Below are positions 1 through 64,000 of a stretch of DNA of 64,000 nt, in pieces; positions within the stretch are counted from its first letter, which is position 1; each line of letters starts with the position of its first letter. Made by a program: the position numbers and the translations under genes. Origin of the DNA: Hydrotalea sp. (GTDB lineage: Bacteria; Bacteroidota; Bacteroidia; Chitinophagales; Chitinophagaceae); assembly GCA_027364735.1 (NCBI GenBank), contig DAHXOT010000049.1, forward strand, positions 1 through 64,000. The letters are read 5' to 3'. The notes beneath the pieces were generated by a model that was not told where the DNA came from, ran no database searches, and was given only the letters and a program-made list of their open reading frames with translations.

Positions 1-1
1 G

Positions 2-82
2 TATGTTATTGAAATTAAATCGGAATTAGACGAAACAAAAAAAGAATTAGAAGCAACCAAGCAACAAATTAAAAAGAATTAA
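2..82 (+). CDS. C-terminal fragment of an unidentified protein, cut by the window edge
   Basis: An open frame enters from the left edge and stops at TAA 80-82, giving 26 residues. They are almost all charged or polar (many Lys, Glu and Gln) with a heptad-like spacing, so the end of the protein is probably a helix or coiled coil. Too little is present to name a family. It is followed 20 bases later by a hairpin that could terminate its transcript. Confidence 0.45.
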   Translation, partial: YVIEIKSELDETKKELEATKQQIKKN

Positions 83-101
83 AACAGCAATATAATTCAA
101 T

Positions 102-132
102 AAAAAAAATCAGCATAAAGCTGATTTTTTTT
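102..132. terminator. Bidirectional intrinsic terminator between convergent genes
   Basis: A perfect stem is formed by an A-run plus ATCAGC, a five-base ATAAA loop, and GCTGAT plus a T-run. Because the arms include the A and T tracts, it can work in both directions, ending the partial gene on the left and the FKBP gene on the minus strand. Confidence 0.7.
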
Positions 133-133
133 A

Positions 134-568
134 TTATTTAAAACTAATTAATTCCACTTCAAATACCAGCGTACAGTTTGGTCCAATTTCTGCACTCACC
201 TGCCTGTTGCCATAGCCCAATTGTGGTGGAATAAAAAATCTGAATTTACTACCTACCGGCATTAATTGCAAACCTTCCGTCCAGCCCTTAATAACCATGT
301 TTAATGGAAAGCTTGCTGGAACACCCCGATTAACTGATGAATCAAAAACAGTTCCATCAATTAATGTTCCATGGTAGTGGCAAGTTACCGTATGTGTGGC
401 CCAAGGTTTATCGCCATTGCCCAATGTTACTACTTCGTATTGCAAACCACTTTCGGTTTCAATAATACCTTCGCGTAATTTGTTGGCAGCTAAAAAATCT
501 TGTCCAGCTTTTAAGTTAGCTGAACTTTTATCGTTTCTTAATTGTGCTAATTTATCTGCAATTCCCAT
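134..568 (-). CDS. FKBP-type peptidyl-prolyl cis-trans isomerase
   Basis: This 144-residue protein is a peptidyl-prolyl isomerase of the FKBP family, which speeds proline isomerisation during protein folding. The first 40 residues form a short charged helical segment like the remnant of the dimerisation arm of FklB/Mip proteins. The FKBP domain fills residues 45-143, with the family segments YHGTLIDGTVFDSS, a VIKGWTEGLQLMPVGSKFRF stretch, the IPPQLGYG loop and the final FEVELISF strand. There is no signal peptide, so a cytoplasmic location is likely. It is a single gene facing the bidirectional terminator at its 3' end. The family is certain; the client proteins are unknown. Confidence 0.93.
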   Translation of the reverse strand: MGIADKLAQLRNDKSSANLKAGQDFLAANKLREGIIETESGLQYEVVTLGNGDKPWATHTVTCHYHGTLIDGTVFDSSVNRGVPASFPLNMVIKGWTEGLQLMPVGSKFRFFIPPQLGYGNRQVSAEIGPNCTLVFEVELISFK

Positions 569-733
569 ATATTATTTTTTGCGAAAATACTATTTGCCGA
601 GGAAATGAAGAATGTTGAGAACCATTATCTTCTTCATGTATACTTACAAAATGAAGTATCTATGATAATTTAGTAGATATAATTTTAAATTAAAAGCGTA
701 TGCTATTTTATAAAGATGCACACCGATATAAAT

Positions 734-760
734 GTACAAGTGTGCGACGCAACAAATGTT
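734..760 (+). repeat. Copy 1 of the dispersed GTGCGACGCAAC element
   Basis: It reads GTACAAG, one base, GTGCGACGCAAC, four bases (AAAT), then GTT. It lies between the FKBP gene and the SDR gene, upstream of the SDR start. The core TGCGACGCA is its own inverted repeat around a central A, and CAAC-N4-GTTG can form a small hairpin. In this copy the match extends to GTTGCACA, which can also pair with the TGTGC on the left. Three further copies lie at 34734, 38324 and 60424. Confidence 0.7.
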
Positions 761-820
761 GCACATAGATTAGCGGTTTTGACAATAAAAAATATTATCT
801 TTTATGCTAAATAATTATTT

Positions 821-1630
821 ATGAGCCAAATTGAAAATAAAAAAGCACTAATAACCGGAGGTGCATCGGGTATTGGCAAACTAATGGGTAAATTAATGTT
901 GCAAAAAGGTTTACAGAGTTTGGTTATATGGGATGTTAATGAAATTTTATTACAACAAGTAACCAATGAATTTAAACAACAAGGCTTTACCGTTTTCCCC
1001 TATTTGGTAGATGTAATGGATACCAATTCTGTTATTGCAACTGCACAACAAGTAAAAAAAGAAGTTGGTAAAATTGATATTTTAATTAATAATGCGGGCA
1101 TTATTGTGGGTAAATTTTTTGCAGATCATTCGCATACAGAAATTGACAGAACAATGTTTATAAACAGTAATGCACTAATGCATATTACCAAAGAATTTTT
1201 ACCTGATATGGTTGCATTGAATGAAGGTCATATTGTAAATATTGCTTCTGCTGCCGGCATGGTAAGTAATCCAAAAATGAGTGTATATGTTGCCAGTAAA
1301 TGGGCTGTAATTGGATGGAGTGATTCGTTACAAATTGAGTTGCAAAAAATAAATAGTAAGGTAAATATTACAACCGTTACACCTTACTATATTAATACCG
1401 GAATGTTTGATGGCGTAAAAAGTAGTTTTATACCTATTACACAACCTTTAGTTGCAGCCAAAAAAATTATTAAAGGCATTGAAAAAAATAAACGCTTTGT
1501 TCGAATGCCGAATATAGTGTATATGCTTCCGTTTATTAAAGGTATATTATCTGCTAAATGGTTTGATATTATTGTTGGCAAAGGATTGGGCATTTACAAA
1601 ACAATGGATAGTTTTAAAGGCCGAAGATAA
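821..1630 (+). CDS. Short-chain dehydrogenase/reductase (SDR), NAD(P)-dependent
   Basis: A 269-residue classical SDR oxidoreductase with a Rossmann fold. The nucleotide-binding motif TGGASGIG is at residues 12-19, the INNAG structural motif at about 88-92, and the catalytic triad can be read as Ser143, Tyr156 and Lys160 (YVASK). The C-terminal part after residue 200 contains hydrophobic stretches (IVYMLPFIKGIL), like the membrane-associated SDRs that act on lipids, retinoids or steroids, so a lipophilic substrate is a reasonable guess but is not shown. It appears monocistronic. The substrate and the choice between NAD and NADP cannot be determined here. Confidence 0.92.
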   Translation: MSQIENKKALITGGASGIGKLMGKLMLQKGLQSLVIWDVNEILLQQVTNEFKQQGFTVFPYLVDVMDTNSVIATAQQVKKEVGKIDILINNAGIIVGKFFADHSHTEIDRTMFINSNALMHITKEFLPDMVALNEGHIVNIASAAGMVSNPKMSVYVASKWAVIGWSDSLQIELQKINSKVNITTVTPYYINTGMFDGVKSSFIPITQPLVAAKKIIKGIEKNKRFVRMPNIVYMLPFIKGILSAKWFDIIVGKGLGIYKTMDSFKGRR

Positions 1631-1687
1631 TATTAATAAAAAATATATTATATACATTTTACATGTATTTTAAATTTATGCTTTTAT

Positions 1688-1695
1688 TATCTTTG
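1688..1695 (+). promoter_or_regulatory. Candidate Bacteroidota -7 element (TATCTTTG) for the SulP gene
   Basis: The octamer matches the Bacteroidota -7 consensus TAnnTTTG exactly and lies 19 bases before the likely TTG start of the SulP gene. I did not find a convincing -33 TTTG at the right spacing, so only half of the promoter is supported. Confidence 0.45.
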
Positions 1696-1714
1696 CAGCT
1701 CACGTAAAAGTTAT

Positions 1715-3268
1715 TTGAAATTGAAAAGAAGGATTAGATATTACCGTTTAATATGGTTGAAACATGATTTGCCGGCCGGCCTATCGGTTTTTTTAGTAGC
1801 CCTACCACTTTGTTTGGGAATAGCTTTAGCATCGGGGGCACCATTATATGCCGGAATAATTTCGGGAATTATTGGTGGTATTATTGTATCAATTATCAGT
1901 AGCTCTGCTTTAAGCGTATCGGGTCCCGCAGCCGGATTATCAACGGTAGTAATGGCAACCATTGCATCTTCAGGAGATTACAGCATATTTTTATTATCAG
2001 TAATTATTGCAGGTGCATTTCAAATTATTTTAGGCTTATTTAAATTAGGCGTAATTGCCAATTATTTTCCATCATCGGTTATAAAAGGAATGTTAGCAGC
2101 TATTGGAATTATTCTTATTTCAAAACAAATTCCTGTTGCTTTTGGTTATGATCAACCCGATTTTTGGAGTAGCGGTTTTTTAGACTTATTTTCTTCAAGT
2201 AATATATATAACAGTATCCATAATTTTAATTTACATACTTCAAGAGGGGCTATAATTATTACTATTAGTTCTATTAGTGTTTTTCCAATTTTATCGAAAT
2301 ATTTTCCTAAACGCCATACTTTATTACCGGCACCATTATTAGCGGTAATAATTGGCATAATTGTAAATATTATATTTGGTTCAGTAGCCTCATATCTTTC
2401 CTTAAAACATACACAACTCGTAAACATTCCTGACAATATTTTCGGAAAAGTTTCTTTCCCTAATTTCTCTAAACTTTTTACACTATCTATTTGGAAAGCA
2501 GGAATAGTAATTGGTTTACTTGCAACTTTAGAAACATTATTGTGTATTGAAGCTATTGATAAACTTGATACAAGTAATAGAATAACACCCGTAAATAAAG
2601 AACTATTAGCTCAGGGAATTGGTAATATGCTCTGCGGCTTATTGGGTGGTATTCCTATAACGGCAGTAATAGTAAGAGGTGCCGCCAATGTTGATGCCGG
2701 TGCACGTACCAAACTTTCTTCCTTTACGCATGGTATTTTTTTATTGCTATCGGTATTATTAATTCCATTTGCATTAAATAAAATTCCGTATGCATCATTA
2801 GCTGCCATATTATTGGTAACCGGTTATAACCTTACTAAACCCAAACTTTACAGGAGTATGCTAAAGTTAGGGATGAAACAATTTCTTCCTTTTATCATTA
2901 CCATTATTGTAATATTAGCAACCGATCTATTAGTTGGCGTAAGTATAGGCTTATTATTATCTATCTTTTTTATTATCCAAAATAATTTTACAGCAGAATA
3001 TAAAATTCAAAAAAGAAAACAACACGCTACCGATATTTATTACATTAAACTAAACAGCATGGTTACCTTTTTAAATAAGGTAAATTTAAAAGATGCTTTA
3101 GATAAAATTCCGGAATACTCTGTTTTAACAATAGATGGAAGTGAAAGCCGATTTATTGATTATGATATTTTAGAAATTATAAGCGAATACAGTCAGAAGG
3201 CTCACGACAGGCATATTGAATTACACTTAATGGGTATTGAAAAAGTAAATGTTACTGCCATTCATTAG
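1715..3268 (+). CDS. SulP/SLC26-family anion transporter with C-terminal STAS-like domain
   Basis: A 517-residue inner-membrane transporter of the SulP family, which moves sulfate, bicarbonate or other anions. The SulP core occupies residues 15-415 with about 12-14 hydrophobic helices. The family segment LSVSGPAAGLSTVV lies near residue 70, and a GNMLCGLLGGIPITAV stretch lies in the second half. Residues 430-517 are soluble and look like a STAS domain. No ATG exists near the 5' end in this frame; TTG at 1715 gives a natural N-terminus just after a -7 element. Bacterial SulP genes often sit beside carbonic anhydrase, but here the neighbour is a membrane Fe-S protein on the same strand. The substrate is not predictable. 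Confidence 0.9.
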   Translation: MKLKRRIRYYRLIWLKHDLPAGLSVFLVALPLCLGIALASGAPLYAGIISGIIGGIIVSIISSSALSVSGPAAGLSTVVMATIASSGDYSIFLLSVIIAGAFQIILGLFKLGVIANYFPSSVIKGMLAAIGIILISKQIPVAFGYDQPDFWSSGFLDLFSSSNIYNSIHNFNLHTSRGAIIITISSISVFPILSKYFPKRHTLLPAPLLAVIIGIIVNIIFGSVASYLSLKHTQLVNIPDNIFGKVSFPNFSKLFTLSIWKAGIVIGLLATLETLLCIEAIDKLDTSNRITPVNKELLAQGIGNMLCGLLGGIPITAVIVRGAANVDAGARTKLSSFTHGIFLLLSVLLIPFALNKIPYASLAAILLVTGYNLTKPKLYRSMLKLGMKQFLPFIITIIVILATDLLVGVSIGLLLSIFFIIQNNFTAEYKIQKRKQHATDIYYIKLNSMVTFLNKVNLKDALDKIPEYSVLTIDGSESRFIDYDILEIISEYSQKAHDRHIELHLMGIEKVNVTAIH

Positions 3269-3363
3269 TTGTTTTGCATAAGCATTGTGCATGATTTTTA
3301 TCATGTTTTCAAAATTTCGATTCTTCTATATTGTCGCCTTTATTTCACAAAAAAACGAGTGCA

Positions 3364-4449
3364 ATGCCTGCTGTAACCCAAAGCTATAAATCCGGAAATC
3401 AATTATCGGCAAAATCTGTATTAACATGGCGTATTATTCAAGCATCTGTTTGGGTAGTTGGACTTGTTATATTTTTATCACTTATTTTTTATCCTTCATT
3501 AGGTTTATTACTATTTTGGAATATTTTAATACCGGTTGCACCAGCTTTATTTGTAGTTGCCGTTGGTATTTGGAGAAATGTTTGTCCATTAGCTACCACT
3601 AATTTGTTACCACGCCATTTCAATCTTTCTAAAAGAAAAAAAATGTCAATTACCCTGCAATCTAAATTGCAATTAGTAGCTATATTATCATTGTACTTTA
3701 TTGTTCCTTTACGCCATGCTATATTAAATAGAAATGGTTTAGCAACAGCTTCGCTATTAACAATAGCCGGAATAACAGGATTTGTTATGAGCTTTATATT
3801 TGATTGGAAAAGTAGTTGGTGCTCAACCCTTTGTCCTATTCATCCTGTAGAAAAATTATATGGCGGCAAAACCTTAGTTTCAATGCCCAATGCCCATTGC
3901 GAAGAATGTGTAAACTGCTCCCTTCCTTGCCCCGATTCTACACCAAGTTTTCATCCATCTATGGCACAAAAAACAATCTACCACAAAATAGGTGGCATAT
4001 TAACTATTGGTGGTTTACCCGGTTTTATTTGGGGTTGGTTTCATGTACCAGATCAATTAGAAATAACCAATTGGTATAACTTTTTTGCAACTTATCAACT
4101 TCCGTTAATTGGCTTAGTAACTTCTGCGGCGATATACCTTTTTTTACAACTTTTTTTAAAAGGAAAAAATGAACGTACGCTAATTAATATATTTGCCGCA
4201 TCAGGTGTTTCATGTTATTACTGGTATAGATTACCTGCACTATTTGGCTTTGGCAGTTTTGCCGATGATGGTTTACTAATTAATTTAAAAAATGTTTTAC
4301 CAAGTTGGAGTATTATTGCCATTACTATAGCTACCACTTTATTCTTTTTTTGGTGGATTGTACTAAGAAAAACTAAACAAAAAAGTTGGGTAGTAAGGCC
4401 AGAATATGCCGCCAAGCACACATCTATCGATTCGCAAAGCTTTGCATAA
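3364..4449 (+). CDS. Multi-spanning membrane protein with a 4Fe-4S ferredoxin motif (polyferredoxin-like)
   Basis: This 361-residue membrane protein has about eight hydrophobic helices. Between helices 4 and 5 lies a cysteine-rich soluble loop: CSTLCP (Cx3CP) followed by CEECVNCSLPCP, which is the classical Cx2Cx2Cx3CP ligand pattern of a 4Fe-4S cluster. An earlier NVCPLATT segment adds one more cysteine after helix 2. The layout recalls the NapH/NosR/CcoG class of membrane electron carriers, but it has one full cluster motif instead of two. I chose ATG 3364 over an in-frame TTG at 3331 because the extra 11 residues look non-conserved. It probably passes electrons across or along the membrane. 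No obvious reductase partner is next to it, so the pathway is unknown. Confidence 0.75.
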   Translation: MPAVTQSYKSGNQLSAKSVLTWRIIQASVWVVGLVIFLSLIFYPSLGLLLFWNILIPVAPALFVVAVGIWRNVCPLATTNLLPRHFNLSKRKKMSITLQSKLQLVAILSLYFIVPLRHAILNRNGLATASLLTIAGITGFVMSFIFDWKSSWCSTLCPIHPVEKLYGGKTLVSMPNAHCEECVNCSLPCPDSTPSFHPSMAQKTIYHKIGGILTIGGLPGFIWGWFHVPDQLEITNWYNFFATYQLPLIGLVTSAAIYLFLQLFLKGKNERTLINIFAASGVSCYYWYRLPALFGFGSFADDGLLINLKNVLPSWSIIAITIATTLFFFWWIVLRKTKQKSWVVRPEYAAKHTSIDSQSFA

Positions 4450-4535
4450 AAAAGATTATTATAAATTTTGTATTCGCGTAAAGTAATTCAGTTTTTAAAA
4501 CTTATTTTCGTTTGGAGTTAACCAAAACGATTGTA

Positions 4536-5774
4536 ATGCAAAACTGGAGAATTAAGCTCTCGCTGTTTTTAAACTATTTTGTTTTTGCCATTTTATTAAA
4601 CAGTGTTGGTACGGTTATTTTACAAGTACAAAATAACTTTGGCGTTTCGCAAAGTGCAGCATCGGTATTAGAACCGTTTAAAGATTTAAGCATTGCCATT
4701 GTTTCATTTTTAATTTCATCATTTATTGCAAGAATTGGCTATAAAGTAGCCATGCAAATTGCATTAGGCTTTATTGCTATTGTTTGTTTTATTGTTCCAT
4801 CTTTTCCCAGCTTTCCTTCTACCATGTTATTATTTGCTGCAACAGGCAGCAGCTTTGCTTTAATTAAAATGTCGGTTTATAGTACCATTGGGTTAGTAAC
4901 TAAAAACGAGAAAGAACATATAAGTATGATGAATTTCATAGAATCTTTTTTTATGATAGGCATACTTACCGGTTATTTTATTTTTTCTTATTTTGTTGAT
5001 AGCAGCAATACTTCTTCCACTTCATGGTTTAAGGTATATTATTTTTTAGGTGCAGTAGCTTTATTGGCATTAGCACTTTTATGGAGCGCTTCATTAGATG
5101 AATCTTCTGTAAAAAAAGATCAACCGGAGTCATTAATAAAAGATTTTACAGAAATGCTTAACCTACTAATTACTCCTTTGGTATTAGTGTTTATTTGTTG
5201 TGCTTTTTTTTATGTATTAATTGAGCAAAGTATTATGAGTTGGTTGCCTACATTTAATAATCAAGTATTGCATCTACCGGCAGCACTAAGCATTCAAATG
5301 GCCAGTATTTTAGCAGGTTCTACAGCATTGGGAAGATTTTATGCAGGATTTGTTTTAAAAAAACTTAATTGGCTAATTGTATTAATTTCTTGTATTGCCA
5401 TTGCCGCAATATTAGTTATTACTGCTATTCCGCTAACAAAAAACTTACATCCACAAACTATTACAGGATGGAGTAATGCTCCATTAGCTGCATTTATTTT
5501 TCCTTTAATTGGTTTAGTAATTGCACCCATTTATCCTGCAATTAATTCTGTTATACTAAGTACTTTACCGGTAAAAAAACACGGATTAATGTCGGGATTA
5601 ATTATTATTTTTTCTGCATTAGGCGGTACCACAGGATCTATTATTACAGGCAATATATTTCAACATTTTGGAGGGCAAAATGCTTTTTATTTCTCGCTAA
5701 TACCTATGTTCATTTTAACAATTGCCTTATTTTATTTTAAAAAATTACAATTGAACCATAAATCAGCCAAATAG
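4536..5774 (+). CDS. MFS transporter, probably sugar (trehalose) uptake
   Basis: A 412-residue major facilitator superfamily permease with 12 predicted hydrophobic helices. A cytoplasmic linker with charged residues (DESSVKKDQPESLIKD) separates the two six-helix halves. General features such as SFLISSFIARIGYK between helices 2 and 3 fit MFS, with a distant resemblance to the FucP sugar/H+ group. The gene ends two bases before the trehalase ATG, so the two are almost surely cotranscribed, and a disaccharide such as trehalose is the most likely cargo by inference. An in-frame TTG at 4512 would add eight residues; ATG 4536 starts with MQNWRIKLS, a natural beginning for the first helix. Confidence 0.85.
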   Translation: MQNWRIKLSLFLNYFVFAILLNSVGTVILQVQNNFGVSQSAASVLEPFKDLSIAIVSFLISSFIARIGYKVAMQIALGFIAIVCFIVPSFPSFPSTMLLFAATGSSFALIKMSVYSTIGLVTKNEKEHISMMNFIESFFMIGILTGYFIFSYFVDSSNTSSTSWFKVYYFLGAVALLALALLWSASLDESSVKKDQPESLIKDFTEMLNLLITPLVLVFICCAFFYVLIEQSIMSWLPTFNNQVLHLPAALSIQMASILAGSTALGRFYAGFVLKKLNWLIVLISCIAIAAILVITAIPLTKNLHPQTITGWSNAPLAAFIFPLIGLVIAPIYPAINSVILSTLPVKKHGLMSGLIIIFSALGGTTGSIITGNIFQHFGGQNAFYFSLIPMFILTIALFYFKKLQLNHKSAK

Positions 5775-5776
5775 AA

Positions 5777-7273
5777 ATGGAGCCAACACATTTATTTTTT
5801 ATAGATAGTTTACAGAAGCTTTACATTGATGTTCAAACATCTGAAATATTTACCGATTCAAAATATTTTGTAGATGCTATTCCATTATTTACAGTTGATG
5901 AAATATTGGCTAATTATCAGCATCAAAAAATAAGTAGCAGTTTTAATCTTAAGCAATTCGTTCAATCGCATTTCGAATTACCAAAAGAAGCCGATAATTC
6001 TTATACATCCAACCACAAAGAAATTAAAGAACACATTAACGAATTGTGGGATGTACTACAAAGAAATCCCGATAAAAATTCCGGCTCATTAATTCCCTTG
6101 CCATTTTCTTATATAATACCCGGAGGAAGATTTAGAGAAGTGTATTATTGGGATAGTTACTTCACTATGCTTGGCTTAAAAATTTCAGAAAAAGTTAGCG
6201 TAATAGAAAATATGCTCAACAATTTCGCTCATTTAATAAACACATTTGGCTTTATACCTAATGGCAACAGAACTTATTATTTAAGCCGTTCTCAGCCACC
6301 ATTTTTTACGTTAATGGTAGAAATTCTTGCTTCCATCAAAGGCGAACAAACACTATTACAATATGCTTCAGAAATAGAAAAAGAATATCTTTTCTGGATG
6401 AGCGGATCTGCAGAGTTAACCAATGAAAACATTGCAATTAAAAGAGTGGTTTTAGTAAAAGAAGGTGTTATTTTAAACAGGTATTTCGATAACCTCACTA
6501 CGCCTCGCCCCGAAGCATTTATTGAAGATGTGCAACTTTCCAAAATATCATCACAAAAACCCGAAAATTTATTTAGAAATATTCGTGCAGCTGCAGAATC
6601 GGGCTGGGATTTTAGCAGTAGATGGTTTAAAGATGAAAAGAATATGCACACCATTCAAACCACCAATATTATTCCTGTTGATTTAAACTGCTTAATACTT
6701 CATATAGAAGAAATATTATCGAAAATTTATGCATTAAAAAATAATCACGAACTATCTGCACTATATCACGATAAAGCAATAAATAGAAAAAATGCTATTC
6801 AAAATTTTTGCTGGAATGAAGAAAAACAATTTTATTTCGATTTTAATTTCAGAGAATCTTCAACTACCAATACTTATTCATTAGCCGCAGCATTTCCATT
6901 ATTTTTTTCAATTGCTACCAACACACAAGCAATGGCTGTTTGTACAACAATAACAGAAAAATTTTTACACAACGGTGGTGTAGTAACCACATTAAATTCA
7001 ACACACCAACAATGGGATAAACCAAATGGATGGGCTCCATTGCAATGGATTACATACAAAGCTTTAAAAAATTATAACTTTAATAAAGAAGCAAATACTT
7101 TAAAAAACAACTGGTTGCAAACCAATCAAAAAACCTATAACGAAACCGGAAAGATGATGGAAAAATATAACGTTACCGAAACCAATACGAAGGCAGGTGG
7201 TGGCGAATATCCTAATCAGGATGGTTTTGGTTGGACGAATGGTGTTTATTTAGCATTGCAATTGGAAGAGTAA
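5777..7273 (+). CDS. Cytoplasmic trehalase, glycoside hydrolase family 37
   Basis: A 498-residue alpha,alpha-trehalase that splits trehalose into two glucose molecules. Both trehalase signatures are visible: PGGRFREVYYWDSY at residues 115-128 and QWDKPNGWAP near residues 411-423. A glycine-rich GGGEYPNQDGFGWTNGV segment close to the C-terminus is also typical. There is no signal peptide, unlike periplasmic TreA, so it should act in the cytoplasm like TreF. It starts two bases after the MFS transporter stop, forming a transporter-hydrolase pair for import and breakdown of the sugar. Family assignment is secure; I give no symbol because treA and treF are distinguished mainly by location. Confidence 0.95.
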   Translation: MEPTHLFFIDSLQKLYIDVQTSEIFTDSKYFVDAIPLFTVDEILANYQHQKISSSFNLKQFVQSHFELPKEADNSYTSNHKEIKEHINELWDVLQRNPDKNSGSLIPLPFSYIIPGGRFREVYYWDSYFTMLGLKISEKVSVIENMLNNFAHLINTFGFIPNGNRTYYLSRSQPPFFTLMVEILASIKGEQTLLQYASEIEKEYLFWMSGSAELTNENIAIKRVVLVKEGVILNRYFDNLTTPRPEAFIEDVQLSKISSQKPENLFRNIRAAAESGWDFSSRWFKDEKNMHTIQTTNIIPVDLNCLILHIEEILSKIYALKNNHELSALYHDKAINRKNAIQNFCWNEEKQFYFDFNFRESSTTNTYSLAAAFPLFFSIATNTQAMAVCTTITEKFLHNGGVVTTLNSTHQQWDKPNGWAPLQWITYKALKNYNFNKEANTLKNNWLQTNQKTYNETGKMMEKYNVTETNTKAGGGEYPNQDGFGWTNGVYLALQLEE

Positions 7274-7278
7274 CAAAC

Positions 7279-8193
7279 CTAATTTTTTAAATTTTTGTAT
7301 AAATTAGGATAATCGCTTATTAATCCATCTACTCCCATTGCTTTTAATTGTTGCATGGTAGCAATATCATCTACTGTCCATGGAATTAATTTCATCCCTA
7401 ATTCTTTACATTGTTTTACCAATAAAGTATTTACTGTTGAATAATCGGGCGAATAAATAGTAGGAATAAATCCTAAAGCTTTTAATCGCTCGGCCAAATT
7501 TCTGTTATCTGGAGGTTCGAAAAGATACGCTGTTTTAATCTGTGGATAGTATTGATGTACATATTGCAAAGAACGAATATCGAAAGATTGAATTATTACC
7601 CTATCTGCAATATTCTTTTCTTTAATAATTGTTATTAATAATTCTACAAACTCAGCAGGTTCCGGATGATATAGATTATCCGTTTCAGGCTTACATTTAG
7701 TTTCGATATTGTAATAAGGTTTATTAAGATGATTTTGGCTAACAAAATTTTCTACACTATCAATTACACTACTTAATAAAGGTTTATGCACTGCTAATTT
7801 TTGCTGCTTTGGAAAACGAGGATGCGGCTTTAATCCAACATCAAATTGTTGAGTTTGCAGATAACTCATTCTATAAATATTAAAGTTCATTTCATCCTTT
7901 TCATCTATAAAACTTCCATCGGGCTTTGTAGTTATCTCATGATTAAAAAACGGCTCGTGGCTCATAATTACCTTTTTATCCTTTGTAATTACGGCATCCA
8001 TTTCTAAAGTAGTTATGCCCAGTTGTAAGCCTTTAAGATAGGCAGGTATAGTGTTTTCGGGCATTAATCCTCTGCAACCTCTATGTCCTTCATAATCGAA
8101 AATTGGAATATTTGTAGCGGTATCGGTAAGCACTTTATTAGTTTTACAACCCATCAATAAAAATATAGTTACAGCTATAACAATTGTTCTCAT
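7279..8193 (-). CDS. Glycerophosphodiester phosphodiesterase, lipoprotein
   Basis: A 304-residue enzyme that hydrolyses glycerophosphodiesters to glycerol 3-phosphate and an alcohol. The N-terminus is a lipoprotein signal (MRTIVIAVTIFLLMGC) with the acylated cysteine at residue 16, so it is anchored on the outside of the inner membrane or in the outer membrane. The GDPD barrel follows, with EGHRGCRGLMPENT (catalytic His-Arg-Gly and Glu-Asn), then LEMDAVITKDKKVIMSHEP carrying the metal-binding Glu/Asp and the second catalytic His. It overlaps the upstream PaiB-like gene by four bases (ATGA), so the two are translationally coupled, although no functional link is obvious. Confidence 0.93.
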   Translation of the reverse strand: MRTIVIAVTIFLLMGCKTNKVLTDTATNIPIFDYEGHRGCRGLMPENTIPAYLKGLQLGITTLEMDAVITKDKKVIMSHEPFFNHEITTKPDGSFIDEKDEMNFNIYRMSYLQTQQFDVGLKPHPRFPKQQKLAVHKPLLSSVIDSVENFVSQNHLNKPYYNIETKCKPETDNLYHPEPAEFVELLITIIKEKNIADRVIIQSFDIRSLQYVHQYYPQIKTAYLFEPPDNRNLAERLKALGFIPTIYSPDYSTVNTLLVKQCKELGMKLIPWTVDDIATMQQLKAMGVDGLISDYPNLYKNLKN

Positions 8194-8822
8194 TTATTAA
8201 ATATTTGATCTTTTCTTTTTTGCATTTCTTCGGCTATTGCTTGTTCATTACTATTACCTTTTTGCAAAGAATTAATAATATTATCGAAACTTTTTTCATC
8301 TCTGTTCTGACTAAGTTTAAAAACATGCTCTACTTCAGTTACTTCAATTTCAAACCCTTTAATTGCTTTTAAACTATTAGCTACATAATCGCTGTGCATA
8401 TTTTTAACCGATGCGGAGGAATTTTCATTTTTTTCGAAGTGATTAGTAAGTTGTACTAACTGCTCATATAATGCTTCCTCACTTATCCAGCGTAAAATAC
8501 CTTTTGCATGTACTGCTAAATAATTCCATGTACTTGCTATATTTTTTGTTTCGTACCACGAAGCACTGATATAACTGTTGGCAGCCTGAAAAATTGCCAA
8601 TACATTGCTGTTGGCCTCGAATGCAACTGTATGTTGTTGCTTGCGCATTACATGCCCGGTTAAAAATAATTGATCGTTGCGTTGCTGTAATAAAATAGGA
8701 ATATGTGTTGCAACGGGAAAGTTATTTTTATCGATGCCGCACAAAACAATAAAAGGATGCTGATGCATAAAATCAATTACCTCTTGATCTTGGGCAGCTT
8801 TAAAATAAGGGATATGATACAT
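8190..8822 (-). CDS. PaiB-family FMN-binding protein
   Basis: A 210-residue protein of the PaiB family, which has a split-barrel flavin-binding fold. Members were first described as negative regulators of sporulation and protease genes in Bacillus. The diagnostic segment YISASWYETKNIASTWNY is at residues 85-102, followed by VAVHAKG. The C-terminal 60 residues are helical and charged (EEMQKRKDQIF). It overlaps the glycerophosphodiesterase by ATGA. In Bacteroidota the role of this family is not established, and a flavin-dependent oxidoreductase function is as likely as regulation. Confidence 0.87.
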   Translation of the reverse strand: MYHIPYFKAAQDQEVIDFMHQHPFIVLCGIDKNNFPVATHIPILLQQRNDQLFLTGHVMRKQQHTVAFEANSNVLAIFQAANSYISASWYETKNIASTWNYLAVHAKGILRWISEEALYEQLVQLTNHFEKNENSSASVKNMHSDYVANSLKAIKGFEIEVTEVEHVFKLSQNRDEKSFDNIINSLQKGNSNEQAIAEEMQKRKDQIFNK

Positions 8823-8838
8823 AGTTTAAAGATACGTG

Positions 8839-9936
8839 CTAATCTACCACTTCTATTACTGTTGTTTTAGGAAGATTGGCATTTCGCACAGCAATATTTC
8901 GTACGGCCATTGACGCAAATGTTCTAAAAGAATGTTTGGTAATTTCATTTTCGCTAACCATTGCAGGAATGCCATTATCGCCTCCTTCTCGAATAGATTG
9001 TACCAAAGGAATTTGACCTAAAAATGGTAAATCGTACTCTTCTGCCAGCTTTTTACCACCTTCTTTTCCAAATAAATAATATTTATTATTGGGCAACTCT
9101 TCGGGAGTAAAATAAGCCATATTTTCAACCAAACCCACAATTGGAACATTTACCTGAGCTTGTCCAAACATTGCAATAGCTTTTTTAGCATCGGCTAATG
9201 CCACATTTTGAGGTGTTGTTACAATTATTGCACCTGTAACAGCAACTGTTTGCATTAAAGTTAAATGTATGTCGCCCGTTCCTGGTGGCATATCAATAAC
9301 CAAATAATCTAATTCGCCCCAATCTACTTCAGTTATAAATTGCCTTATTGCACTACTTGCCATGGGGCCTCTCCATACTACTGCACTTTTTTCATCTACT
9401 AATAAACCAATACTAAGCAATTTAATATTAAATTTTTCTAAGGGTATTATAAAAGCTTTTCCATCAATTTCACGCATCATTGGTCTTTCGCTCCTTACTC
9501 CAAACATAATAGGAACACTGGGTCCATAAATATCGGCATCCATTAAACCTACTTTTGCACCACCTTCAGACAAAGCCAGTGCAAGATTAGCAGAAACGGT
9601 ACTTTTACCCACCCCTCCTTTGCCACTTACTACCGCAATTATATTTTTAACGCCACTTAATATTTGCTGTGCATCTTTTCTGTTAGAGGAGGTATTGGCA
9701 CTAAAATTTACATGTACAATAGCTTCTTTATTTACCAATAATTTAATTGCATTAATACAAGCATTGCCAATCATATCTTTTAACGGACAGGCAGGCGTAG
9801 TTAATACTACGGTAAAACTTACCTCATTATTTTTAATTACAATATCTTTTATCATGTTTAAGGTAACCAAATCTTTTCCCAAATCAGGTTCTTGAACATT
9901 GCTCAATGCTTTTAAAACATCTAATTCTGTCATCAT
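8839..9936 (-). CDS. Mrp/NBP35-family P-loop ATPase, Fe-S cluster carrier (ApbC-like)
   Basis: A 365-residue protein that, by family, carries and delivers Fe-S clusters in the cytoplasm. Residues 1-85 are a MIP18/DUF59 domain, including the TPACPLKDMIGNAC region. From residue 98 a ParA-like ATPase begins, with the deviant Walker A SGKGGVGKST at 104-113 and DMPPGTGD further on. The CxxC pair that follows the ENM motif in most Mrp proteins is absent: here the sequence reads ENMAYFTPEELPNNKYY. As far as I recall this is normal for Bacteroidota Mrp, and it implies a different way of holding the cluster or a dependence on the N-terminal cysteines. A -7 element lies upstream at 9968-9975. Confidence 0.92.
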   Translation of the reverse strand: MMTELDVLKALSNVQEPDLGKDLVTLNMIKDIVIKNNEVSFTVVLTTPACPLKDMIGNACINAIKLLVNKEAIVHVNFSANTSSNRKDAQQILSGVKNIIAVVSGKGGVGKSTVSANLALALSEGGAKVGLMDADIYGPSVPIMFGVRSERPMMREIDGKAFIIPLEKFNIKLLSIGLLVDEKSAVVWRGPMASSAIRQFITEVDWGELDYLVIDMPPGTGDIHLTLMQTVAVTGAIIVTTPQNVALADAKKAIAMFGQAQVNVPIVGLVENMAYFTPEELPNNKYYLFGKEGGKKLAEEYDLPFLGQIPLVQSIREGGDNGIPAMVSENEITKHSFRTFASMAVRNIAVRNANLPKTTVIEVVD

Positions 9937-9967
9937 GCAAGTTTTTGTTAAAAAGTTAAAATTGGTG

Positions 9968-9975
9968 CAAAACTA
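9968..9975 (-). promoter_or_regulatory. Candidate -7 element (TAGTTTTG on the minus strand) for the Mrp gene
   Basis: The octamer fits TAnnTTTG and lies 31 bases upstream of the Mrp ATG. No -33 TTTG at standard spacing was found, so this is only a half-site match. Confidence 0.35.
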
Positions 9976-10116
9976 ACATTCCTACACTTTACTTTGTTAC
10001 GAATTACAAAGAAATAAGAAATTAGAAATCAAAACTTAATATGCAGATTGAAATTTTGTTTATCTGTTAAAAAACCTGTTTTTTTGAAACAAGATAACTT
10101 AAGTAATTTTATACTA

Positions 10117-10767
10117 ATGATTAGAAATTTACGATATATTTTCCTACTACTAACAGTATTATCTGTTTTTAAGATAAAAGCTCAGAATAGAAATCCAAAA
10201 GATTCGGTTATAGAATTATATGGTATTGTAATGACCTCGGATAGTTTACGTGCTATTCCATCTGCCAGTGTAATTATTCAGCATAAAGGGCGTGGTGCCA
10301 TTACCAACAACGATGGTGTTTTTTCTATTGCTGTGGTGAAAGGAGATAAAGTAACTTTTTCATCTATTGGTTTTAAAGATAGAGAATATAAAATTCCATC
10401 GAACCTGCCCGATAACCAATATAGCTTAATAGTATTATTAGTAAATGATACCAATTACTTGCCCGCAACTATTTTAAAACCCCGACCAACAAGAGAGCAA
10501 TTTGAACGAGATTTTGCCAATACAAAAATAGCGGATGACCAGTATGAAATTGCCAGGCAAAATACAGATGAACAAAAACGAAGAGCACTAATGGCTGTAT
10601 TGCCTGCTGATGGACAAGAAGCTGTTAGATACCAAATGCAACAACAAGCTGCAAAATACTATTCGCAAGGACAATTGCCTCAAATGAATATTTTTAATCC
10701 GATGGCTTGGGCAGATTTTATACAAGCTTGGAAACGAGGAGATTTTAAAAATAAAAACAATAATTAA
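10117..10767 (+). CDS. Secreted protein with carboxypeptidase-like regulatory (CarboxypepD_reg) domain
   Basis: A 216-residue exported protein. ATG 10117 is preferred to the in-frame TTG at 10048 because it begins directly with a signal peptide (MIRNLRYIFLLLTVLSVF, cleavage probably after IKAQ). Residues 30-115 form a beta-sandwich CarboxypepD_reg-like domain, seen in IELYGIVMTSDSLRAIPSAS, NNDGVFSIAV and VTFSSIGFKDREY. This domain is common at the N-terminus of Bacteroidota outer membrane receptors, but here no receptor follows. The C-terminal 100 residues are Gln- and Met-rich and helical. It is followed eight bases later by the 3-hydroxyacyl-CoA dehydrogenase gene. The function is unknown. 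Confidence 0.8.
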   Translation: MIRNLRYIFLLLTVLSVFKIKAQNRNPKDSVIELYGIVMTSDSLRAIPSASVIIQHKGRGAITNNDGVFSIAVVKGDKVTFSSIGFKDREYKIPSNLPDNQYSLIVLLVNDTNYLPATILKPRPTREQFERDFANTKIADDQYEIARQNTDEQKRRALMAVLPADGQEAVRYQMQQQAAKYYSQGQLPQMNIFNPMAWADFIQAWKRGDFKNKNNN

Positions 10768-10774
10768 CTCCAAA

Positions 10775-11671
10775 ATGCATTTTTCAAATATTACAATTAT
10801 TGGTGCAGGAACAATGGGTAATGGTATAGCTCACGTTTTTGCACAACACGGTTTTACTGTTTCATTGGCCGATGTAAATGCCGCTCAACTACAAAAAGCT
10901 ATTAATACAATAACAAAAAATGTTGACCGACAAATAGCAAAGGGAATTTTAACCGAAGAAAATAAAGAGCAATTATTAAAAAATATTATCCCATTTACCA
11001 ATATTGAAGAAGCGGTTAAAAATGCCGATTTAGTTGTTGAAGCTGCCACAGAAAATATAGAATTAAAATTAAAAATATTTTCGCAAATAGATGCTGCTGC
11101 CCCACCTACTGCTATTTTGGCAAGCAATACATCCTCTATTTCTATTTCTAAAATTGCGGCTGCTACTCATCGCCCCGAATTGGTAATTGGCATGCATTTT
11201 ATGAATCCGGTTCCGATAATGAAACTGGTAGAAATTATTAATGGCTATACCACTAGTAAAGAGGTTACAGATAAAATTGTTTCGCTAAGCAAACAACTTA
11301 ATAAAGTTCCCTGCGTAGTAAATGATTATCCTGGTTTTATAGCCAATAGAATTTTAATGCCAATGATTAATGAAGCTATTTACAGCTTATATGAAGGTGT
11401 TGCCGGTGTTGAATCTATTGATACCATTATGAAATTAGGAATGGCTCATCCAATGGGACCATTACAATTAGCCGACTTTATTGGCTTAGATGTTTGTTTA
11501 AGTATATTACAAGTACTACATCATGGATTTGGAAATCAAAAGTATGCACCTTGTCCGCTATTAATCAACATGGTAACCTCAGGTAAATTAGGGATTAAAA
11601 GTGGAGAAGGATTTTATCAATATTCCGAAGGAAGTAAAGAATTAGTTGTGAGTAAGAGATTTAATAATTAA
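10775..11671 (+). CDS. 3-hydroxybutyryl/3-hydroxyacyl-CoA dehydrogenase
   Basis: A 298-residue NAD(P)-dependent dehydrogenase that interconverts 3-hydroxyacyl-CoA and 3-oxoacyl-CoA in butyrate, fatty acid or aromatic acid metabolism. The N-terminal Rossmann motif is IIGAGTMGNGIAHVFAQHGF (residues 6-25). The catalytic His segment is GMHFMNPVPIMKLVEII near residues 137-153, and the C-terminal dimerisation domain starts at about 185 (DYPGFIANRIL). The length matches stand-alone Hbd/PaaH/MmgB enzymes, not the large fused FadB type. It lies between a secreted regulatory-domain protein and a YdcF protein with close spacing, but the neighbours do not indicate a pathway. Confidence 0.94.
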   Translation: MHFSNITIIGAGTMGNGIAHVFAQHGFTVSLADVNAAQLQKAINTITKNVDRQIAKGILTEENKEQLLKNIIPFTNIEEAVKNADLVVEAATENIELKLKIFSQIDAAAPPTAILASNTSSISISKIAAATHRPELVIGMHFMNPVPIMKLVEIINGYTTSKEVTDKIVSLSKQLNKVPCVVNDYPGFIANRILMPMINEAIYSLYEGVAGVESIDTIMKLGMAHPMGPLQLADFIGLDVCLSILQVLHHGFGNQKYAPCPLLINMVTSGKLGIKSGEGFYQYSEGSKELVVSKRFNN

Positions 11672-11675
11672 GAAA

Positions 11676-12434
11676 ATGTTTTTTATTGTTTCCAAAATTT
11701 TATCTTTTCTTCTAACGCCTATTAGTTGGATTATTGTTTTATTTATTATTTCTATAATAGTTCATTCTAAACCTACCAAGAAAAAAATACGAACTGTTTG
11801 TATAATACTTTTACTCTTATTTTCTAATCCATATTTACACAAACAAACTGTTTTATGGTGGCAAGCAAAACCTATTACTTTAGCTCCTAATAATCATTAT
11901 TCGGCTGGAATTTTATTAGGTGGAATTATTTTCTTCGATAAAAATAATGTTGGCTATTTTGATAATGCGGCCGACAGATTTATTCAGGCAGAAAAATTAT
12001 ACCATCAAGGATTTATTGAGAAAATAATTGTAACAGGTGGTTCTTCTGCAATATTTCATAAAGAACCAAAAGAAGCCGATTTTTTACAACATGAATTATT
12101 GGCAAGTGGCGTTGCCGAAAAAGATATACTGATAGATAATACGGCTCGCAATACGTTTGAAAATGCGGTAAATACTAAAAAGATAATCGATTCGCTTCAT
12201 TTAAAAGAACCATTTATTTTAATTAGCTCGGCAACACATATACCAAGAGCTACAAAAGTTTTTGAAAAAGAAAAAATTAAAGTAATTCCTTTTCCATGCG
12301 ATTATGATATTATCAATACTCCATTTTCGTTTCAAGCAGATTTATTGCCCGATTTAGGTTTATTATCTAATTGGCAAACAATTATTAAAGAAATAATTGG
12401 AACAAAAGTGTATGAATTAAGCGGAAAAGCTTAA
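11676..12434 (+). CDS. YdcF/ElyC-family membrane protein (DUF218)
   Basis: A 252-residue protein with two N-terminal membrane helices (residues 5-28 and 38-52) and a DUF218 domain from residue 75. Typical segments are GILLGG, KIIVTGGSS, a DNTARNTFENA motif and LISSATHIPRA. DUF218 proteins such as ElyC and SanA affect cell envelope integrity and recycling of undecaprenyl carriers in E. coli; the chemical activity is not known. It follows the dehydrogenase by four bases and overlaps the 3' end of yigZ on the other strand by four bases. Confidence 0.88.
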   Translation: MFFIVSKILSFLLTPISWIIVLFIISIIVHSKPTKKKIRTVCIILLLLFSNPYLHKQTVLWWQAKPITLAPNNHYSAGILLGGIIFFDKNNVGYFDNAADRFIQAEKLYHQGFIEKIIVTGGSSAIFHKEPKEADFLQHELLASGVAEKDILIDNTARNTFENAVNTKKIIDSLHLKEPFILISSATHIPRATKVFEKEKIKVIPFPCDYDIINTPFSFQADLLPDLGLLSNWQTIIKEIIGTKVYELSGKA

Positions 12435-13051
12435 ATAATTTTTTTTATTTCAACTGTATGCAACTCTTTAAACTTATAGAGCACTTCATCTAATCTTGCT
12501 TTCGGTATTCCTATTTTCATACTACAAAATAATTGTTGTTGCTGTGCTATAAGCGTACAATTAAACTGTTTTACAACCGTCATTACTTCATTCATTTTGG
12601 TATAATCAAAATGTAGTTCGAAATTACTTTCTACTTGCTTTGTAACAATAGGTGATAATTGCAAAGCCAATGCTGTAGCGGTTTTATAAGCATTTATTAA
12701 TCCGGGAACACCTAATAAAGTTCCTCCAAAATAACGCACAACAATTACAGCAACATTAATTAATTGCTTACTATCTATTTGATTTAATATAGGCTTTCCG
12801 GCAGAACCACTTGGCTCTCCATCATCACTTACTCTAAATGTATTTCCATCTATTCCTACTCTATACGCAAAACAATGATGCACCGCTTTTGGATGCAATT
12901 GTTTTAACTCTTGATGATAATTTTTAAACTCTTCAACAGTATTAATTGGATATGCATACGCCAAAAACTTACTGCCTCTGTCTTTAAATTCGGCAATGGC
13001 AGACTGTTGAATGGTGAAATAAAAGTATTTATCTGTAATGATTTTACTCAT
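12431..13051 (-). CDS. YigZ/IMPACT family protein (UPF0029)
   Basis: A 206-residue protein of the YigZ/IMPACT family. The N-terminal UPF0029 domain (residues 15-125) contains HHCFAYRVG, the highly conserved DDGEPSGSAGKPIL, and VVRYFGGTLLGVPGLINAY, which is the family signature. Residues 135-206 correspond to the C-terminal DUF1949 ferredoxin-like domain. Family members may be linked to translation control under stress, but the bacterial role is unclear. It overlaps ribD by eight bases and is likely cotranscribed with it. Confidence 0.93.
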   Translation of the reverse strand: MSKIITDKYFYFTIQQSAIAEFKDRGSKFLAYAYPINTVEEFKNYHQELKQLHPKAVHHCFAYRVGIDGNTFRVSDDGEPSGSAGKPILNQIDSKQLINVAVIVVRYFGGTLLGVPGLINAYKTATALALQLSPIVTKQVESNFELHFDYTKMNEVMTVVKQFNCTLIAQQQQLFCSMKIGIPKARLDEVLYKFKELHTVEIKKII

Positions 13052-14084
13052 GAATAAAATAATCTATAGTATCGGTAAAAATAGTTTGTTGCTGCTGTAA
13101 AACCATATTTTGTAAAATGGGCGAATTTAATCCGCTACTAATGCTTAAATTATTGTTAGTAATAACTCTTGCTTCATCCCAAATAATATTATCAATAAAA
13201 TTTTGTAAAAGATTAGCTCCTCCTTCAACTAAAACACTTTGAATATTTAACCGATAACAGGCATCTAACAATTCAGTTATCAGGTTTTTATTTTTATCAA
13301 TTAAATAAAAAGTTAGGTTTTCTTTCTTCTCATTTTTTAGAAAATTAAATATTATAGTGTGCTGAGGTTGACCAAAAACATGAAGAGAAGTTGGCAATTG
13401 TAAATACTTATCAATTACCAATCGAGTAGGATTTTTCCCATTCCATAACCTATTATTTAAAAAAGGATTATCGAGTTTAGCAGTATTCGTTCCAATTAAA
13501 ATAGCTTGTTCTTCGGCTCTCCATCGATGGGTTAATCTATTGGTAACTTCATTACTTATCAGTAATCTTTTTTGGTTAGATGCAGCAATTTTTTGATTGA
13601 AAGTTTGTGCCCATTTCAAAATTATATACGGTCTTTTTTTTGTATGAAAAGTAAAAAATCGCTTATTCAATTCTTTACATTCTTCTTCCAAAATATTCGA
13701 AATAACCAATATTCCGGCATGTTGTAATTTTTCAATTCCTTTTCCATCTACTTCACTAAATGGATCTCTACTGCCAATAATAACAGTAGGAATTTTACTT
13801 TCAATAATTAGATTTGTACAAGGCGGTGTTTTGCCAAAATGAACACAAGGCTCTAATGAAACATATAAAGTAGATTGGCTTATTAAGTGCTTATCGGCCT
13901 CGGCAACGCTATTGATACAATTCACCTCCGCATGATCACCTCCATAATATTGATGATACCCTTCTCCTATAATTTTATCACGATAAACTAAAACAGCTCC
14001 TACCATTGGATTTGGTGCAACAAAATATTTTCCCAATTTTGCCAGGTCAATACATCGTTGCATATACATTTCGTGTATAGTCAT
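13044..14084 (-). CDS. ribD: Riboflavin biosynthesis bifunctional deaminase/reductase RibD
   Basis: A 346-residue bifunctional enzyme for the second and third steps of riboflavin synthesis: deamination of the pyrimidine intermediate, then NADPH-dependent reduction of its ribosyl group. The N-terminal deaminase (residues 1-145) has the zinc ligands in GGDHAEVN (His51) and EPCVHFGKTPPC (Cys80, Cys89). The C-terminal reductase, DHFR-like, covers residues 150-346 and includes RPYIILKWAQTFNQKIA and the SVLVEGGANLLQNF loop. No other rib gene is nearby and I see no FMN riboswitch upstream. It is divergent from prmC across a 37-base spacer. Confidence 0.96.
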   Translation of the reverse strand: MTIHEMYMQRCIDLAKLGKYFVAPNPMVGAVLVYRDKIIGEGYHQYYGGDHAEVNCINSVAEADKHLISQSTLYVSLEPCVHFGKTPPCTNLIIESKIPTVIIGSRDPFSEVDGKGIEKLQHAGILVISNILEEECKELNKRFFTFHTKKRPYIILKWAQTFNQKIAASNQKRLLISNEVTNRLTHRWRAEEQAILIGTNTAKLDNPFLNNRLWNGKNPTRLVIDKYLQLPTSLHVFGQPQHTIIFNFLKNEKKENLTFYLIDKNKNLITELLDACYRLNIQSVLVEGGANLLQNFIDNIIWDEARVITNNNLSISSGLNSPILQNMVLQQQQTIFTDTIDYFIHE

Positions 14085-14121
14085 ACCTCAAAACTAAATT
14101 AAAAATTAGTAGCATTGCAGC

Positions 14122-14979
14122 ATGAATATTAAACAAGCCTATCAGCAATTATTATTGCAACTATCTACCATTTACGAAAATCGAGAAGCAGCAAATATTG
14201 CAAATTGGGTAATAGAATATATTACAAAACAAAATAAAATTAATAGGATTTTACATCGGGATATGCTTATTTCAGAAAAACAATTAGCTGAATTAGAATT
14301 GTATACTACGCAATTATTACAGCATCAACCGGTGCAATATGTGCTACAAGAAGCATGGTTTTTTGGATTACATTTTTTTGTAAATGAACATGTATTAATT
14401 CCAAGACCCGAAACTGAAGAGTTGGTTAAATGGACCTTAAATTCTTTACAAGAAAATAATTTGAAAGAAAAAAAAGTTTTGGAAATTGGAACAGGAAGCG
14501 GATGTATTTCAATTGCACTTAAAAAAAATAACCCGAATTTGCAAATTACATCAATTGATATAAGTGCTGAAGCATTGGTGGTTGCAAAGCAGAATGCAAG
14601 CTCATTATTATCAACAATTACATTTAAAGAGATAAATTTTTTAATTGAATCGAATTGGGACAAATTAGAAAAGTACCATATTATTATAAGCAATCCCCCC
14701 TATATTAAAGAATCGGAAAAAGCTACCATTAATAAAAATGTAATAGCATACGAACCGCATGTAGCATTATTTGTATTAGATACTGATGCACTTATTTTTT
14801 ACAAAAAAATTGCCGCTTTTGGTAAGCAACACTTATTACCTAACGGAAAAATATTTGTTGAAATAAATGAAGAATTAGGAAAGGAAACACAAGAAGTTTT
14901 TGAACAAACCGGTTATACAACACAGTTAAGAAAAGATTTACAAGGAAAAGAAAGAATGCTAATGGCAATAATTAAATAA
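14122..14979 (+). CDS. prmC: Release factor glutamine N5-methyltransferase PrmC
   Basis: A 285-residue SAM-dependent methyltransferase that methylates the glutamine of the GGQ motif in peptide release factors, improving translation termination. The N-terminal helical domain covers residues 1-85. The catalytic domain has LIPRPETEELVKW, the SAM site VLEIGTGSGCISIAL (near residues 114-128), and the substrate-binding NPPYIKE. The length is standard. Its 3' end overlaps the convergent membrane protein gene by eight bases. Confidence 0.95.
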   Translation: MNIKQAYQQLLLQLSTIYENREAANIANWVIEYITKQNKINRILHRDMLISEKQLAELELYTTQLLQHQPVQYVLQEAWFFGLHFFVNEHVLIPRPETEELVKWTLNSLQENNLKEKKVLEIGTGSGCISIALKKNNPNLQITSIDISAEALVVAKQNASSLLSTITFKEINFLIESNWDKLEKYHIIISNPPYIKESEKATINKNVIAYEPHVALFVLDTDALIFYKKIAAFGKQHLLPNGKIFVEINEELGKETQEVFEQTGYTTQLRKDLQGKERMLMAIIK

Positions 14980-16549
14980 TTTTATAAATAGCCCAATGCT
15001 CCGTTTCAAACATAATAACGGGTTTAAATTCTCTTTTTAATTCCATTTGATGAATATTATAATCGTTAAGCACGGTAAATCCTCGTAAATTGTTGGTTGA
15101 CTTTGCAACGCAAATAAATTTTGCACCTAATCTTGGATTTTCTGCAACAGTAATAAAATTATTATTTACGGGCATAATTACTGGTCTTAACGTGCGTAAA
15201 TGTGCCATAATTCTAAATGCTGCAGCATCATCCATTAATATTTTATGCGTATCATCGGCAATATCCGAAATGTAAGCAGCTAATTGATATTCTTCAGACG
15301 TTGTTCTTTCATCAGAGAAATTTTTAATTTTCTTCAAGGAGCTAAAAAAGGCCAATTCTTCTTCATCGCCAGAATGCTTAAAATAGAATATGCCTGTAAA
15401 TACATTTAAAATAGCCACTGCAATAATAATTGGATACAAATACTTAATATTAAATCTTTTTCCGGCATAATAAAAAATACCTAATAATCCTAATACCAAA
15501 AAAATAAGGTAATACTCAACAGTAATGTAATATTGATTATCTAATAACAAAATAGACAATAAAATAAATGGTGCTAATAAAGTAAATAATTCATAGATGG
15601 TTCCTTTAAAAATAAAAAACACCAATAATAACATAGGCGTAAGTAGCAATACATACACCTGAAACACAATGTGCGACTGTACTAAGGCATTTTGTACATC
15701 GCCGGATGCTATTAGGTTTCCTACAGAATTATTACCTATTACATGCCAGTTTGCATACTGACTGGTTAAAAAATAAGTAGCATCACCGGCATGGGTATAA
15801 TTTAAAGTTCTAAATAAATAGAGTGCCCCAATTGGTAAAAGAAAAATAATAATATACAAGGCAATAGTTCTATTGGCAAGTTTACGCCTTTGCGACCGAT
15901 TATTTAATGCTTCGAAATATTGAATAACCAAAGGCTGATCTTTCGCAATTTTTAACCCATCTAATGATACTAAAAAAATGAATGGAAAAAAAGCAAGCAA
16001 CATCCAAATAAAATTATAATCGGAAAAAACAAGACAAGATAAATAGATGCTTGCCATAGATAAATAAAAAGAGGTTTGAGAAACATAATATTTAAATAAA
16101 CTTCTCATTACCATGTAAAAGAAAAATAGTATAGCACCTACGCCCCTTCCGGAAATAGCTGCATAAATTAATCCGGGATGAAAAAGAAATAATATTAAAA
16201 TCATTGGTATAAAAACCCTTCTTGGAAGCATTGAAGACTTTGAAAAATCATTCAACAGAAAGAAAAACAATAAAACTGTAAAACTTACAGAAGCCAATAC
16301 CGGTGCAAAGGGATAACCAAATGGAACAAATATTACCGATGATAAAAAAATTAAACTGGGAAAAGTTGTACCTAATGTTAAAAGTGTATTCTCTTGTGCT
16401 TCGAATAAAAGTTTAATTTTTTCTGCAACAAACATAGCTTCTGAATGCTCAAAACCTGTACGATGTAAAAGCCAAGATAAAAGGATATAATACACTAATA
16501 AAAAGAGTGCTATAAATATTGCAATATATTTTTTTAAAAAATTTAGCAT
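14972..16549 (-). CDS. Multi-spanning membrane protein of the exopolysaccharide operon (GT-C-like architecture)
   Basis: A 525-residue integral membrane protein with roughly eleven or twelve hydrophobic helices in residues 1-400. A soluble C-terminal domain of about 120 residues follows. The first external loop carries acidic residues (TGFEHSEAMFVAEK), as in GT-C glycosyltransferases, which use an acidic residue there, but I cannot recognise a specific family. It is the last gene of a four-gene minus-strand operon after a processive-type GT2 and a BcsB-like protein, and starts two bases after the GT2 stop. An acyl- or glycosyltransfer step on the exported polymer, or polymer transport, is a possible role by context only. 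Confidence 0.7.
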   Translation of the reverse strand: MLNFLKKYIAIFIALFLLVYYILLSWLLHRTGFEHSEAMFVAEKIKLLFEAQENTLLTLGTTFPSLIFLSSVIFVPFGYPFAPVLASVSFTVLLFFFLLNDFSKSSMLPRRVFIPMILILFLFHPGLIYAAISGRGVGAILFFFYMVMRSLFKYYVSQTSFYLSMASIYLSCLVFSDYNFIWMLLAFFPFIFLVSLDGLKIAKDQPLVIQYFEALNNRSQRRKLANRTIALYIIIFLLPIGALYLFRTLNYTHAGDATYFLTSQYANWHVIGNNSVGNLIASGDVQNALVQSHIVFQVYVLLLTPMLLLVFFIFKGTIYELFTLLAPFILLSILLLDNQYYITVEYYLIFLVLGLLGIFYYAGKRFNIKYLYPIIIAVAILNVFTGIFYFKHSGDEEELAFFSSLKKIKNFSDERTTSEEYQLAAYISDIADDTHKILMDDAAAFRIMAHLRTLRPVIMPVNNNFITVAENPRLGAKFICVAKSTNNLRGFTVLNDYNIHQMELKREFKPVIMFETEHWAIYKII

Positions 16550-16551
16550 AA

Positions 16552-18402
16552 TTATGTTGTTACAGAAGTGGTTGTAGAACCCACTTTAGTTAACCCATGA
16601 TTGGTTTTTTCCCAATAAAATGGTTTGGTAATTAACTGCCATAAACCTTTATACGCTGCTCTGGAATGCATTAACCAATAAATAGGATTTAATAAGGCAA
16701 ATAATATCAACTCATAATATCGTCGTTTAAAAACAGCAAGCATATTAATATACACCATTAATACATTACCGGCAATAAAATTAAAAATAGATACATACAA
16801 TACCCAATCGGGGAATAACTGTCTAATTCCAACAAAATTAAAGATCAGATACAATACAAAAAAGAGTAATAAAACTGGGTAAAGTAGAAACGTAAATGAC
16901 GTTCCACCAATAAAGAAATTAAATCCAAAAAAACCTTGCCAACCAATTCGCCGAATTAACTTTACGGGGTTACGCATGTGCACTAAATACGTTTGCATGT
17001 ATCCTTTAATCCAACGAGAACGTTGACGAATCCAATTAAAAAATTCATTATTGGCTTCTTCCAAAGTTGTACTATTGGCTACACCAATTTTAAATCCTTT
17101 ATCATAAACACGCACACCTAAATCGGCATCTTCGGTAACGTTAAATGGATCCCAAGCGCCTAACTCAATTAATTTATCTAACTTAAAATGATTGGAAGTA
17201 CCGCCTAAAGGAATAGGTACATCTAAAGTTTCTAATCCGGGCAACATATAATCGAACCAATATGAATATTCTAAAGTGAACATTCTGGTAAGAATATTTT
17301 CATTCTTATTAAAGTAATTTAAAGCCCCTTGTATTACCACAAAATCTTCCGGTAATTTTCTAAAAAGAACTACCACTTTTTTCAGTTGATTAGAATCGGG
17401 TACATCTTCAGCATCGTAAATAGTAAGATATTCTCCTCTCGAAAAAAACAATCCATAATTACATGCTTTGGGTTTTGTTTTTGGCATGTGAAATGGAACA
17501 ACAATTACTTCGAAATTAGCTGGAAAATCGAGCTCTCGAACTGCATTTAAAGTTTTATCATCATCTTCTTCAATTAAAAGTTTTACATCTAATTTACTTT
17601 TAGGATAATCTAGACTTCTTAAATTCCAAATTAATTTTCTAATTAATTTATCCTCTTTATATACCGGCAATAAAATGGTGTAAATAGGTAAGGTTTCGTT
17701 TTTTACTTTGGCAATATCTTCTTTTGAAACAGGCTCGTGCAACTCTGCCATTGAACCTTTTAAGGCTAAATATAATTTGAAAAGAATGGAAAAAAGAAAA
17801 AATACACTTGCTAATAAATTAAGGACAGTAACAGTTGGAAGAAAAAAAACAACAAGCAATATTAATATTACTGCAATGGCGGAAAAAATGGAAATCAATT
17901 GTGCATTGGTAAAAGTGGTTAACCCCGAGCTGGCAGGATCTTTACGCATTAAACTAAACACTGCTTCTTTTACATAAAATTCTCCTCGAAGTTTATGAGC
18001 CAACCAAATAATATCTAAATCAGATGCAGCAAGTGTTTTAATAGGTATTTTAAACTTTACGTATAAGGTATTAATTAACTTTTCATCTAACGGATCTGCG
18101 GCAGCAACCAATAAACTTCCATCCGTATCTTTTCGCAAAGGCAGATATAAATAAGAATTAAGATGCTGAATATCGCATTCATTAATATACGTGCCATCAA
18201 TTTCTTCATTTCTAATATCAAGTATAGCATAACCTTTTTTTTCTAAAAAAAGAGTATAATCTTTTCGTACTAAATATCCAAAGTTTAAGGCTGCTTTTAT
18301 TGGTGCATAGCTGTATGTTTCGGCAATAGATTCTACTTCTTTCAATTTATCTTCTTTGAAAGAATTTTCTACTACCATTGAATGCAAAGCGCAGCCTGCC
18401 AT
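16552..18402 (-). CDS. Membrane glycosyltransferase 2 with N-terminal GspE_N-like domain
   Basis: A 616-residue inner-membrane glycosyltransferase. Residues 70-145 resemble the second half of the GspE_N/MshEN domain (LYLPLRKDTDG, VAAADPLDEKLINTL, DLDIIWLAHKL). Two helices follow at about 167-215. The GT2 catalytic domain spans 238-470, with LPVYKED, the nucleotide-sugar acidic cluster YDAEDVPD (329-336), the base region TEDADLGVR (423-431) and QRSRW (460-464), the hallmark of processive synthases such as cellulose synthase. Three or four C-terminal helices follow. There is no PilZ domain. NfrB of E. coli combines the same two domains in the reverse order and binds c-di-GMP through MshEN. The full RLGxxL motif is not evident here, so ligand binding is uncertain. 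Confidence 0.87.
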   Translation of the reverse strand: MAGCALHSMVVENSFKEDKLKEVESIAETYSYAPIKAALNFGYLVRKDYTLFLEKKGYAILDIRNEEIDGTYINECDIQHLNSYLYLPLRKDTDGSLLVAAADPLDEKLINTLYVKFKIPIKTLAASDLDIIWLAHKLRGEFYVKEAVFSLMRKDPASSGLTTFTNAQLISIFSAIAVILILLVVFFLPTVTVLNLLASVFFLFSILFKLYLALKGSMAELHEPVSKEDIAKVKNETLPIYTILLPVYKEDKLIRKLIWNLRSLDYPKSKLDVKLLIEEDDDKTLNAVRELDFPANFEVIVVPFHMPKTKPKACNYGLFFSRGEYLTIYDAEDVPDSNQLKKVVVLFRKLPEDFVVIQGALNYFNKNENILTRMFTLEYSYWFDYMLPGLETLDVPIPLGGTSNHFKLDKLIELGAWDPFNVTEDADLGVRVYDKGFKIGVANSTTLEEANNEFFNWIRQRSRWIKGYMQTYLVHMRNPVKLIRRIGWQGFFGFNFFIGGTSFTFLLYPVLLLFFVLYLIFNFVGIRQLFPDWVLYVSIFNFIAGNVLMVYINMLAVFKRRYYELILFALLNPIYWLMHSRAAYKGLWQLITKPFYWEKTNHGLTKVGSTTTSVTT

Positions 18403-18415
18403 AATATTTATTTAT

Positions 18416-18442
18416 ACAATAGGCAGCATTGCTGCCTATTGT
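18416..18442. promoter_or_regulatory. Perfect 12-bp hairpin just upstream of the GT2 start codon
   Basis: ACAATAGGCAGC, a three-base loop and GCTGCCTATTGT form an uninterrupted stem in the 52-base spacer between the BcsB-like gene and the GT2 gene. On the minus-strand mRNA the stem ends 13 bases before the GT2 ATG. There is no T-run on either side, so it does not look like an ordinary terminator. It more likely affects mRNA stability or translation between the two genes. Confidence 0.6.
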
Positions 18443-18454
18443 TGTAATTTCTGT

Positions 18455-20479
18455 TTAAACAATTTCTTGTGATTGCCTTACTTTATTTCTTACAAAGAAG
18501 AATGCCAACAATACTAAAGCTAATAATACCATTAATAACCAGTATTTATAATTTTCCCAAAAAATAAGCAGCTTACTTCGCTCGCCTTTATACACAACCG
18601 ATGTTTGATCTTCGGGCATTTTAAAGAAATAATTACTTATACCGTTACTGTTTGCAATACAAACATTGCTTTCAATATCGGTAAGTTGTGTACTAAAATT
18701 TTTAATTACACTTGCAAAAGAATTTTTTTGAGTACTATCGCCTAATGATGTTACCAATAAAACGGTACTGCCTCTTTCTCGAAATATTTGAGCCATACCA
18801 CTGTTAGAGAAATCGTTTAGCGAGTAAGTTAATTGTGCCTTACTATCTTTATAAATCTGAAAATCTTTCTCGTATTGAACCGGCAAATTAGAAAACTGCT
18901 TTACAAATGGATCATTATGCTGTAATAAAGCAATTAAATTAAAGCCTTTTAAATCGTCTAAATTGGTTTTATCGGTTGATACTAATTGAGGAACAATTAA
19001 TTTATTGAAATCATTTTTTATAGGAGAATTTAATTGATACAACAACTCTCCAATAGAAGAAACAATATTTGCTTTGTATAATGTAGGTGAAACGATAATT
19101 TTTGAAGGTACTTTTCTAAATTCGGCAGGGAAATTGAAGAAGCTATAGAATTTATTTTCTCGCTCGCCGGAGAAAGTAAGTGTTGAACTTTTTACATTTA
19201 TAAAAGCAAAAAAGTTACTAAACCCATCTTTACAAATATTGGTTCCGGGATGAAATCTAAATTCTACTTCCAATGTATTAAACTTACTTAGTAGGTAAGG
19301 TTTTAAATCAATATCTTCTATAAAATTTGTTCTATCCATTAAAGAGGCATTGTATATAAGATTTTGATTTAGGTAGATATTTAAAAATCCTCTATCATCG
19401 GCTTTTAAAACAGAAAAATAACTTTCTAAATGAAAAGTAAGTTTATTGGGAATGGCATTAAACTCGGTTAAAGAGAAAAGATATTTTTGCCTTAATCCGC
19501 CAATACCTTCCATTAAAGAAGGGTTAGCACCTAACTCTTCCAACGAAGTAATTAATGGAGATGGATTATCTAACGATACATTACTGGGCACAGCTTCGTT
19601 GATGATAATTTTATCGGTAAAAGCACCACTAATTCTTTTATTACTTGCTAAAGTATTAATTGCTTTTCTATAACCTACTGCATCGGCACCCGAAATAATT
19701 AATACATTTTTGGCAGCCATTCCTACATTCATGCGGGCAATCATTATTAAACCTTGCCCTTGAGATAAGGATGGAATTACTTGTTTAACCGAAAATGGAA
19801 GTTTATCGGCAACACCTGTAATAATAGCACTTGGCAAAGTATCTTGTTGTTGATAAACACCAGTATATACTTCTTTGGCCGAACCTTGTTTTAATAAAGT
19901 ATATATAATACCTCCCGAAGTTAAATCGTCTAAATCGGCATTAGCGGGTGTATATACCGAATTAAATTCTTGTACCCATTCTTTTATACTTCTCTGATAA
20001 GTTTGAGTAGATTGATCGGAACCTGATAAAAAGGATGTATTTCGGATGGTTACCCAACAAGCCGGATTATCAACATCTTTACAATATTCATCACCCACAC
20101 TAATTTTAGTACCAATTTTTAATTTAATAAAACGGCCATCGGGTTGTAAATATCTTGTACTTAGTGGTACAACAATAGTAAATAAAGTATCAACCGGCGA
20201 TGCAACCACTCTTTGAGTCCATACAGCTTCATCTTTTAAGTACACAACAATAAAAGAGTTATTTGGGTTGAGTACTTGTGATGCACGAATGTTGATATAG
20301 ACTTTACTTTGATCAACATTATCATTTGGCCTTACTTTTAAGAAGTAACTCACCGAACCGGTAATACCTACTATTGATTGATCATCATACCCCATTGATT
20401 CAAATGTGCGGTCGGACTGAGCATACAAACTTCCTAAGCAAAATAACAAAGCCAAAGTAAAAAGAAAACTGCGTTTCAT
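18455..20479 (-). CDS. BcsB-like periplasmic protein of a polysaccharide synthase
   Basis: A 674-residue exported protein. Residues 1-20 are a signal peptide ending in SLYAQ. The periplasmic body has alternating beta-rich segments like the carbohydrate-binding and flavodoxin-like modules of BcsB, for example SVSYFLKVRPND near the start, FLNIYLNQNLIYNASL, and VEFRFHPGTNICKDGF with its cysteine. A single helix at about 640-662 anchors it, followed by a short basic tail. BcsB guides cellulose through the periplasm as a partner of BcsA; here the partner is the GT2 encoded next. The canonical BcsA, BcsC and BcsZ genes are absent from the window, so the polymer need not be cellulose. Eleven bases separate it from the upstream kinase. 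Confidence 0.75.
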   Translation of the reverse strand: MKRSFLFTLALLFCLGSLYAQSDRTFESMGYDDQSIVGITGSVSYFLKVRPNDNVDQSKVYINIRASQVLNPNNSFIVVYLKDEAVWTQRVVASPVDTLFTIVVPLSTRYLQPDGRFIKLKIGTKISVGDEYCKDVDNPACWVTIRNTSFLSGSDQSTQTYQRSIKEWVQEFNSVYTPANADLDDLTSGGIIYTLLKQGSAKEVYTGVYQQQDTLPSAIITGVADKLPFSVKQVIPSLSQGQGLIMIARMNVGMAAKNVLIISGADAVGYRKAINTLASNKRISGAFTDKIIINEAVPSNVSLDNPSPLITSLEELGANPSLMEGIGGLRQKYLFSLTEFNAIPNKLTFHLESYFSVLKADDRGFLNIYLNQNLIYNASLMDRTNFIEDIDLKPYLLSKFNTLEVEFRFHPGTNICKDGFSNFFAFINVKSSTLTFSGERENKFYSFFNFPAEFRKVPSKIIVSPTLYKANIVSSIGELLYQLNSPIKNDFNKLIVPQLVSTDKTNLDDLKGFNLIALLQHNDPFVKQFSNLPVQYEKDFQIYKDSKAQLTYSLNDFSNSGMAQIFRERGSTVLLVTSLGDSTQKNSFASVIKNFSTQLTDIESNVCIANSNGISNYFFKMPEDQTSVVYKGERSKLLIFWENYKYWLLMVLLALVLLAFFFVRNKVRQSQEIV

Positions 20480-20489
20480 ATATTTCGTT

Positions 20490-21866
20490 TTAATGGGTAC
20501 TTGTATTAAATTCTATTCTATAATAGTTGCCCCTATTTTCATCGCTACTATAGGTTAATTGCCCATGCATAGTTTCGGTTAACTTTTTGGCAACTGAAAA
20601 TCCCAAATCTGCATCAGATTTAATAGATTCTCTAAGCGATTTATAAGGCTGTAACTTGTTAAATAAATCGTTTAATTTTTCTTTTCCCATATCTTTCCCA
20701 AAATTAATTACTTCAATAATACATTTATTTTCTAGTAAATGACTGTGAACTGTTATTATTGAACCTATTTCGGCATATTTTATAGCATTAGTTAATAGTT
20801 TAAATAATACTTGCCCTAAAAAAAGTTTATCTAAATACACTACAATGGATGATGCAGATAAATGTAACTGCATATTTATTTGTTTTATTTGTGCAGCATC
20901 GGCAATATCTATAACAGCTTTTTCAATAGATGGATTAATATCGAAATGTTCGTAATTAAATTCCACTTTTGCTTCATCTCTATCTGCCGAAGAGGCTAAT
21001 TTTTCGGATAAATAATTCAGCTTTTCATTGCCCGATGAAATGTAATTGATGATTTCTTTTTGCTCGGGCGAAAAGTTATCTGCTTTGTTTTTTAAAAGAT
21101 CTAACGACATTTGAATAGAGCCGGTAAAATTTCTAAAATCGTGCAACAAAATATTCATGGTATTGTGCCTATAATCGTTCAACACTTTTAGTTTTCTATT
21201 GGCATCTTCAATTACATATCGCTGATCATTAATTTTTTCATTTTGCTCAATTAGTCTATTATGTGCCGAATCAATTAAAATGTTTTTTGCTACTTCTCTC
21301 CGCAAAATTAAATAACGGTTATAAGCTATTAAGCAAGAAAAGGCCGATACAATAAAATAAACACCTCCACCATGAGAAATGAGGATATTATATTTGTCAA
21401 TATTATCTTTAAACGAAAAAATCCAAATAATGATTATATAAGATATTAAACAACCTAAAATTGAATATATAAACGACCAAAAAAGTGCAGTATTGATTAG
21501 TAGCACAACAACCGAAAGTATTAAAAAGTTAGGTAGTGCTTGATTGATTGGAACTACACAAGCAATTACAGTATGCAGCATTAAATTTAGGCCTAAAAAC
21601 CATTTAAGCGTATAGGTATAATCCCAATTTTTTTTATTCCCAATAATGTAAATTAAATACGAAATGGCAGTAACCAATAATCTTATCAACATCAAATCCA
21701 ACCACTCATACTGGTTTAACAAAAAGTCTAATAGCCAAAATAAAGGAAGAGAAAATAACATTGTCCACATCACTACATTAGCATAATAGGCTCCTTGAAC
21801 ATTTAGTTCAGCAGCTAACACTTCCTTATTTATATTTACATACGAATTTTTAAAATTATTAGACAT
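20490..21866 (-). CDS. Membrane sensor histidine kinase, first gene of the exopolysaccharide operon
   Basis: A 458-residue kinase with six or seven N-terminal membrane helices (residues 30-185) and no large periplasmic domain, so it probably senses within the membrane. A coiled coil links to the HisKA domain with His242 in LLHDFRNFTGSIQ. The HATPase domain (320-455) has an N-box around LFKLLTNAIKYA (Asn360) and a G2-like DADLGFSVAKKL, but the usual DxGxG G1 box is replaced by NFGKDMGKEKL. ATP binding may therefore be altered. It leads the operon with the BcsB-like, GT2 and membrane protein genes, which suggests control of polymer production. No response regulator is next to it. Confidence 0.85.
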   Translation of the reverse strand: MSNNFKNSYVNINKEVLAAELNVQGAYYANVVMWTMLFSLPLFWLLDFLLNQYEWLDLMLIRLLVTAISYLIYIIGNKKNWDYTYTLKWFLGLNLMLHTVIACVVPINQALPNFLILSVVVLLINTALFWSFIYSILGCLISYIIIIWIFSFKDNIDKYNILISHGGGVYFIVSAFSCLIAYNRYLILRREVAKNILIDSAHNRLIEQNEKINDQRYVIEDANRKLKVLNDYRHNTMNILLHDFRNFTGSIQMSLDLLKNKADNFSPEQKEIINYISSGNEKLNYLSEKLASSADRDEAKVEFNYEHFDINPSIEKAVIDIADAAQIKQINMQLHLSASSIVVYLDKLFLGQVLFKLLTNAIKYAEIGSIITVHSHLLENKCIIEVINFGKDMGKEKLNDLFNKLQPYKSLRESIKSDADLGFSVAKKLTETMHGQLTYSSDENRGNYYRIEFNTSTH

Positions 21867-21917
21867 ATTTGCTTTTATAGCGACGGAATTAGATAATCTA
21901 CCTATTAAATATAATAC

Positions 21918-23024
21918 GTGAAAATAAAAATTAAATCAACAGCAGCTTTTTTCTGGATAAATTTTATATGTTGGCTTACAGTATCCACATTGAGTGTACA
22001 ACTTCAAGCTCAGGAAATAGACATGGTTAAAAAAGGTTTAGGAGCCGGCGTAAACATTTCTTTGTTAGAACAATATTGGAACTCTCCTAATACACTTTAC
22101 CAAACAAATATTAATACCCAACTTAAACAAATTGCAAGGCAAGGCTTTACCACTGTACGTTTACCGGTAAATTTTGAGATATTTTTACAACCACAATCTT
22201 TTAATCTTCAACCACAATTATTAGAAAAGCTAAACGAAATTTATTCGGTATGCACGGCTAAAAAATTAAACCTCATAATTTCTTACTTCTATGGAAAACT
22301 CAATGATAATAATTCTAATAATGAAATAGACCGAATTTCGTGGATGTGGAAACAAATTCAACGCAACTTTTTTGGCAAAGGGTATAATAATTTATTTTTT
22401 GAAATTTATAACGAACCAACAATTAGCAACAATAAATGGAAAGAAACCATTACCACACTTGTGCAGTATTTGAGGTACGAAGATGCCAATAGAATTTATA
22501 TCATTGGCGGCACTAATTATAATAATTTAGATCAATTAAAAGAACTTGGCAAAATTGCCGATGATAAAATATTTTACACTTTTCATTTTTATGAACCGTT
22601 CATTTTTACGCATCAGGGTGCTAATTGGACAAATAATAAATCGTACTTAACCGATCTTCCGTTTCCTTATCAAAAAAATAAAATGCCTAAACTGAATAAT
22701 GCAATAAAAAGCACCTCACTGGAAAGAGATTATAATAAATATCCGTACGAGGCAACAGAAGCTTATTTAAATGAACGAATTAGAAATATTGCCAACTTTT
22801 GTAGAAATAATAATATGCCACTTATTTGTACCGAAACCGGCGTAATAAATAATGCATCCAAACAATCGAGAAAAAAATATTTTAGCACCATCACTATAGC
22901 TATGCTGGCAAATAATATTCCCTGCGACTTATGGGATTATGATGATAAATTTTCTATCAAAAAAAATAAAACAAAACTTATATCGAGTGTTAAAAGCTGG
23001 GTTAAAAAAAGTAAACAGCAATAA
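21918..23024 (+). CDS. Secreted glycoside hydrolase family 5 (cellulase-like)
   Basis: A 368-residue exported glycosidase. The signal peptide occupies residues 1-31 (ending in LQLQAQ). The GH5 barrel shows VRLPVNFE (Arg81), the acid/base Glu166 in FEIYNEPTIS, His223 in FYTFHFYEP and the nucleophile Glu306 in CTETGV. GH5 enzymes cut beta-1,4 glucans and mannans. It starts with GTG and is divergent from the exopolysaccharide operon across 51 bases, so a shared control region is likely. In cellulose clusters the hydrolase BcsZ (GH8) trims the product; this GH5 may do the same for the polymer made here. That role is an inference from position. Confidence 0.9.
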   Translation: MKIKIKSTAAFFWINFICWLTVSTLSVQLQAQEIDMVKKGLGAGVNISLLEQYWNSPNTLYQTNINTQLKQIARQGFTTVRLPVNFEIFLQPQSFNLQPQLLEKLNEIYSVCTAKKLNLIISYFYGKLNDNNSNNEIDRISWMWKQIQRNFFGKGYNNLFFEIYNEPTISNNKWKETITTLVQYLRYEDANRIYIIGGTNYNNLDQLKELGKIADDKIFYTFHFYEPFIFTHQGANWTNNKSYLTDLPFPYQKNKMPKLNNAIKSTSLERDYNKYPYEATEAYLNERIRNIANFCRNNNMPLICTETGVINNASKQSRKKYFSTITIAMLANNIPCDLWDYDDKFSIKKNKTKLISSVKSWVKKSKQQ

Positions 23025-23133
23025 TATTATAATTCTAAAACATTGTTTTTACAGTATAATTTGCCACTTGTATATTTAAACTAAGCCCAATATACTTGTA
23101 CTTGCTTATATTTATTGGCAGTAAACAAATTGT

Positions 23134-24039
23134 ATGCAGCCAACTTTATCTTTACAAAATATCAGCAAAAATTATGGTTCTATTCAAGCACTAAACAATG
23201 TATCGTTTGATGTACCGATGGGTAGTGTTTTTGGAATATTAGGACCAAATGGTAGCGGTAAAACCACTTTACTAAGTATTATTTTAGACATTTTAAACGC
23301 ACCTACCGGAAGTTTTACTTGGTTTGGCAAAAAGAGCTCTGCCGAAAGCAGAAAGAAAATAGGATCGCTATTAGAAACACCTAATTTTTATCATTACTTA
23401 TCTGCTACCGATAATTTACAAATTACACAAGCCATTAGTGGTCGCGGCAATGCAGCCGATATTGATGCAGTTTTAGAAACGGTTAATTTATTGCAGCGTA
23501 AAAAAAGCAAATTCAGCACATATAGCTTAGGTATGAAACAACGTTTAGCAATTGCAGGTGCTTTATTGGGTAATCCGGATGTATTGGTTTTAGACGAGCC
23601 TACTAATGGTCTTGACCCCGTTGGTATAGCCGAAATTAGAAACTTAATTAAACAACTTTCGGAACAAGGTAAAACCATAATTATGGCAAGCCACTTATTA
23701 GATGAAGTAGAAAAAGTTTGTACACATGTGGCCATTTTAAAAAAAGGAAATTTATTAGTTGCCGGTAATGTGAATGAAGTTTTGATAAATGAAGATATTG
23801 TTGAAGTAAGTGCTGCCGATATAACATTGCTTGAAAATATTTTGCAAGAATATCCATCCAAAACATTTTTGAAAAAAGAAGATAATATCATTCAACTATA
23901 TTTTCCTGTTGGCACTGCAAACCTTACGGATATTAATGAATATTGTTTTCAGAGAGGTGTTATCATCAACATGCTTTTACAGAAAAAGAAAAGTTTAGAA
24001 ACCAAGTTTCTTGAAATTACAAGTGCAACCAATAATTAA
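23134..24039 (+). CDS. ABC transporter ATP-binding protein (NatA/CcmA type)
   Basis: A 301-residue ATPase subunit. Walker A is GPNGSGKTT (residues 37-45), the signature is YSLGMKQRLAIAGAL near residue 131, and Walker B with D-loop is VLVLDEPTNGLDP near 150. The LGMKQR form of the signature is typical of the exporter group including NatA and drug or bacteriocin self-protection systems. The C-terminal 70 residues form the usual extra domain. It pairs with the ABC-2 permease gene 17 bases downstream. The substrate is unknown. Confidence 0.94.
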   Translation: MQPTLSLQNISKNYGSIQALNNVSFDVPMGSVFGILGPNGSGKTTLLSIILDILNAPTGSFTWFGKKSSAESRKKIGSLLETPNFYHYLSATDNLQITQAISGRGNAADIDAVLETVNLLQRKKSKFSTYSLGMKQRLAIAGALLGNPDVLVLDEPTNGLDPVGIAEIRNLIKQLSEQGKTIIMASHLLDEVEKVCTHVAILKKGNLLVAGNVNEVLINEDIVEVSAADITLLENILQEYPSKTFLKKEDNIIQLYFPVGTANLTDINEYCFQRGVIINMLLQKKKSLETKFLEITSATNN

Positions 24040-24056
24040 TTTATCAAACTTATTAT

Positions 24057-24884
24057 ATGCTTCAATTATTAAAAATAGAATGGCTTAAAATAAAAAAATA
24101 TCCTGCATTTTGGTGGATGTTAGCAATAGTAGCACTTACTTATCCCGGCATTAATTATATGTTTCATTCCATTTATGAAAATATTATTTCCAGAAAAGAT
24201 ATGGCCGGTAATGTAGCTAAATTTATATTAGGCAATCCTTTTGCATTCCCCGATGCATGGCATTCTGTTGCATATTTTTCTTCATTCTTTGTTATTGTTC
24301 CTGCATTATTAATTATTATGCTGGTTACTAATGAATATACGTACAAAACGCATCGCCAAAATATTATAGATGGATGGAGCCGTAATCAATTTATACATGC
24401 TAAAATGATGGATGTAATGATAATAAGTATTATTGTTACTGTATCTTATAGCGTGGTTGCTGCAGTATTTGGTTTTTATTTTTCCGATGCAGTACATGCT
24501 ACCCGATGGGCCGAAGAGTTGCAATATATTGTACTATTTTTTTTACACACTTTTGCACAATTAAGTTGGGCTTTTTTATTGGCATTTATTTTTAGAAAAG
24601 CTTTTATTAGTTTAGGTGTTTTTGTTTTTTATTCTATTATTATAGAAAATATTATTAAAGCATATTTTAGATTTAAAGAATGGAGTAGCAGTGAGTTTTT
24701 GCCTTTAGAAATTTCTAACCGGTTGTTACCTATGCCTAATTTTTTAGGAAAAATAAATGCAGCCTCTAATGAAGCATATAAAAAGGCTCTTGACAATATT
24801 AACTGGCATATACTTTATACCATTATTATTACTTCGGCTATTTGGTGGTTATGCTATTTTTTAAATAAAAAAAGGGACTTATAA
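24057..24884 (+). CDS. ABC-2 type transporter permease
   Basis: A 275-residue membrane subunit with six hydrophobic helices in the ABC-2 arrangement: one near residue 20, a large external loop with FILGNPFAFPDAWH, then helices around 75, 115, 160, 190 and 250. The loop after helix 2 (NEYTYKTHRQNIIDGWSR) is the coupling segment seen in exporter permeases of this group. It works with the ATPase encoded just upstream. Its 3' end overlaps the convergent epimerase gene by six bases. Confidence 0.9.
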   Translation: MLQLLKIEWLKIKKYPAFWWMLAIVALTYPGINYMFHSIYENIISRKDMAGNVAKFILGNPFAFPDAWHSVAYFSSFFVIVPALLIIMLVTNEYTYKTHRQNIIDGWSRNQFIHAKMMDVMIISIIVTVSYSVVAAVFGFYFSDAVHATRWAEELQYIVLFFLHTFAQLSWAFLLAFIFRKAFISLGVFVFYSIIIENIIKAYFRFKEWSSSEFLPLEISNRLLPMPNFLGKINAASNEAYKKALDNINWHILYTIIITSAIWWLCYFLNKKRDL

Positions 24885-25826
24885 TTTATACAAAGTATTT
24901 TTAGCTAATAACTGTTGTAATGCTTCATCTATTGTTTCATAATTAAACTTAAATCCGCTCGCTACTATTTTTTGAGAACTTACAGTAACACTTTTCAACA
25001 CCTCAATACTCATTTCGCCCAATACCCATTGTAATATAAATTTGGGTATATAAACAGGAATAAAAAATTGGGTACAACGCTTAGCTAAAGCAATAGTAAG
25101 TTGCTGATTAGTTGCCGGCTTGGGTGCAACTGCATTGTATACTCCAGATAAATTTTCGTTTTCTAAAGCATACATAAACATTCTGCAAACATCATCAATA
25201 TGTATCCAGCTAATTACTTGTTTTCCATTTCCTATAATTGCAGCAACACCTAATTGCAAAGGTTTTAAAAATTCTTTTATAACTCCTCCATCTTTACTTA
25301 AAACAATTCCAATTCGCAATTTCACCAACCGCTTTCCCAATGCTTCTACTGATCGAATACTTTCCTCCCAAAGTTTACAGGTTTCGCCCAAAAATTGATG
25401 ATCATGTGTAGCATCTTCTTTAAAACCATTTTGCGCACTTTCGGTAGTATTGGCACCATACCAACCAATTGCCGAGGCACTTACAATGGCTTTCACTTTA
25501 TTAGGAACTTCTTTTAAAGCTTTTACAAGTAATGCACTGCTTTGTGTACGAGTTTCAATAATTTCATTTTTCCTTTTTACTGTCCATCGTTTCTCAGCAA
25601 CATTTGCTCCTGCTAAATGAATAATATAATCTGCTTGTGCTATGGCTGTAGTATCTATTGTTTGGTTTACAATATTCCATTGAGCATAAGAGATATTTGA
25701 TTGGCGAATACCAAGTAAGGAAGTTTGCCGAGTTAATATAATTACATTATACCCTTTTGCTGTAAGCAATTGTGTTAGTCGTTTCCCAACTAATCCTGTA
25801 CCACCCGAAATTAAAACTGTAGGCAT
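24879..25826 (-). CDS. TIGR01777-family NAD-dependent epimerase-like protein
   Basis: A 315-residue extended-SDR protein of the TIGR01777 (YfcH) family. The Rossmann motif is GGTGLVGKRLTQLL at residues 8-21, followed by the conserved IIHLAGANVAEKRWT segment. SASAIGWYG near residue 118 contains the Ser and Tyr of the active site, and SWIHIDDVCRMF and YNAVAPKPATNQQ follow. The C-terminal DUF1731 region carries the VLKSVTVSSQK segment. Its enzymatic reaction is not established. It stands alone between two convergent or divergent neighbours. Confidence 0.93.
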   Translation of the reverse strand: MPTVLISGGTGLVGKRLTQLLTAKGYNVIILTRQTSLLGIRQSNISYAQWNIVNQTIDTTAIAQADYIIHLAGANVAEKRWTVKRKNEIIETRTQSSALLVKALKEVPNKVKAIVSASAIGWYGANTTESAQNGFKEDATHDHQFLGETCKLWEESIRSVEALGKRLVKLRIGIVLSKDGGVIKEFLKPLQLGVAAIIGNGKQVISWIHIDDVCRMFMYALENENLSGVYNAVAPKPATNQQLTIALAKRCTQFFIPVYIPKFILQWVLGEMSIEVLKSVTVSSQKIVASGFKFNYETIDEALQQLLAKNTLYKL

Positions 25827-25982
25827 ACCATATTTTTATATACTAACAAAGTTTACAATAATTTGTTGCTTGTAAATATTAGTGTTACACATTAGCCTTT
25901 TTACAACTTATTGCTATCGAAAATAAATTTTAGAAAAAACAGAAAATAGTTATCTTTAATTGCAAACAATCCCCCCTATTCT

Positions 25983-27773
25983 ATGAAAATTTATTTTTTA
26001 CATAATAAATATTCCGGAAAATATTTATTATTCATTTATCTTATTTTGCTTTTGTATATTGTTATCGGTATAGTCATACTTTTTAATGGCTATCAAAAAA
26101 ATGATAAAAACTATCGTTCTATTGCAGATGTTTCTACACAAAAACTTATTTTATTGGGAGAGTTAAGAAGAAAAATTGCCTTATCGGAAGTTACTTTATT
26201 AACCCACGTAATTAATAAAAACAGAATACAAAATGATTCGGCAATTGAAGGAAGATTTAAAAAAGAATTTAACACAGATACTGCAACCTTAGCTCAATTG
26301 AATAAGTTTCCGGAAGATAGTACCGAGTTAAGTTTATTGGCTATTTTAAAAACTAAAGAAGCTGAAAAATTTAATACAGTTGATTCTTTATTATACTTAA
26401 GTAATACAAATAAGAATACCAACTTAATACAATATTTAAATACAAGGCATTCCCCTGTTTTTACAAGTTATTTTACTACAATTACGCAATTGCAAGATTA
26501 TTTTGCCAAAAGAACCAAAACTAAAGTAGATGCAGCCGATAAGTTTAATCAATATTATTCTGAAAAATTTATACTGCATTTTACTATTTCGGGATTATCG
26601 TTTCTGCTACTGGGCATATTCATCAACCGAAATATGAACTGGTTGAAAAAGCAAAATGACGAAATATTAGCCAGAGAACAACTTTTATCTATTGAAAAAA
26701 AGAAATTCGAAAATTTATTGGATGCCGCACCGGATGGAATGGTTGGCATAAATAATAACGGCGAAATTGTACTTTTTAATAAACAAGCAGAACTTTTATT
26801 TGGCTATAGTTTTACCGAAATTGTTTCAAAACAAATGACAGTACTTTTGCCTAATGAATTTCAGGAAAAGTATAGTACACTGTTGCATACATTTACAAGT
26901 TTACCCGAATCGAAAAAAACAAATTTATATTCAATAGATTTTTGGGGAATTAAAAAAAATGGACAAAAATTTCCAACGGATATTAGTTTAAGTCATTTGC
27001 AAACAATTAATGGTCAAATTATTATTGTTGCGATTAGAGATATAACCGAGAAAAAAGAAATGGATAATAAGTTGCAACAAACCATGCAACATCTACAAAA
27101 TGCCAATAAAGAATTAGAGCAATTTGCCTATATCGCTTCACACGATTTACAAGAACCATTAAGAACTGTTTCGAGTTTTACCGAACTATTTATGAAAGAA
27201 TATAATGGTAAACTTTCTATATCGGGAGAAAAATATTTGGAGTTTATTTTTAAATCATCGAACAGAATGAAATTATTAGTTAAAGGCTTATTAGATTATT
27301 CAAGAATTGGAAAAGAAAAACAATTGGTGGTAACCGATTGCCATCAATTGGTTTCCGATGTATTGGCCGATTTAGGTGCATCAATTCAAGAATGTAATGC
27401 TCATATTCACATTAACCCTCTTCCTACCATTCCTGCTTACACTACCGAAATGCGACAATTATTTCAAAACATTATTGGCAACGCTATTAAATACAGAAAG
27501 AAAGGAGTGGAACCCGAAATAGAAATAAATGCTGTATCGGAAGAAAAGTACTGGCATTTTTCTATAAAAGATAATGGAATTGGTATTAAAGAAAGCGATC
27601 AGGAAAAAGTATTTATCATTTTTAAACGATTGCACAACCACAACGAATACGAAGGAACTGGCATTGGCTTATCGCATTGCAAAAAAATTGTTGAACTGCA
27701 TGGCGGTAAAATTTGGATTGACTCTGTTATTGATAATGGCAGCACTTTTAATTTCACCATTTTAAAACAATAA
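25983..27773 (+). CDS. PAS-domain sensor histidine kinase with large extracytoplasmic sensor region
   Basis: A 596-residue kinase. Helices at about 14-36 and 196-215 flank a helical periplasmic domain of about 160 residues, like four-helix-bundle sensors. A PAS domain spans 240-355 (LDAAPDGMVGINNNGEIVLFN). The HisKA domain has His387 in YIASHDLQEPLRTV, a form typical of phytochrome-like kinases. The HATPase domain (480-595) carries IIGNAIKYR, DNGIGI and EGTGIGL. Six bases downstream lies a single-domain response regulator, so the two form a phosphorelay pair of the Cph1/Rcp1 kind. No chromophore-binding GAF or PHY domain is present, so light sensing is not implied. Confidence 0.92.
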   Translation: MKIYFLHNKYSGKYLLFIYLILLLYIVIGIVILFNGYQKNDKNYRSIADVSTQKLILLGELRRKIALSEVTLLTHVINKNRIQNDSAIEGRFKKEFNTDTATLAQLNKFPEDSTELSLLAILKTKEAEKFNTVDSLLYLSNTNKNTNLIQYLNTRHSPVFTSYFTTITQLQDYFAKRTKTKVDAADKFNQYYSEKFILHFTISGLSFLLLGIFINRNMNWLKKQNDEILAREQLLSIEKKKFENLLDAAPDGMVGINNNGEIVLFNKQAELLFGYSFTEIVSKQMTVLLPNEFQEKYSTLLHTFTSLPESKKTNLYSIDFWGIKKNGQKFPTDISLSHLQTINGQIIIVAIRDITEKKEMDNKLQQTMQHLQNANKELEQFAYIASHDLQEPLRTVSSFTELFMKEYNGKLSISGEKYLEFIFKSSNRMKLLVKGLLDYSRIGKEKQLVVTDCHQLVSDVLADLGASIQECNAHIHINPLPTIPAYTTEMRQLFQNIIGNAIKYRKKGVEPEIEINAVSEEKYWHFSIKDNGIGIKESDQEKVFIIFKRLHNHNEYEGTGIGLSHCKKIVELHGGKIWIDSVIDNGSTFNFTILKQ

Positions 27774-27779
27774 TCTTCT

Positions 27780-28211
27780 ATGAAACAAAAACTGAAAACT
27801 ATTTTACTTATTGATGATGATGAAGCAACGAATTTTTTAAATGAAATGAATATTCAAAATACCGAAATTGCCGAACAGGTTGTAATTGCGTGGAATGGTA
27901 AAGAGGCTTTGGAATATTTAACCAATACCGGCATGTATGCCAACAATGGTAGTAATTTTCCGCAACCCGATTTAATTTTTTTAGATATTAATATGCCGGT
28001 AATGGATGGTTGGGAATTTATAAAAGCATATCATGCTCTTGATGAAAATCAAAAAGGAAAAAAAGTAGTAGTAATGCTTACTACTTCTATTAACGAAGAT
28101 GATAGAATAAAAGCTGCTACTATTTCTGAAATTACCAACTTTAAAAGCAAACCTTTATTGCCCGATGATTTAATGGAATTGGTTGAAGCATATTTTCCCG
28201 ATTATTTTTAA
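27780..28211 (+). CDS. Single-domain response regulator (Rcp1-like)
   Basis: A 143-residue receiver domain without an output domain. The acidic pocket is LLIDDDE (Asp12-14), the phospho-acceptor is Asp69 in FLDINMPVMDGWEF, and the switch residues are in MLTTS and the conserved Lys124 in KSKPLLP. Its position right after the PAS kinase makes that kinase the likely phosphodonor. Output is probably through protein contact or a further phosphorelay. The stop codon abuts the 3' end of the four-PAS kinase gene on the other strand with no spacer. Confidence 0.93.
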   Translation: MKQKLKTILLIDDDEATNFLNEMNIQNTEIAEQVVIAWNGKEALEYLTNTGMYANNGSNFPQPDLIFLDINMPVMDGWEFIKAYHALDENQKGKKVVVMLTTSINEDDRIKAATISEITNFKSKPLLPDDLMELVEAYFPDYF

Positions 28212-31070
28212 TTAGTCGGGAATAGGCAATAAACTTACATTGGGAATTGTAACAGATATGGTAGTGCCACCACCACCTATTTTTGATATAATTTGAAAAC
28301 TGCCTTGTAAAGCTAATATCCTTTCTTTCATACCCGTTAATCCATGATGCTTGGATGTATCAACTAATGATGGATCGAAACCAATTCCATTATCGGTGAT
28401 GGTAATGTTGAGTATTGAATTATTATACACAATACGAACAATTACTTCCGTTGCTTTTGAATAACGAATTACATTGGTAATACTTTCTTGAAATAACCGA
28501 TATACAGTTATATTGGTATCTCCATCGAATGTAAAATTGTCGGGTTCAAATTGTAATACTATATTTATTGCAGTCGATTTTTTAATGGTTTTTGCATGCC
28601 AACGTAACGATGGCGATAAACCTATATCTTCTAACATAATTGGCCGAAGATTACTTACTATTTTTCTACTGGTATCTATAACATTTTGTGTAAGCTGAGA
28701 TAAGGTTTGTATGGTTTCTTTTTCATCAGGCAATAAATTACTTTGTATCAGTAACCTTGCTAATTCTAATTTTATTAAAGTAAGGTTTTGCCCCAATTCA
28801 TCATGCACTTCTCGTGCAATTTCTTTTCTTTCTTCGGCTTGTACATGCTGAATTCGTGCATTTAATTCAAGTAAATCAACATTGGTTTTCTTTAATGCAT
28901 TTTCTAATTTTTTTTGCTCGGCAATATCTATGCTGGTAATAGAAATATATTCGGGAATATCTTTTTTATTTTTATGTAAAGTTATTACTTGTATTACCGG
29001 AATACTGTTGCCTTGTGTATTGGTGTAAGTAAATTCTCCCTCCCATTTGCCTTCTTCTAATAGTTGGTATTGTAATTTTTCAATTTCCTGTAGTGCTTCA
29101 AGCGATAAAAATTCGTAGGGCGAATGTAGTATAATATCATCTTCTTCCTTAATGCCTAATTTGGCTTTGGCAGCATTGTTTGCATAAATAAAATTCCATT
29201 TTAAATCGGTTATAGCCATAATAGCACTTGAATTTTGAACAAGGTTATTTAACTTTTGCAGGGCATCTTCTTTCCTTTCTAAATCCGAAATATCTACACA
29301 AGTACTTGAAAAATATTCGGGCTCGCCTTTATTATTTTTATGCAAAAAAATAGTTTGTAATACAGGCACTGTTTGCTTTCTATAATTGTATAACTCATTT
29401 TTACCTTGCCATTTACCGGTTCTTAACACTTGGTCTATTATATCATTTACTTGCTCTTTTTTTACGTTAAACAAATCGTATACACTAATATCGTTTACCG
29501 AAATGTTATCCGGGATTAATAAATTAGTTCTTGCACTGCTATTTAAATATACCATTCGCTTTTGTTGTACATCCATAATACCTACCATTGCCGAAGAGTT
29601 TTCTATAATTTCATTTAGCCTTTCAGTTAAATTAGTTTGTATTTTTATTTTTTCTTTTAATCTGCCACTATACTCTCGCAATTTTTGTTCTAATTTTCTT
29701 AAGTAGGTAACATCTTTTGTAATAATAACGGTATCTGTTTTTTCTCCTTTTTCGTTATACACTGCACTGGCATCTGTCATAATATAATGTATCTGCTTAT
29801 TTTTATCGTACAATTTTAATTCGCCATGCCATTGGCCCAATGCATCTAATTTATTTCTGGCTTCTTGTAATTTATGTGGTTCTACCGAAATATTACTTAT
29901 TACCTCTCTAATATTTTTTTTGGCTAAATCTGCAATAGTAAATCCAAAAAAATTAATTGCTGCATCGTTTAACAAAGTAGTTGTAAAGTTTTTATCGTAG
30001 GCAATTATTGGATCTTTTATACTTCGTAAAATAACGGAATGATAGCTTTTTAATTCTATTTCTTTTTTCATTACGGCAAAGTCGATATTGATTGAATGAT
30101 AGCCTATAATTTTATGATTCTTATCTCTTAAAACCGAGATAGTTGCTAAAATAGTTAAAGGCAATTGATTGGCATTGGTATTGAGTTGTTCGCCTGTCCA
30201 ATGCCCATTTTGATGAACAATATTCAAAATAGTTTCAATTTCTTCTTTCGTATTGCGACAGCCAATTGCAAAAGATAAAGGTTTACCAATTACTTCGTGC
30301 TGTAATCTTCCATATAGTTTTTCTGCAGCCTTGTTCCAATAAATAATGGTTAACGAAGTATCTGCCACCATAATGGCATCGGTAGAAAGTGTAACTACAT
30401 CCGATAATAATTGTAATTCTTTATTTAATACCACTACTTTTTTAATATGCTTAATTAAACTAACAAATGCTATAGTAAGTAATATGGAAAAAATAATAGT
30501 CATAGCAATAAATATCTTCCATAATTGATCAACTAATTGAATTTCTTCATGTTCATACTGATGAATTAAATTCATATTAGTAGCACTAAGTTCATTTCTG
30601 GCATCTGCCAAATTCAATCTTTCCTTTATTGCTCTTTCATTATGAAATAAACTACTTACTTTATCGAACTTTTTTTCACTGGCCAATGCCACCAAAGTAT
30701 CTACAAACATTACTCTTTGCACAATGGCCACATTTAGCTTATCTACACTTTCTTTATAATACTGAGGGATATCGGGCGATTCTATAAGTAGTTTTATGTA
30801 AGTAGAAATAGAATCTTTTACAGTATTATACAGCACTTTATCCGGAGCTTGTTTGTATTCAATAATATTACGTTCAATATCATTAATTCGTAAAATGCTT
30901 TTATGCATTTCATAAAGCTTAAAAAAGGTATGTACAAAGTGGTGTTCTTTGGTAGTTAAATTATCTATGCGATATCGGTTATAAAAAATAATAGAGCCTA
31001 CAAAAACTCCGGTTACTATGAATATAGTAATGGCAAAATAGATAGGGAATACAAGTTTGAAAGTTTTCAT
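28212..31070 (-). CDS. Four-PAS sensor histidine kinase of the NarX/DesK type (HisKA_3)
   Basis: A 952-residue kinase. Helices near 10-30 and 184-205 frame a helical periplasmic sensor of about 150 residues. Four PAS domains follow at about 215-335, 345-460, 485-600 and 608-720, each starting with a similar NSSA or STDA-type segment. The HisKA_3 domain has His756 in EIAREVHDELGQNLTL, and the HATPase (845-945) has DNGIGFDP. This class normally phosphorylates LuxR/NarL-type regulators, but none lies in the window, and the adjacent Rcp1-like regulator belongs to the other kinase. The two internal PAS pairs look alike, which suggests past duplication. Confidence 0.92.
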   Translation of the reverse strand: MKTFKLVFPIYFAITIFIVTGVFVGSIIFYNRYRIDNLTTKEHHFVHTFFKLYEMHKSILRINDIERNIIEYKQAPDKVLYNTVKDSISTYIKLLIESPDIPQYYKESVDKLNVAIVQRVMFVDTLVALASEKKFDKVSSLFHNERAIKERLNLADARNELSATNMNLIHQYEHEEIQLVDQLWKIFIAMTIIFSILLTIAFVSLIKHIKKVVVLNKELQLLSDVVTLSTDAIMVADTSLTIIYWNKAAEKLYGRLQHEVIGKPLSFAIGCRNTKEEIETILNIVHQNGHWTGEQLNTNANQLPLTILATISVLRDKNHKIIGYHSINIDFAVMKKEIELKSYHSVILRSIKDPIIAYDKNFTTTLLNDAAINFFGFTIADLAKKNIREVISNISVEPHKLQEARNKLDALGQWHGELKLYDKNKQIHYIMTDASAVYNEKGEKTDTVIITKDVTYLRKLEQKLREYSGRLKEKIKIQTNLTERLNEIIENSSAMVGIMDVQQKRMVYLNSSARTNLLIPDNISVNDISVYDLFNVKKEQVNDIIDQVLRTGKWQGKNELYNYRKQTVPVLQTIFLHKNNKGEPEYFSSTCVDISDLERKEDALQKLNNLVQNSSAIMAITDLKWNFIYANNAAKAKLGIKEEDDIILHSPYEFLSLEALQEIEKLQYQLLEEGKWEGEFTYTNTQGNSIPVIQVITLHKNKKDIPEYISITSIDIAEQKKLENALKKTNVDLLELNARIQHVQAEERKEIAREVHDELGQNLTLIKLELARLLIQSNLLPDEKETIQTLSQLTQNVIDTSRKIVSNLRPIMLEDIGLSPSLRWHAKTIKKSTAINIVLQFEPDNFTFDGDTNITVYRLFQESITNVIRYSKATEVIVRIVYNNSILNITITDNGIGFDPSLVDTSKHHGLTGMKERILALQGSFQIISKIGGGGTTISVTIPNVSLLPIPD

Positions 31071-31183
31071 CTGAAAGGATATTTCTCTATAAATGTACTT
31101 TTTTTAAACTTAGTTTCCTATAAAAGGATGTATTATTTTGTGTAAAAATAAAAGTTATAATTAAGGAAATAGTTAAACAATAT

Positions 31184-31211
31184 TTTCTAAGCAGATAGTC
31201 TGGCTTAGAAA
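31184..31211. repeat. Intergenic inverted repeat upstream of the four-PAS kinase
   Basis: TTTCTAAGC, a ten-base spacer and GCTTAGAAA form a perfect nine-base inverted repeat. It lies 114 bases before the kinase start and between that gene and the ftsZ terminator. There is no T-run on either side. A regulator-binding site or an RNA structure in the kinase leader are both possible. Confidence 0.5.
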
Positions 31212-31258
31212 TTAATACTGCAAAGGTTTGTATTAAAAATTGTTATATTAATTACAGC

Positions 31259-31289
31259 AAAAAAAATCCCGCTGATAAACATCAGCGGG
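31259..31289 (-). terminator. Intrinsic terminator of the dcw cluster after ftsZ
   Basis: A perfect GC-rich nine-base stem (CCCGCTGAT / ATCAGCGGG) with an AAAC loop is followed on the minus strand by a run of eight T. It lies 33 bases past the ftsZ stop and marks the end of the division gene cluster. Confidence 0.92.
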
Positions 31290-31321
31290 CTCGTAACTAT
31301 CAAACTTTTCTTCGAAAAAAA

Positions 31322-33193
31322 TTAATCCGGTTTTTTACCATCTAAAAAAGTATTGATGGTAGAAATATGTGTGTTGTTATTTTCATCTTTTCCTACTGTG
31401 TATTTGCTATAAAAATTTTCTACAGAAGTTAGTGTATTACCAAACAATTCCATATTGCGACGAATGTATGCCGGCACAGAATCGAATTCATTATTAGGAT
31501 CGGCAGTATTCATATTAAAAGAAAGATTACGCAATTTTTGAATTCTTTCTGCAGCTCTACGGCGTTGTTCTTCTGCTTCATCAAAACCCAAATTACTTTC
31601 AACAATTGGAGTAGTAGTTATTTCGGGCTTTTCATTCATTGTAAATTGCATAGCTTCTACTGCTTCTTCTTTTTCAACAATATGCATTTCAAAAGATGGT
31701 TGCTTTATTGTTTCTTGCTCTTCAACAGGTTTACTTATCGGTTGATTATTTTGTTGTTGATGAACAGGCTCGGCATAAATATTAAACGGCTTTGCTAAAA
31801 AGCTATGCGATGCAGTAACCATTGGCTTTTCAACCAATTTAATTTCTTCAATTTCCGGTTGTATTTCAGATTCTGCCGGTTTATCTATAACAGGTAAAGA
31901 ATTTGCCGAAACAGTATCGGTTATTTCAGTGCTTAATTCAAAATGAATTTTTTCTGTAGTTTCTGTTTCTATTGTATTACTACTTTCTGCAGTTATTGCA
32001 TTTAAATCGGTGGTACTAAAAATATTTATTGTGGGCGGTTCTACCACTTCTTCTTTTAACTGCGGAGCATATTCATCTTTTTCTTCAAAAGGAATTGCTT
32101 GTTGTAATAAAGTTTGTTGCGATTGTTCCGTTAATTTTTTTTCCTCACCTTCTACGCCTAAAGTCATTACTATTTTTTCGAGTTTAGGTTCAGGCTTTTT
32201 AAAAGAAGAAGGTTTGGCAAAAGGATCTTTTGCATCAAAACCGGTTGCAACTAAAGTAATACCAATTTTTTTATCGAGCGAATTATCGTAACCCATACCT
32301 ACAATTACATCGGTATTTTCGCCTGTCTGCATACGAAGATAATTATTAATAATTTCCAACTCGTCCATAGTACATTCATCTTGGCCTTCAGCAGAATTAA
32401 TATTAATTAATATCCATTTTGCACCACGAATATCATTATCATTTAGCAAAGGAGAGTTTAATGCTTCTTCAATAGCTCGTTGTGCTCTATCTTCTCCTTC
32501 TACTTCTGCTTTACCTAAAATAGCCACACCACCATTTTTCATAACAGTGCATACATCGGCAAAATCAACAATTATATGTCCGCGGCTATTTATAATATCG
32601 GTAATACATTTAGCAGCAGTAGCTAAAACATTATCTGCTTTAGAAAAAGCTTCTTTCATTTTTAAGTTACCATACTGCATTCTCAACTTATCATTGCTAA
32701 TAACAAGTAATGTATCTACATAAGGTTTAAGTTGTTTAATACCTTCTTCAGCTTGTTTCATTCGGCGAGGGCCTTCAAAAGCAAAAGGAGTAGTTACAAT
32801 ACCAACGGTAAGAATACCTAATTCTTTACAAACCTGTGCTACAATAGGTGCACCACCGGTTCCGGTGCCTCCACCCATTCCTGCAGTAATAAAAGCCATT
32901 TTAGTATTTACTTCTAAAATGCTTTTAATTTCTTGCAAAGATTCTTCTGTTGCTTTTTTTCCAACTTCGGGGTTAGCCCCTGCTCCAAGCCCTTGCGTTA
33001 GATGTGGCCCCAATTGTATTTTATTAGGAATGGAACTTTGTTCTAAAGCTTTTGAATCGGTATTACAAATAATAAAATCAACACCCTCAATACTTTGCGA
33101 GTGCATAAAATTAACAGCATTGCTGCCGCCACCACCTACACCTAATACTTTGATGATAGATGATTTTTGTTTAGGTAAATCGAAGTGAATCAT
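31322..33193 (-). CDS. ftsZ: Cell division protein FtsZ with long C-terminal extension
   Basis: The tubulin-like GTPase that builds the division ring. Residues 10-320 are the GTPase core with GVGGGGSNAVNFM, the tubulin signature GGGTGTG at 107-113, and SNDKLRMQYGN. The protein is 623 residues, against about 380 in E. coli. Residues 330-560 form a low-complexity Glu/Thr/Pro-rich linker. The C-terminal conserved peptide is recognisable as DSVPAYIRRN at about 570, but it is not the end: about 45 further residues (MELFGNTLTSVENFYSKY and on) follow. It is the last gene of the dcw cluster, 96 bases after ftsA, and is closed by a strong terminator. Confidence 0.97.
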   Translation of the reverse strand: MIHFDLPKQKSSIIKVLGVGGGGSNAVNFMHSQSIEGVDFIICNTDSKALEQSSIPNKIQLGPHLTQGLGAGANPEVGKKATEESLQEIKSILEVNTKMAFITAGMGGGTGTGGAPIVAQVCKELGILTVGIVTTPFAFEGPRRMKQAEEGIKQLKPYVDTLLVISNDKLRMQYGNLKMKEAFSKADNVLATAAKCITDIINSRGHIIVDFADVCTVMKNGGVAILGKAEVEGEDRAQRAIEEALNSPLLNDNDIRGAKWILININSAEGQDECTMDELEIINNYLRMQTGENTDVIVGMGYDNSLDKKIGITLVATGFDAKDPFAKPSSFKKPEPKLEKIVMTLGVEGEEKKLTEQSQQTLLQQAIPFEEKDEYAPQLKEEVVEPPTINIFSTTDLNAITAESSNTIETETTEKIHFELSTEITDTVSANSLPVIDKPAESEIQPEIEEIKLVEKPMVTASHSFLAKPFNIYAEPVHQQQNNQPISKPVEEQETIKQPSFEMHIVEKEEAVEAMQFTMNEKPEITTTPIVESNLGFDEAEEQRRRAAERIQKLRNLSFNMNTADPNNEFDSVPAYIRRNMELFGNTLTSVENFYSKYTVGKDENNNTHISTINTFLDGKKPD

Positions 33194-33289
33194 AGTTACG
33201 GTTTTAACGGTTAGTAAGTAATGTGAACCGGCTTTACTTAGGGTTATGGATTTTATATATCATGTAAATAGTAATTATTTTTTAAACTA

Positions 33290-34660
33290 CTACTTTATAA
33301 CTTGGTCTTCTTCTTCTTTAAATAATTCAATTAAATTATGTTTAAACTTATCCCAGAACTTCATCTTTCTAACTCTATCCTCAATATTTACTTTTATAGG
33401 TTCTTGTGTATTTGCTATTTCGATTTTATCTACTGTTAATTTTTTAGGAACCTCAACCTTTTTATACTTTTCGTTAAATTCTTTGTATTTATGTTCGTAA
33501 TCGCTATAGCCTTTTAATATTAACCCCAAACAAGTTGAGTACATGGGTTTTTTTAGCTCTTCGATATGATTAGGTGCTAAATGTTCGTTAGGATAACCAA
33601 TTCGTGCATTTAATCCGGTAGCATATTCTGTTAATTGAATTAAATGTTTTAATTGAGCTCCGCCACCTGTTAATATTACACCACCATTTAAAGCCCTACC
33701 ATCTAAGCCAACTTGTTTTAAATGATAAGAAACAAAATCTAATATTTCACTCATTCTTGCCTGAATAATTTGCGATAAATTTTTAACGCTTATTTCTTTA
33801 GCAGGCATTCCTTTTAAACCCGGAATAGTAATAAATGCATTTGCTTTTGCCTCATCGGCTAAAGCACTTCCAAACTGAACTTTCATTGCTTCAGCCTGAC
33901 TTTTAAGTACACCCAAACCCATCCGTATATCATTGGTAATATTTTCTCCACCAAAAGGAATTACGGCAGTATGTTTTAAAATGCCTTCATAAAATACAGC
34001 AAGATCACTGGTTCCTCCACCAATATCTAAAATTGCTACACCTGCTTCCATATCAATATCACTCATTACAGCACTGGCACTGGCTAATGGCTGTAATACT
34101 AAATCTTTTGTTTTTAACCCACTTTTTTCAACGGCACGATTAATGTTTCTGATGGCATTTCTGTCGCCGGTAATAATATGAAAATTAGCACCCACTTTCA
34201 CACCATTATACCCACAAGGTTCTTTAATATTTTGAATATTATCTACATGAAAATCTTGCGGAATAACATCAATAATTTGATCTCCGGCAGGAATAAATGT
34301 TTTACGCTGATTTTCTATTAGCTGATCAATTTCCCAACGCTGAATTTCATTTTCAGAATCTTGCCTAACCATATCGCCACGGGTTTGCAAACTTTTAATA
34401 TGATGGCCGGCAATACCAACATATACTTCTGTAATCTCTAAATCGGGATTACTTTCAAAACAATTTTGCAATGCTTGCTGAATTGCTTTAATAGTTTGGT
34501 CAATATTCAATACTTGACCATGCTGAACGCCATTGCTATTAGCCCTACCAAAACCAAGAATTTCTAATTTACCATGTTCATTCTTTCTTCCTGCAATAGC
34601 AGCAATTTTGGTAGTACCAATGTCCAATCCAACAATAATAGGTGCTTCATTCAAACTCAT
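33290..34660 (-). CDS. ftsA: Cell division protein FtsA
   Basis: A 456-residue actin-like ATPase that tethers FtsZ to the membrane and recruits the later division proteins. The phosphate-1 motif is VGLDIGTTKIAAIAG at residues 8-22, phosphate-2 is AILDIGGGTSDLAVF near 208, and the adenosine motif GGVILTGGGAQL is near 327. The C-terminus has the expected amphipathic membrane helix, seen as KFWDKFKHNLIELFKEEED. The order ftsQ-ftsA-ftsZ is conserved. The gap upstream (to ftsQ) contains copy 3 of the dispersed repeat. Confidence 0.97.
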   Translation of the reverse strand: MSLNEAPIIVGLDIGTTKIAAIAGRKNEHGKLEILGFGRANSNGVQHGQVLNIDQTIKAIQQALQNCFESNPDLEITEVYVGIAGHHIKSLQTRGDMVRQDSENEIQRWEIDQLIENQRKTFIPAGDQIIDVIPQDFHVDNIQNIKEPCGYNGVKVGANFHIITGDRNAIRNINRAVEKSGLKTKDLVLQPLASASAVMSDIDMEAGVAILDIGGGTSDLAVFYEGILKHTAVIPFGGENITNDIRMGLGVLKSQAEAMKVQFGSALADEAKANAFITIPGLKGMPAKEISVKNLSQIIQARMSEILDFVSYHLKQVGLDGRALNGGVILTGGGAQLKHLIQLTEYATGLNARIGYPNEHLAPNHIEELKKPMYSTCLGLILKGYSDYEHKYKEFNEKYKKVEVPKKLTVDKIEIANTQEPIKVNIEDRVRKMKFWDKFKHNLIELFKEEEDQVIK

Positions 34661-34733
34661 ACAATACGTTTTATGTTTTACTCAGGATATAGATCAATTT
34701 ATTTTTATTATATCAACTTCTATTATTCTACTC

Positions 34734-34764
34734 AACTTCTGTTGCGTCGCACACTTCAACTTGT
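34734..34764 (-). repeat. Copy 2 by type: variant of the dispersed GTGCGACGCAAC element between ftsQ and ftsA
   Basis: On the minus strand it reads ACAAG, a short insertion (TTGAA), GTGTGCGACGCAAC, four bases (AGAA), and GTT. The core is identical to the other copies, but the ACAAG half is displaced by four bases. It sits in the ftsQ-ftsA spacer, which is inside the dcw transcription unit. Confidence 0.6.
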
Positions 34765-34770
34765 AACTCA

Positions 34771-35802
34771 TTACTCAACTTTCTTCATCACAGCTTTCGG
34801 CTTTCGAGCCTTCGGCTTACTTTTCTTTACACTACGATTATTGGATAACGAATTATTAGCTACTTTATTTTGTTTATTGCCAACAACATTTTTTTTACCG
34901 CTGGTAATAATTGCAGGTGCAACACTCTTCCCTACAGATGGTACTCTTGTAGCCGAAGTACTATCTGCATAGGGCAAAGGCTTTGCAATGGCGGTATTCA
35001 ATTTAGCTGCAGAATCAATCCATTGCTTCGATGCCCCTTTTCTTACACCCACTATCTGATTATTAAATTGAAGCTCTAATTTTTCGTATGCATTAATTCC
35101 ATTTTGAAGCCATACTTGCTTATAAAAAGCATATAAGCGAGTAAACTTATTGGCTAAATTATTGGTATCGCCCAATTCAATTATTTGGTTACCAATTGTA
35201 GGAATCATTTCAAATCTTGCTTGTGGTGTAATATTTATTTGTGCTACTTGAGCCATCCAAAAACTATCGGCTAAAATATATTTCCCAAGTTTTACTACAC
35301 CTTGCAACATAGCACTATCCGAGCTTGCCAATGTATCTTTAGTACTTGTAAAGCCTGTAAATACGGGCACTCTTGCAGTTAATCTATCACTTAAAGGCAA
35401 ACGCAAAGCAGTGCTATCAACATAAAAAGAAGTTCCTTCATCGGTAAATACCCGAGCAATAGGCATTCTTTCTTCAATATGCACATGCAATACCTGATTA
35501 TTATCAAAGAACAACTCTGCATTTTTTATCCAAATATTTTTCTTCAAAGCATTTTCAAACGAACGCAAATCAATCATCTGCATAGACTTTCCTTCAATAT
35601 TTCCATTGCTATTCAATAAATACAACACATCATTTTCGTTAATAAACATTTCCTTTTCTCCACCAGTTATTTCAATAGTTATTTCTTTACAACTTTTCTT
35701 TTCCTTTTTTTGTATTGCTGCTCCCATTAAAATAAAAGTTCCAACTGCAATAAGTATCCATGCTGCTTGTACCAATTTATATTTCCAATTAATACTTTTC
35801 AT
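34771..35802 (-). CDS. ftsQ: Cell division protein FtsQ (DivIB-like) with basic C-terminal tail
   Basis: A 343-residue bitopic division protein. Residues 13-29 form the single membrane helix. The periplasmic part has a POTRA-like segment (INENDVLYLLNSNGNIEGK) and the beta domain with WIKNAELFFDNNQVLHVHIEER and the conserved LPVFTGF-type segment (VPVFTGFTSTK). From residue 295 onward there is a Lys/Asn/Ser-rich tail (GKKNVVGNKQNKVANN), ending in a strongly basic stretch. E. coli FtsQ has no such tail. The position between murC and ftsA supports the name. It starts one base after the murC stop. Confidence 0.9.
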   Translation of the reverse strand: MKSINWKYKLVQAAWILIAVGTFILMGAAIQKKEKKSCKEITIEITGGEKEMFINENDVLYLLNSNGNIEGKSMQMIDLRSFENALKKNIWIKNAELFFDNNQVLHVHIEERMPIARVFTDEGTSFYVDSTALRLPLSDRLTARVPVFTGFTSTKDTLASSDSAMLQGVVKLGKYILADSFWMAQVAQINITPQARFEMIPTIGNQIIELGDTNNLANKFTRLYAFYKQVWLQNGINAYEKLELQFNNQIVGVRKGASKQWIDSAAKLNTAIAKPLPYADSTSATRVPSVGKSVAPAIITSGKKNVVGNKQNKVANNSLSNNRSVKKSKPKARKPKAVMKKVE

Positions 35803-35803
35803 A

Positions 35804-37201
35804 TCAATTGTTTTCTAATAATTGTTTTATTGGCAACACCATTGAATCAATATCACCCGCTCCGGCCATTACCAATAATTTTGGTTTGCTTTGCCGAACC
35901 CATAGTAGCATCGCTTCCTTAGTCATCATGCCTTTCTTTTCTAATTTCATTTTTTGCAAAATCAATTCACTTGTTACACCACCAATGGGTAATTCTCTTG
36001 CAGGATAAATAGGTAACAGTATCACTTCATCTGCCATATCTAAACTTTCGGCAAATGCCTTAGCCAAATCTCTTGTTCTGCTGTATAAATGTGGTTGAAA
36101 AATAATTGTTAGTTTTTCGGTTGGAAATAAACTTCGCACCCCCGATATTAACGCTTTTAACTCTTCGGGATGATGAGCATAATCGTCAATCAGAGTATAA
36201 TGTTCATTTTTTACAACATATTCAAATCTTCTTTTTACTCCTTTAAAGTTGGCAATTGCAGCTTTTATTTTTTCATCATCAATTTTCAAGAACTTAGCAA
36301 CCGAAATTGCAGCAATACTATTTTCTATATTATGTAAGCCTCCCATGTGAAGCACTACATTTTTTATTTCCCATGCATGAGTAAACACATCAAACAAATA
36401 AGAACCATTCTCAATTCTAATATTTCTTGCTATAATATTTGCTTTTTCATTGTTAAGGCTGTAGGTAAAATGTTTCGATGCATCTAATTCTCGACTACGC
36501 TTCAATCCTAATTTATTAATTAATACTCCACCGGTTTTTATTTTCTGAGAGAATTGAATAAAAGCATTTTCAACTTCTTCGGCTGTGCCATAAATGTCTA
36601 AATGATCGGCATCCATTGCTGTAATGATAGCAATATCGGGAACTAACTTTAAAAAACTTCTATCATATTCATCTGCTTCAACTACTACTACATTGTTATT
36701 ACTGCTCCAAAAATTAGTTTGATAATTTGCAGATATGCCACCTAAAAATGCATTACATCCATATTCACTATCGCGTAAAATATGTGCTATCATTGTGCTG
36801 ATAGTTGTTTTGCCATGCGTACCTGCTACACATATATTAAAAGAATTTTCGGTTATCCATTGTAAAACATCACTTCGCTTAACTACTGTGAAATTGTGTG
36901 TACGATAATATTGCAATTCGGTATGCGCTGATGGAATTGCGGGCGTATACACTACAAGATCTGCATCTTTTGGTATCGCATTAACATCTTCTTCATAATG
37001 TATATCAATTCCAATATTTTCTAATGACATGGTTAATGGTGTTATAGTTTTATCATACCCACTAACTATGCAGCCTTTATGTTTAAAATAACGAGCCAAA
37101 GCACTCATACCTATGCCACCAATGCCTACGAAATAAACTTTGGCTTTACTGCCTAATAGCAAGTCATTTTCTTTAATAATATTTTTTATTTTTTCGCTCA
37201 T
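35804..37201 (-). CDS. murC: UDP-N-acetylmuramate--L-alanine ligase MurC
   Basis: A 465-residue ATP-dependent ligase that adds L-alanine to UDP-MurNAc, the first amino acid of the peptidoglycan stem. The N-terminal Rossmann motif is VYFVGIGGIGMSALARY (23-39), the ATP loop is VAGTHGKTTIST (near 128), and DDYAHHPEE is the conserved C-terminal segment. The length is normal. It overlaps murG by four bases. Confidence 0.97.
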   Translation of the reverse strand: MSEKIKNIIKENDLLLGSKAKVYFVGIGGIGMSALARYFKHKGCIVSGYDKTITPLTMSLENIGIDIHYEEDVNAIPKDADLVVYTPAIPSAHTELQYYRTHNFTVVKRSDVLQWITENSFNICVAGTHGKTTISTMIAHILRDSEYGCNAFLGGISANYQTNFWSSNNNVVVVEADEYDRSFLKLVPDIAIITAMDADHLDIYGTAEEVENAFIQFSQKIKTGGVLINKLGLKRSRELDASKHFTYSLNNEKANIIARNIRIENGSYLFDVFTHAWEIKNVVLHMGGLHNIENSIAAISVAKFLKIDDEKIKAAIANFKGVKRRFEYVVKNEHYTLIDDYAHHPEELKALISGVRSLFPTEKLTIIFQPHLYSRTRDLAKAFAESLDMADEVILLPIYPARELPIGGVTSELILQKMKLEKKGMMTKEAMLLWVRQSKPKLLVMAGAGDIDSMVLPIKQLLENN

Positions 37202-38304
37202 ATAGTATTTCTATTGGCAATTAGCTCTAAAATTTTTTTTGCTATAACCTCATCGGCATTTTTTATTGCAAAATTTTTAATATTTTCTTCTAATACTTTT
37301 TGTAAAGCTTCATCTCTCGATAAATCAATTACCGTATTAATTAATTTTTCTTTTGCGTCAGCATCTTTAACAATTAAGGCCGCTTGATTATTTACCAAAT
37401 GCATTGCATTAATTGTTTGATGATCTTCTGCAGCAAAAGGAAAAGGCACAAAAACTGTAGGTTTTGCTACCACACACAATTCTGTAACACTCATAGCACC
37501 TGCTCTAGAAATAACAACATCAGCAGCTGCATAAACCATTTCCATTTCTTTAATAAATTCATTTACCCAAATATTGGTTTTACCTTTTGCAACCTCTTTA
37601 TACTTTTCTGCATTCACTTTTCCGGTTTGCCATATTAATTGCAAATCATTTTCTTCAAACAGATTAATAGATGCTACAATTGCCTCATTAATACTTTTAG
37701 CACCTAAGCTTCCGCCAATTGCTACCACAGTTTTTTTATCTTGGCATAAGCCAAAAAAGTTGATTGCTTCCTCTTTAGAAACTGTTGATTGAACAATATT
37801 TTTTCTAACAGGATTTCCGGTAATACAAATTTTTTCTGCAGGAAAAAAAGTTTCCATTCCATCGTTGGCTACAAATATTTTAGTAGCATTTTTTCCTAAG
37901 AGAATATTCGACTTTCCTGCAAATGAATTGCTTTCGTGAATAAATGTTGGAATATGTTTTGCTTGAGCATATTTCAACACAGGAAAAGTGGAATACCCGC
38001 CAACACCAATTACGGCATTGGGCTTAAACGATTGAATTATTTTTTTTACCTGAAAAAAACTTTTAATAAGCATAAAGGGCAATCCAATATTTCGTATCAA
38101 AGAACTTCTATTAAAACCTACTATATTAATACCTTCAATTTTATACCCTGCTTGAGGTACTTTTTCCATTTCCATTTTTCCTTTAGCCCCTACAAATAAT
38201 ATTTGTGCTTGAGGTTGCAACTTTTTTATTGCATTTGCAATAGCAATGGCCGGAAAAATATGTCCGCCAGTACCTCCTCCAGCTATAATTATTCTTTCAC
38301 TCAT
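37198..38304 (-). CDS. murG: UDP-GlcNAc transferase MurG
   Basis: A 368-residue peripheral membrane glycosyltransferase (GT28) that converts lipid I to lipid II. The N-terminal glycine-rich motif is GGGTGGHIFPAIAIA (residues 8-22), and VGVGGYSTFP and the C-terminal SRAGAMSVTELCVVAKP donor site are clear. It overlaps murC by four bases at its 3' end. Upstream, 44 bases separate it from ftsW, and that space is mostly the second 27-base repeat copy. Confidence 0.97.
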   Translation of the reverse strand: MSERIIIAGGGTGGHIFPAIAIANAIKKLQPQAQILFVGAKGKMEMEKVPQAGYKIEGINIVGFNRSSLIRNIGLPFMLIKSFFQVKKIIQSFKPNAVIGVGGYSTFPVLKYAQAKHIPTFIHESNSFAGKSNILLGKNATKIFVANDGMETFFPAEKICITGNPVRKNIVQSTVSKEEAINFFGLCQDKKTVVAIGGSLGAKSINEAIVASINLFEENDLQLIWQTGKVNAEKYKEVAKGKTNIWVNEFIKEMEMVYAAADVVISRAGAMSVTELCVVAKPTVFVPFPFAAEDHQTINAMHLVNNQAALIVKDADAKEKLINTVIDLSRDEALQKVLEENIKNFAIKNADEVIAKKILELIANRNTI

Positions 38305-38323
38305 TGCTCATTTATATTATACC

Positions 38324-38350
38324 GTACAAGCGTGCGACGCAACAAAAGTT
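38324..38350 (+). repeat. Dispersed GTGCGACGCAAC element between ftsW and murG
   Basis: It reads GTACAAG, one base, GTGCGACGCAAC, four bases (AAAA), and GTT, the same 27-base layout as the copies at 734 and 60424. The last two bases fall in the ftsW stop codon (minus strand), so the element sits exactly at the end of ftsW in the murG leader. Confidence 0.7.
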
Positions 38351-39668
38351 ACAATGCAGCACTGGTGTTGGGTACATTATTGTTTACTACAGCATTATTA
38401 GTTACACCTACTGTTTGAAAATTTGTACCTTCTAACTGCTCTACATTTCTTGCAACACTTAAAATAATTCCAATTGATGCACAGGTAAATAAAAAAGAAC
38501 TTCCGCCCATACTCACTAATGGCAACGTAACACCTGTAACTGGAACTATATTTACATTAACTGCCATATTTGCCATAGCCTGTATAGCTAATGTAAAGCT
38601 TAAGGCCAATGCCAAAAATGCACCAAACGCATAAGGGCACTTTCGAAATATTCTGATTCCTCGAAATAAAAACAATAAATAAATAATTATAATAAAAATT
38701 CCACCTAACAATCCATATTCTTCGATAATAATAGAATAGATAAAATCGTTATATGCTTGTGGAAGATAATTTCTTTGGCGACTATTACCCGGCCCCAAAC
38801 CCATTACTACACCACCATTTGCTATAGCTATTTTAGCTTGCTGCACCTGATATGGCACTTCTATATCTTTTGCATACATAAAATCTTGTACACGTTTAAC
38901 CCAAGTTCCAAATCGGCCAAATGAATTTACTTTTTCTGAAATTTTTTCGGAATGTATTGTTTCATTTTGTTTTCTATCATAAGTAATTACTGCTACTGAA
39001 ACTATTAATGCAATTGGAATACATGCCACTAATACTACCAATAAAATATGCTTCATACTTACCCTTCCTATAAACATTAATAATAAAGAGGTAGCACCGG
39101 TTAATAATGCATTAGATAAGTTTGCGGGCATAATTAAAACACAAATAATAAATACAGGTATAATTACAGGTAAAAATCCCTTTTTAAAATCTTTAATCAC
39201 TTCTTGCTTTTTACTCATAATACGAGAGATATACATAAACAAAGCAAGTTTGGCAAAATCGCTCGTTTGAAAAGTCATATTTATAATAGGCAGTTTAATC
39301 CATCTGCTACCTTCATTAATTTTTGCACCAAAGAATAATGTATAAATTAATAAAGGAATAGATACCAAAAATAATATGGTTGCCACTCTGGAATAAATAG
39401 TATAATTAACCCTATGCATAAAGTAGATAATAAGCATACCAGTTAGCATAAATGCTAATTGCTTAAATAAATACACTTCATTATTTCCTTTATTCATTTT
39501 ATATGCCAACGAACCCGTAGCACTATATACTACCAATACAGAAATGATTGCCAATAATATTACAATACCCCATATATATCTATCGCCTTTGGTTCGCTGT
39601 AAAAGATTAGCTTTTACATTGCCAACGGTTGGTATTTCGCTGAATAATTTATCGGCAGTATTGTTCAT
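38349..39668 (-). CDS. ftsW: Lipid II polymerase FtsW
   Basis: A 439-residue member of the SEDS family, the peptidoglycan glycosyltransferase of the divisome, acting with FtsI. About ten membrane helices are visible. Conserved parts include FAKLALFMYISR, the GGVVMGLGPGNSRQRNYLPQ loop near residue 290 with SIIIEEYGLLGG after it, and VPVTGVTLPLVSMGGSS near the end. The position between murD and murG confirms FtsW over RodA. The N- and C-terminal tails (Asn-rich at the end) are longer than usual. Confidence 0.96.
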   Translation of the reverse strand: MNNTADKLFSEIPTVGNVKANLLQRTKGDRYIWGIVILLAIISVLVVYSATGSLAYKMNKGNNEVYLFKQLAFMLTGMLIIYFMHRVNYTIYSRVATILFLVSIPLLIYTLFFGAKINEGSRWIKLPIINMTFQTSDFAKLALFMYISRIMSKKQEVIKDFKKGFLPVIIPVFIICVLIMPANLSNALLTGATSLLLMFIGRVSMKHILLVVLVACIPIALIVSVAVITYDRKQNETIHSEKISEKVNSFGRFGTWVKRVQDFMYAKDIEVPYQVQQAKIAIANGGVVMGLGPGNSRQRNYLPQAYNDFIYSIIIEEYGLLGGIFIIIIYLLFLFRGIRIFRKCPYAFGAFLALALSFTLAIQAMANMAVNVNIVPVTGVTLPLVSMGGSSFLFTCASIGIILSVARNVEQLEGTNFQTVGVTNNAVVNNNVPNTSAAL

Positions 39669-39692
39669 GAAACTAATTGAGGTAGCTAATAA

Positions 39693-41033
39693 TTATAATT
39701 CTTTTACAGCTTCTTTAAATTGATTGCCTCTATCTTCATAATTTTTAAATAAATCAAAGCTTGCACAAGCGGGGCTCAATAAAACCACATCGCCTTTTAC
39801 TGCCATTTTAAAACTTGCATTTACTGCCTGTTTAGCACTTTGTGCTTCAACAATGGCGGGTACAATATCTTTAAATGCGGCAATTATTTTTTTATTATCA
39901 ACCCCCATACACACAATTGCTTTTACTTTTTCTTTTACTAAATCGGTAAGTAAAGTGTAATCGTTACCCTTATCTGTTCCACCCAAGATTAATACTGTTG
40001 GCTTAATCATACTTTCTAAAGCAAACCAAGTACTATTTACATTAGTTGCCTTACTGTCGTTAATAAATTCAACACCCCTTACAGTGGCAACAAATTCCAT
40101 TCGGTGTTCAAGGCTTTGAAAGTCTTTTACTGCTTCGCGAATCTTTTCTTTTCTAATGCCAACTGTTGTGGCTGCAATGCAGGCTGCCATTGTGTTGTAA
40201 TTGTTGTGTTTTCCTTTTAAGGCAAAATCGTAAATACTCATGCTTACTCTTTCTTCTTGTATGCGTAACATCATCTGATCACCTTTGATGTATCCGCCTT
40301 TTTTTACTTCATGTTTCATAGAGAATGGTAATGGGTTAGTATGGATGGTTAGTAATGCTAAATGCCGAGAGATTACTTCATCATCATCGCAATAAATAAA
40401 GTAATCTTCTATTGTTTGATTTTCTATTATTTTAAATTTGCTTTTAATATAGTTTTCGAACTGATTATTATATCTATCTAAATGATCTTCTGTTATGTTT
40501 AGCAACAAAGCAATATCTGGTTTAAATGTTTTTATATCATCTAATTGAAAAGAACTAATTTCTGCCACATACCATTCTTTCGGGTTCTCTGCAATTTGTT
40601 TGGCAAATGAGTAGCCAATATTTCCAACTAATGCACAACTCATTCCTGCTTTATTTAAAATATGCCAGATCATTGAAGTGGTTGTACTTTTTCCATTACT
40701 GCCGGTAATAGCAATTATTTTACTATTGCCTTTAAACCTATATGCCAGCTCAATTTCAGAGATTATCGGAATTTTTTTTTCACGAATCTTTTTCACCATT
40801 TCATTTTTCTCCGGTATACCAGGACTTTTCATTACTTCATTTCCAGATAAAATTTTTTCTTCGGTATGGCTTCCTTCTTCAAAATCAATTCCGTAATCAA
40901 TTAATTCTTTTTTATATTTTTCTTTTATTAAACCACTATCGCTTACAAAAACATCATATCCATTTTGTTTTCCTAATAAAGCAGCACCTACACCACTTTC
41001 TCCGCCACCTAATATGATTAGTTTATGTTTCAT
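39693..41033 (-). CDS. murD: UDP-N-acetylmuramoylalanine--D-glutamate ligase MurD
   Basis: A 446-residue Mur ligase that adds D-glutamate to UDP-MurNAc-L-Ala. The N-terminal motif is LIILGGGESGVGAALLGK, the ATP loop is ITGSNGKSTTTSMIW (near 111), and later VEFINDSKATNVNST and LSPACASFDLFKNYEDRG are diagnostic of MurD. ATG 41033 is chosen over an in-frame TTG four codons upstream because it fits the start of the first beta strand. It is followed by ftsW after 24 bases. Confidence 0.97.
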   Translation of the reverse strand: MKHKLIILGGGESGVGAALLGKQNGYDVFVSDSGLIKEKYKKELIDYGIDFEEGSHTEEKILSGNEVMKSPGIPEKNEMVKKIREKKIPIISEIELAYRFKGNSKIIAITGSNGKSTTTSMIWHILNKAGMSCALVGNIGYSFAKQIAENPKEWYVAEISSFQLDDIKTFKPDIALLLNITEDHLDRYNNQFENYIKSKFKIIENQTIEDYFIYCDDDEVISRHLALLTIHTNPLPFSMKHEVKKGGYIKGDQMMLRIQEERVSMSIYDFALKGKHNNYNTMAACIAATTVGIRKEKIREAVKDFQSLEHRMEFVATVRGVEFINDSKATNVNSTWFALESMIKPTVLILGGTDKGNDYTLLTDLVKEKVKAIVCMGVDNKKIIAAFKDIVPAIVEAQSAKQAVNASFKMAVKGDVVLLSPACASFDLFKNYEDRGNQFKEAVKEL

Positions 41034-41092
41034 TTTTGTTATCAACTTTTTAATTCACATCAACATAGTTTTATTGTACACCTCAAATTGTA

Positions 41093-42406
41093 TTATCGTA
41101 TCTTCAACGTCATAATACTTGCTATCATTAACAATAGTGTAATTACCCAAAAGCGTAATACAATTTTATTTTCATGAAAACCTTTCTTTTGATAATGATG
41201 ATGTAATGGACTCATTAAAAAAACTCTTCTTCCTTCACCAAACTTTTTCTTAGTGTATTTAAAATAACTTACCTGAATAATTACACTTAAATTTTCGACC
41301 AAGAACACGCCGCAAAAAATTGGAATTAACCATTCTTTTCTTACAATAATGGCAAGAGATGCAATAATACCACCTAAAGCAAGGCTTCCGGTATCGCCCA
41401 TAAAAACCTGTGCAGGAAAAGCATTGTACCATAAAAAACCAATACATGCTCCAACAAAAGCTCCAACAAAAATGGAGAGTTCGCCCAGGTTAGGGATATA
41501 CATTATATTAAGATATTCGGCAAACTTGTAATTACCGCTTACATAAACAAATATGCCCAACCCACCACCAATAATTGCACTAACGCCTGCTGCTAATCCA
41601 TCTAAGCCATCGGTTAAATTGGCTCCATTACTAACAGCAGTAATAATTAATGTAACAATAACAATATAAATTAACCAAGTATATTTATCTGCACCTGTTC
41701 CTATCCAACTAATTAATTTACTATAATTAAATTCATGATTTTTTACAAATGGAATAGTAGTAATAGGTGTTTTAACTTTTACAAACTTTTTTTCGGCACC
41801 ATCTACATTACGTGTGGTTACATTTTCATTCTTTACAATTCTTTCTCCTGCATGTAAAGAATATTTCACTTCGTTAGTTATAATTTCTCTTTCTACTGTA
41901 ACTGCATCGCTGAAGTAAAGTGTAATACCAATAATTAATCCTAATCCAATTTGACCAATAATTTTTGAAATACCTGCTAAGCCATCGCTATCTTTTTTCT
42001 TATATGCTTCGCCCTTTTGTTGTGCAGCTTTGCGAGCTTTTATCTTAAAATAATCGTCTAAGAAACCAATAATACCTAACCAAACTGTACATAAAATCAT
42101 TAATCGGATATATACTTTATGTAAATTGGCAAATAACAATGTTGGAATTAAAATGCTTAAAAGAATGATAACCCCTCCCATAGTAGGTGTACCTTTCTTT
42201 TGCAACTGACCTTCTAAACCAAGGTCTCTAACGCTTTCGCCTATTTGTTTTTTTCTTAAAAATAAAATAATACGCTTGCCATAAACAGTTGCAATAACAA
42301 GCGACAATAATATTGCCATTGCAATTCGGAAGGTGAGGTATTGAAACAATCCTGCACCGGGAAAATTATATTGTTCTTGCAACCATGTAAAAAAATAGTA
42401 CAGCAT
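41093..42406 (-). CDS. mraY: Phospho-MurNAc-pentapeptide transferase MraY
   Basis: A 437-residue integral membrane enzyme that attaches phospho-MurNAc-pentapeptide to undecaprenyl phosphate, making lipid I. Diagnostic segments are [14 protein letters not shown], the nucleotide-binding [15 protein letters not shown] near 260, [12 protein letters not shown] near 337, and [13 protein letters not shown] near the C-terminus. It is about 75 residues longer than the E. coli enzyme. The extra length is mainly an insertion at roughly 165-235 ([18 protein letters not shown] and following) between membrane helices, a feature I believe is common in Bacteroidota. It follows murE by four bases, where murF would normally be. 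Confidence 0.96.
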
Positions 42407-42410
42407 ATTT

Positions 42411-43874
42411 TTATTTACTTAATAGTTGAAACATTTCCAATAACACTTGCTTATCATCAAAAGGATATTTTACACCTTTTATATCTTGATACTTTTCATG
42501 CCCCTTACCTGCAATCAAAATAATATCTTGTGGATTAGCCAAACTCACTGCTGTTTTAATAGCCTCTCTTCTATCAACAATTGATATATATTTCCTTTTA
42601 GAAGCACTGTTTAACGTTGCTTCCATATCGCTAATAATTTCTTCAGGATTTTCTGTTCTGGGATTATCGCTGGTAAAAATGGCTTTATCACTTAAGTCGC
42701 AAGCAATTTGTGCCATAATAGGACGTTTAGTTTTATCTCTATCACCACCACAACCCACCACCGTTATAACTTGTTCGTGTCCTGTTTTTAATTTTTTTAT
42801 GGTGTTTAAAACATTCTCTAACGCATCGGGTGTATGTGCATAATCTACAATTCCAATAATTATATTTTTACTAATAGTATAATCAAACCTTCCTTCAGCA
42901 CCAGAAAGTATACTTAATATTCTTAAAACATCCTCCTTATCTTCTCCTAAACAAACTGCTGCACCATAAACAGCCAATAAATTATATGCATTAAACTCGC
43001 CAATTAATCTAAAATGAACTTCTTTATCATTTACCAACATTTGCAAACCTGTAAGTGCGTTGTACAAAATTTTACCCTTAAAATCGGCAACTGCTTTTAA
43101 ACTATACCAATACTTTTTAGCGAGTGTATTTTGTAACATTATTTCACCGCGTTTATCATCTTTATTAGAAATGGCAAATGCTGTAGAACTTAATGCATCG
43201 AAAAAACTTTTCTTTACCTTAATATACTCATCGAAAGTTTTATGATAATCTAGATGATCGTGTGTTATATTACTGAACAATGCTCCGGCAAACTGTAATC
43301 CGGTAATACGATGTTGATGAATTGCATGACTACTACACTCCATAAAAACGTGAGAGCAATTTGCTTCAACCATTTTATTTAATAGTGCATTTAAACTGAT
43401 AGCATCGGGGGTTGTATGAGTAGAGGGAATAATTGCATTACCAATTTGATTTTGCACGGTACTAATTAATCCGCAATTATATCCTAACTCAGAAAATAAT
43501 TTAAAAAGAACAGTGGCAATGGTTGTTTTACCATTTGTACCTGTTACGCCAATTAATTTTAGTTTTGAAGAAGGTTGATCGAAAAAATTGCAAGCTATAT
43601 ATGCAATAGCTTCATTTGCATCGGGCACTTGCAGGTAGCAAATGTTTTCTTTAATTTCAAAAGGTAAAGCCTCACATACAATTGCAATTGCACCTTGCTC
43701 GATTGCTTTACCAATAAATTGATGGCCATCTGCCTGTGTTCCTTTAATAGCAACAAATACAGAGTTAGTGCTTACTCTTCTCGAATCAATCTGTACATCT
43801 TTTACTTCAATTGCTGTAGATCCTACAACTTGTATTAAACGTACGCGATATAATATGTTTTGTAGTTGTTTCAA
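42411..43874 (-). CDS. murE: UDP-MurNAc-tripeptide synthetase MurE (meso-diaminopimelate type)
   Basis: A 487-residue Mur ligase that adds the third amino acid of the peptidoglycan stem. The ATP loop is [15 protein letters not shown] near residue 108; the [13 protein letters not shown] and [12 protein letters not shown] segments also fit MurE. The substrate-selecting motif reads [10 protein letters not shown] near 405; DNPR is the form in enzymes that use meso-diaminopimelate, so this organism most likely has A1-gamma type peptidoglycan. It is four bases downstream of ftsI. Confidence 0.97.
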
Positions 43875-43878
43875 AATA

Positions 43879-45984
43879 TTAATTCAATTGAATGTTTATA
43901 ATTTGTCCTTTTGCAATAGGAAGCCCACTCATAATAGACTGATCTGTAACCTTTCCTTTTCCTTTAATATTTACTTTTAATCCCATGTTTTCACATAAGT
44001 ATAAAGCATCTTTTAAATTCATTCCCAATAGCGATGGCATTGAAGCATCTACAAAATTTTTATTAGTAAATGATAATATACCCCCTGTATTTTGTAAAGA
44101 AATAAACTGAGCAGAAGTGGCAGAATCATTATAGTGCCATTGAAGATGTTTAGCAATTTGTAACACATCTTCTTTTGCTGCAGTATATTTAAAAAACGAA
44201 GTATCTTTTGTAGCGTTTACTACATTATTGTACGTATTTTTTCGAACAGATGTTGCATATAATCTATCGGCAATTTCTTTAAATACCGGCCCTGCAACAC
44301 TTGCTCCATAATGGTTTAGTGCATGTGGTTTATTTTTAATTACCACCAAAATGGTATATTGAGGATTATCTGCCGGGAAATAACCTGCAAAAGATGATTG
44401 AAAAATTTCATCGGTATAACCTTTATTACCATTTGCTACTAAAGCAGTGCCTGTTTTTCCTGCTACTTTATATACCGAATTTTTAAAAATTTCTTTTGCT
44501 GTACCTTCTGTACATACACCTTCTAAACATTCTTTTAATTGTTGCAAAGTAGCATCGCTACAAATTTTATCATTAATTACTACAGGCTCAAAAGCTCTAT
44601 TCAATTCTCCTTCTTGCTGAATTGCATTTACCAAATAAGGACGCATCATTTTACCATTATTTGCAACTGCATTGTACAATGTTATCATTTGCAAAGGGGT
44701 AACTGCAATATTATAACCAAAGGCCATCCATGGTAAAGAAATAGCACTCCAATAACGGCTACCCGGTTTATATATAATTGCATTTCTTTCTCCAACAAGA
44801 TCTATACCTGTTAGTGTATCAAAACGCATTTGATGTAAGTGATGAATAAATTGATTGGGTTTATTGCCATAAGCATTGAGCGTTATTTTAGCCATTCCTA
44901 CATTTGAGCTAAGCTCGAAAGCCTGCTTAACTGTAACATTATATTTGCCATGTTTTTCGCTATCATAAACAGTACTTCCATTTACATGCCATACACCGCC
45001 TTCTAAATTAACAGGAGTTGTTAATGCTACTTTTTTATCATCTAACAAACTCATTAATGTTGCTAATTTAAAAGTAGAACCGGGTTCGGTAGGATTGATA
45101 GCATAATTAAAATCTTCAAAATAATTATTGGTAGCTGTTTTTCCCAAATTAGCAATGGCTTTTATTTTTCCTGTAGCTGTTTCCATAACAATTGCACAAC
45201 CATGTTCTGCTTCATTACCAATCATCATTTTCATCAATGCATTTTCAGTTACTTCCTGAATAAATACATCAATGGTTGTAATAATATCTTTTCCATTTTC
45301 AGGTTCTGTTTGTGCATCATCTACCGGAACGCTTACGCCGCCTGCAATATATCTAACCAATCTGCTACCAATTTTTCCTTTTAATACACTATCATAAGTC
45401 ATTTCCAATCCCACTTTAAAAGAGTCTCTTGCCAACCCAATAGTTCTAAATGCCAATAGTTTATATGGATTCAAACGAATACTTTTATTTTCTGCTATAA
45501 AACCACTTTTATTTTTTCCTAACCGTACCAATGGAAATGTTTTTAGTTGTTGATATTCACGATATGAAATATTTTTCTTCAACAAAAAATATCTATTTTC
45601 TTCTTTAAACTCTTGTTGCAAATTTTTTTTATACTCGCCTGCAGAATTATCTTTAAAAAGATCTGCTAATTGTACGCTTAATGAATCAAGATTATCTTTA
45701 AATCTTTTTCCATTTTTTTCTCTCAATCCATCGGCACCAAAATCTATATAAATATCAAACTGAGGAATACTTGTACTCAACATTTGTCCATCCTCACTAT
45801 AAATTGTACCACGCTCTGCAGCAACTTCTTCAATTTTTTGGTGTAAACTATCACTCATACTTCTCCAATACTTTCCTTGTATTTGTTGTATATAAAATGC
45901 TTTACCAACAATTAAAATAGCAACAACAACAACTAATATGTAGCTTAAATAAACTCTCCATAATATGTCTTGTTTTACATCCAT
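43879..45984 (-). CDS. ftsI: Division transpeptidase FtsI (PBP3) with a C-terminal PASTA domain
   Basis: A 701-residue class B penicillin-binding protein that cross-links septal peptidoglycan with FtsW. Residues 10-32 are the single membrane anchor. The pedestal domain (AERGTIYSEDGQMLSTS) spans 50-220. The transpeptidase domain has the catalytic Ser303 in STFK, SSN at 359-361 and KTG at 510-512. The last 55 residues form a PASTA domain (MPSLLGMNLKDALYLCENMG). PASTA is typical of Gram-positive PBPs but is found in this protein in many Bacteroidota. It follows the FtsL-like gene by nine bases. Confidence 0.95.
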   Translation of the reverse strand: MDVKQDILWRVYLSYILVVVVAILIVGKAFYIQQIQGKYWRSMSDSLHQKIEEVAAERGTIYSEDGQMLSTSIPQFDIYIDFGADGLREKNGKRFKDNLDSLSVQLADLFKDNSAGEYKKNLQQEFKEENRYFLLKKNISYREYQQLKTFPLVRLGKNKSGFIAENKSIRLNPYKLLAFRTIGLARDSFKVGLEMTYDSVLKGKIGSRLVRYIAGGVSVPVDDAQTEPENGKDIITTIDVFIQEVTENALMKMMIGNEAEHGCAIVMETATGKIKAIANLGKTATNNYFEDFNYAINPTEPGSTFKLATLMSLLDDKKVALTTPVNLEGGVWHVNGSTVYDSEKHGKYNVTVKQAFELSSNVGMAKITLNAYGNKPNQFIHHLHQMRFDTLTGIDLVGERNAIIYKPGSRYWSAISLPWMAFGYNIAVTPLQMITLYNAVANNGKMMRPYLVNAIQQEGELNRAFEPVVINDKICSDATLQQLKECLEGVCTEGTAKEIFKNSVYKVAGKTGTALVANGNKGYTDEIFQSSFAGYFPADNPQYTILVVIKNKPHALNHYGASVAGPVFKEIADRLYATSVRKNTYNNVVNATKDTSFFKYTAAKEDVLQIAKHLQWHYNDSATSAQFISLQNTGGILSFTNKNFVDASMPSLLGMNLKDALYLCENMGLKVNIKGKGKVTDQSIMSGLPIAKGQIINIQLN

Positions 45985-45993
45985 TATGTTGAT

Positions 45994-46320
45994 CTATTTT
46001 ACAGGTTGCAATTGCCTCGGATTTTCATTGCTTAACTTAAGCCCTATTGGCGCTACTGCTTTTAAAATTTGCACTTCTTCACTTTTATACATTACTTCAC
46101 TTTTCAATGTTTTATATTCATATTGCAGCTCTTTCAACTCATTCTGTGTTTTATTTATGTTTCTAATAGTTTTGTCGGTTGTATGTCCATTGGCTATATA
46201 CAAAACAGCTAAAATGCTTAGGAAGAAAAAGAAATTCATATTACCTGTTATCCATTGATATTGAAATAAAGTTTTCAATGGTTTTTTTAATGTATTAGTA
46301 TTTTTAATTTCTTCTGCCAT
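45994..46320 (-). CDS. FtsL-like divisome protein
   Basis: A 108-residue bitopic protein in the ftsL position between rsmH and ftsI. The cytoplasmic part is about 30 residues, the membrane helix is about 33-50 (FFFFLSILAVLYIANG), and the periplasmic part is a coiled coil (INKTQNELKELQYEYKTLKSE). Sequence similarity to E. coli FtsL is minimal, as usual for this family, so the assignment rests on topology and location. An in-frame ATG four codons upstream (46332) is an alternative start. Confidence 0.78.
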   Translation of the reverse strand: MAEEIKNTNTLKKPLKTLFQYQWITGNMNFFFFLSILAVLYIANGHTTDKTIRNINKTQNELKELQYEYKTLKSEVMYKSEEVQILKAVAPIGLKLSNENPRQLQPVK

Positions 46321-46360
46321 AATTTTTATCATTTATTTATTCATGCTAAAAAGTTTATGC

Positions 46361-47308
46361 TTATAATTTTTTAGCTACCCTAAGTTTTGCACTTCTACTT
46401 CTATTATTTTTTTTCAATTCTTCAGTACTTGCTGTTATTGGTTTTTTATTTACCAGCTCAAATACTTTTTCTTCTTTTGTAGTTGAAAAAGGATTTTCTT
46501 CTATTTCTTCAAAACTTCCTTTCTTAAAAAAATTCTTTACCAACCTATCTTCTATTGAATGAAAAGTAATTATTGCTGCAATACCTCCCGGCTTTAATAC
46601 CAATGGCAACTGTTGTAACATTTCTTTTAAAGCTCCCATTTCATCGTTCACTTCAATTCGTAAAGCCTGAAATACCTGAGCGAAATATTTATTAGGATTG
46701 CCTTTTACAACGGCACTTATTAATGCTTTAAACTGCTCAATGGTATTACATGGTGCATTATTGCGTGCTGTAACAATTTGTTTAGCCAAGGTTTTAGCAT
46801 TGGTTACTTCGCCATATTGCTGAAATAAAAGATGCAATTGTTGTTCCGAATAAGTGGCAATTATTTCTTTGGCACTTGCTGCCGAACGCCTATCCATTCT
46901 CATATCTAATGGGCCTTGAAAACGGGTTGAAAATCCACGCTCCGATTCGTTAAATTGATGACTGCTAACGCCCAAATCGGCCAATACGCCATCTACTTCT
47001 ATTATTTTATGCAATCGAAGAAACCTTTGTAGATGACGAAAATTGTGTGGCACAAAAACAATACGATCGTCATTAGGAACATTTTTTTCTGCATCTGCAT
47101 CCTGATCGAAGGCAATTAATTTACCTTTTGAACTTAATTTTTTTAAAATTCCATTACTGTGGCCACCCCCACCAAAAGTGCAGTCTACATAAATACCATT
47201 TGGATTAATTTGTAAAGCATCAATCGTTTCATCAAATAATACAGGAACATGATATTCTATATGATTAGTTAAAGATGAATGCTGATTTATAGTGTTGGTC
47301 ATTTTCAT
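46361..47308 (-). CDS. rsmH: 16S rRNA (cytosine-1402-N4)-methyltransferase RsmH (MraW)
   Basis: A 315-residue SAM-dependent methyltransferase that modifies C1402 of 16S rRNA in the ribosomal P site. It has EYHVPVLFDETIDAL near the N-terminus, the SAM motif DCTFGGGGHSNGIL near 43, DGVLADLGVSSHQ, RGFSTRFQGPLDMRMD and the late FHSIEDRLVKNFF segment. It is the second gene of the dcw cluster, 16 bases after mraZ. Confidence 0.97.
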   Translation of the reverse strand: MKMTNTINQHSSLTNHIEYHVPVLFDETIDALQINPNGIYVDCTFGGGGHSNGILKKLSSKGKLIAFDQDADAEKNVPNDDRIVFVPHNFRHLQRFLRLHKIIEVDGVLADLGVSSHQFNESERGFSTRFQGPLDMRMDRRSAASAKEIIATYSEQQLHLLFQQYGEVTNAKTLAKQIVTARNNAPCNTIEQFKALISAVVKGNPNKYFAQVFQALRIEVNDEMGALKEMLQQLPLVLKPGGIAAIITFHSIEDRLVKNFFKKGSFEEIEENPFSTTKEEKVFELVNKKPITASTEELKKNNRSRSAKLRVAKKL

Positions 47309-47324
47309 TCAACTTTTTAGTTTA

Positions 47325-47780
47325 TCATCCAATATTTTTTCCTGCCATTACTTCTTTTGCCAAATCGCTAAAAGCTTCCGGCGAAGAATCCTCAAAGAGC
47401 TGTTTATACTTACTAGAATCCCATATTTCAAATCGGTCAAGTGCAGCAGCCAAAACAATATCTTTACCCAAGGCTGCAAATTCTTTTAAAGATGCGGGCA
47501 ATAATAATCTGCCGGCTGTATCTAATTCAACTTCTGTTGCCCCACCTAAAAATTGACGGCGGAATTGGCGTACTTTCGGGTCGAAATCGTTTAGTTGACT
47601 TATTTTAGAAATGATTAATTCCCAACTTTTAAGTGGATATAATGTGAGACATTTTTCGAAGCCACGGCTTATAATGAAATGCGTTTCTCCTTCAGGCAAT
47701 TGCTTTTTAAGCCCGCCGGGAAGTAGGAAACGACCTTTCGTGTCTACCGTTGCTTCATATTCTCCGTGAAATCCGCTCAT
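47325..47780 (-). CDS. mraZ: Transcriptional regulator MraZ
   Basis: A 151-residue DNA-binding protein made of two SpoVT/AbrB-like MraZ repeats. The first is GEYEATVDTKGRFLLP, the second GATEVELDTAGRLLLP; each has the DxxGR pattern. It forms a ring and represses its own dcw operon by binding repeated TGGGN boxes. The in-frame GTG at 47819 would add 13 residues, but ATG 47780 (MSGFHGEYE) matches the family start and leaves the candidate MraZ boxes at 47814-47838 in the 5' leader. It is the first gene of the cluster. Confidence 0.96.
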   Translation of the reverse strand: MSGFHGEYEATVDTKGRFLLPGGLKKQLPEGETHFIISRGFEKCLTLYPLKSWELIISKISQLNDFDPKVRQFRRQFLGGATEVELDTAGRLLLPASLKEFAALGKDIVLAAALDRFEIWDSSKYKQLFEDSSPEAFSDLAKEVMAGKNIG

Positions 47781-47813
47781 TTGTGAATAAATGTTTTTAG
47801 AATTACCATTTAT

Positions 47814-47838
47814 TGACACAAAATAACACTTTTTCCCA
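47814..47838 (-). promoter_or_regulatory. mraZ: Candidate MraZ-binding repeats upstream of mraZ
   Basis: On the minus strand three pentamers start exactly ten bases apart: TGGGA (47834-47838), TGTTA (47824-47828) and TGTCA (47814-47818). Known MraZ operators are TGGGN repeats with five-base spacers, that is a ten-base period. Only the first pentamer is a full match; the others keep TG and the spacing. Confidence 0.45.
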
Positions 47839-47841
47839 CTT

Positions 47842-47870
47842 TAAATACAAATTTTAACCATTTGTATTTA
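47842..47870. repeat. Perfect 11-bp inverted repeat in the mraZ/queA divergent region
   Basis: TAAATACAAAT, seven bases and ATTTGTATTTA form a perfect inverted repeat just upstream of the candidate MraZ repeats. The flanking genes diverge, so it cannot serve as a terminator for either. It most likely is a protein-binding operator or overlaps the mraZ promoter. Confidence 0.65.
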
Positions 47871-47958
47871 TTAACAGTTTATTAAATTGTTAGAAAGCAA
47901 TACAGTAAAGACTTTCAACGATTTTTATCGCCAAATTAAAAAACAAGCTGTTAATATC

Positions 47959-47967
47959 TGTGGATAA
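47959..47967 (-). promoter_or_regulatory. Perfect DnaA box (TTATCCACA) between mraZ and queA
   Basis: The nonamer TGTGGATAA on the plus strand is the complement of TTATCCACA, the strict DnaA box. It lies within an imperfect larger palindrome, CTGTTA at 47948-47953 and TAACAG at 47965-47970. It is the only perfect box I noticed in the window, so an origin of replication is not indicated. Confidence 0.5.
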
Positions 47968-48027
47968 CAGTGCAAAACCCTTTACAGAAGTACATTACAG
48001 TATATTGTATTTTAAAAATTGAAGAAA

Positions 48028-49260
48028 ATGATGCACCCCAAGCACTTAAAAATAGATGCATTTACTTATCCTTTACCGGAAGAAAAAATAGCAAAATACC
48101 CATTGCCAATAAGAGATGCAAGTAAAATGCTTATTTACTCAAATGGCAATATCACTGAAACCATTTATCGGCAATTACCAGAACATCTCCCTGTAAATTC
48201 TTTGCTGATTTTTAATAACACCAAAGTAATTGAAGCAAGATTATTGTTTAAAAAATCATCGGGAAGCAGTATAGAAATATTTTGCTTAGAACCCGCAAAT
48301 GAATATGAAGATATTACCACAGCCATGCAACAACAGCAAACTGTACAATGGAAATGTTTAGTGGGTGGGGCAAAAAAATGGAAAGATGAAATTTTGGTAA
48401 AAGAAATACATTGGCAAGAAGAAAGAATAAATTTGTTTGCCAAAATAATTGAAAAAACCACCAATTACTTTTTAGTTGAATTAAGTTGGAACACAGAATT
48501 GAGTTTTGCTGAAATTTTACATGTAGCGGGGCTTATACCTTTACCTCCTTACTTACATAGAGACGCTGAAATAGATGATGCAATAACCTATCAAACTGTA
48601 TATGCAATAAATAGTGGCTCTGTTGCTGCGCCTACTGCAGGCTTGCATTTTACACAAGAGCTACTAAATAATTTAAGTGCTAAAGCAATCAAACAATTAT
48701 TTGTAACACTACATGTAGGGGCTGGAACTTTTAAACCCGTTAAAGCCATAGAGATGAAAGATCATGAAATGCATGCAGAATTTATACATGTTTCTTACAC
48801 GCTTGTTAAAGCATTAATAGAAGCTATTGATGAAAAAATTATTTGTGTTGGCACAACTTCATTACGTACTATTGAAAGTTTATATTGGATGGGTGTTAAA
48901 CTAAACAAGAAACTAACAGTTACCAATAACATTAGTATTGAAGATATTGCCGTGCATCAATGGGATCCTTATGAAATAAAAAACAATATGTCGGCCAAAG
49001 AAGCCTTATTATGCTTATTAAATTGGATGAAAGAGAATAAATTACACGATATAATTACTAAAACACAAATTATAATTGCACCCGGCTATCAATTAAAAAT
49101 AGTTAAAGGGTTAATTACTAATTTTCATCAACCAAAATCAACTTTATTATTATTAATTGCCGCAATAGTTGGAGATGACTGGAAAAAAGTTTACAACTAT
49201 GCCTTAGAAAATGATTATAGATTTCTGAGTTATGGCGATGGATGTTTGCTTTGGTATTAA
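48028..49260 (+). CDS. queA: S-adenosylmethionine:tRNA ribosyltransferase-isomerase QueA
   Basis: A 410-residue enzyme that transfers and rearranges ribose from SAM onto preQ1 in tRNA to make epoxyqueuosine. Segments of the family are KIAKYPLPIRDASKML, SLLIFNNTKVIEARL, HVAGLIPLPPYLHR, SVAAPTAGLHFTQELL, LHVGAGTFKPV and FHQPKSTLLLLIAA. The start is ATG 48028 or the adjacent 48031 (MHPKHL); an upstream TTG at 48019 is less likely. It overlaps the convergent kinase gene by four bases. It is divergent from mraZ and shares the unusual regulatory spacer. Confidence 0.96.
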   Translation: MMHPKHLKIDAFTYPLPEEKIAKYPLPIRDASKMLIYSNGNITETIYRQLPEHLPVNSLLIFNNTKVIEARLLFKKSSGSSIEIFCLEPANEYEDITTAMQQQQTVQWKCLVGGAKKWKDEILVKEIHWQEERINLFAKIIEKTTNYFLVELSWNTELSFAEILHVAGLIPLPPYLHRDAEIDDAITYQTVYAINSGSVAAPTAGLHFTQELLNNLSAKAIKQLFVTLHVGAGTFKPVKAIEMKDHEMHAEFIHVSYTLVKALIEAIDEKIICVGTTSLRTIESLYWMGVKLNKKLTVTNNISIEDIAVHQWDPYEIKNNMSAKEALLCLLNWMKENKLHDIITKTQIIIAPGYQLKIVKGLITNFHQPKSTLLLLIAAIVGDDWKKVYNYALENDYRFLSYGDGCLLWY

Positions 49261-50594
49261 TCTTTACTTAAAGGTATTTCTATGGTAAAAATACTTCCTT
49301 TACCCAAAGTACTATCAACCTTTACATTGCCTTTATGTGCATCAATTACAGTTTTAACATAACTCATTCCCAATCCAAATCCTTTAACATTGTGCACATT
49401 ACCGGTATGTGCTCTATAAAATTTTTCAAATATTCTTTTCAGCGATTCCTTACTCATCCCAATTCCATTATCTTCAATGTCAATAATCAGCAATTTATTA
49501 TTTGTACGAGTATAAATTTTAATGATTAAATTTTCTTTAGAATATTTTATTGCATTATCAATTAAATTAGAAATTAAGTTGCTGAAGTGAACTTCATCGG
49601 CATCAACCAAATCGTTGGTAGCAGTAAAACTATAATTTACAGTTGCATTTTTTTGTTTCAATTGCAAATCATAATTCTCCATTACTTTTTCTATAACATC
49701 GTGTGCATGTAAGGTTTCTATATTGAGCTGTAATTCTTGTTTTTCCATTAAAGCAGCTTGCAATATAGTTTCTACATGCTTATTCATTCGCTTGTTTTCT
49801 TCTTTAATTATGCCACTAAAATAATTCATCTTATTTCTATCATTCATTACTTTTTCGTTTCGTATAGCATCAACAGCTAAAGAAATAGTTGCTAAAGGTG
49901 TTTTAAATTCGTGCGTCATATTATTAATAAAATCGCTTTTTATTTCGCTTAATTTTTTTTGATTAAGCATTGTTTTTACAGTTATATAAAAAGCGGCAAC
50001 AATTACAATCATAAATAATGCAGCACCAATTACAATCCATAAAATAGAGCCCCATACTTGCTTATGAAAGTCGGGTATTACAATAATAAGCTGCTCAAAA
50101 CTTTCGGCAGGTGAAAATTCGGATAATGAATTGGAGGGCAGAATGGGCGAAAAGAATTGCTCATTTTTTACGCTATCTGTATACTCTTTTTCAAAATCTT
50201 TTGTTTGCATTTCATATTCACCATTTGCATCAATTATTGCAAAATCGAAATTGAGTTGCTCTAATTCTTGTTTATTAAGTTCCGTTCTTAATTTACGATA
50301 AATATCTTGTTGAGAGAAGCGATCTTGTACTTCTAAAGGTTTAGTAAGTTTAGATAAATCAATTCCGCCAATCGAAAAATTAAACCCTTGTCTTTTAGTT
50401 ATTTTTATTCGTGGCGTAGCATGTAAATATTTACCCAACTCTTCAGATACCGATAATCCTGCATTAATTACTTTGTTATGAATTTGCTCGTGCCTAACTT
50501 TCAATAAATTCTTTAGCCAAGATACCTGCAAAGCAATTAAGCCAAAAAGAGACAATGAAATTAGTATAATAATTAATGGTAGCGTTTTTTTCAT
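49257..50594 (-). CDS. Sensor histidine kinase, two membrane helices
   Basis: A 445-residue kinase. Helices at about 6-26 and 183-206 flank a periplasmic sensor of about 155 residues with no recognisable domain. HisKA carries His228 in NNMTHEFKTPLATI. The HATPase domain (330-440) has LIDNAIKYS, EDNGIGMSKE and GFGLGMSYVK. In many Bacteroidota this type of kinase is followed by an OmpR-type regulator, but here the gene is monocistronic and no partner is in the window. The 3' end overlaps queA by four bases. Confidence 0.93.
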   Translation of the reverse strand: MKKTLPLIIILISLSLFGLIALQVSWLKNLLKVRHEQIHNKVINAGLSVSEELGKYLHATPRIKITKRQGFNFSIGGIDLSKLTKPLEVQDRFSQQDIYRKLRTELNKQELEQLNFDFAIIDANGEYEMQTKDFEKEYTDSVKNEQFFSPILPSNSLSEFSPAESFEQLIIVIPDFHKQVWGSILWIVIGAALFMIVIVAAFYITVKTMLNQKKLSEIKSDFINNMTHEFKTPLATISLAVDAIRNEKVMNDRNKMNYFSGIIKEENKRMNKHVETILQAALMEKQELQLNIETLHAHDVIEKVMENYDLQLKQKNATVNYSFTATNDLVDADEVHFSNLISNLIDNAIKYSKENLIIKIYTRTNNKLLIIDIEDNGIGMSKESLKRIFEKFYRAHTGNVHNVKGFGLGMSYVKTVIDAHKGNVKVDSTLGKGSIFTIEIPLSKD

Positions 50595-50714
50595 TACAAC
50601 AAATATAAAAGCTATATTGAAAATTTAAGTTGATAATATTACAGCTTTATCAAGCATTTAACGCATTAGTATAAATAGTTTTTATAATTATAACTAAAAT
50701 CTTAATTTCAAAAT

Positions 50715-51266
50715 ATGATTACAATAGAAGCAGGTACCTTATTAGTTTCCGATCCATTTTTAAAAGATCCCAATTTTGCCAGATCAGTTATATTGGTTTG
50801 TGAACATGAGGCTGAAGGTAGTTTGGGTTTTGTGTTAAACAAATTACACAATCAAAAATTAGGCGATTTAATTACTAATCTGGAAGGTGTTAATTTTCCT
50901 GTATTTTATGGTGGTCCTGTTCAAATAGATACATTGCATTTTTTACATCATCGCCCCGATATTATTGAAGGTGGCATACCCATTACAGATGGTATTTTTT
51001 GGGGAGGAGATTTTGAGAAAGTGGTATTGCTTATTCAAGAAAATAGGTTACCTACATCAGATATTCGATTTTATATTGGTTATAGTGGATGGGCTGAAGG
51101 ACAATTAGTGAATGAATTAGCTGAAAAAACTTGGATTACACACCCGGCTACACGTAAATTAATTTTTGGAAACAAAGAAACGTTATTGTGGAATACGGTT
51201 TTAAAAGAGATGGGAGGAGAATTTGCACAACTTGCCAATTATCCTATCGATCCGCAACTTAATTAA
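50715..51266 (+). CDS. YqgE/AlgH family protein (UPF0301)
   Basis: A 183-residue protein of the YqgE/AlgH family. LLVSDPFLKDPNFARSVILV at the N-terminus and GSLGFVLNK are the characteristic segments, and FYGGPVQIDTLHFLH and YIGYSGWAEGQL follow. The fold is known from crystal structures, but the molecular role is unclear (AlgH was linked to alginate control in Pseudomonas). It overlaps the 3' end of the DUF4296 gene by eight bases. Confidence 0.93.
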   Translation: MITIEAGTLLVSDPFLKDPNFARSVILVCEHEAEGSLGFVLNKLHNQKLGDLITNLEGVNFPVFYGGPVQIDTLHFLHHRPDIIEGGIPITDGIFWGGDFEKVVLLIQENRLPTSDIRFYIGYSGWAEGQLVNELAEKTWITHPATRKLIFGNKETLLWNTVLKEMGGEFAQLANYPIDPQLN

Positions 51267-51645
51267 ACTTTTTCTTCACAGCCGGGTTGGCAAATTTGTG
51301 CAATGCACTATCGCCTAATTTTTTACCATAAGCATATACCGAATCCATCAATGCTTTAAATTTATCGGGGTGCTCTTCATAATAAGCAAAACTGTTATAG
51401 AATTGTGTTTTTGATATATGATGAATTTCTAAAACCTTCTGATACGCTTTTATATTATTGCTCTTTATTTTTCGAAACGTTGTATCCATTACACCTTGCA
51501 CATTATTCCATTCGTCTGCAATTAAAAAATCTAATATAATCACCTTCATAGAATCTGTTGGAAGAATATTAGCAGGCGATTTAACGCTATTACAGCTATA
51601 TGCAAAAACTAAAATTATTGTACCAAGTATTATTTTAAATTTCAT
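51259..51645 (-). CDS. DUF4296 lipoprotein
   Basis: A 128-residue putative lipoprotein with signal MKFKIILGTIILVFAYSC and acylated Cys18. The mature part is helical with a conserved-looking region (MKVIILDFLIADEW, HISKTQFYNSFAYYEEHP), which matches DUF4296 as I remember it, a family confined to Bacteroidota. The function is unknown. It overlaps the DUF4835 gene by four bases (ATGA) and is therefore coupled to it. Confidence 0.82.
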   Translation of the reverse strand: MKFKIILGTIILVFAYSCNSVKSPANILPTDSMKVIILDFLIADEWNNVQGVMDTTFRKIKSNNIKAYQKVLEIHHISKTQFYNSFAYYEEHPDKFKALMDSVYAYGKKLGDSALHKFANPAVKKKFN

Positions 51646-52559
51646 TTTAAATCTTCTTTATAATTAGCAGCATTAGCAATGTCTAATTTACTTAACACAT
51701 CCACAGCTTTTAATTTTTCATTGGTTGTTCCATTTTTAAATATTCCAACTAACTCAATGTACTTTGTTTGTAAAAAAAATTCCACAAACATGGTGTTCGG
51801 ATACTCTTTATTAAAGGCTTGCAATTGTGTTAAAGCTTGCAATATATTAGTACGTGCTTCTTTTTCTGCATCATACATTTTATCTAATCCGGCTCTATAA
51901 TAAGAGTATATCACATCGTGCAAAATATTATTACGAGCGTTTCGTAAATTATCCGAAAGCCAATACCTGTTTCTTAATCCATCAAATGCCCTCCAACCAT
52001 TAATACTACTACTTTCGGGTGCATTATTTACAATATTTTGCATTTTTTGAAAGTAAATATCACCACCTTTCGGTGAAAAAGAATCGTAATCTAATGCTAT
52101 AATTAAGTAAGCATAATAAGCAAGCACTGCGGTTAAATTGGCAGTTAATGCATCTGTTCCTTGCACTCTGTTTTCGTTAAATTCTATGGGTTGATATTCA
52201 ACATATCGAAAGCTAAAATCTTGGTCTTGAAAATTTATTAATGCTGCCTGATAGGTTGAATTATAAACAGGTCTTGCTGCTTGAATAATAATAGAGGCTT
52301 TATATACGGTAGGTTCAATAATAGATTCTAAATTAATTAAAATATTACATTGAATTTTTTCATTCTCGTTAAAAATGTCGCTTGTCCATTTACGACCATT
52401 TAAGAAATTAGTAAGCTGAGTTTGCAGTGTATTAAATATTTTTTTATCAACGGTAGTATTAATTCTGCTTGCATTAATAATAACCTTCGATTGTAACTCT
52501 TGTGCATTAAGTATTGCAACATTAAACACAATAAATAAAAAAAAATGAATTTTATACAT
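51642..52559 (-). CDS. DUF4835 exported protein
   Basis: A 305-residue exported protein of the Bacteroidota-specific DUF4835 family. ATG 52559 is chosen over a start eight codons upstream because it directly begins the signal peptide (MYKIHFFLFIVFNVAILNAQ). The body includes NGRKWTSDIFNENEKIQCNI and YYAYLIIALDYDSFSPKGG, typical of the family. The function is unknown. In many relatives coaBC precedes this gene in the bamD-omega unit; here a terminator separates it from the omega-like gene and coaBC is absent. Confidence 0.85.
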   Translation of the reverse strand: MYKIHFFLFIVFNVAILNAQELQSKVIINASRINTTVDKKIFNTLQTQLTNFLNGRKWTSDIFNENEKIQCNILINLESIIEPTVYKASIIIQAARPVYNSTYQAALINFQDQDFSFRYVEYQPIEFNENRVQGTDALTANLTAVLAYYAYLIIALDYDSFSPKGGDIYFQKMQNIVNNAPESSSINGWRAFDGLRNRYWLSDNLRNARNNILHDVIYSYYRAGLDKMYDAEKEARTNILQALTQLQAFNKEYPNTMFVEFFLQTKYIELVGIFKNGTTNEKLKAVDVLSKLDIANAANYKEDLK

Positions 52560-52586
52560 ACACACAAAGAAATGATACTGCAAGTA

Positions 52587-52617
52587 ACAAAAAAACGGCA
52601 GTAAGTTTACTGCCGTT
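52587..52617 (-). terminator. Intrinsic terminator after the omega-like gene
   Basis: A perfect 11-base stem (AACGGCAGTAA / TTACTGCCGTT) with a two-base loop is followed on the minus strand by a T-rich run. It lies 26 bases past the stop of the omega-like gene and just before the DUF4835 start. Confidence 0.85.
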
Positions 52618-52642
52618 GATAATAATTTATTTAACCGAGCAA

Positions 52643-52990
52643 TTATCTAAACAAGTCATTCTCGGTATTCTTTCTATAATAAATTTTACTTTCCAAAAAC
52701 TCTTGAGTAGCTAATATAGCAGGGTTAGGCATTTTCTCGTATGCTTTTGAAATTTCAATTTGCTCCTTATTTTCATGAATTTCTTCTAAACTATCGGTAT
52801 GGCTGGCAAATTCTTCTAATTTATTATGCAACTCTTCTTTAAGAGAGATGTTAATTTGATTAGCTCTACGTGCAATTATTGATATTGATTCATATAAATT
52901 GCCCGTGAAATTTTTAATATCAACGAGACTTTTAGTTTCCACTACATTAGAGGTGTTACTACTATTAAGATGCCTTCTTAATTTGCTCAT
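52643..52990 (-). CDS. RNA polymerase omega-like subunit (RpoZ, Bacteroidota type)
   Basis: A 115-residue protein resembling the omega subunit that stabilises RNA polymerase. The recognisable part is NLYESISIIARRANQIN (residues 30-46), the conserved helix of omega; the rest is charged and helical with a C-terminal NPAILATQEFLESKIYY segment. It overlaps the bamD 3' end by 26 bases, the arrangement usual in Bacteroidota. Similarity is limited to one helix, so the name is supported mainly by motif and context. Confidence 0.75.
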   Translation of the reverse strand: MSKLRRHLNSSNTSNVVETKSLVDIKNFTGNLYESISIIARRANQINISLKEELHNKLEEFASHTDSLEEIHENKEQIEISKAYEKMPNPAILATQEFLESKIYYRKNTENDLFR

Positions 52991-53825
52991 TTTTTATTGT
53001 TTTTAAATAATTATTGGCTTGTGTTTTATATTTATTTACTTCAGATAATAATTTACTTTCTTTAAACCTTTCGTTAAAATCAGAACATTCTGAAATTACT
53101 TTTTCAAATCTTTCCGGTCTTTTATCATCTGTACTCAACTCTGCATATTTGTAATACGACTTTATTTCTTGTAATTTATACTCATCGCTTCGTTTAGAAT
53201 CGGGATAGTTTTCATTTACGGTTGAAAAGCATATCGCTGCTGCCTTAAAATATCCCAAATCATAATATAATTGTGCACTTTTAAAATCTTTATCTTCTAA
53301 TTTTTCTCTACACTTATCAATAATATCATTCGCATCTTTTACTCTTAAAGAGGTAGGATGCGTATTAATAAATGCCTGCATTAAAGCAATTGCACGCCCT
53401 GTATTCGTTTGATCTAAATCAACTTTAGGCGATTGTTTGTAAAAAGAATAAGCACGCATATATTCGCACTCTTCCGTTTTAGTACTATTTGGAAAGGTTT
53501 CTGTAAAAGTTTTGAATGTATTTTCAGCATTTGCATAATCTTTCTCATAATAGAAACAGTATGCCCATTTGTAATACATATCTTCATACTTATCAGTTCC
53601 TTTATATACTTTAAATAAATCCTCAAAGAGCTCTTGTGCTTCGTTGAACTTTTTATTTGCATAAAACTGCTCTGCCATTTTGTATTTATACTCTGCATCA
53701 TCACTTTTCAATATTCTTCCTACTGTAGAGTTTTCATGGCTATTGGCTTTTAAAATCTTGCTTATTTTATGTAAACAAGAACTTAATGTAACTATACCAA
53801 TAATAAGTAAGGCAGTTTTTCTCAT
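52965..53825 (-). CDS. bamD: Outer membrane protein assembly lipoprotein BamD
   Basis: A 286-residue lipoprotein with TPR repeats, part of the BAM complex that inserts beta-barrel proteins in the outer membrane. The signal MRKTALLIIGIVTLSSC ends in Cys17. TPR-like helices follow, with KYKMAEQFYANKKFNEAQEL, YYKWAYCFYYEKDYANAENT and YYDLGYFKAAAICF. ATG 53825 is chosen over an in-frame TTG four codons upstream because it fits the lipoprotein signal. It is cotranscribed with the omega-like gene through a 26-base overlap. Confidence 0.9.
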   Translation of the reverse strand: MRKTALLIIGIVTLSSCLHKISKILKANSHENSTVGRILKSDDAEYKYKMAEQFYANKKFNEAQELFEDLFKVYKGTDKYEDMYYKWAYCFYYEKDYANAENTFKTFTETFPNSTKTEECEYMRAYSFYKQSPKVDLDQTNTGRAIALMQAFINTHPTSLRVKDANDIIDKCREKLEDKDFKSAQLYYDLGYFKAAAICFSTVNENYPDSKRSDEYKLQEIKSYYKYAELSTDDKRPERFEKVISECSDFNERFKESKLLSEVNKYKTQANNYLKTIKNEQIKKAS

Positions 53826-53908
53826 ACAAGTTTGCAAAGGTAATTAATTGGCGGCAAATTAAGAACTGCTATGTTTTAAAAATACAAACTCTTCGTTAAG
53901 GTTAATAT

Positions 53909-53935
53909 AAAAAGCCACGGATTTCGTGGCTTTTT
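53909..53935 (-). terminator. Intrinsic terminator of the OmpA-family gene
   Basis: AAAAAGCCACG, a five-base loop and CGTGGCTTTTT form a perfect stem. On the minus strand it lies 28 bases beyond the OmpA gene stop and ends in a T-run. It also isolates bamD from the upstream gene. Confidence 0.88.
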
Positions 53936-53962
53936 ATTAATAAATTGAATAAAATAGATTTT

Positions 53963-55435
53963 TTATTGCTTAGATTTTAAGTTTGGATGAGGTGCAGGTA
54001 CTGTATTAGGACCATCTTCTACAGTTCCCATTAAATCTATTGTATTGGCATCTCCAACACCACCATCATAACTAAAAATAAATCTTCCTTCTGCAATACC
54101 TTCTTTAATAACTAAGTATTTTATTACAGCATCTACTCTATCGTAACTCAATTGTTGAGCAGCTTTGCTTGCAGTTGGATGTCCAACTACTTTTACTTTA
54201 CAATCTGGATTTGCTTTAATTTTTAAAGCAGCTGCATCTAACAATCTTTCATCTTCTTTAGATAGTTTAGCGCCTTTTTTGAAATGAATACTTGGTAAAT
54301 CGTTAAGGCTACAAACCGGTTTTGCTGTTAAGTTAGAGATTTGATCTTTTAACTCTTTGCAACATGCAGGTTCTGGGCAAGTTCCAATACCATCATTATT
54401 AACAGGGAAACACTTTTGAGGTGTTAACAATTCCTTGTCTTTATAATCAGGAACACCATCTCCATCTGTATCTTTAGAAACACCATGGCTATCAACCGGT
54501 GCACCTGCAGGAGTATTAGGTTCTAAATCGAATTGATCTGTAACGCCATCTCCATCTGCATCTGGAAGTACTACCTTAGGCATTTTCATGTGTTTAGGTG
54601 CATTCAATTCACTGTATGCATAATTATTAGGATTAATCCACCATAATGGTTGAACACGTTTAGCAAGATTTCCTAAATTGAAATTTAATTTAACAGTACC
54701 TACCCACCAAGCATCATTTCCATTGCTCCATACGCTTGTGTAAGTATCTAAATAATCGTTATTGGTAAAAGTTCCTTTTCCTTCTAAAGCCAAATTAATT
54801 TTGTTACTTATTTTAAAGGCAACCCCACCACCAATATTTACTCCAACATTGTTTTGGATTCCATTAGTACCGCTACGGCTAAATGAAGATGTTACACCAT
54901 CTTTAGTTTGTTGTAAACTTGTACTGAAAAATTCAAATCCTGTAATTAAATAAAAATTAACTGTAGGATTTCCTCTGTAATAGCTACCGGTATTTAATGA
55001 AGTAATTAAATCTGTACCAATATGAAACGAATTATTTTTATAACCATATACAGAATTTCCTCCTAACAAATTACTAGGGTTAGTATAGCCGGTTTGGTTA
55101 GAAGCACTATTCGTATAATAAGCTATATATGGGCGTAATGAAAAAGTATGACTTAATGCTTTTCTTAAAGTAACAGTAGCACCAAAACCTACCGCACTAT
55201 TAAAATCTCCAGACAAAACGGGTACTCCTAATCCAACACCCAACTCCCATTGGTCGCGGGGTTTTGCAGGATACGGAAACTGATTGTTTATAAATTCATT
55301 GTATTGTGGTATTTTTTCAACCGGAATCTTGGAACTATCATTCCAATTCCAACCCCAATCGGTGCTTGTTTGTGCATAGCTAATTGTAAAAACAACAAGC
55401 GATACAAATAATAGGGTAAACTTTTTGCTTGCCAT
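53963..55435 (-). CDS. OmpA-family outer membrane protein with calcium-binding-type repeats
   Basis: A 490-residue outer membrane protein. The signal peptide covers residues 1-21. Residues 60-265 form a predicted beta barrel with many aromatic-ended strands. Residues 290-335 hold thrombospondin type 3-like Asp-rich repeats (DADGDGVTDQFD, DTDGDGVPDYKD). A cysteine-containing linker leads to the OmpA C-terminal domain (370-475), which binds peptidoglycan, seen in IHFKKGAKLSKEDERLLDAA and QLSYDRVDAVIKYL. It ties the outer membrane to the wall and may be abundant: it has its own promoter-like sequence upstream and a strong terminator. Confidence 0.92.
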   Translation of the reverse strand: MASKKFTLLFVSLVVFTISYAQTSTDWGWNWNDSSKIPVEKIPQYNEFINNQFPYPAKPRDQWELGVGLGVPVLSGDFNSAVGFGATVTLRKALSHTFSLRPYIAYYTNSASNQTGYTNPSNLLGGNSVYGYKNNSFHIGTDLITSLNTGSYYRGNPTVNFYLITGFEFFSTSLQQTKDGVTSSFSRSGTNGIQNNVGVNIGGGVAFKISNKINLALEGKGTFTNNDYLDTYTSVWSNGNDAWWVGTVKLNFNLGNLAKRVQPLWWINPNNYAYSELNAPKHMKMPKVVLPDADGDGVTDQFDLEPNTPAGAPVDSHGVSKDTDGDGVPDYKDKELLTPQKCFPVNNDGIGTCPEPACCKELKDQISNLTAKPVCSLNDLPSIHFKKGAKLSKEDERLLDAAALKIKANPDCKVKVVGHPTASKAAQQLSYDRVDAVIKYLVIKEGIAEGRFIFSYDGGVGDANTIDLMGTVEDGPNTVPAPHPNLKSKQ

Positions 55436-55465
55436 AACTAATATTTAATTTTAAAGAATTAAGGA

Positions 55466-55499
55466 CAAATTTATTATAATTTATGTTAGAATTATCAAA
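55466..55499 (-). promoter_or_regulatory. Candidate Bacteroidota promoter of the OmpA-family gene
   Basis: On the minus strand a -7 element TAAATTTG (55466-55473) fits TAnnTTTG, and TTTG at 55496-55499 lies 22 bases upstream as a -33 element, close to the usual 19-21 spacing. The predicted transcript start would give a leader of about 25 bases. Confidence 0.5.
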
Positions 55500-55618
55500 T
55501 TTTGCAATAATTTGTTATAAACTAAGATAACTCCCCTAAATGACATTAATATTTGCCTAAACGTTGCTTACTTATAAAATATTGCAAGCACAATGGTATA
55601 TTGCATTAATTTTCTATT

Positions 55619-56581
55619 ATGCAATTAGCACGTAAGGTTATACAAACAGAACTAAACAACTTCGAAAATTACTTTAGAACGGCCATGAAAAGCCGTGTGG
55701 CACTGCTTGACAGAATTATGCAGTATATCGTAAAACGAAAAGGAAAACAAATTAGACCCATGTTTGTTTTTTTAAGTGCAAAATTAGGCGGCAATATTAA
55801 CGAAAGCTCTTACAGAGCAGCAGCTATTGTTGAGTTACTGCACACCGCCTCTTTAGTTCATGACGATGTGGTGGATGATTCTATGGAAAGAAGAGGCTTT
55901 TTTTCTATTAATGCACTTTGGAAAAACAAAATTGCTGTTTTAGTTGGCGATTATATGCTAATGAAAGCTTTACTACTTTCTGTTGATAATAAAGAATATA
56001 AAATACTACAAATTTTTGGCGATGCAGTAAAAAAAATGAGTGAGGGAGAGCTTTTGCAAATAGGAAAAACCAGAAAATTGAATTTAAATGAAGATACTTA
56101 TTACGATATAATTAAAGGAAAAACAGCTTCACTACTAGCCGCTTGCTGTGCAGCAGGTGCTTCTTCTACTTTTCCGGAAGATGAATTAATAGAAAAAATG
56201 CGACTTTTTGGCGAAAAGGTTGGAATGGCTTTTCAAATAAAAGACGACCTTTTTGATTATGGCTCTAAAAATGTTGGCAAACCCACAGGAAATGATATTA
56301 AAGAAAAAAAATTAACCCTTCCACTCATTTATACTTTAAATAACTGTAATTCTACTATTAAAAGCAAAATAATTTATATCATAAAAAACGAAAACACTAA
56401 TAAAGAAAAAATAAAATTTATTTTAAACGAGGTAGAAAAAGCCGGCGGTATTCAATATGCTACAGCGAAAATGTTTTCATTTAGAGACGAAGCTTTACAA
56501 TTACTTCACGAGTTTCCCGAATCTGATACAAGAATAGCTTTAGAAGAATTAGTACGTTATACTACCGACAGAGATTATTAG
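55619..56581 (+). CDS. Polyprenyl diphosphate synthase (trans, long chain)
   Basis: A 320-residue prenyltransferase that builds long-chain polyprenyl diphosphate, most likely for the side chain of menaquinone. The first aspartate-rich motif is HDDVVDD (Asp82, 83, 86), and the second is KDDLFDY (Asp209, 210, 213). GKQIRPMFVFLSAKLG and GDYMLMKALLL are also typical. The residues before the first motif do not carry bulky chain-stopping residues in an obvious way, so the product is probably longer than C20, but the exact length cannot be read from the sequence. It lies 106 bases before recJ. Confidence 0.94.
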   Translation: MQLARKVIQTELNNFENYFRTAMKSRVALLDRIMQYIVKRKGKQIRPMFVFLSAKLGGNINESSYRAAAIVELLHTASLVHDDVVDDSMERRGFFSINALWKNKIAVLVGDYMLMKALLLSVDNKEYKILQIFGDAVKKMSEGELLQIGKTRKLNLNEDTYYDIIKGKTASLLAACCAAGASSTFPEDELIEKMRLFGEKVGMAFQIKDDLFDYGSKNVGKPTGNDIKEKKLTLPLIYTLNNCNSTIKSKIIYIIKNENTNKEKIKFILNEVEKAGGIQYATAKMFSFRDEALQLLHEFPESDTRIALEELVRYTTDRDY

Positions 56582-56687
56582 TTTTATACTATATGCGTTT
56601 AATTGCTTACATTGTTAAATAAATTCTTTTTCACTAACTACTCTATCAGTATTTGTTACGCAAATAATACCTGCTATTAAAAAAATT

Positions 56688-58388
56688 ATGCAAAAAAGAT
56701 GGAATATATTACCTGCCGATAGAAACAAAGTTCAGGCACTTCATCTATCACTTAAAATAAGCAAAATTATTTGTAAAATTTTAGTACAAAGAGGTATTGA
56801 CAATTTCGAAAAATCAAAACATTTTTTTCGCCCTCAACTAACCGATTTGCACTCTCCATGGTTAATGAAAGATATGAATAAGGCTGTTGCAAGAATTGAA
56901 CAAGCTTTTATTCAAAAAGAAAAGATTTTAGTTTTTGGCGATTATGATGTTGATGGAACTGCAAGTGTAGCTTGCATGTTTCAATTTTTAAAACAAGTGT
57001 ACGCTAACGTAGAATTTTATATACCGCATCGGTATAAAGAAGGATATGGCATTAGCGAAGTAGGTATCAATTTTGCTCACGAAAATAATTTTAGTTTAAT
57101 CATCTCACTCGACTGTGGAATTAAAAGTGTTCAACTGGTTGCTTATGCAAAAACATTAAACATCGATTTTATTATTTGCGATCATCATTTACCCGACGAT
57201 AATGTTGTACCTAATGCCATTGCCATTCTTAATCCTAAACAAAAAGATTGTAACTATCCTTATAAAGAATTATGTGGCTGTGGTGTTGGCTTTAAACTTA
57301 TACAAGCACTTAGCGAACAATGGAATTTTGAACCCGACACCTATTTACAGTATTTAGATTTGGTAGCAACTGCTATTGCTGCCGATATTGTAGATATAAC
57401 AGGAGAAAACCGCGTACTTGCTTATTATGGGTTGAAAAAAGTAAACGAAAATCCTTGTGCGGGCATTAAAGCATTGCTACAATTAGCCCATACTGAACAA
57501 GAATTACATATCACTAATTTAGTATTTATTATTGCACCAAGAATTAATGCCGCAGGCAGAATGGATGATGGCAAAAAAGCAGTTCAATTGTTTATTGAAA
57601 AAGATTTTAATAGGGCATTAGAACTGGCAGAAATATTACACAGCGACAATACCGATAGAAAAGAGGCCGATAGCAACATTACTGAAGAAGCTTTAGCCAT
57701 GCTCGAAAAAGATACTTCATTCATAAACCGTAACACAACTGTGGTATATCAAGAGCATTGGCATAAAGGTGTTGTTGGTATTGTTGCCAGTAGATTAATT
57801 GAAAAATATTATCGCCCTACAATAGTACTTACAAAAAGTGGAGAGGTAATTGGTGGCAGTGCCAGAAGTGTTGCCGGATTTAATTTATACGAAGCAATTC
57901 ATGCTTGCAGAGAACATTTGATAGGCTATGGCGGGCATTTTGCTGCTGCCGGCTTAACCTTATTACCCGAAAATTTAGAAGCGTTTAAAAATGCATTTGA
58001 AGAAGCTGTAGAAGAACAAATAGAACCGCATTTATTGATTCCAGAAATTGTAATTGATGCGGAAATTACTTTTTCGGAATTAACGCAAAACTTTTACAAA
58101 ATCATTGCACAAATGGAGCCATTTGGCCCGGAAAATATGCGACCTGTTTTTATTGTTAAAAAAGTTGATGATACAGGTTTTAGCAAAATTGTAAAAGAAA
58201 AACACATTCGTTTCGTAGTAAAACAAAACAATATAACGCTTACAGGAATTGGCTTTAATATGGCCGATAAATTTTCGTTGCTGCAAATGAATACGCCCTT
58301 AGATATTGTTTTTACAATTGACATAAACGAATGGAATGGTGAAAAAAAATTACAATTAAAAGTAATTGATGTGAAGTTGAATGAATAA
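56688..58388 (+). CDS. recJ: Single-stranded-DNA-specific exonuclease RecJ
   Basis: A 566-residue 5'-3' single-strand exonuclease for recombination and mismatch repair. The DHH phosphoesterase motifs are FGDYDVDGTASVA near 83-95, SLDCGIKS, and CDHHLPDDN near 164. The DHHA1 domain has IAPRINAAGRMDDGKKAV and the GYGGHFAAAGLTL motif, and the OB fold ends the protein (MEPFGPENMRPVF). The length is typical. A bidirectional hairpin follows the stop. Confidence 0.96.
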   Translation: MQKRWNILPADRNKVQALHLSLKISKIICKILVQRGIDNFEKSKHFFRPQLTDLHSPWLMKDMNKAVARIEQAFIQKEKILVFGDYDVDGTASVACMFQFLKQVYANVEFYIPHRYKEGYGISEVGINFAHENNFSLIISLDCGIKSVQLVAYAKTLNIDFIICDHHLPDDNVVPNAIAILNPKQKDCNYPYKELCGCGVGFKLIQALSEQWNFEPDTYLQYLDLVATAIAADIVDITGENRVLAYYGLKKVNENPCAGIKALLQLAHTEQELHITNLVFIIAPRINAAGRMDDGKKAVQLFIEKDFNRALELAEILHSDNTDRKEADSNITEEALAMLEKDTSFINRNTTVVYQEHWHKGVVGIVASRLIEKYYRPTIVLTKSGEVIGGSARSVAGFNLYEAIHACREHLIGYGGHFAAAGLTLLPENLEAFKNAFEEAVEEQIEPHLLIPEIVIDAEITFSELTQNFYKIIAQMEPFGPENMRPVFIVKKVDDTGFSKIVKEKHIRFVVKQNNITLTGIGFNMADKFSLLQMNTPLDIVFTIDINEWNGEKKLQLKVIDVKLNE

Positions 58389-58439
58389 AATACTTGTGGA
58401 AGAAGTTCTTTTGTTGAAATTTATATTCATTACTATACT

Positions 58440-58480
58440 AAAAAAGGATAACAACTTTCGCTGTTATCCTTTAGTTTTTT
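58440..58480. terminator. Bidirectional terminator between recJ and htpG
   Basis: AAAGGATAACA, an eight-base loop and TGTTATCCTTT form a perfect stem, flanked by an A-run on the left and a T-run on the right. It sits between the convergent recJ and htpG genes and can serve both. Confidence 0.88.
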
Positions 58481-58491
58481 TCATTAAAATC

Positions 58492-60387
58492 TTACTTCAT
58501 TAACTCCACACTCCTATTAATAAAATTGGTTAACTCTGCTCCTTTTAATAAGCCTTGAGAAAGCAATGCTAAATCTGCCAAATTACGAACTTGCTTTTCT
58601 TTCTTTTCAATATCTGCTTCTTTCAATAATGCATGATAAATAGTATGATTGCCATTTACTGTTAATGTTACTTCATCGGGCATAGTAGCATAAAAAGCAG
58701 CCATGCCACCACCAACAGCACCCATATCTTTCATTCTGCGCATAAACTCCGGACGAGTAGCTACAACCGGTGCTGTATCGGCACTTAAGCCTTTTACTTC
58801 AACAGTTAAGTGTAAATCGTTCACAGGAAATTCGAATAATTTTTTTAACTCTTCGGCTTCTGCTTTACTTAATACACTATCATTACTTTCTTGCTTATCA
58901 ATTAAATTATCAACAATATCTGCATCAACACGCACAAAATGCACATTTTCCCATTTCATTTCCATATTGTTAATAAAAGCAGCATCTACCAATGTTTCCA
59001 TTTTTACAACCACAAAATTTTTAGTTTTTGCAGCTTGTATATAGGCATCTTGCTGTACGGGATCGGTTGTGTAAATAATTACGTGCTTGCCTTCTTTGTT
59101 TTTTTGTAATGCTTCGGTTGCATTTTTATATTCCTCTACAGTATAAAACTTAGCAATTGCTTTTTCTTCAGTAGTTCCATCTTCTTTAGTAATGGTTGTT
59201 GTGCTTTTATTCACTGCATCTTCCATTACCAAAAATTTATTTGCTTTTTCTAAAAACTTTTCATCAGTCATCATTCCGTATTTCACAAACAAGCCTAAAC
59301 TTTCCCACTTTTGCTCAAACTCCATTCTTTCATTTCTAAATATTTCTTCTAACTTATCAGCAACTTTTTTAGTAATATGATTATTTATTTTCTTTACATT
59401 AGGATCACCTTGTAAATAACTTCTGCTAACATTTAATGGAATATCGGGGCTATCAATTACGCCATGCAACAACATTAAAAATTCGGGAACAATATCTTTT
59501 ACTTCATCGGTTACAAATACTTGATTGCTGTATAATTGAATTTTATCTTTTTGAATTTCGTAGCTCTGCTTAATTTTCGGGAAATATAAAATGCCGGTTA
59601 AGTTAAAAGGATAATCTACATTTAAATGAATCCAGAACAAAGGCGTTTCTCCAAATGGATATAATTCTCTGTAAAATTTTTCGTAATCTTCTTTTGTTAA
59701 TTCATTGGGCTTTTTAATCCAAATAGGATTGGTATTATTGATCGATTTTTCTTCCTCATCTTTTTTCTTTTCTTCAGCAACATCTTTAAAATAAATAGGT
59801 ATTGGTAAAAATTTACAGAACTTTTCTACAATACTTTTTACTCTTTGTGCGTCTAAAAATTCTTTACTTTCTTCATTAATATGTAAAATAATTTTAGTGC
59901 CTCTTTCACGTTTTTCAACTTCATACAACTCAAACTCCGGATTACCATCGCAACTCCAAAACACTGTTGCTTCCTCATCTCTATGACTTTGCGATAGTAC
60001 TTCTACTTTTTCGCTTACCATAAATGCACTGTAAAAACCCAAACCAAAATGACCAATAATATTAGCATCTTTATATTTTTCCAAAAACTCTTCGGCACTA
60101 CTAAATGCTACCTGATTTAAATATTTATCTACTTCCTCTTTACTCATTCCTACACCACGGTCGGTAATGGTAATAGTTTTTTCTTTAGCATCTAATTCAA
60201 CATCAATTCGTAAATTTTCAATATTGGCTTTTGTTTCACCAAGGCTGGCCAATTTTTTTAGTTTTTGAGAAGCATCAACTGCATTACTTACCAATTCCCG
60301 TAAAAAAATTTCATGATCACTGTATAAAAATTTTTTAATAATGGGAAAAATGTTTTCGGTTTGAACCCTAATCTGTCCTTTTTGCAT
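58492..60387 (-). CDS. htpG: Molecular chaperone HtpG (Hsp90)
   Basis: A 631-residue Hsp90 chaperone. The N-terminal ATPase has FLRELVSNAVDASQK, ITDRGVGMSKEEV and GHFGLGFYSAFM. The middle domain includes TPLFWIHLNVDYPFNLTG and the SPDIPLNVSRSYLQGD segment that carries the catalytic Arg. The C-terminal dimerisation domain covers about 520-631. Its 5' spacer contains a copy of the dispersed repeat 37 bases before the start. Confidence 0.97.
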   Translation of the reverse strand: MQKGQIRVQTENIFPIIKKFLYSDHEIFLRELVSNAVDASQKLKKLASLGETKANIENLRIDVELDAKEKTITITDRGVGMSKEEVDKYLNQVAFSSAEEFLEKYKDANIIGHFGLGFYSAFMVSEKVEVLSQSHRDEEATVFWSCDGNPEFELYEVEKRERGTKIILHINEESKEFLDAQRVKSIVEKFCKFLPIPIYFKDVAEEKKKDEEEKSINNTNPIWIKKPNELTKEDYEKFYRELYPFGETPLFWIHLNVDYPFNLTGILYFPKIKQSYEIQKDKIQLYSNQVFVTDEVKDIVPEFLMLLHGVIDSPDIPLNVSRSYLQGDPNVKKINNHITKKVADKLEEIFRNERMEFEQKWESLGLFVKYGMMTDEKFLEKANKFLVMEDAVNKSTTTITKEDGTTEEKAIAKFYTVEEYKNATEALQKNKEGKHVIIYTTDPVQQDAYIQAAKTKNFVVVKMETLVDAAFINNMEMKWENVHFVRVDADIVDNLIDKQESNDSVLSKAEAEELKKLFEFPVNDLHLTVEVKGLSADTAPVVATRPEFMRRMKDMGAVGGGMAAFYATMPDEVTLTVNGNHTIYHALLKEADIEKKEKQVRNLADLALLSQGLLKGAELTNFINRSVELMK

Positions 60388-60423
60388 AAAAAATATTTTG
60401 TTACAAGCTTATAATAAAAAATA

Positions 60424-60450
60424 AACTGTAGTTGCGTCGCACTCTTGTAC
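60424..60450 (-). repeat. Dispersed GTGCGACGCAAC element upstream of htpG
   Basis: On the minus strand it reads GTACAAG, one base, GTGCGACGCAAC, four bases (TACA) and GTT, the same 27-base layout as the copies at 734 and 38324. It is oriented toward htpG and lies 37 bases before its start codon. Confidence 0.7.
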
Positions 60451-60515
60451 TGCAACAACAGTGGCAACAGAAAACAAACAAAGTACCAATTTTTTTTTGC
60501 TGACAGGATGACAAC

Positions 60516-60543
60516 AAAAAACCCGCTGCCTAAGCAACGGGTT
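60516..60543 (-). terminator. Terminator of the DUF5689 gene
   Basis: AACCCG-C-TGC, a CTAA loop and GCA-A-CGGGTT form a stem with one mismatch. On the minus strand it is followed by a T-run, 24 bases past the DUF5689 stop. Confidence 0.8.
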
Positions 60544-60566
60544 GGCTACTGGGGGTATAGCAAATG

Positions 60567-61898
60567 CTAGTAGCCTATAATATTTACATTTGTAATTTCA
60601 AATGTGGTAGTTTTTTTTGCTCCGGCACCATCCGAACCATCGTACCGAAATGCTATATAAAATCTCTTCCCTTTATATGCAGATAAATCAATATTTCCGG
60701 AAGAAGTATTGTTACCATAACTCGAAGCATGACCACGACTAATTATTGCCGGTAATTTTGTCCATGTAGCATTAGATGGATTATTATTTCCTGTATAATC
60801 CATACTAATTAAGGCTTGTAATGTGGCACCATTATCGTACCCATCAATGGTTTGGAAATTTAAATAAGGGTTTATAGTTGCAGCGGGAATGGTAATAGCC
60901 GGTGTAATTAACCAACTTACAATAGTTGATTGAGCAGAGCCAAAGCCCGAAATTTTTGCATACTTTGAAGTAGATGATGCAACATACCCTGTATATACTT
61001 GATTACCCACTTCTGCAATATTTTTCCATCCTGCAATATTTACAGCGGCATTATTACTTACTGATGAAAATTTTTCAGTAAAAAGATTTATAGGAACTGT
61101 ATTGGTGCATCGCGTATCGGTTAAAACCTGATCGCCTGTATCTCGAACTACCAATTGCTTATTCGCATAATAAACCGAATATATGCCCATTATTGAACCA
61201 TTTCCCTGCTGTGGTTTTACGTTTGAAAAAGTTGAGAAAGCACTAGTACGTACAGCCATAGTATGACCAATACAATTAGTTAAAGAAAGACTAACTGAAT
61301 TTTTATTTACAGATGTATCACCAAAAAATTTAGATGTATCTGCCACTACAAACTGAACATTATTTAACTGTATCAGCATACTTTGCAAAGAATCGTTTAA
61401 CTGATTAATGGCTACCGCTTTGGGAACAACAGTATTATTTAAAGTTCCTTTAATTAAATACGTATCAAATAAAGATGAAGGAATTCCATTTAGCTGAAGA
61501 TTAGACAGAGATGAACTATCTACACTTCCGCCCAGTTGAAGCATTCTTCCATAATCGCCCAACCACAATCCCTTACACTTAATAAATATTTGTCTGCCAA
61601 TAGGGTAAGATGTATATAATCCTGTACCATTTAAACTTATTGTAATACCGGCTGTAGCATCTTGAATACAAATTTGTTTATAAAAATTTCCGCTTCTATC
61701 ATCGGCTACCACAATACCCGAAATAACAATACTGTCATTTATTTTTTCAAAATTTCCGGATACATGCATTGCCCTCAAATCTTTAATTGATGTGTTGGCT
61801 ACAATATTTGGAGCAATATATTGAGGAGGTTCATCAAATTTCCGTTCACAAGAAATTAAAGTTTGAATGCTAAATAATATTAAAAAAATATTTCTCAT
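60567..61898 (-). CDS. DUF5689 lipoprotein with C-terminal choice-of-anchor-like domain
   Basis: A 443-residue surface or periplasmic lipoprotein. The signal MRNIFLILFSIQTLISC ends with Cys17. Residues 35-265 fit DUF5689, an OB-like domain seen in many Bacteroidota proteins (ISGIVVADDRSGNFYKQICI). Residues 285-443 are beta-rich and resemble the choice-of-anchor J sandwich (WLITPAITIPAATINPYLNF, YKGKRFYIAFRYDGSDG). It lies nine bases after the TonB-dependent receptor gene, the usual pairing. The substrate of the pair is not known; some relatives are linked to phosphate or nucleic acid scavenging through a neighbouring phosphatase, which is not seen here. Confidence 0.85.
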   Translation of the reverse strand: MRNIFLILFSIQTLISCERKFDEPPQYIAPNIVANTSIKDLRAMHVSGNFEKINDSIVISGIVVADDRSGNFYKQICIQDATAGITISLNGTGLYTSYPIGRQIFIKCKGLWLGDYGRMLQLGGSVDSSSLSNLQLNGIPSSLFDTYLIKGTLNNTVVPKAVAINQLNDSLQSMLIQLNNVQFVVADTSKFFGDTSVNKNSVSLSLTNCIGHTMAVRTSAFSTFSNVKPQQGNGSIMGIYSVYYANKQLVVRDTGDQVLTDTRCTNTVPINLFTEKFSSVSNNAAVNIAGWKNIAEVGNQVYTGYVASSTSKYAKISGFGSAQSTIVSWLITPAITIPAATINPYLNFQTIDGYDNGATLQALISMDYTGNNNPSNATWTKLPAIISRGHASSYGNNTSSGNIDLSAYKGKRFYIAFRYDGSDGAGAKKTTTFEITNVNIIGY

Positions 61899-61907
61899 AA
61901 CTATTTT

Positions 61908-64000
61908 TTAAAAGTGTAAAGCAATACTGCAGGAGTAAGTTGTTCCATAGGCATATTGATATTTAGCAGGAAATGTATTGGGATTCTGATTGGTAAAATC
62001 GAAACGCAATTGTTCGGAAGCATTTGTAATAATTTGCTGATTATTTAAAAGATTATTTACCGAAGTATTAATTGCAATAAAAGAGTTTCGCTTTGAAGTA
62101 ATAGGCGATAAATCAATAGTATAGCCGGCAATGGCATTTAAAAAATATTGTGCAGGTAACTGTTGTTGCAATAAAATATTATTCCATTGTTGAGAATTTT
62201 TTGCAATATCTTCTACAGCACGATAAGTTCTGCGAACGGGGTTAAAGCCCATCCAAAGCCTATTAAAATAATTACCGCTAACACCAACAAAAGCCTTTTT
62301 AGTTCGATATTGGAAACCTACACTATACGCTTCTTGTGGCACCGAAGCAATTTTATAGTTATTGGTGTATACTATATCCTTTACTAATACAGAAGCGGTA
62401 TTGTCGGCTGTAATAGTTGCATATTGCCTATCACTATAAAAATAATCACCTAATGCCGCAGCCCCTGTTAAACGAAAATGATTATTTAATTTAATTTCAA
62501 ATCCTAATTCGCCCCCAAAATGAGTAGTGGATATATTGGTTAAAGCATAATTAACAAAATTGTGTAAATCATCATCATAATAACTTAATACATCTATTGC
62601 ATTTTTCTTTTGTGTAAAATATCCGCTTAACCTTAATCGAATTTTTTTTGAGTTTAGAATATATCCTGTTTCAGCCGATTGAATGAGTTCGCTGCTTATT
62701 GTATCTTGAGTTGAGTTTCTGGTTCGAGGAGAAATAAAAACATTATCATAAAAAGGAGCTTTCGTTAAATAAATGGCATTTAAATAAATAAAATTTCTAC
62801 CATCAATTTTAAAAGTAATTCCTGTTTTAGCTGCATAATTAATAAAGTTTTGTATGGCAGATTTACCAAAAGAATTATCTACAAATAATCCATTTCTAAC
62901 ATTACCCGTTCTATAATATTTTGTGTTGCTTATTTGCGATGCAACGAAAAAATCTATATGCTTTCCTGTAATAACTGTTTGTAACCAACCTTGCAAATAT
63001 TGAAAGTTGATGTTATAATTCCAACCATATTTTTCGCCTTGCTGCACAATTTTATTAGGAACAGCTACATCATTTTGTACGGCAGTATTATTGGCAACTA
63101 CATTTTGAGCAAACTGATTCCAATCAACCCAAAATTTTCCACCCAACAAATCTTTCACTGTTCTATAATTATAATTGGTTTGTTGCTGAAATGTAGCACC
63201 TGCACTAAGTTTTATTCTTTTAACTATTAAACTATTATAGGTGGCTGTAGCGGCAAATTGTAATTTATTAAAATGATTTTCTGCCAGAATATAATGCGAT
63301 CGTTTTCCGGTTACCGAATTACCCAAAATTCCATTAGCATTATTAATTGTTTCTATACTTGCATTGTTAGCATCGTATAGTTTTAGCCAATTAATTTGCC
63401 GATAACGATCATCATTTATTATTAATTGTTGTATTAATAATTTTTGAGCAATATTAGTTTGATAGCTGGGTAAATACTTATAATAATCGGGATACGGAGT
63501 TGGAGCATTAAACCAATCCAATGCTGTGGAACTTTGTATAGTATAAATAACACCCGCTGCAACTGTTAAATTATTATGATTATTGAATCGAAAGTCTTGT
63601 GTTACAATTACAGTAGGCTGTTGAGTATACAATACGTTGGCATTGCGTTTTACACCATTCTGATATCCCCAAAAAGAGTTGTAATAATGTGTACCGGATA
63701 AAGAATCCATTTCAGGCAAAACCATACTCTGCTTTGTTTTAATTGAAGATGAACCCATCATCGAAACCGATAAGGTATATTTAGAAGAGATACGTTTGCT
63801 AATTCCTAAAAAATAATTTCCACCATAAAAATAAGTGCCGGGCACGTACCCTTCATTGGCTGAACGATACTGTAATGCAACAGAAAACGACCATCCTTTT
63901 TTATTAATTCCGGAAAAATGCGACAAGAAAAATCCATTAGAAAAATTTCTGTTAGAAATGGCATATCTAATGGTTGTTTGCCTTTTTTTATTGTAACTAC
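61908..64000 (-). CDS. TonB-dependent receptor, C-terminal barrel part, cut by the window edge
   Basis: The open frame continues to the right edge of the window, so the start lies outside. The visible 697 residues are a beta barrel with alternating aromatic strands and long polar loops, ending in the typical C-terminal phenylalanine (SCSIALHF). The N-terminal carboxypeptidase-like and plug domains would lie beyond position 64000. Such receptors import large or scarce nutrients using TonB energy. The adjacent DUF5689 lipoprotein is probably its partner. Met-like TTG 63926 is internal, not the start. Confidence 0.85.
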   Translation of the reverse strand, partial: SYNKKRQTTIRYAISNRNFSNGFFLSHFSGINKKGWSFSVALQYRSANEGYVPGTYFYGGNYFLGISKRISSKYTLSVSMMGSSSIKTKQSMVLPEMDSLSGTHYYNSFWGYQNGVKRNANVLYTQQPTVIVTQDFRFNNHNNLTVAAGVIYTIQSSTALDWFNAPTPYPDYYKYLPSYQTNIAQKLLIQQLIINDDRYRQINWLKLYDANNASIETINNANGILGNSVTGKRSHYILAENHFNKLQFAATATYNSLIVKRIKLSAGATFQQQTNYNYRTVKDLLGGKFWVDWNQFAQNVVANNTAVQNDVAVPNKIVQQGEKYGWNYNINFQYLQGWLQTVITGKHIDFFVASQISNTKYYRTGNVRNGLFVDNSFGKSAIQNFINYAAKTGITFKIDGRNFIYLNAIYLTKAPFYDNVFISPRTRNSTQDTISSELIQSAETGYILNSKKIRLRLSGYFTQKKNAIDVLSYYDDDLHNFVNYALTNISTTHFGGELGFEIKLNNHFRLTGAAALGDYFYSDRQYATITADNTASVLVKDIVYTNNYKIASVPQEAYSVGFQYRTKKAFVGVSGNYFNRLWMGFNPVRRTYRAVEDIAKNSQQWNNILLQQQLPAQYFLNAIAGYTIDLSPITSKRNSFIAINTSVNNLLNNQQIITNASEQLRFDFTNQNPNTFPAKYQYAYGTTYSCSIALHF

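Follow-up and report, generated by a model that had tools for sequence, protein, structure and literature searches.

The locus analyzed here raises the question whether five adjoining genes in a Hydrotalea genome represent a distinct Bacteroidota polymer synthase locus, as the original prediction held, or a divergent bcs-type operon that makes ordinary cellulose and in which PilZ, GH8 and BcsC have been replaced or lost. The window, i.e., the whole stretch of 64,000 nucleotides analyzed, carries five open reading frames whose predicted positions and tight spacing (gaps of 2, 52, 10 and 51 bases, in coordinate order) were confirmed; gap lengths differ among the loci of relatives. Four of the genes are on the minus strand, and the fifth, which encodes a secreted GH5 hydrolase, is divergent from them on the plus strand. 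The sequence of the gap between the BcsB and GT2 genes contains a 12-bp hairpin (18416-18442, minus strand), a possible mRNA processing or stability element; hairpins were also found in L034, L049, L050, L052 and L054 and are missing from most loci.

Conservation of the gene order in other Bacteroidota, which had been proposed as a check on the prediction, was found in three families, i.e., Chitinophagaceae, Sphingobacteriaceae and Spirosomataceae; in all of these GH5 is divergent from an operon that runs from the histidine kinase gene through the BcsB-like and MshEN-GT2 genes to a membrane protein gene, while the flanking genes differ. A scan of named genomes also found the locus in Sediminibacterium, Hydrotalea, Mucilaginibacter, Pedobacter, Spirosoma and Fibrisoma. 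All five genes were present in 51 of the best 80 named-genome loci, and a further 18 had the four minus-strand genes without GH5; the remaining 11 lacked at least one part among the called ORFs, and 10 of these 11 lay at a contig end. A full-type synthase was present in 26 of 296 Chitinophagaceae genomes, representing 10 of 103 genera (the match in G215 is a paralogue only, with 34% identity over residues 237-605). The GT2 protein is the best-conserved part (61% identity to the Mucilaginibacter-like G114), and the BcsB-like and membrane proteins are much less conserved (31-32% identity). As the gene set is conserved across relatives, a chance arrangement is excluded.

The genome that contains the window encodes one BcsB protein, and no second close synthase was found in it. 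A full bcs operon elsewhere in the genome was thus ruled out, and with it the idea that the locus is an extra copy accompanying an ordinary one; together with the conserved order, the single BcsB backs the proposal of a distinct synthase locus other than bcsABCZ. A Neorhizobium relative (39% identity) had no obvious BcsB, GT-C or GH5 neighbour among the ORFs inspected by eye. No description of the whole gene set was found in the open-access literature, whose incomplete coverage leaves room for an earlier mention, and this conserved gene set is apparently new to the literature.

The synthase gene (16552-18402, minus strand; 616 aa) encodes a GT2 protein (Pfam match, 1e-17) in which the motifs YDAED, TED and QRSRW were invariant in the alignment, matching the DxD, TED and QxxRW motif set of processive membrane GT2 enzymes. 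The glycosyltransferase domain of the predicted model matches BcsA, HAS and PcManGT, and the top fold match is a mannosyltransferase. With the equivalog models for cellulose and PNAG synthases, the window GT2 stayed far under the cut-offs (59.8 bits against the CelA equivalog TIGR03030, cut-off 699.1), and the NfrB equivalog NF008411 gave no report for it at E 0.1. In the GT2 tree the window clade was separate from BcsA; as the BcsA, NfrB and PgaC branches are very long, only this separation was used. The neighbouring gene (18455-20479, minus strand; 674 aa) encodes a BcsB-family protein (PF03170, 2.3e-20; 72.9 bits vs a cut-off of 21) with a signal peptide and a C-terminal transmembrane helix, i.e., a periplasmic subunit by family. 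The secreted hydrolase (21918-23024, plus strand; 368 aa, GTG start) was assigned to GH5 by Pfam (Cellulase, PF00150; 1e-29); its acid/base E166 (in an NEP motif) and nucleophile E306 were invariant in 28 homologues, and the nearest solved structures are GH5 endo-beta-1,4-glucanases. GH5 was missing from about a quarter of the best 80 loci. The hydrolase is thus GH5 and not GH8, as predicted, but this does not make the locus unique, as the clostridial Ccs system has a GH5 enzyme, CcsZ (PMC7710045).

The last gene of the operon (14972-16549, minus strand; 525 aa) had been described as an unrecognised multi-spanning protein, and nothing in it indeed rose above a Pfam cut-off, but the structure model (pLDDT 78, pTM 0.84) revealed a GT-C fold. 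The fold matches were Pmt4 (Z 18.2) and ArnT (Z 17.6), over 355-400 residues, and ALG12 (Z 17.2), and the fold-search rows listed were GT-C enzymes or complexes with GT-C-type subunits; a PDB profile search with the alignment of this protein gave no match, so the class came from the fold search. A counterpart on a Geobacillus plasmid is annotated as GT39 (25.2 bits vs a PMT_2 cut-off of 26.1), and a profile comparison spanning about 94 columns related it to the 525-aa family. On the strength of the model, we classify the protein as a GT-C-fold membrane glycosyltransferase. GT-C enzymes commonly draw on polyprenyl-phosphate sugars at the external face of the membrane; the simplest role for this protein would therefore be to decorate the polymer chain as it emerges.

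One possible explanation for these data, that the locus is a divergent operon for ordinary cellulose, is consistent with a BcsB member above the Pfam cut-off, a glycosyltransferase domain that aligns with BcsA and a hydrolase closest to endo-beta-1,4-glucanases, and the clostridial Ccs system yields a cellulosic polymer with GH5 and without BcsC (PMC7710045). On the other hand, the CelA equivalog score is far below its cut-off, the synthase is without PilZ, its clade stands apart from BcsA (with the long branches mentioned above), the conserved GT-C enzyme would be superfluous for plain cellulose, and a ManC/PMI-type gene adjoins the Geobacillus set. Overall, we regard an ordinary cellulose operon as unlikely. 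The relatives of BcsB and GH5 give a hint of glucose as the polymer sugar, and the ManC/PMI-type gene, along with the mannosyltransferase as top fold match, gives a hint of mannose.

The synthase had been predicted to carry a GspE_N-like domain in place of PilZ. No PilZ domain was indeed found on it by Pfam, but the domain there is MshEN (PF05157, 3.6e-8; 33.7 bits vs a cut-off of 23.1), a known c-di-GMP receptor, whose fold is present in the predicted model (pLDDT 80-91) with matches to XpsE, MshE and PilF. Nor is the fusion itself a peculiarity, as MshEN-GT2 is already known from E. coli NfrB (PMC8669469); what stands out is that the ligand site is predicted to be destroyed. MshEN holds c-di-GMP via two RLG...Q motifs, and c-di-AMP is not bound by MshE (PMC5013675). 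The alignment places C4, L6, A27, A33, I35 and K56 of the window protein at R9, G11, Q32, R38, G40 and Q61, respectively, and comparable changes in XpsE abolished binding. A motif model, NF053729 (cut-off 38), scored about 66 bits in both NfrB and the Geobacillus plasmid homologue (NfrB control scores, 66.4 bits with NF053729 and 1332.7 bits with NF008411), gave no report for the window protein (E 0.1), L048, L052 or L054; its score in L121 was only 11.5 bits. The window protein and those of L048, L052, L054 and L121 are the basis of this result, as four of the eight GT2 queries (L112, L113, L115 and L141) were N-terminally trimmed; the full-length alignment takes in L112, L113 and L141.

No GGDEF protein was found in the genome of the window, and such proteins were missing from 49 of 52 locus-bearing genomes, as compared to their detection in 8 of 14 control genomes. 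Control by c-di-GMP was set aside on the motif loss and the lack of a GGDEF protein in this genome; across the family, too, it appears unlikely, because the binding residues are lost and GGDEF proteins are missing in those 49 genomes. A cyclic dinucleotide or other nucleotide could still switch the system via an altered MshEN, as the domain is retained, well predicted and conserved in all family members, and as related PilB/PilF domains bind nucleotides. All six ligand positions are changed, however, as in the non-binding XpsE, the genome of the window is without a GGDEF protein and c-di-AMP is not a ligand of MshE, and we consider such a switch very unlikely. Since MshEN has been kept and is confidently predicted, it probably has another role, whether structural or in protein binding.

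The first gene of the operon (20490-21866, minus strand; 458 aa) encodes a membrane histidine-kinase-like protein (HATPase_c, 3e-14, Pfam) and was present in about 69-70 of the best 80 loci. The H-box HDFRN is intact in the window protein and the G1 and G2 boxes are degenerate; ATP-binding boxes are degenerate in Chitinophagaceae, and an alignment of the H, N and G boxes showed loss of the H-box histidine in L053, L113 and L128. A lone receiver domain (PF00072) precedes the kinase gene in L121, with a similar ORF in L132, and a receiver adjoining the kinase was seen only in Spirosomataceae. A built-in sensor had been predicted; a kinase-like gene does lead the operon, but with the histidine lost in several relatives the support is weak, and a sensor role is possible and not demanded by the data.

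The prediction that the locus has no BcsC-like porin was borne out by ORF and Pfam analyses of the locus, which revealed no BcsC, but away from it the genome encodes a candidate exit protein that tracks the locus. In Pedobacter, Spirosoma and Fibrisoma the BcsB and GT2 genes are separated by an ORF of about 280 aa that starts like a signal peptide and ends in phenylalanine, and a barrel-like ORF was found within the operon at six loci. A profile of this protein matched 25 of 25 synthase genomes tested; the copy in the genome of the window is unlinked (C43:79636-80490). Among 296 Chitinophagaceae genomes, the protein was found in 26/26 with the synthase as compared to 3/270 without it; the three exceptions (G206, G284 and G316) belong to genera of synthase bearers and are drafts of 260-340 contigs. 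Among 201 Sphingobacteriaceae genomes, 41 of the 42 with synthase matches and none of the 159 others had it; the lone exception, G559, has a synthase remnant of 259 residues, so that for intact synthases the numbers are 41/41 vs 0/159. The hypergeometric P values for this co-occurrence are tiny and overstate the evidence, as presence is clustered by genus and independent events are far fewer than genomes; in Pedobacter, co-occurrence is trivial because the gene sits in the operon. Family and PDB searches with the protein gave no match, and its strand-alternation signal was modest, about as strong as in known outer-membrane barrels and stronger than in soluble controls. From these sequence features we infer an outer-membrane barrel, which is the best candidate for the absent outer-membrane exit.

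Genes with predicted roles in acetylation accompany the unlinked barrel genes. A secreted esterase was found beside the barrel in 12 of 14 unlinked loci and an AT3 acyltransferase in 7 of 14. The esterase is of the AXE1/CE7 type (Pfam; PDB profile match to acetyl xylan esterase, 1.7e-54) and, at E<1e-100, was present in 24 of the 26 Chitinophagaceae synthase genomes and in the three barrel-only genomes; the next matches were at 1e-64, a clear gap. Co-occurrence of AT3 was partial, with close matches in 9 of the 26 synthase genomes and in a few other genomes. Neither a CE7 esterase (E<1e-100) nor a close AT3 was found in the genus of the window, and some genomes carry two or three barrel-esterase pairs.

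The locus could make its polymer independently of the barrel and esterase, which would then form another pathway that the same lineages have inherited. Clustering of barrel and esterase by genus, the lack of linkage between barrel and synthase in Chitinophagaceae, the multiple barrel-esterase pairs and the three genomes with barrel and esterase but no synthase are in line with this explanation. Conversely, the barrel is located within the operon in Spirosomataceae and Pedobacter, the pairing is repeated in two separately sampled families, G559 with its truncated synthase is also without the barrel, and the three exceptions represent fragmented drafts from synthase-bearing genera. We thus find a separate pathway rather unlikely and favor an exit through the barrel.

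Like the Bcs system (BcsA-BcsB-BcsC-BcsZ), the locus pairs a membrane GT2 bearing the D,D,D,QxxRW motifs with a BcsB-family protein and is associated with a glycanase, but it has an N-terminal MshEN and no PilZ, GH5 in place of GH8, no BcsC, and an extra GT-C enzyme and kinase-like protein in the operon. The NfrB/NfrA/YbcH (NGR) system of E. coli likewise has a GT2-MshEN fusion and no PilZ; however, MshEN in NfrB is C-terminal and binds c-di-GMP (PMC8669469), whereas here it is degenerate and at the N terminus; the outer-membrane protein NfrA is large and of the TPR type, BcsB and GT-C are missing from the Nfr system, and the glycosyltransferase domains share only about 24% identity. The clostridial Ccs system (CcsZABHI) is similar in its GH5 hydrolase, its acetylation genes and the lack of a BcsC equivalent (PMC7710045), but CcsA carries PilZ, CcsB falls outside the BcsB family, to which the window partner belongs, CcsH/I are of the MBOAT/DHHW types rather than AT3/CE7, and the host is a monoderm, unlike Bacteroidota. 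The Geobacillus plasmid cluster (CP128455.1, L143) has, in matching order, BcsB (profile match to the window BcsB over full length), MshEN-GT2 (49% identity) and GT39/GT-C; it differs in its monoderm host, its upstream ManC/PMI-type gene, its intact c-di-GMP motif, and the lack of an adjoining kinase or GH5. The system would work like the Bcs, Nfr and Ccs machines and yet lacks tested membership features of each.

We consider it fairly likely that the locus encodes the inner-membrane half of an exopolysaccharide system of the synthase-dependent type, in which MshEN no longer binds c-di-GMP and a barrel encoded at a second locus provides the exit; this two-locus system probably makes a decorated, acetylated, beta-linked polymer. 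By homology to BcsA and BcsB, the GT2 protein would polymerise a beta-linked backbone from nucleotide sugar and pass it through its own membrane channel, and the BcsB-like protein would take over the chain in the periplasm, where the GT-C protein may attach a side sugar from a polyprenyl-phosphate donor. The polymer would leave through the putative barrel, which is mostly encoded at the second locus; where present, the CE7 acetyl-esterase and sometimes the AT3 acyltransferase of that locus could set acetylation, and GH5 might trim or release chains. With MshEN probably blind to c-di-GMP, as motif loss and GGDEF absence suggest, regulation may be exerted by the kinase-like protein or at the level of transcription. 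The fuller reading, in which the system is wholly off c-di-GMP, its exit belongs to a dispersed family of barrels of about 280 aa and a GT-C enzyme decorates the chain in the periplasm, is put forward tentatively, as a possibility of somewhat less than even weight.

Synthase-dependent polysaccharide machines are usually recognised by a single operon, PilZ/c-di-GMP control and a TPR porin. Searches of this kind would overlook the present gene set, despite its conservation in Mucilaginibacter, Pedobacter, Spirosoma and Chitinophagaceae. If our reading is true, genomes devoid of diguanylate cyclases would here offer a natural example of a c-di-GMP receptor domain whose ligand has been lost, and the genes behind a matrix polymer of bacteria common in soil and freshwater would be named, including that of an exit protein without a known family. 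Overall, the gene set probably serves many Bacteroidota of soil and freshwater in the synthesis and export of a decorated sugar polymer.

A perfect hairpin of 12 bp occupies the intergenic gap between the BcsB-like and GT2 genes (window 18416-18442). Strong hairpins were also found in the corresponding gap of five related loci (L034, L049, L050, L052 and L054), while the BcsB-GT2 gap of the majority of relatives showed no strong hairpin. The histidine kinase-like gene is conserved; in three relatives (L053, L113 and L128) its phospho-accepting histidine is gone, and the gene remains in the operon despite loss of this residue in several lineages. Judged from the sequences, this retention suggests that the kinase-like protein may act without phosphotransfer.

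On the conjugative Geobacillus plasmid CP128455.1, a ManC/PMI-type gene is accompanied by genes for BcsB, an MshEN-GT2 whose c-di-GMP motif is intact, and a GT39 enzyme (L143 5483-12217); this cluster is a Gram-positive version of the synthase set in the window. Elsewhere in the window, we observed a 623 aa FtsZ with a long C-terminal extension beyond the FtsZ_C domain (31322-33193) and a penicillin-binding protein with PASTA (43879-45984).

The gene for the putative barrel, the candidate outer-membrane exit, directly adjoins recA in the sister genome (L166); in the window's own genome (L165; G000:C43:72000-90000, locus positions about 1800-7300), the stretch between the two holds a restriction gene of the GmrSD type as well as DNA methylases. 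In genome G228, the putative barrel gene is present in three copies; with them lie two esterase genes and one AT3 gene, next to a GT2 that carries a fused polysaccharide deacetylase domain (L175 7586-16999). This gene set suggests that the barrel family is common to several polymers.
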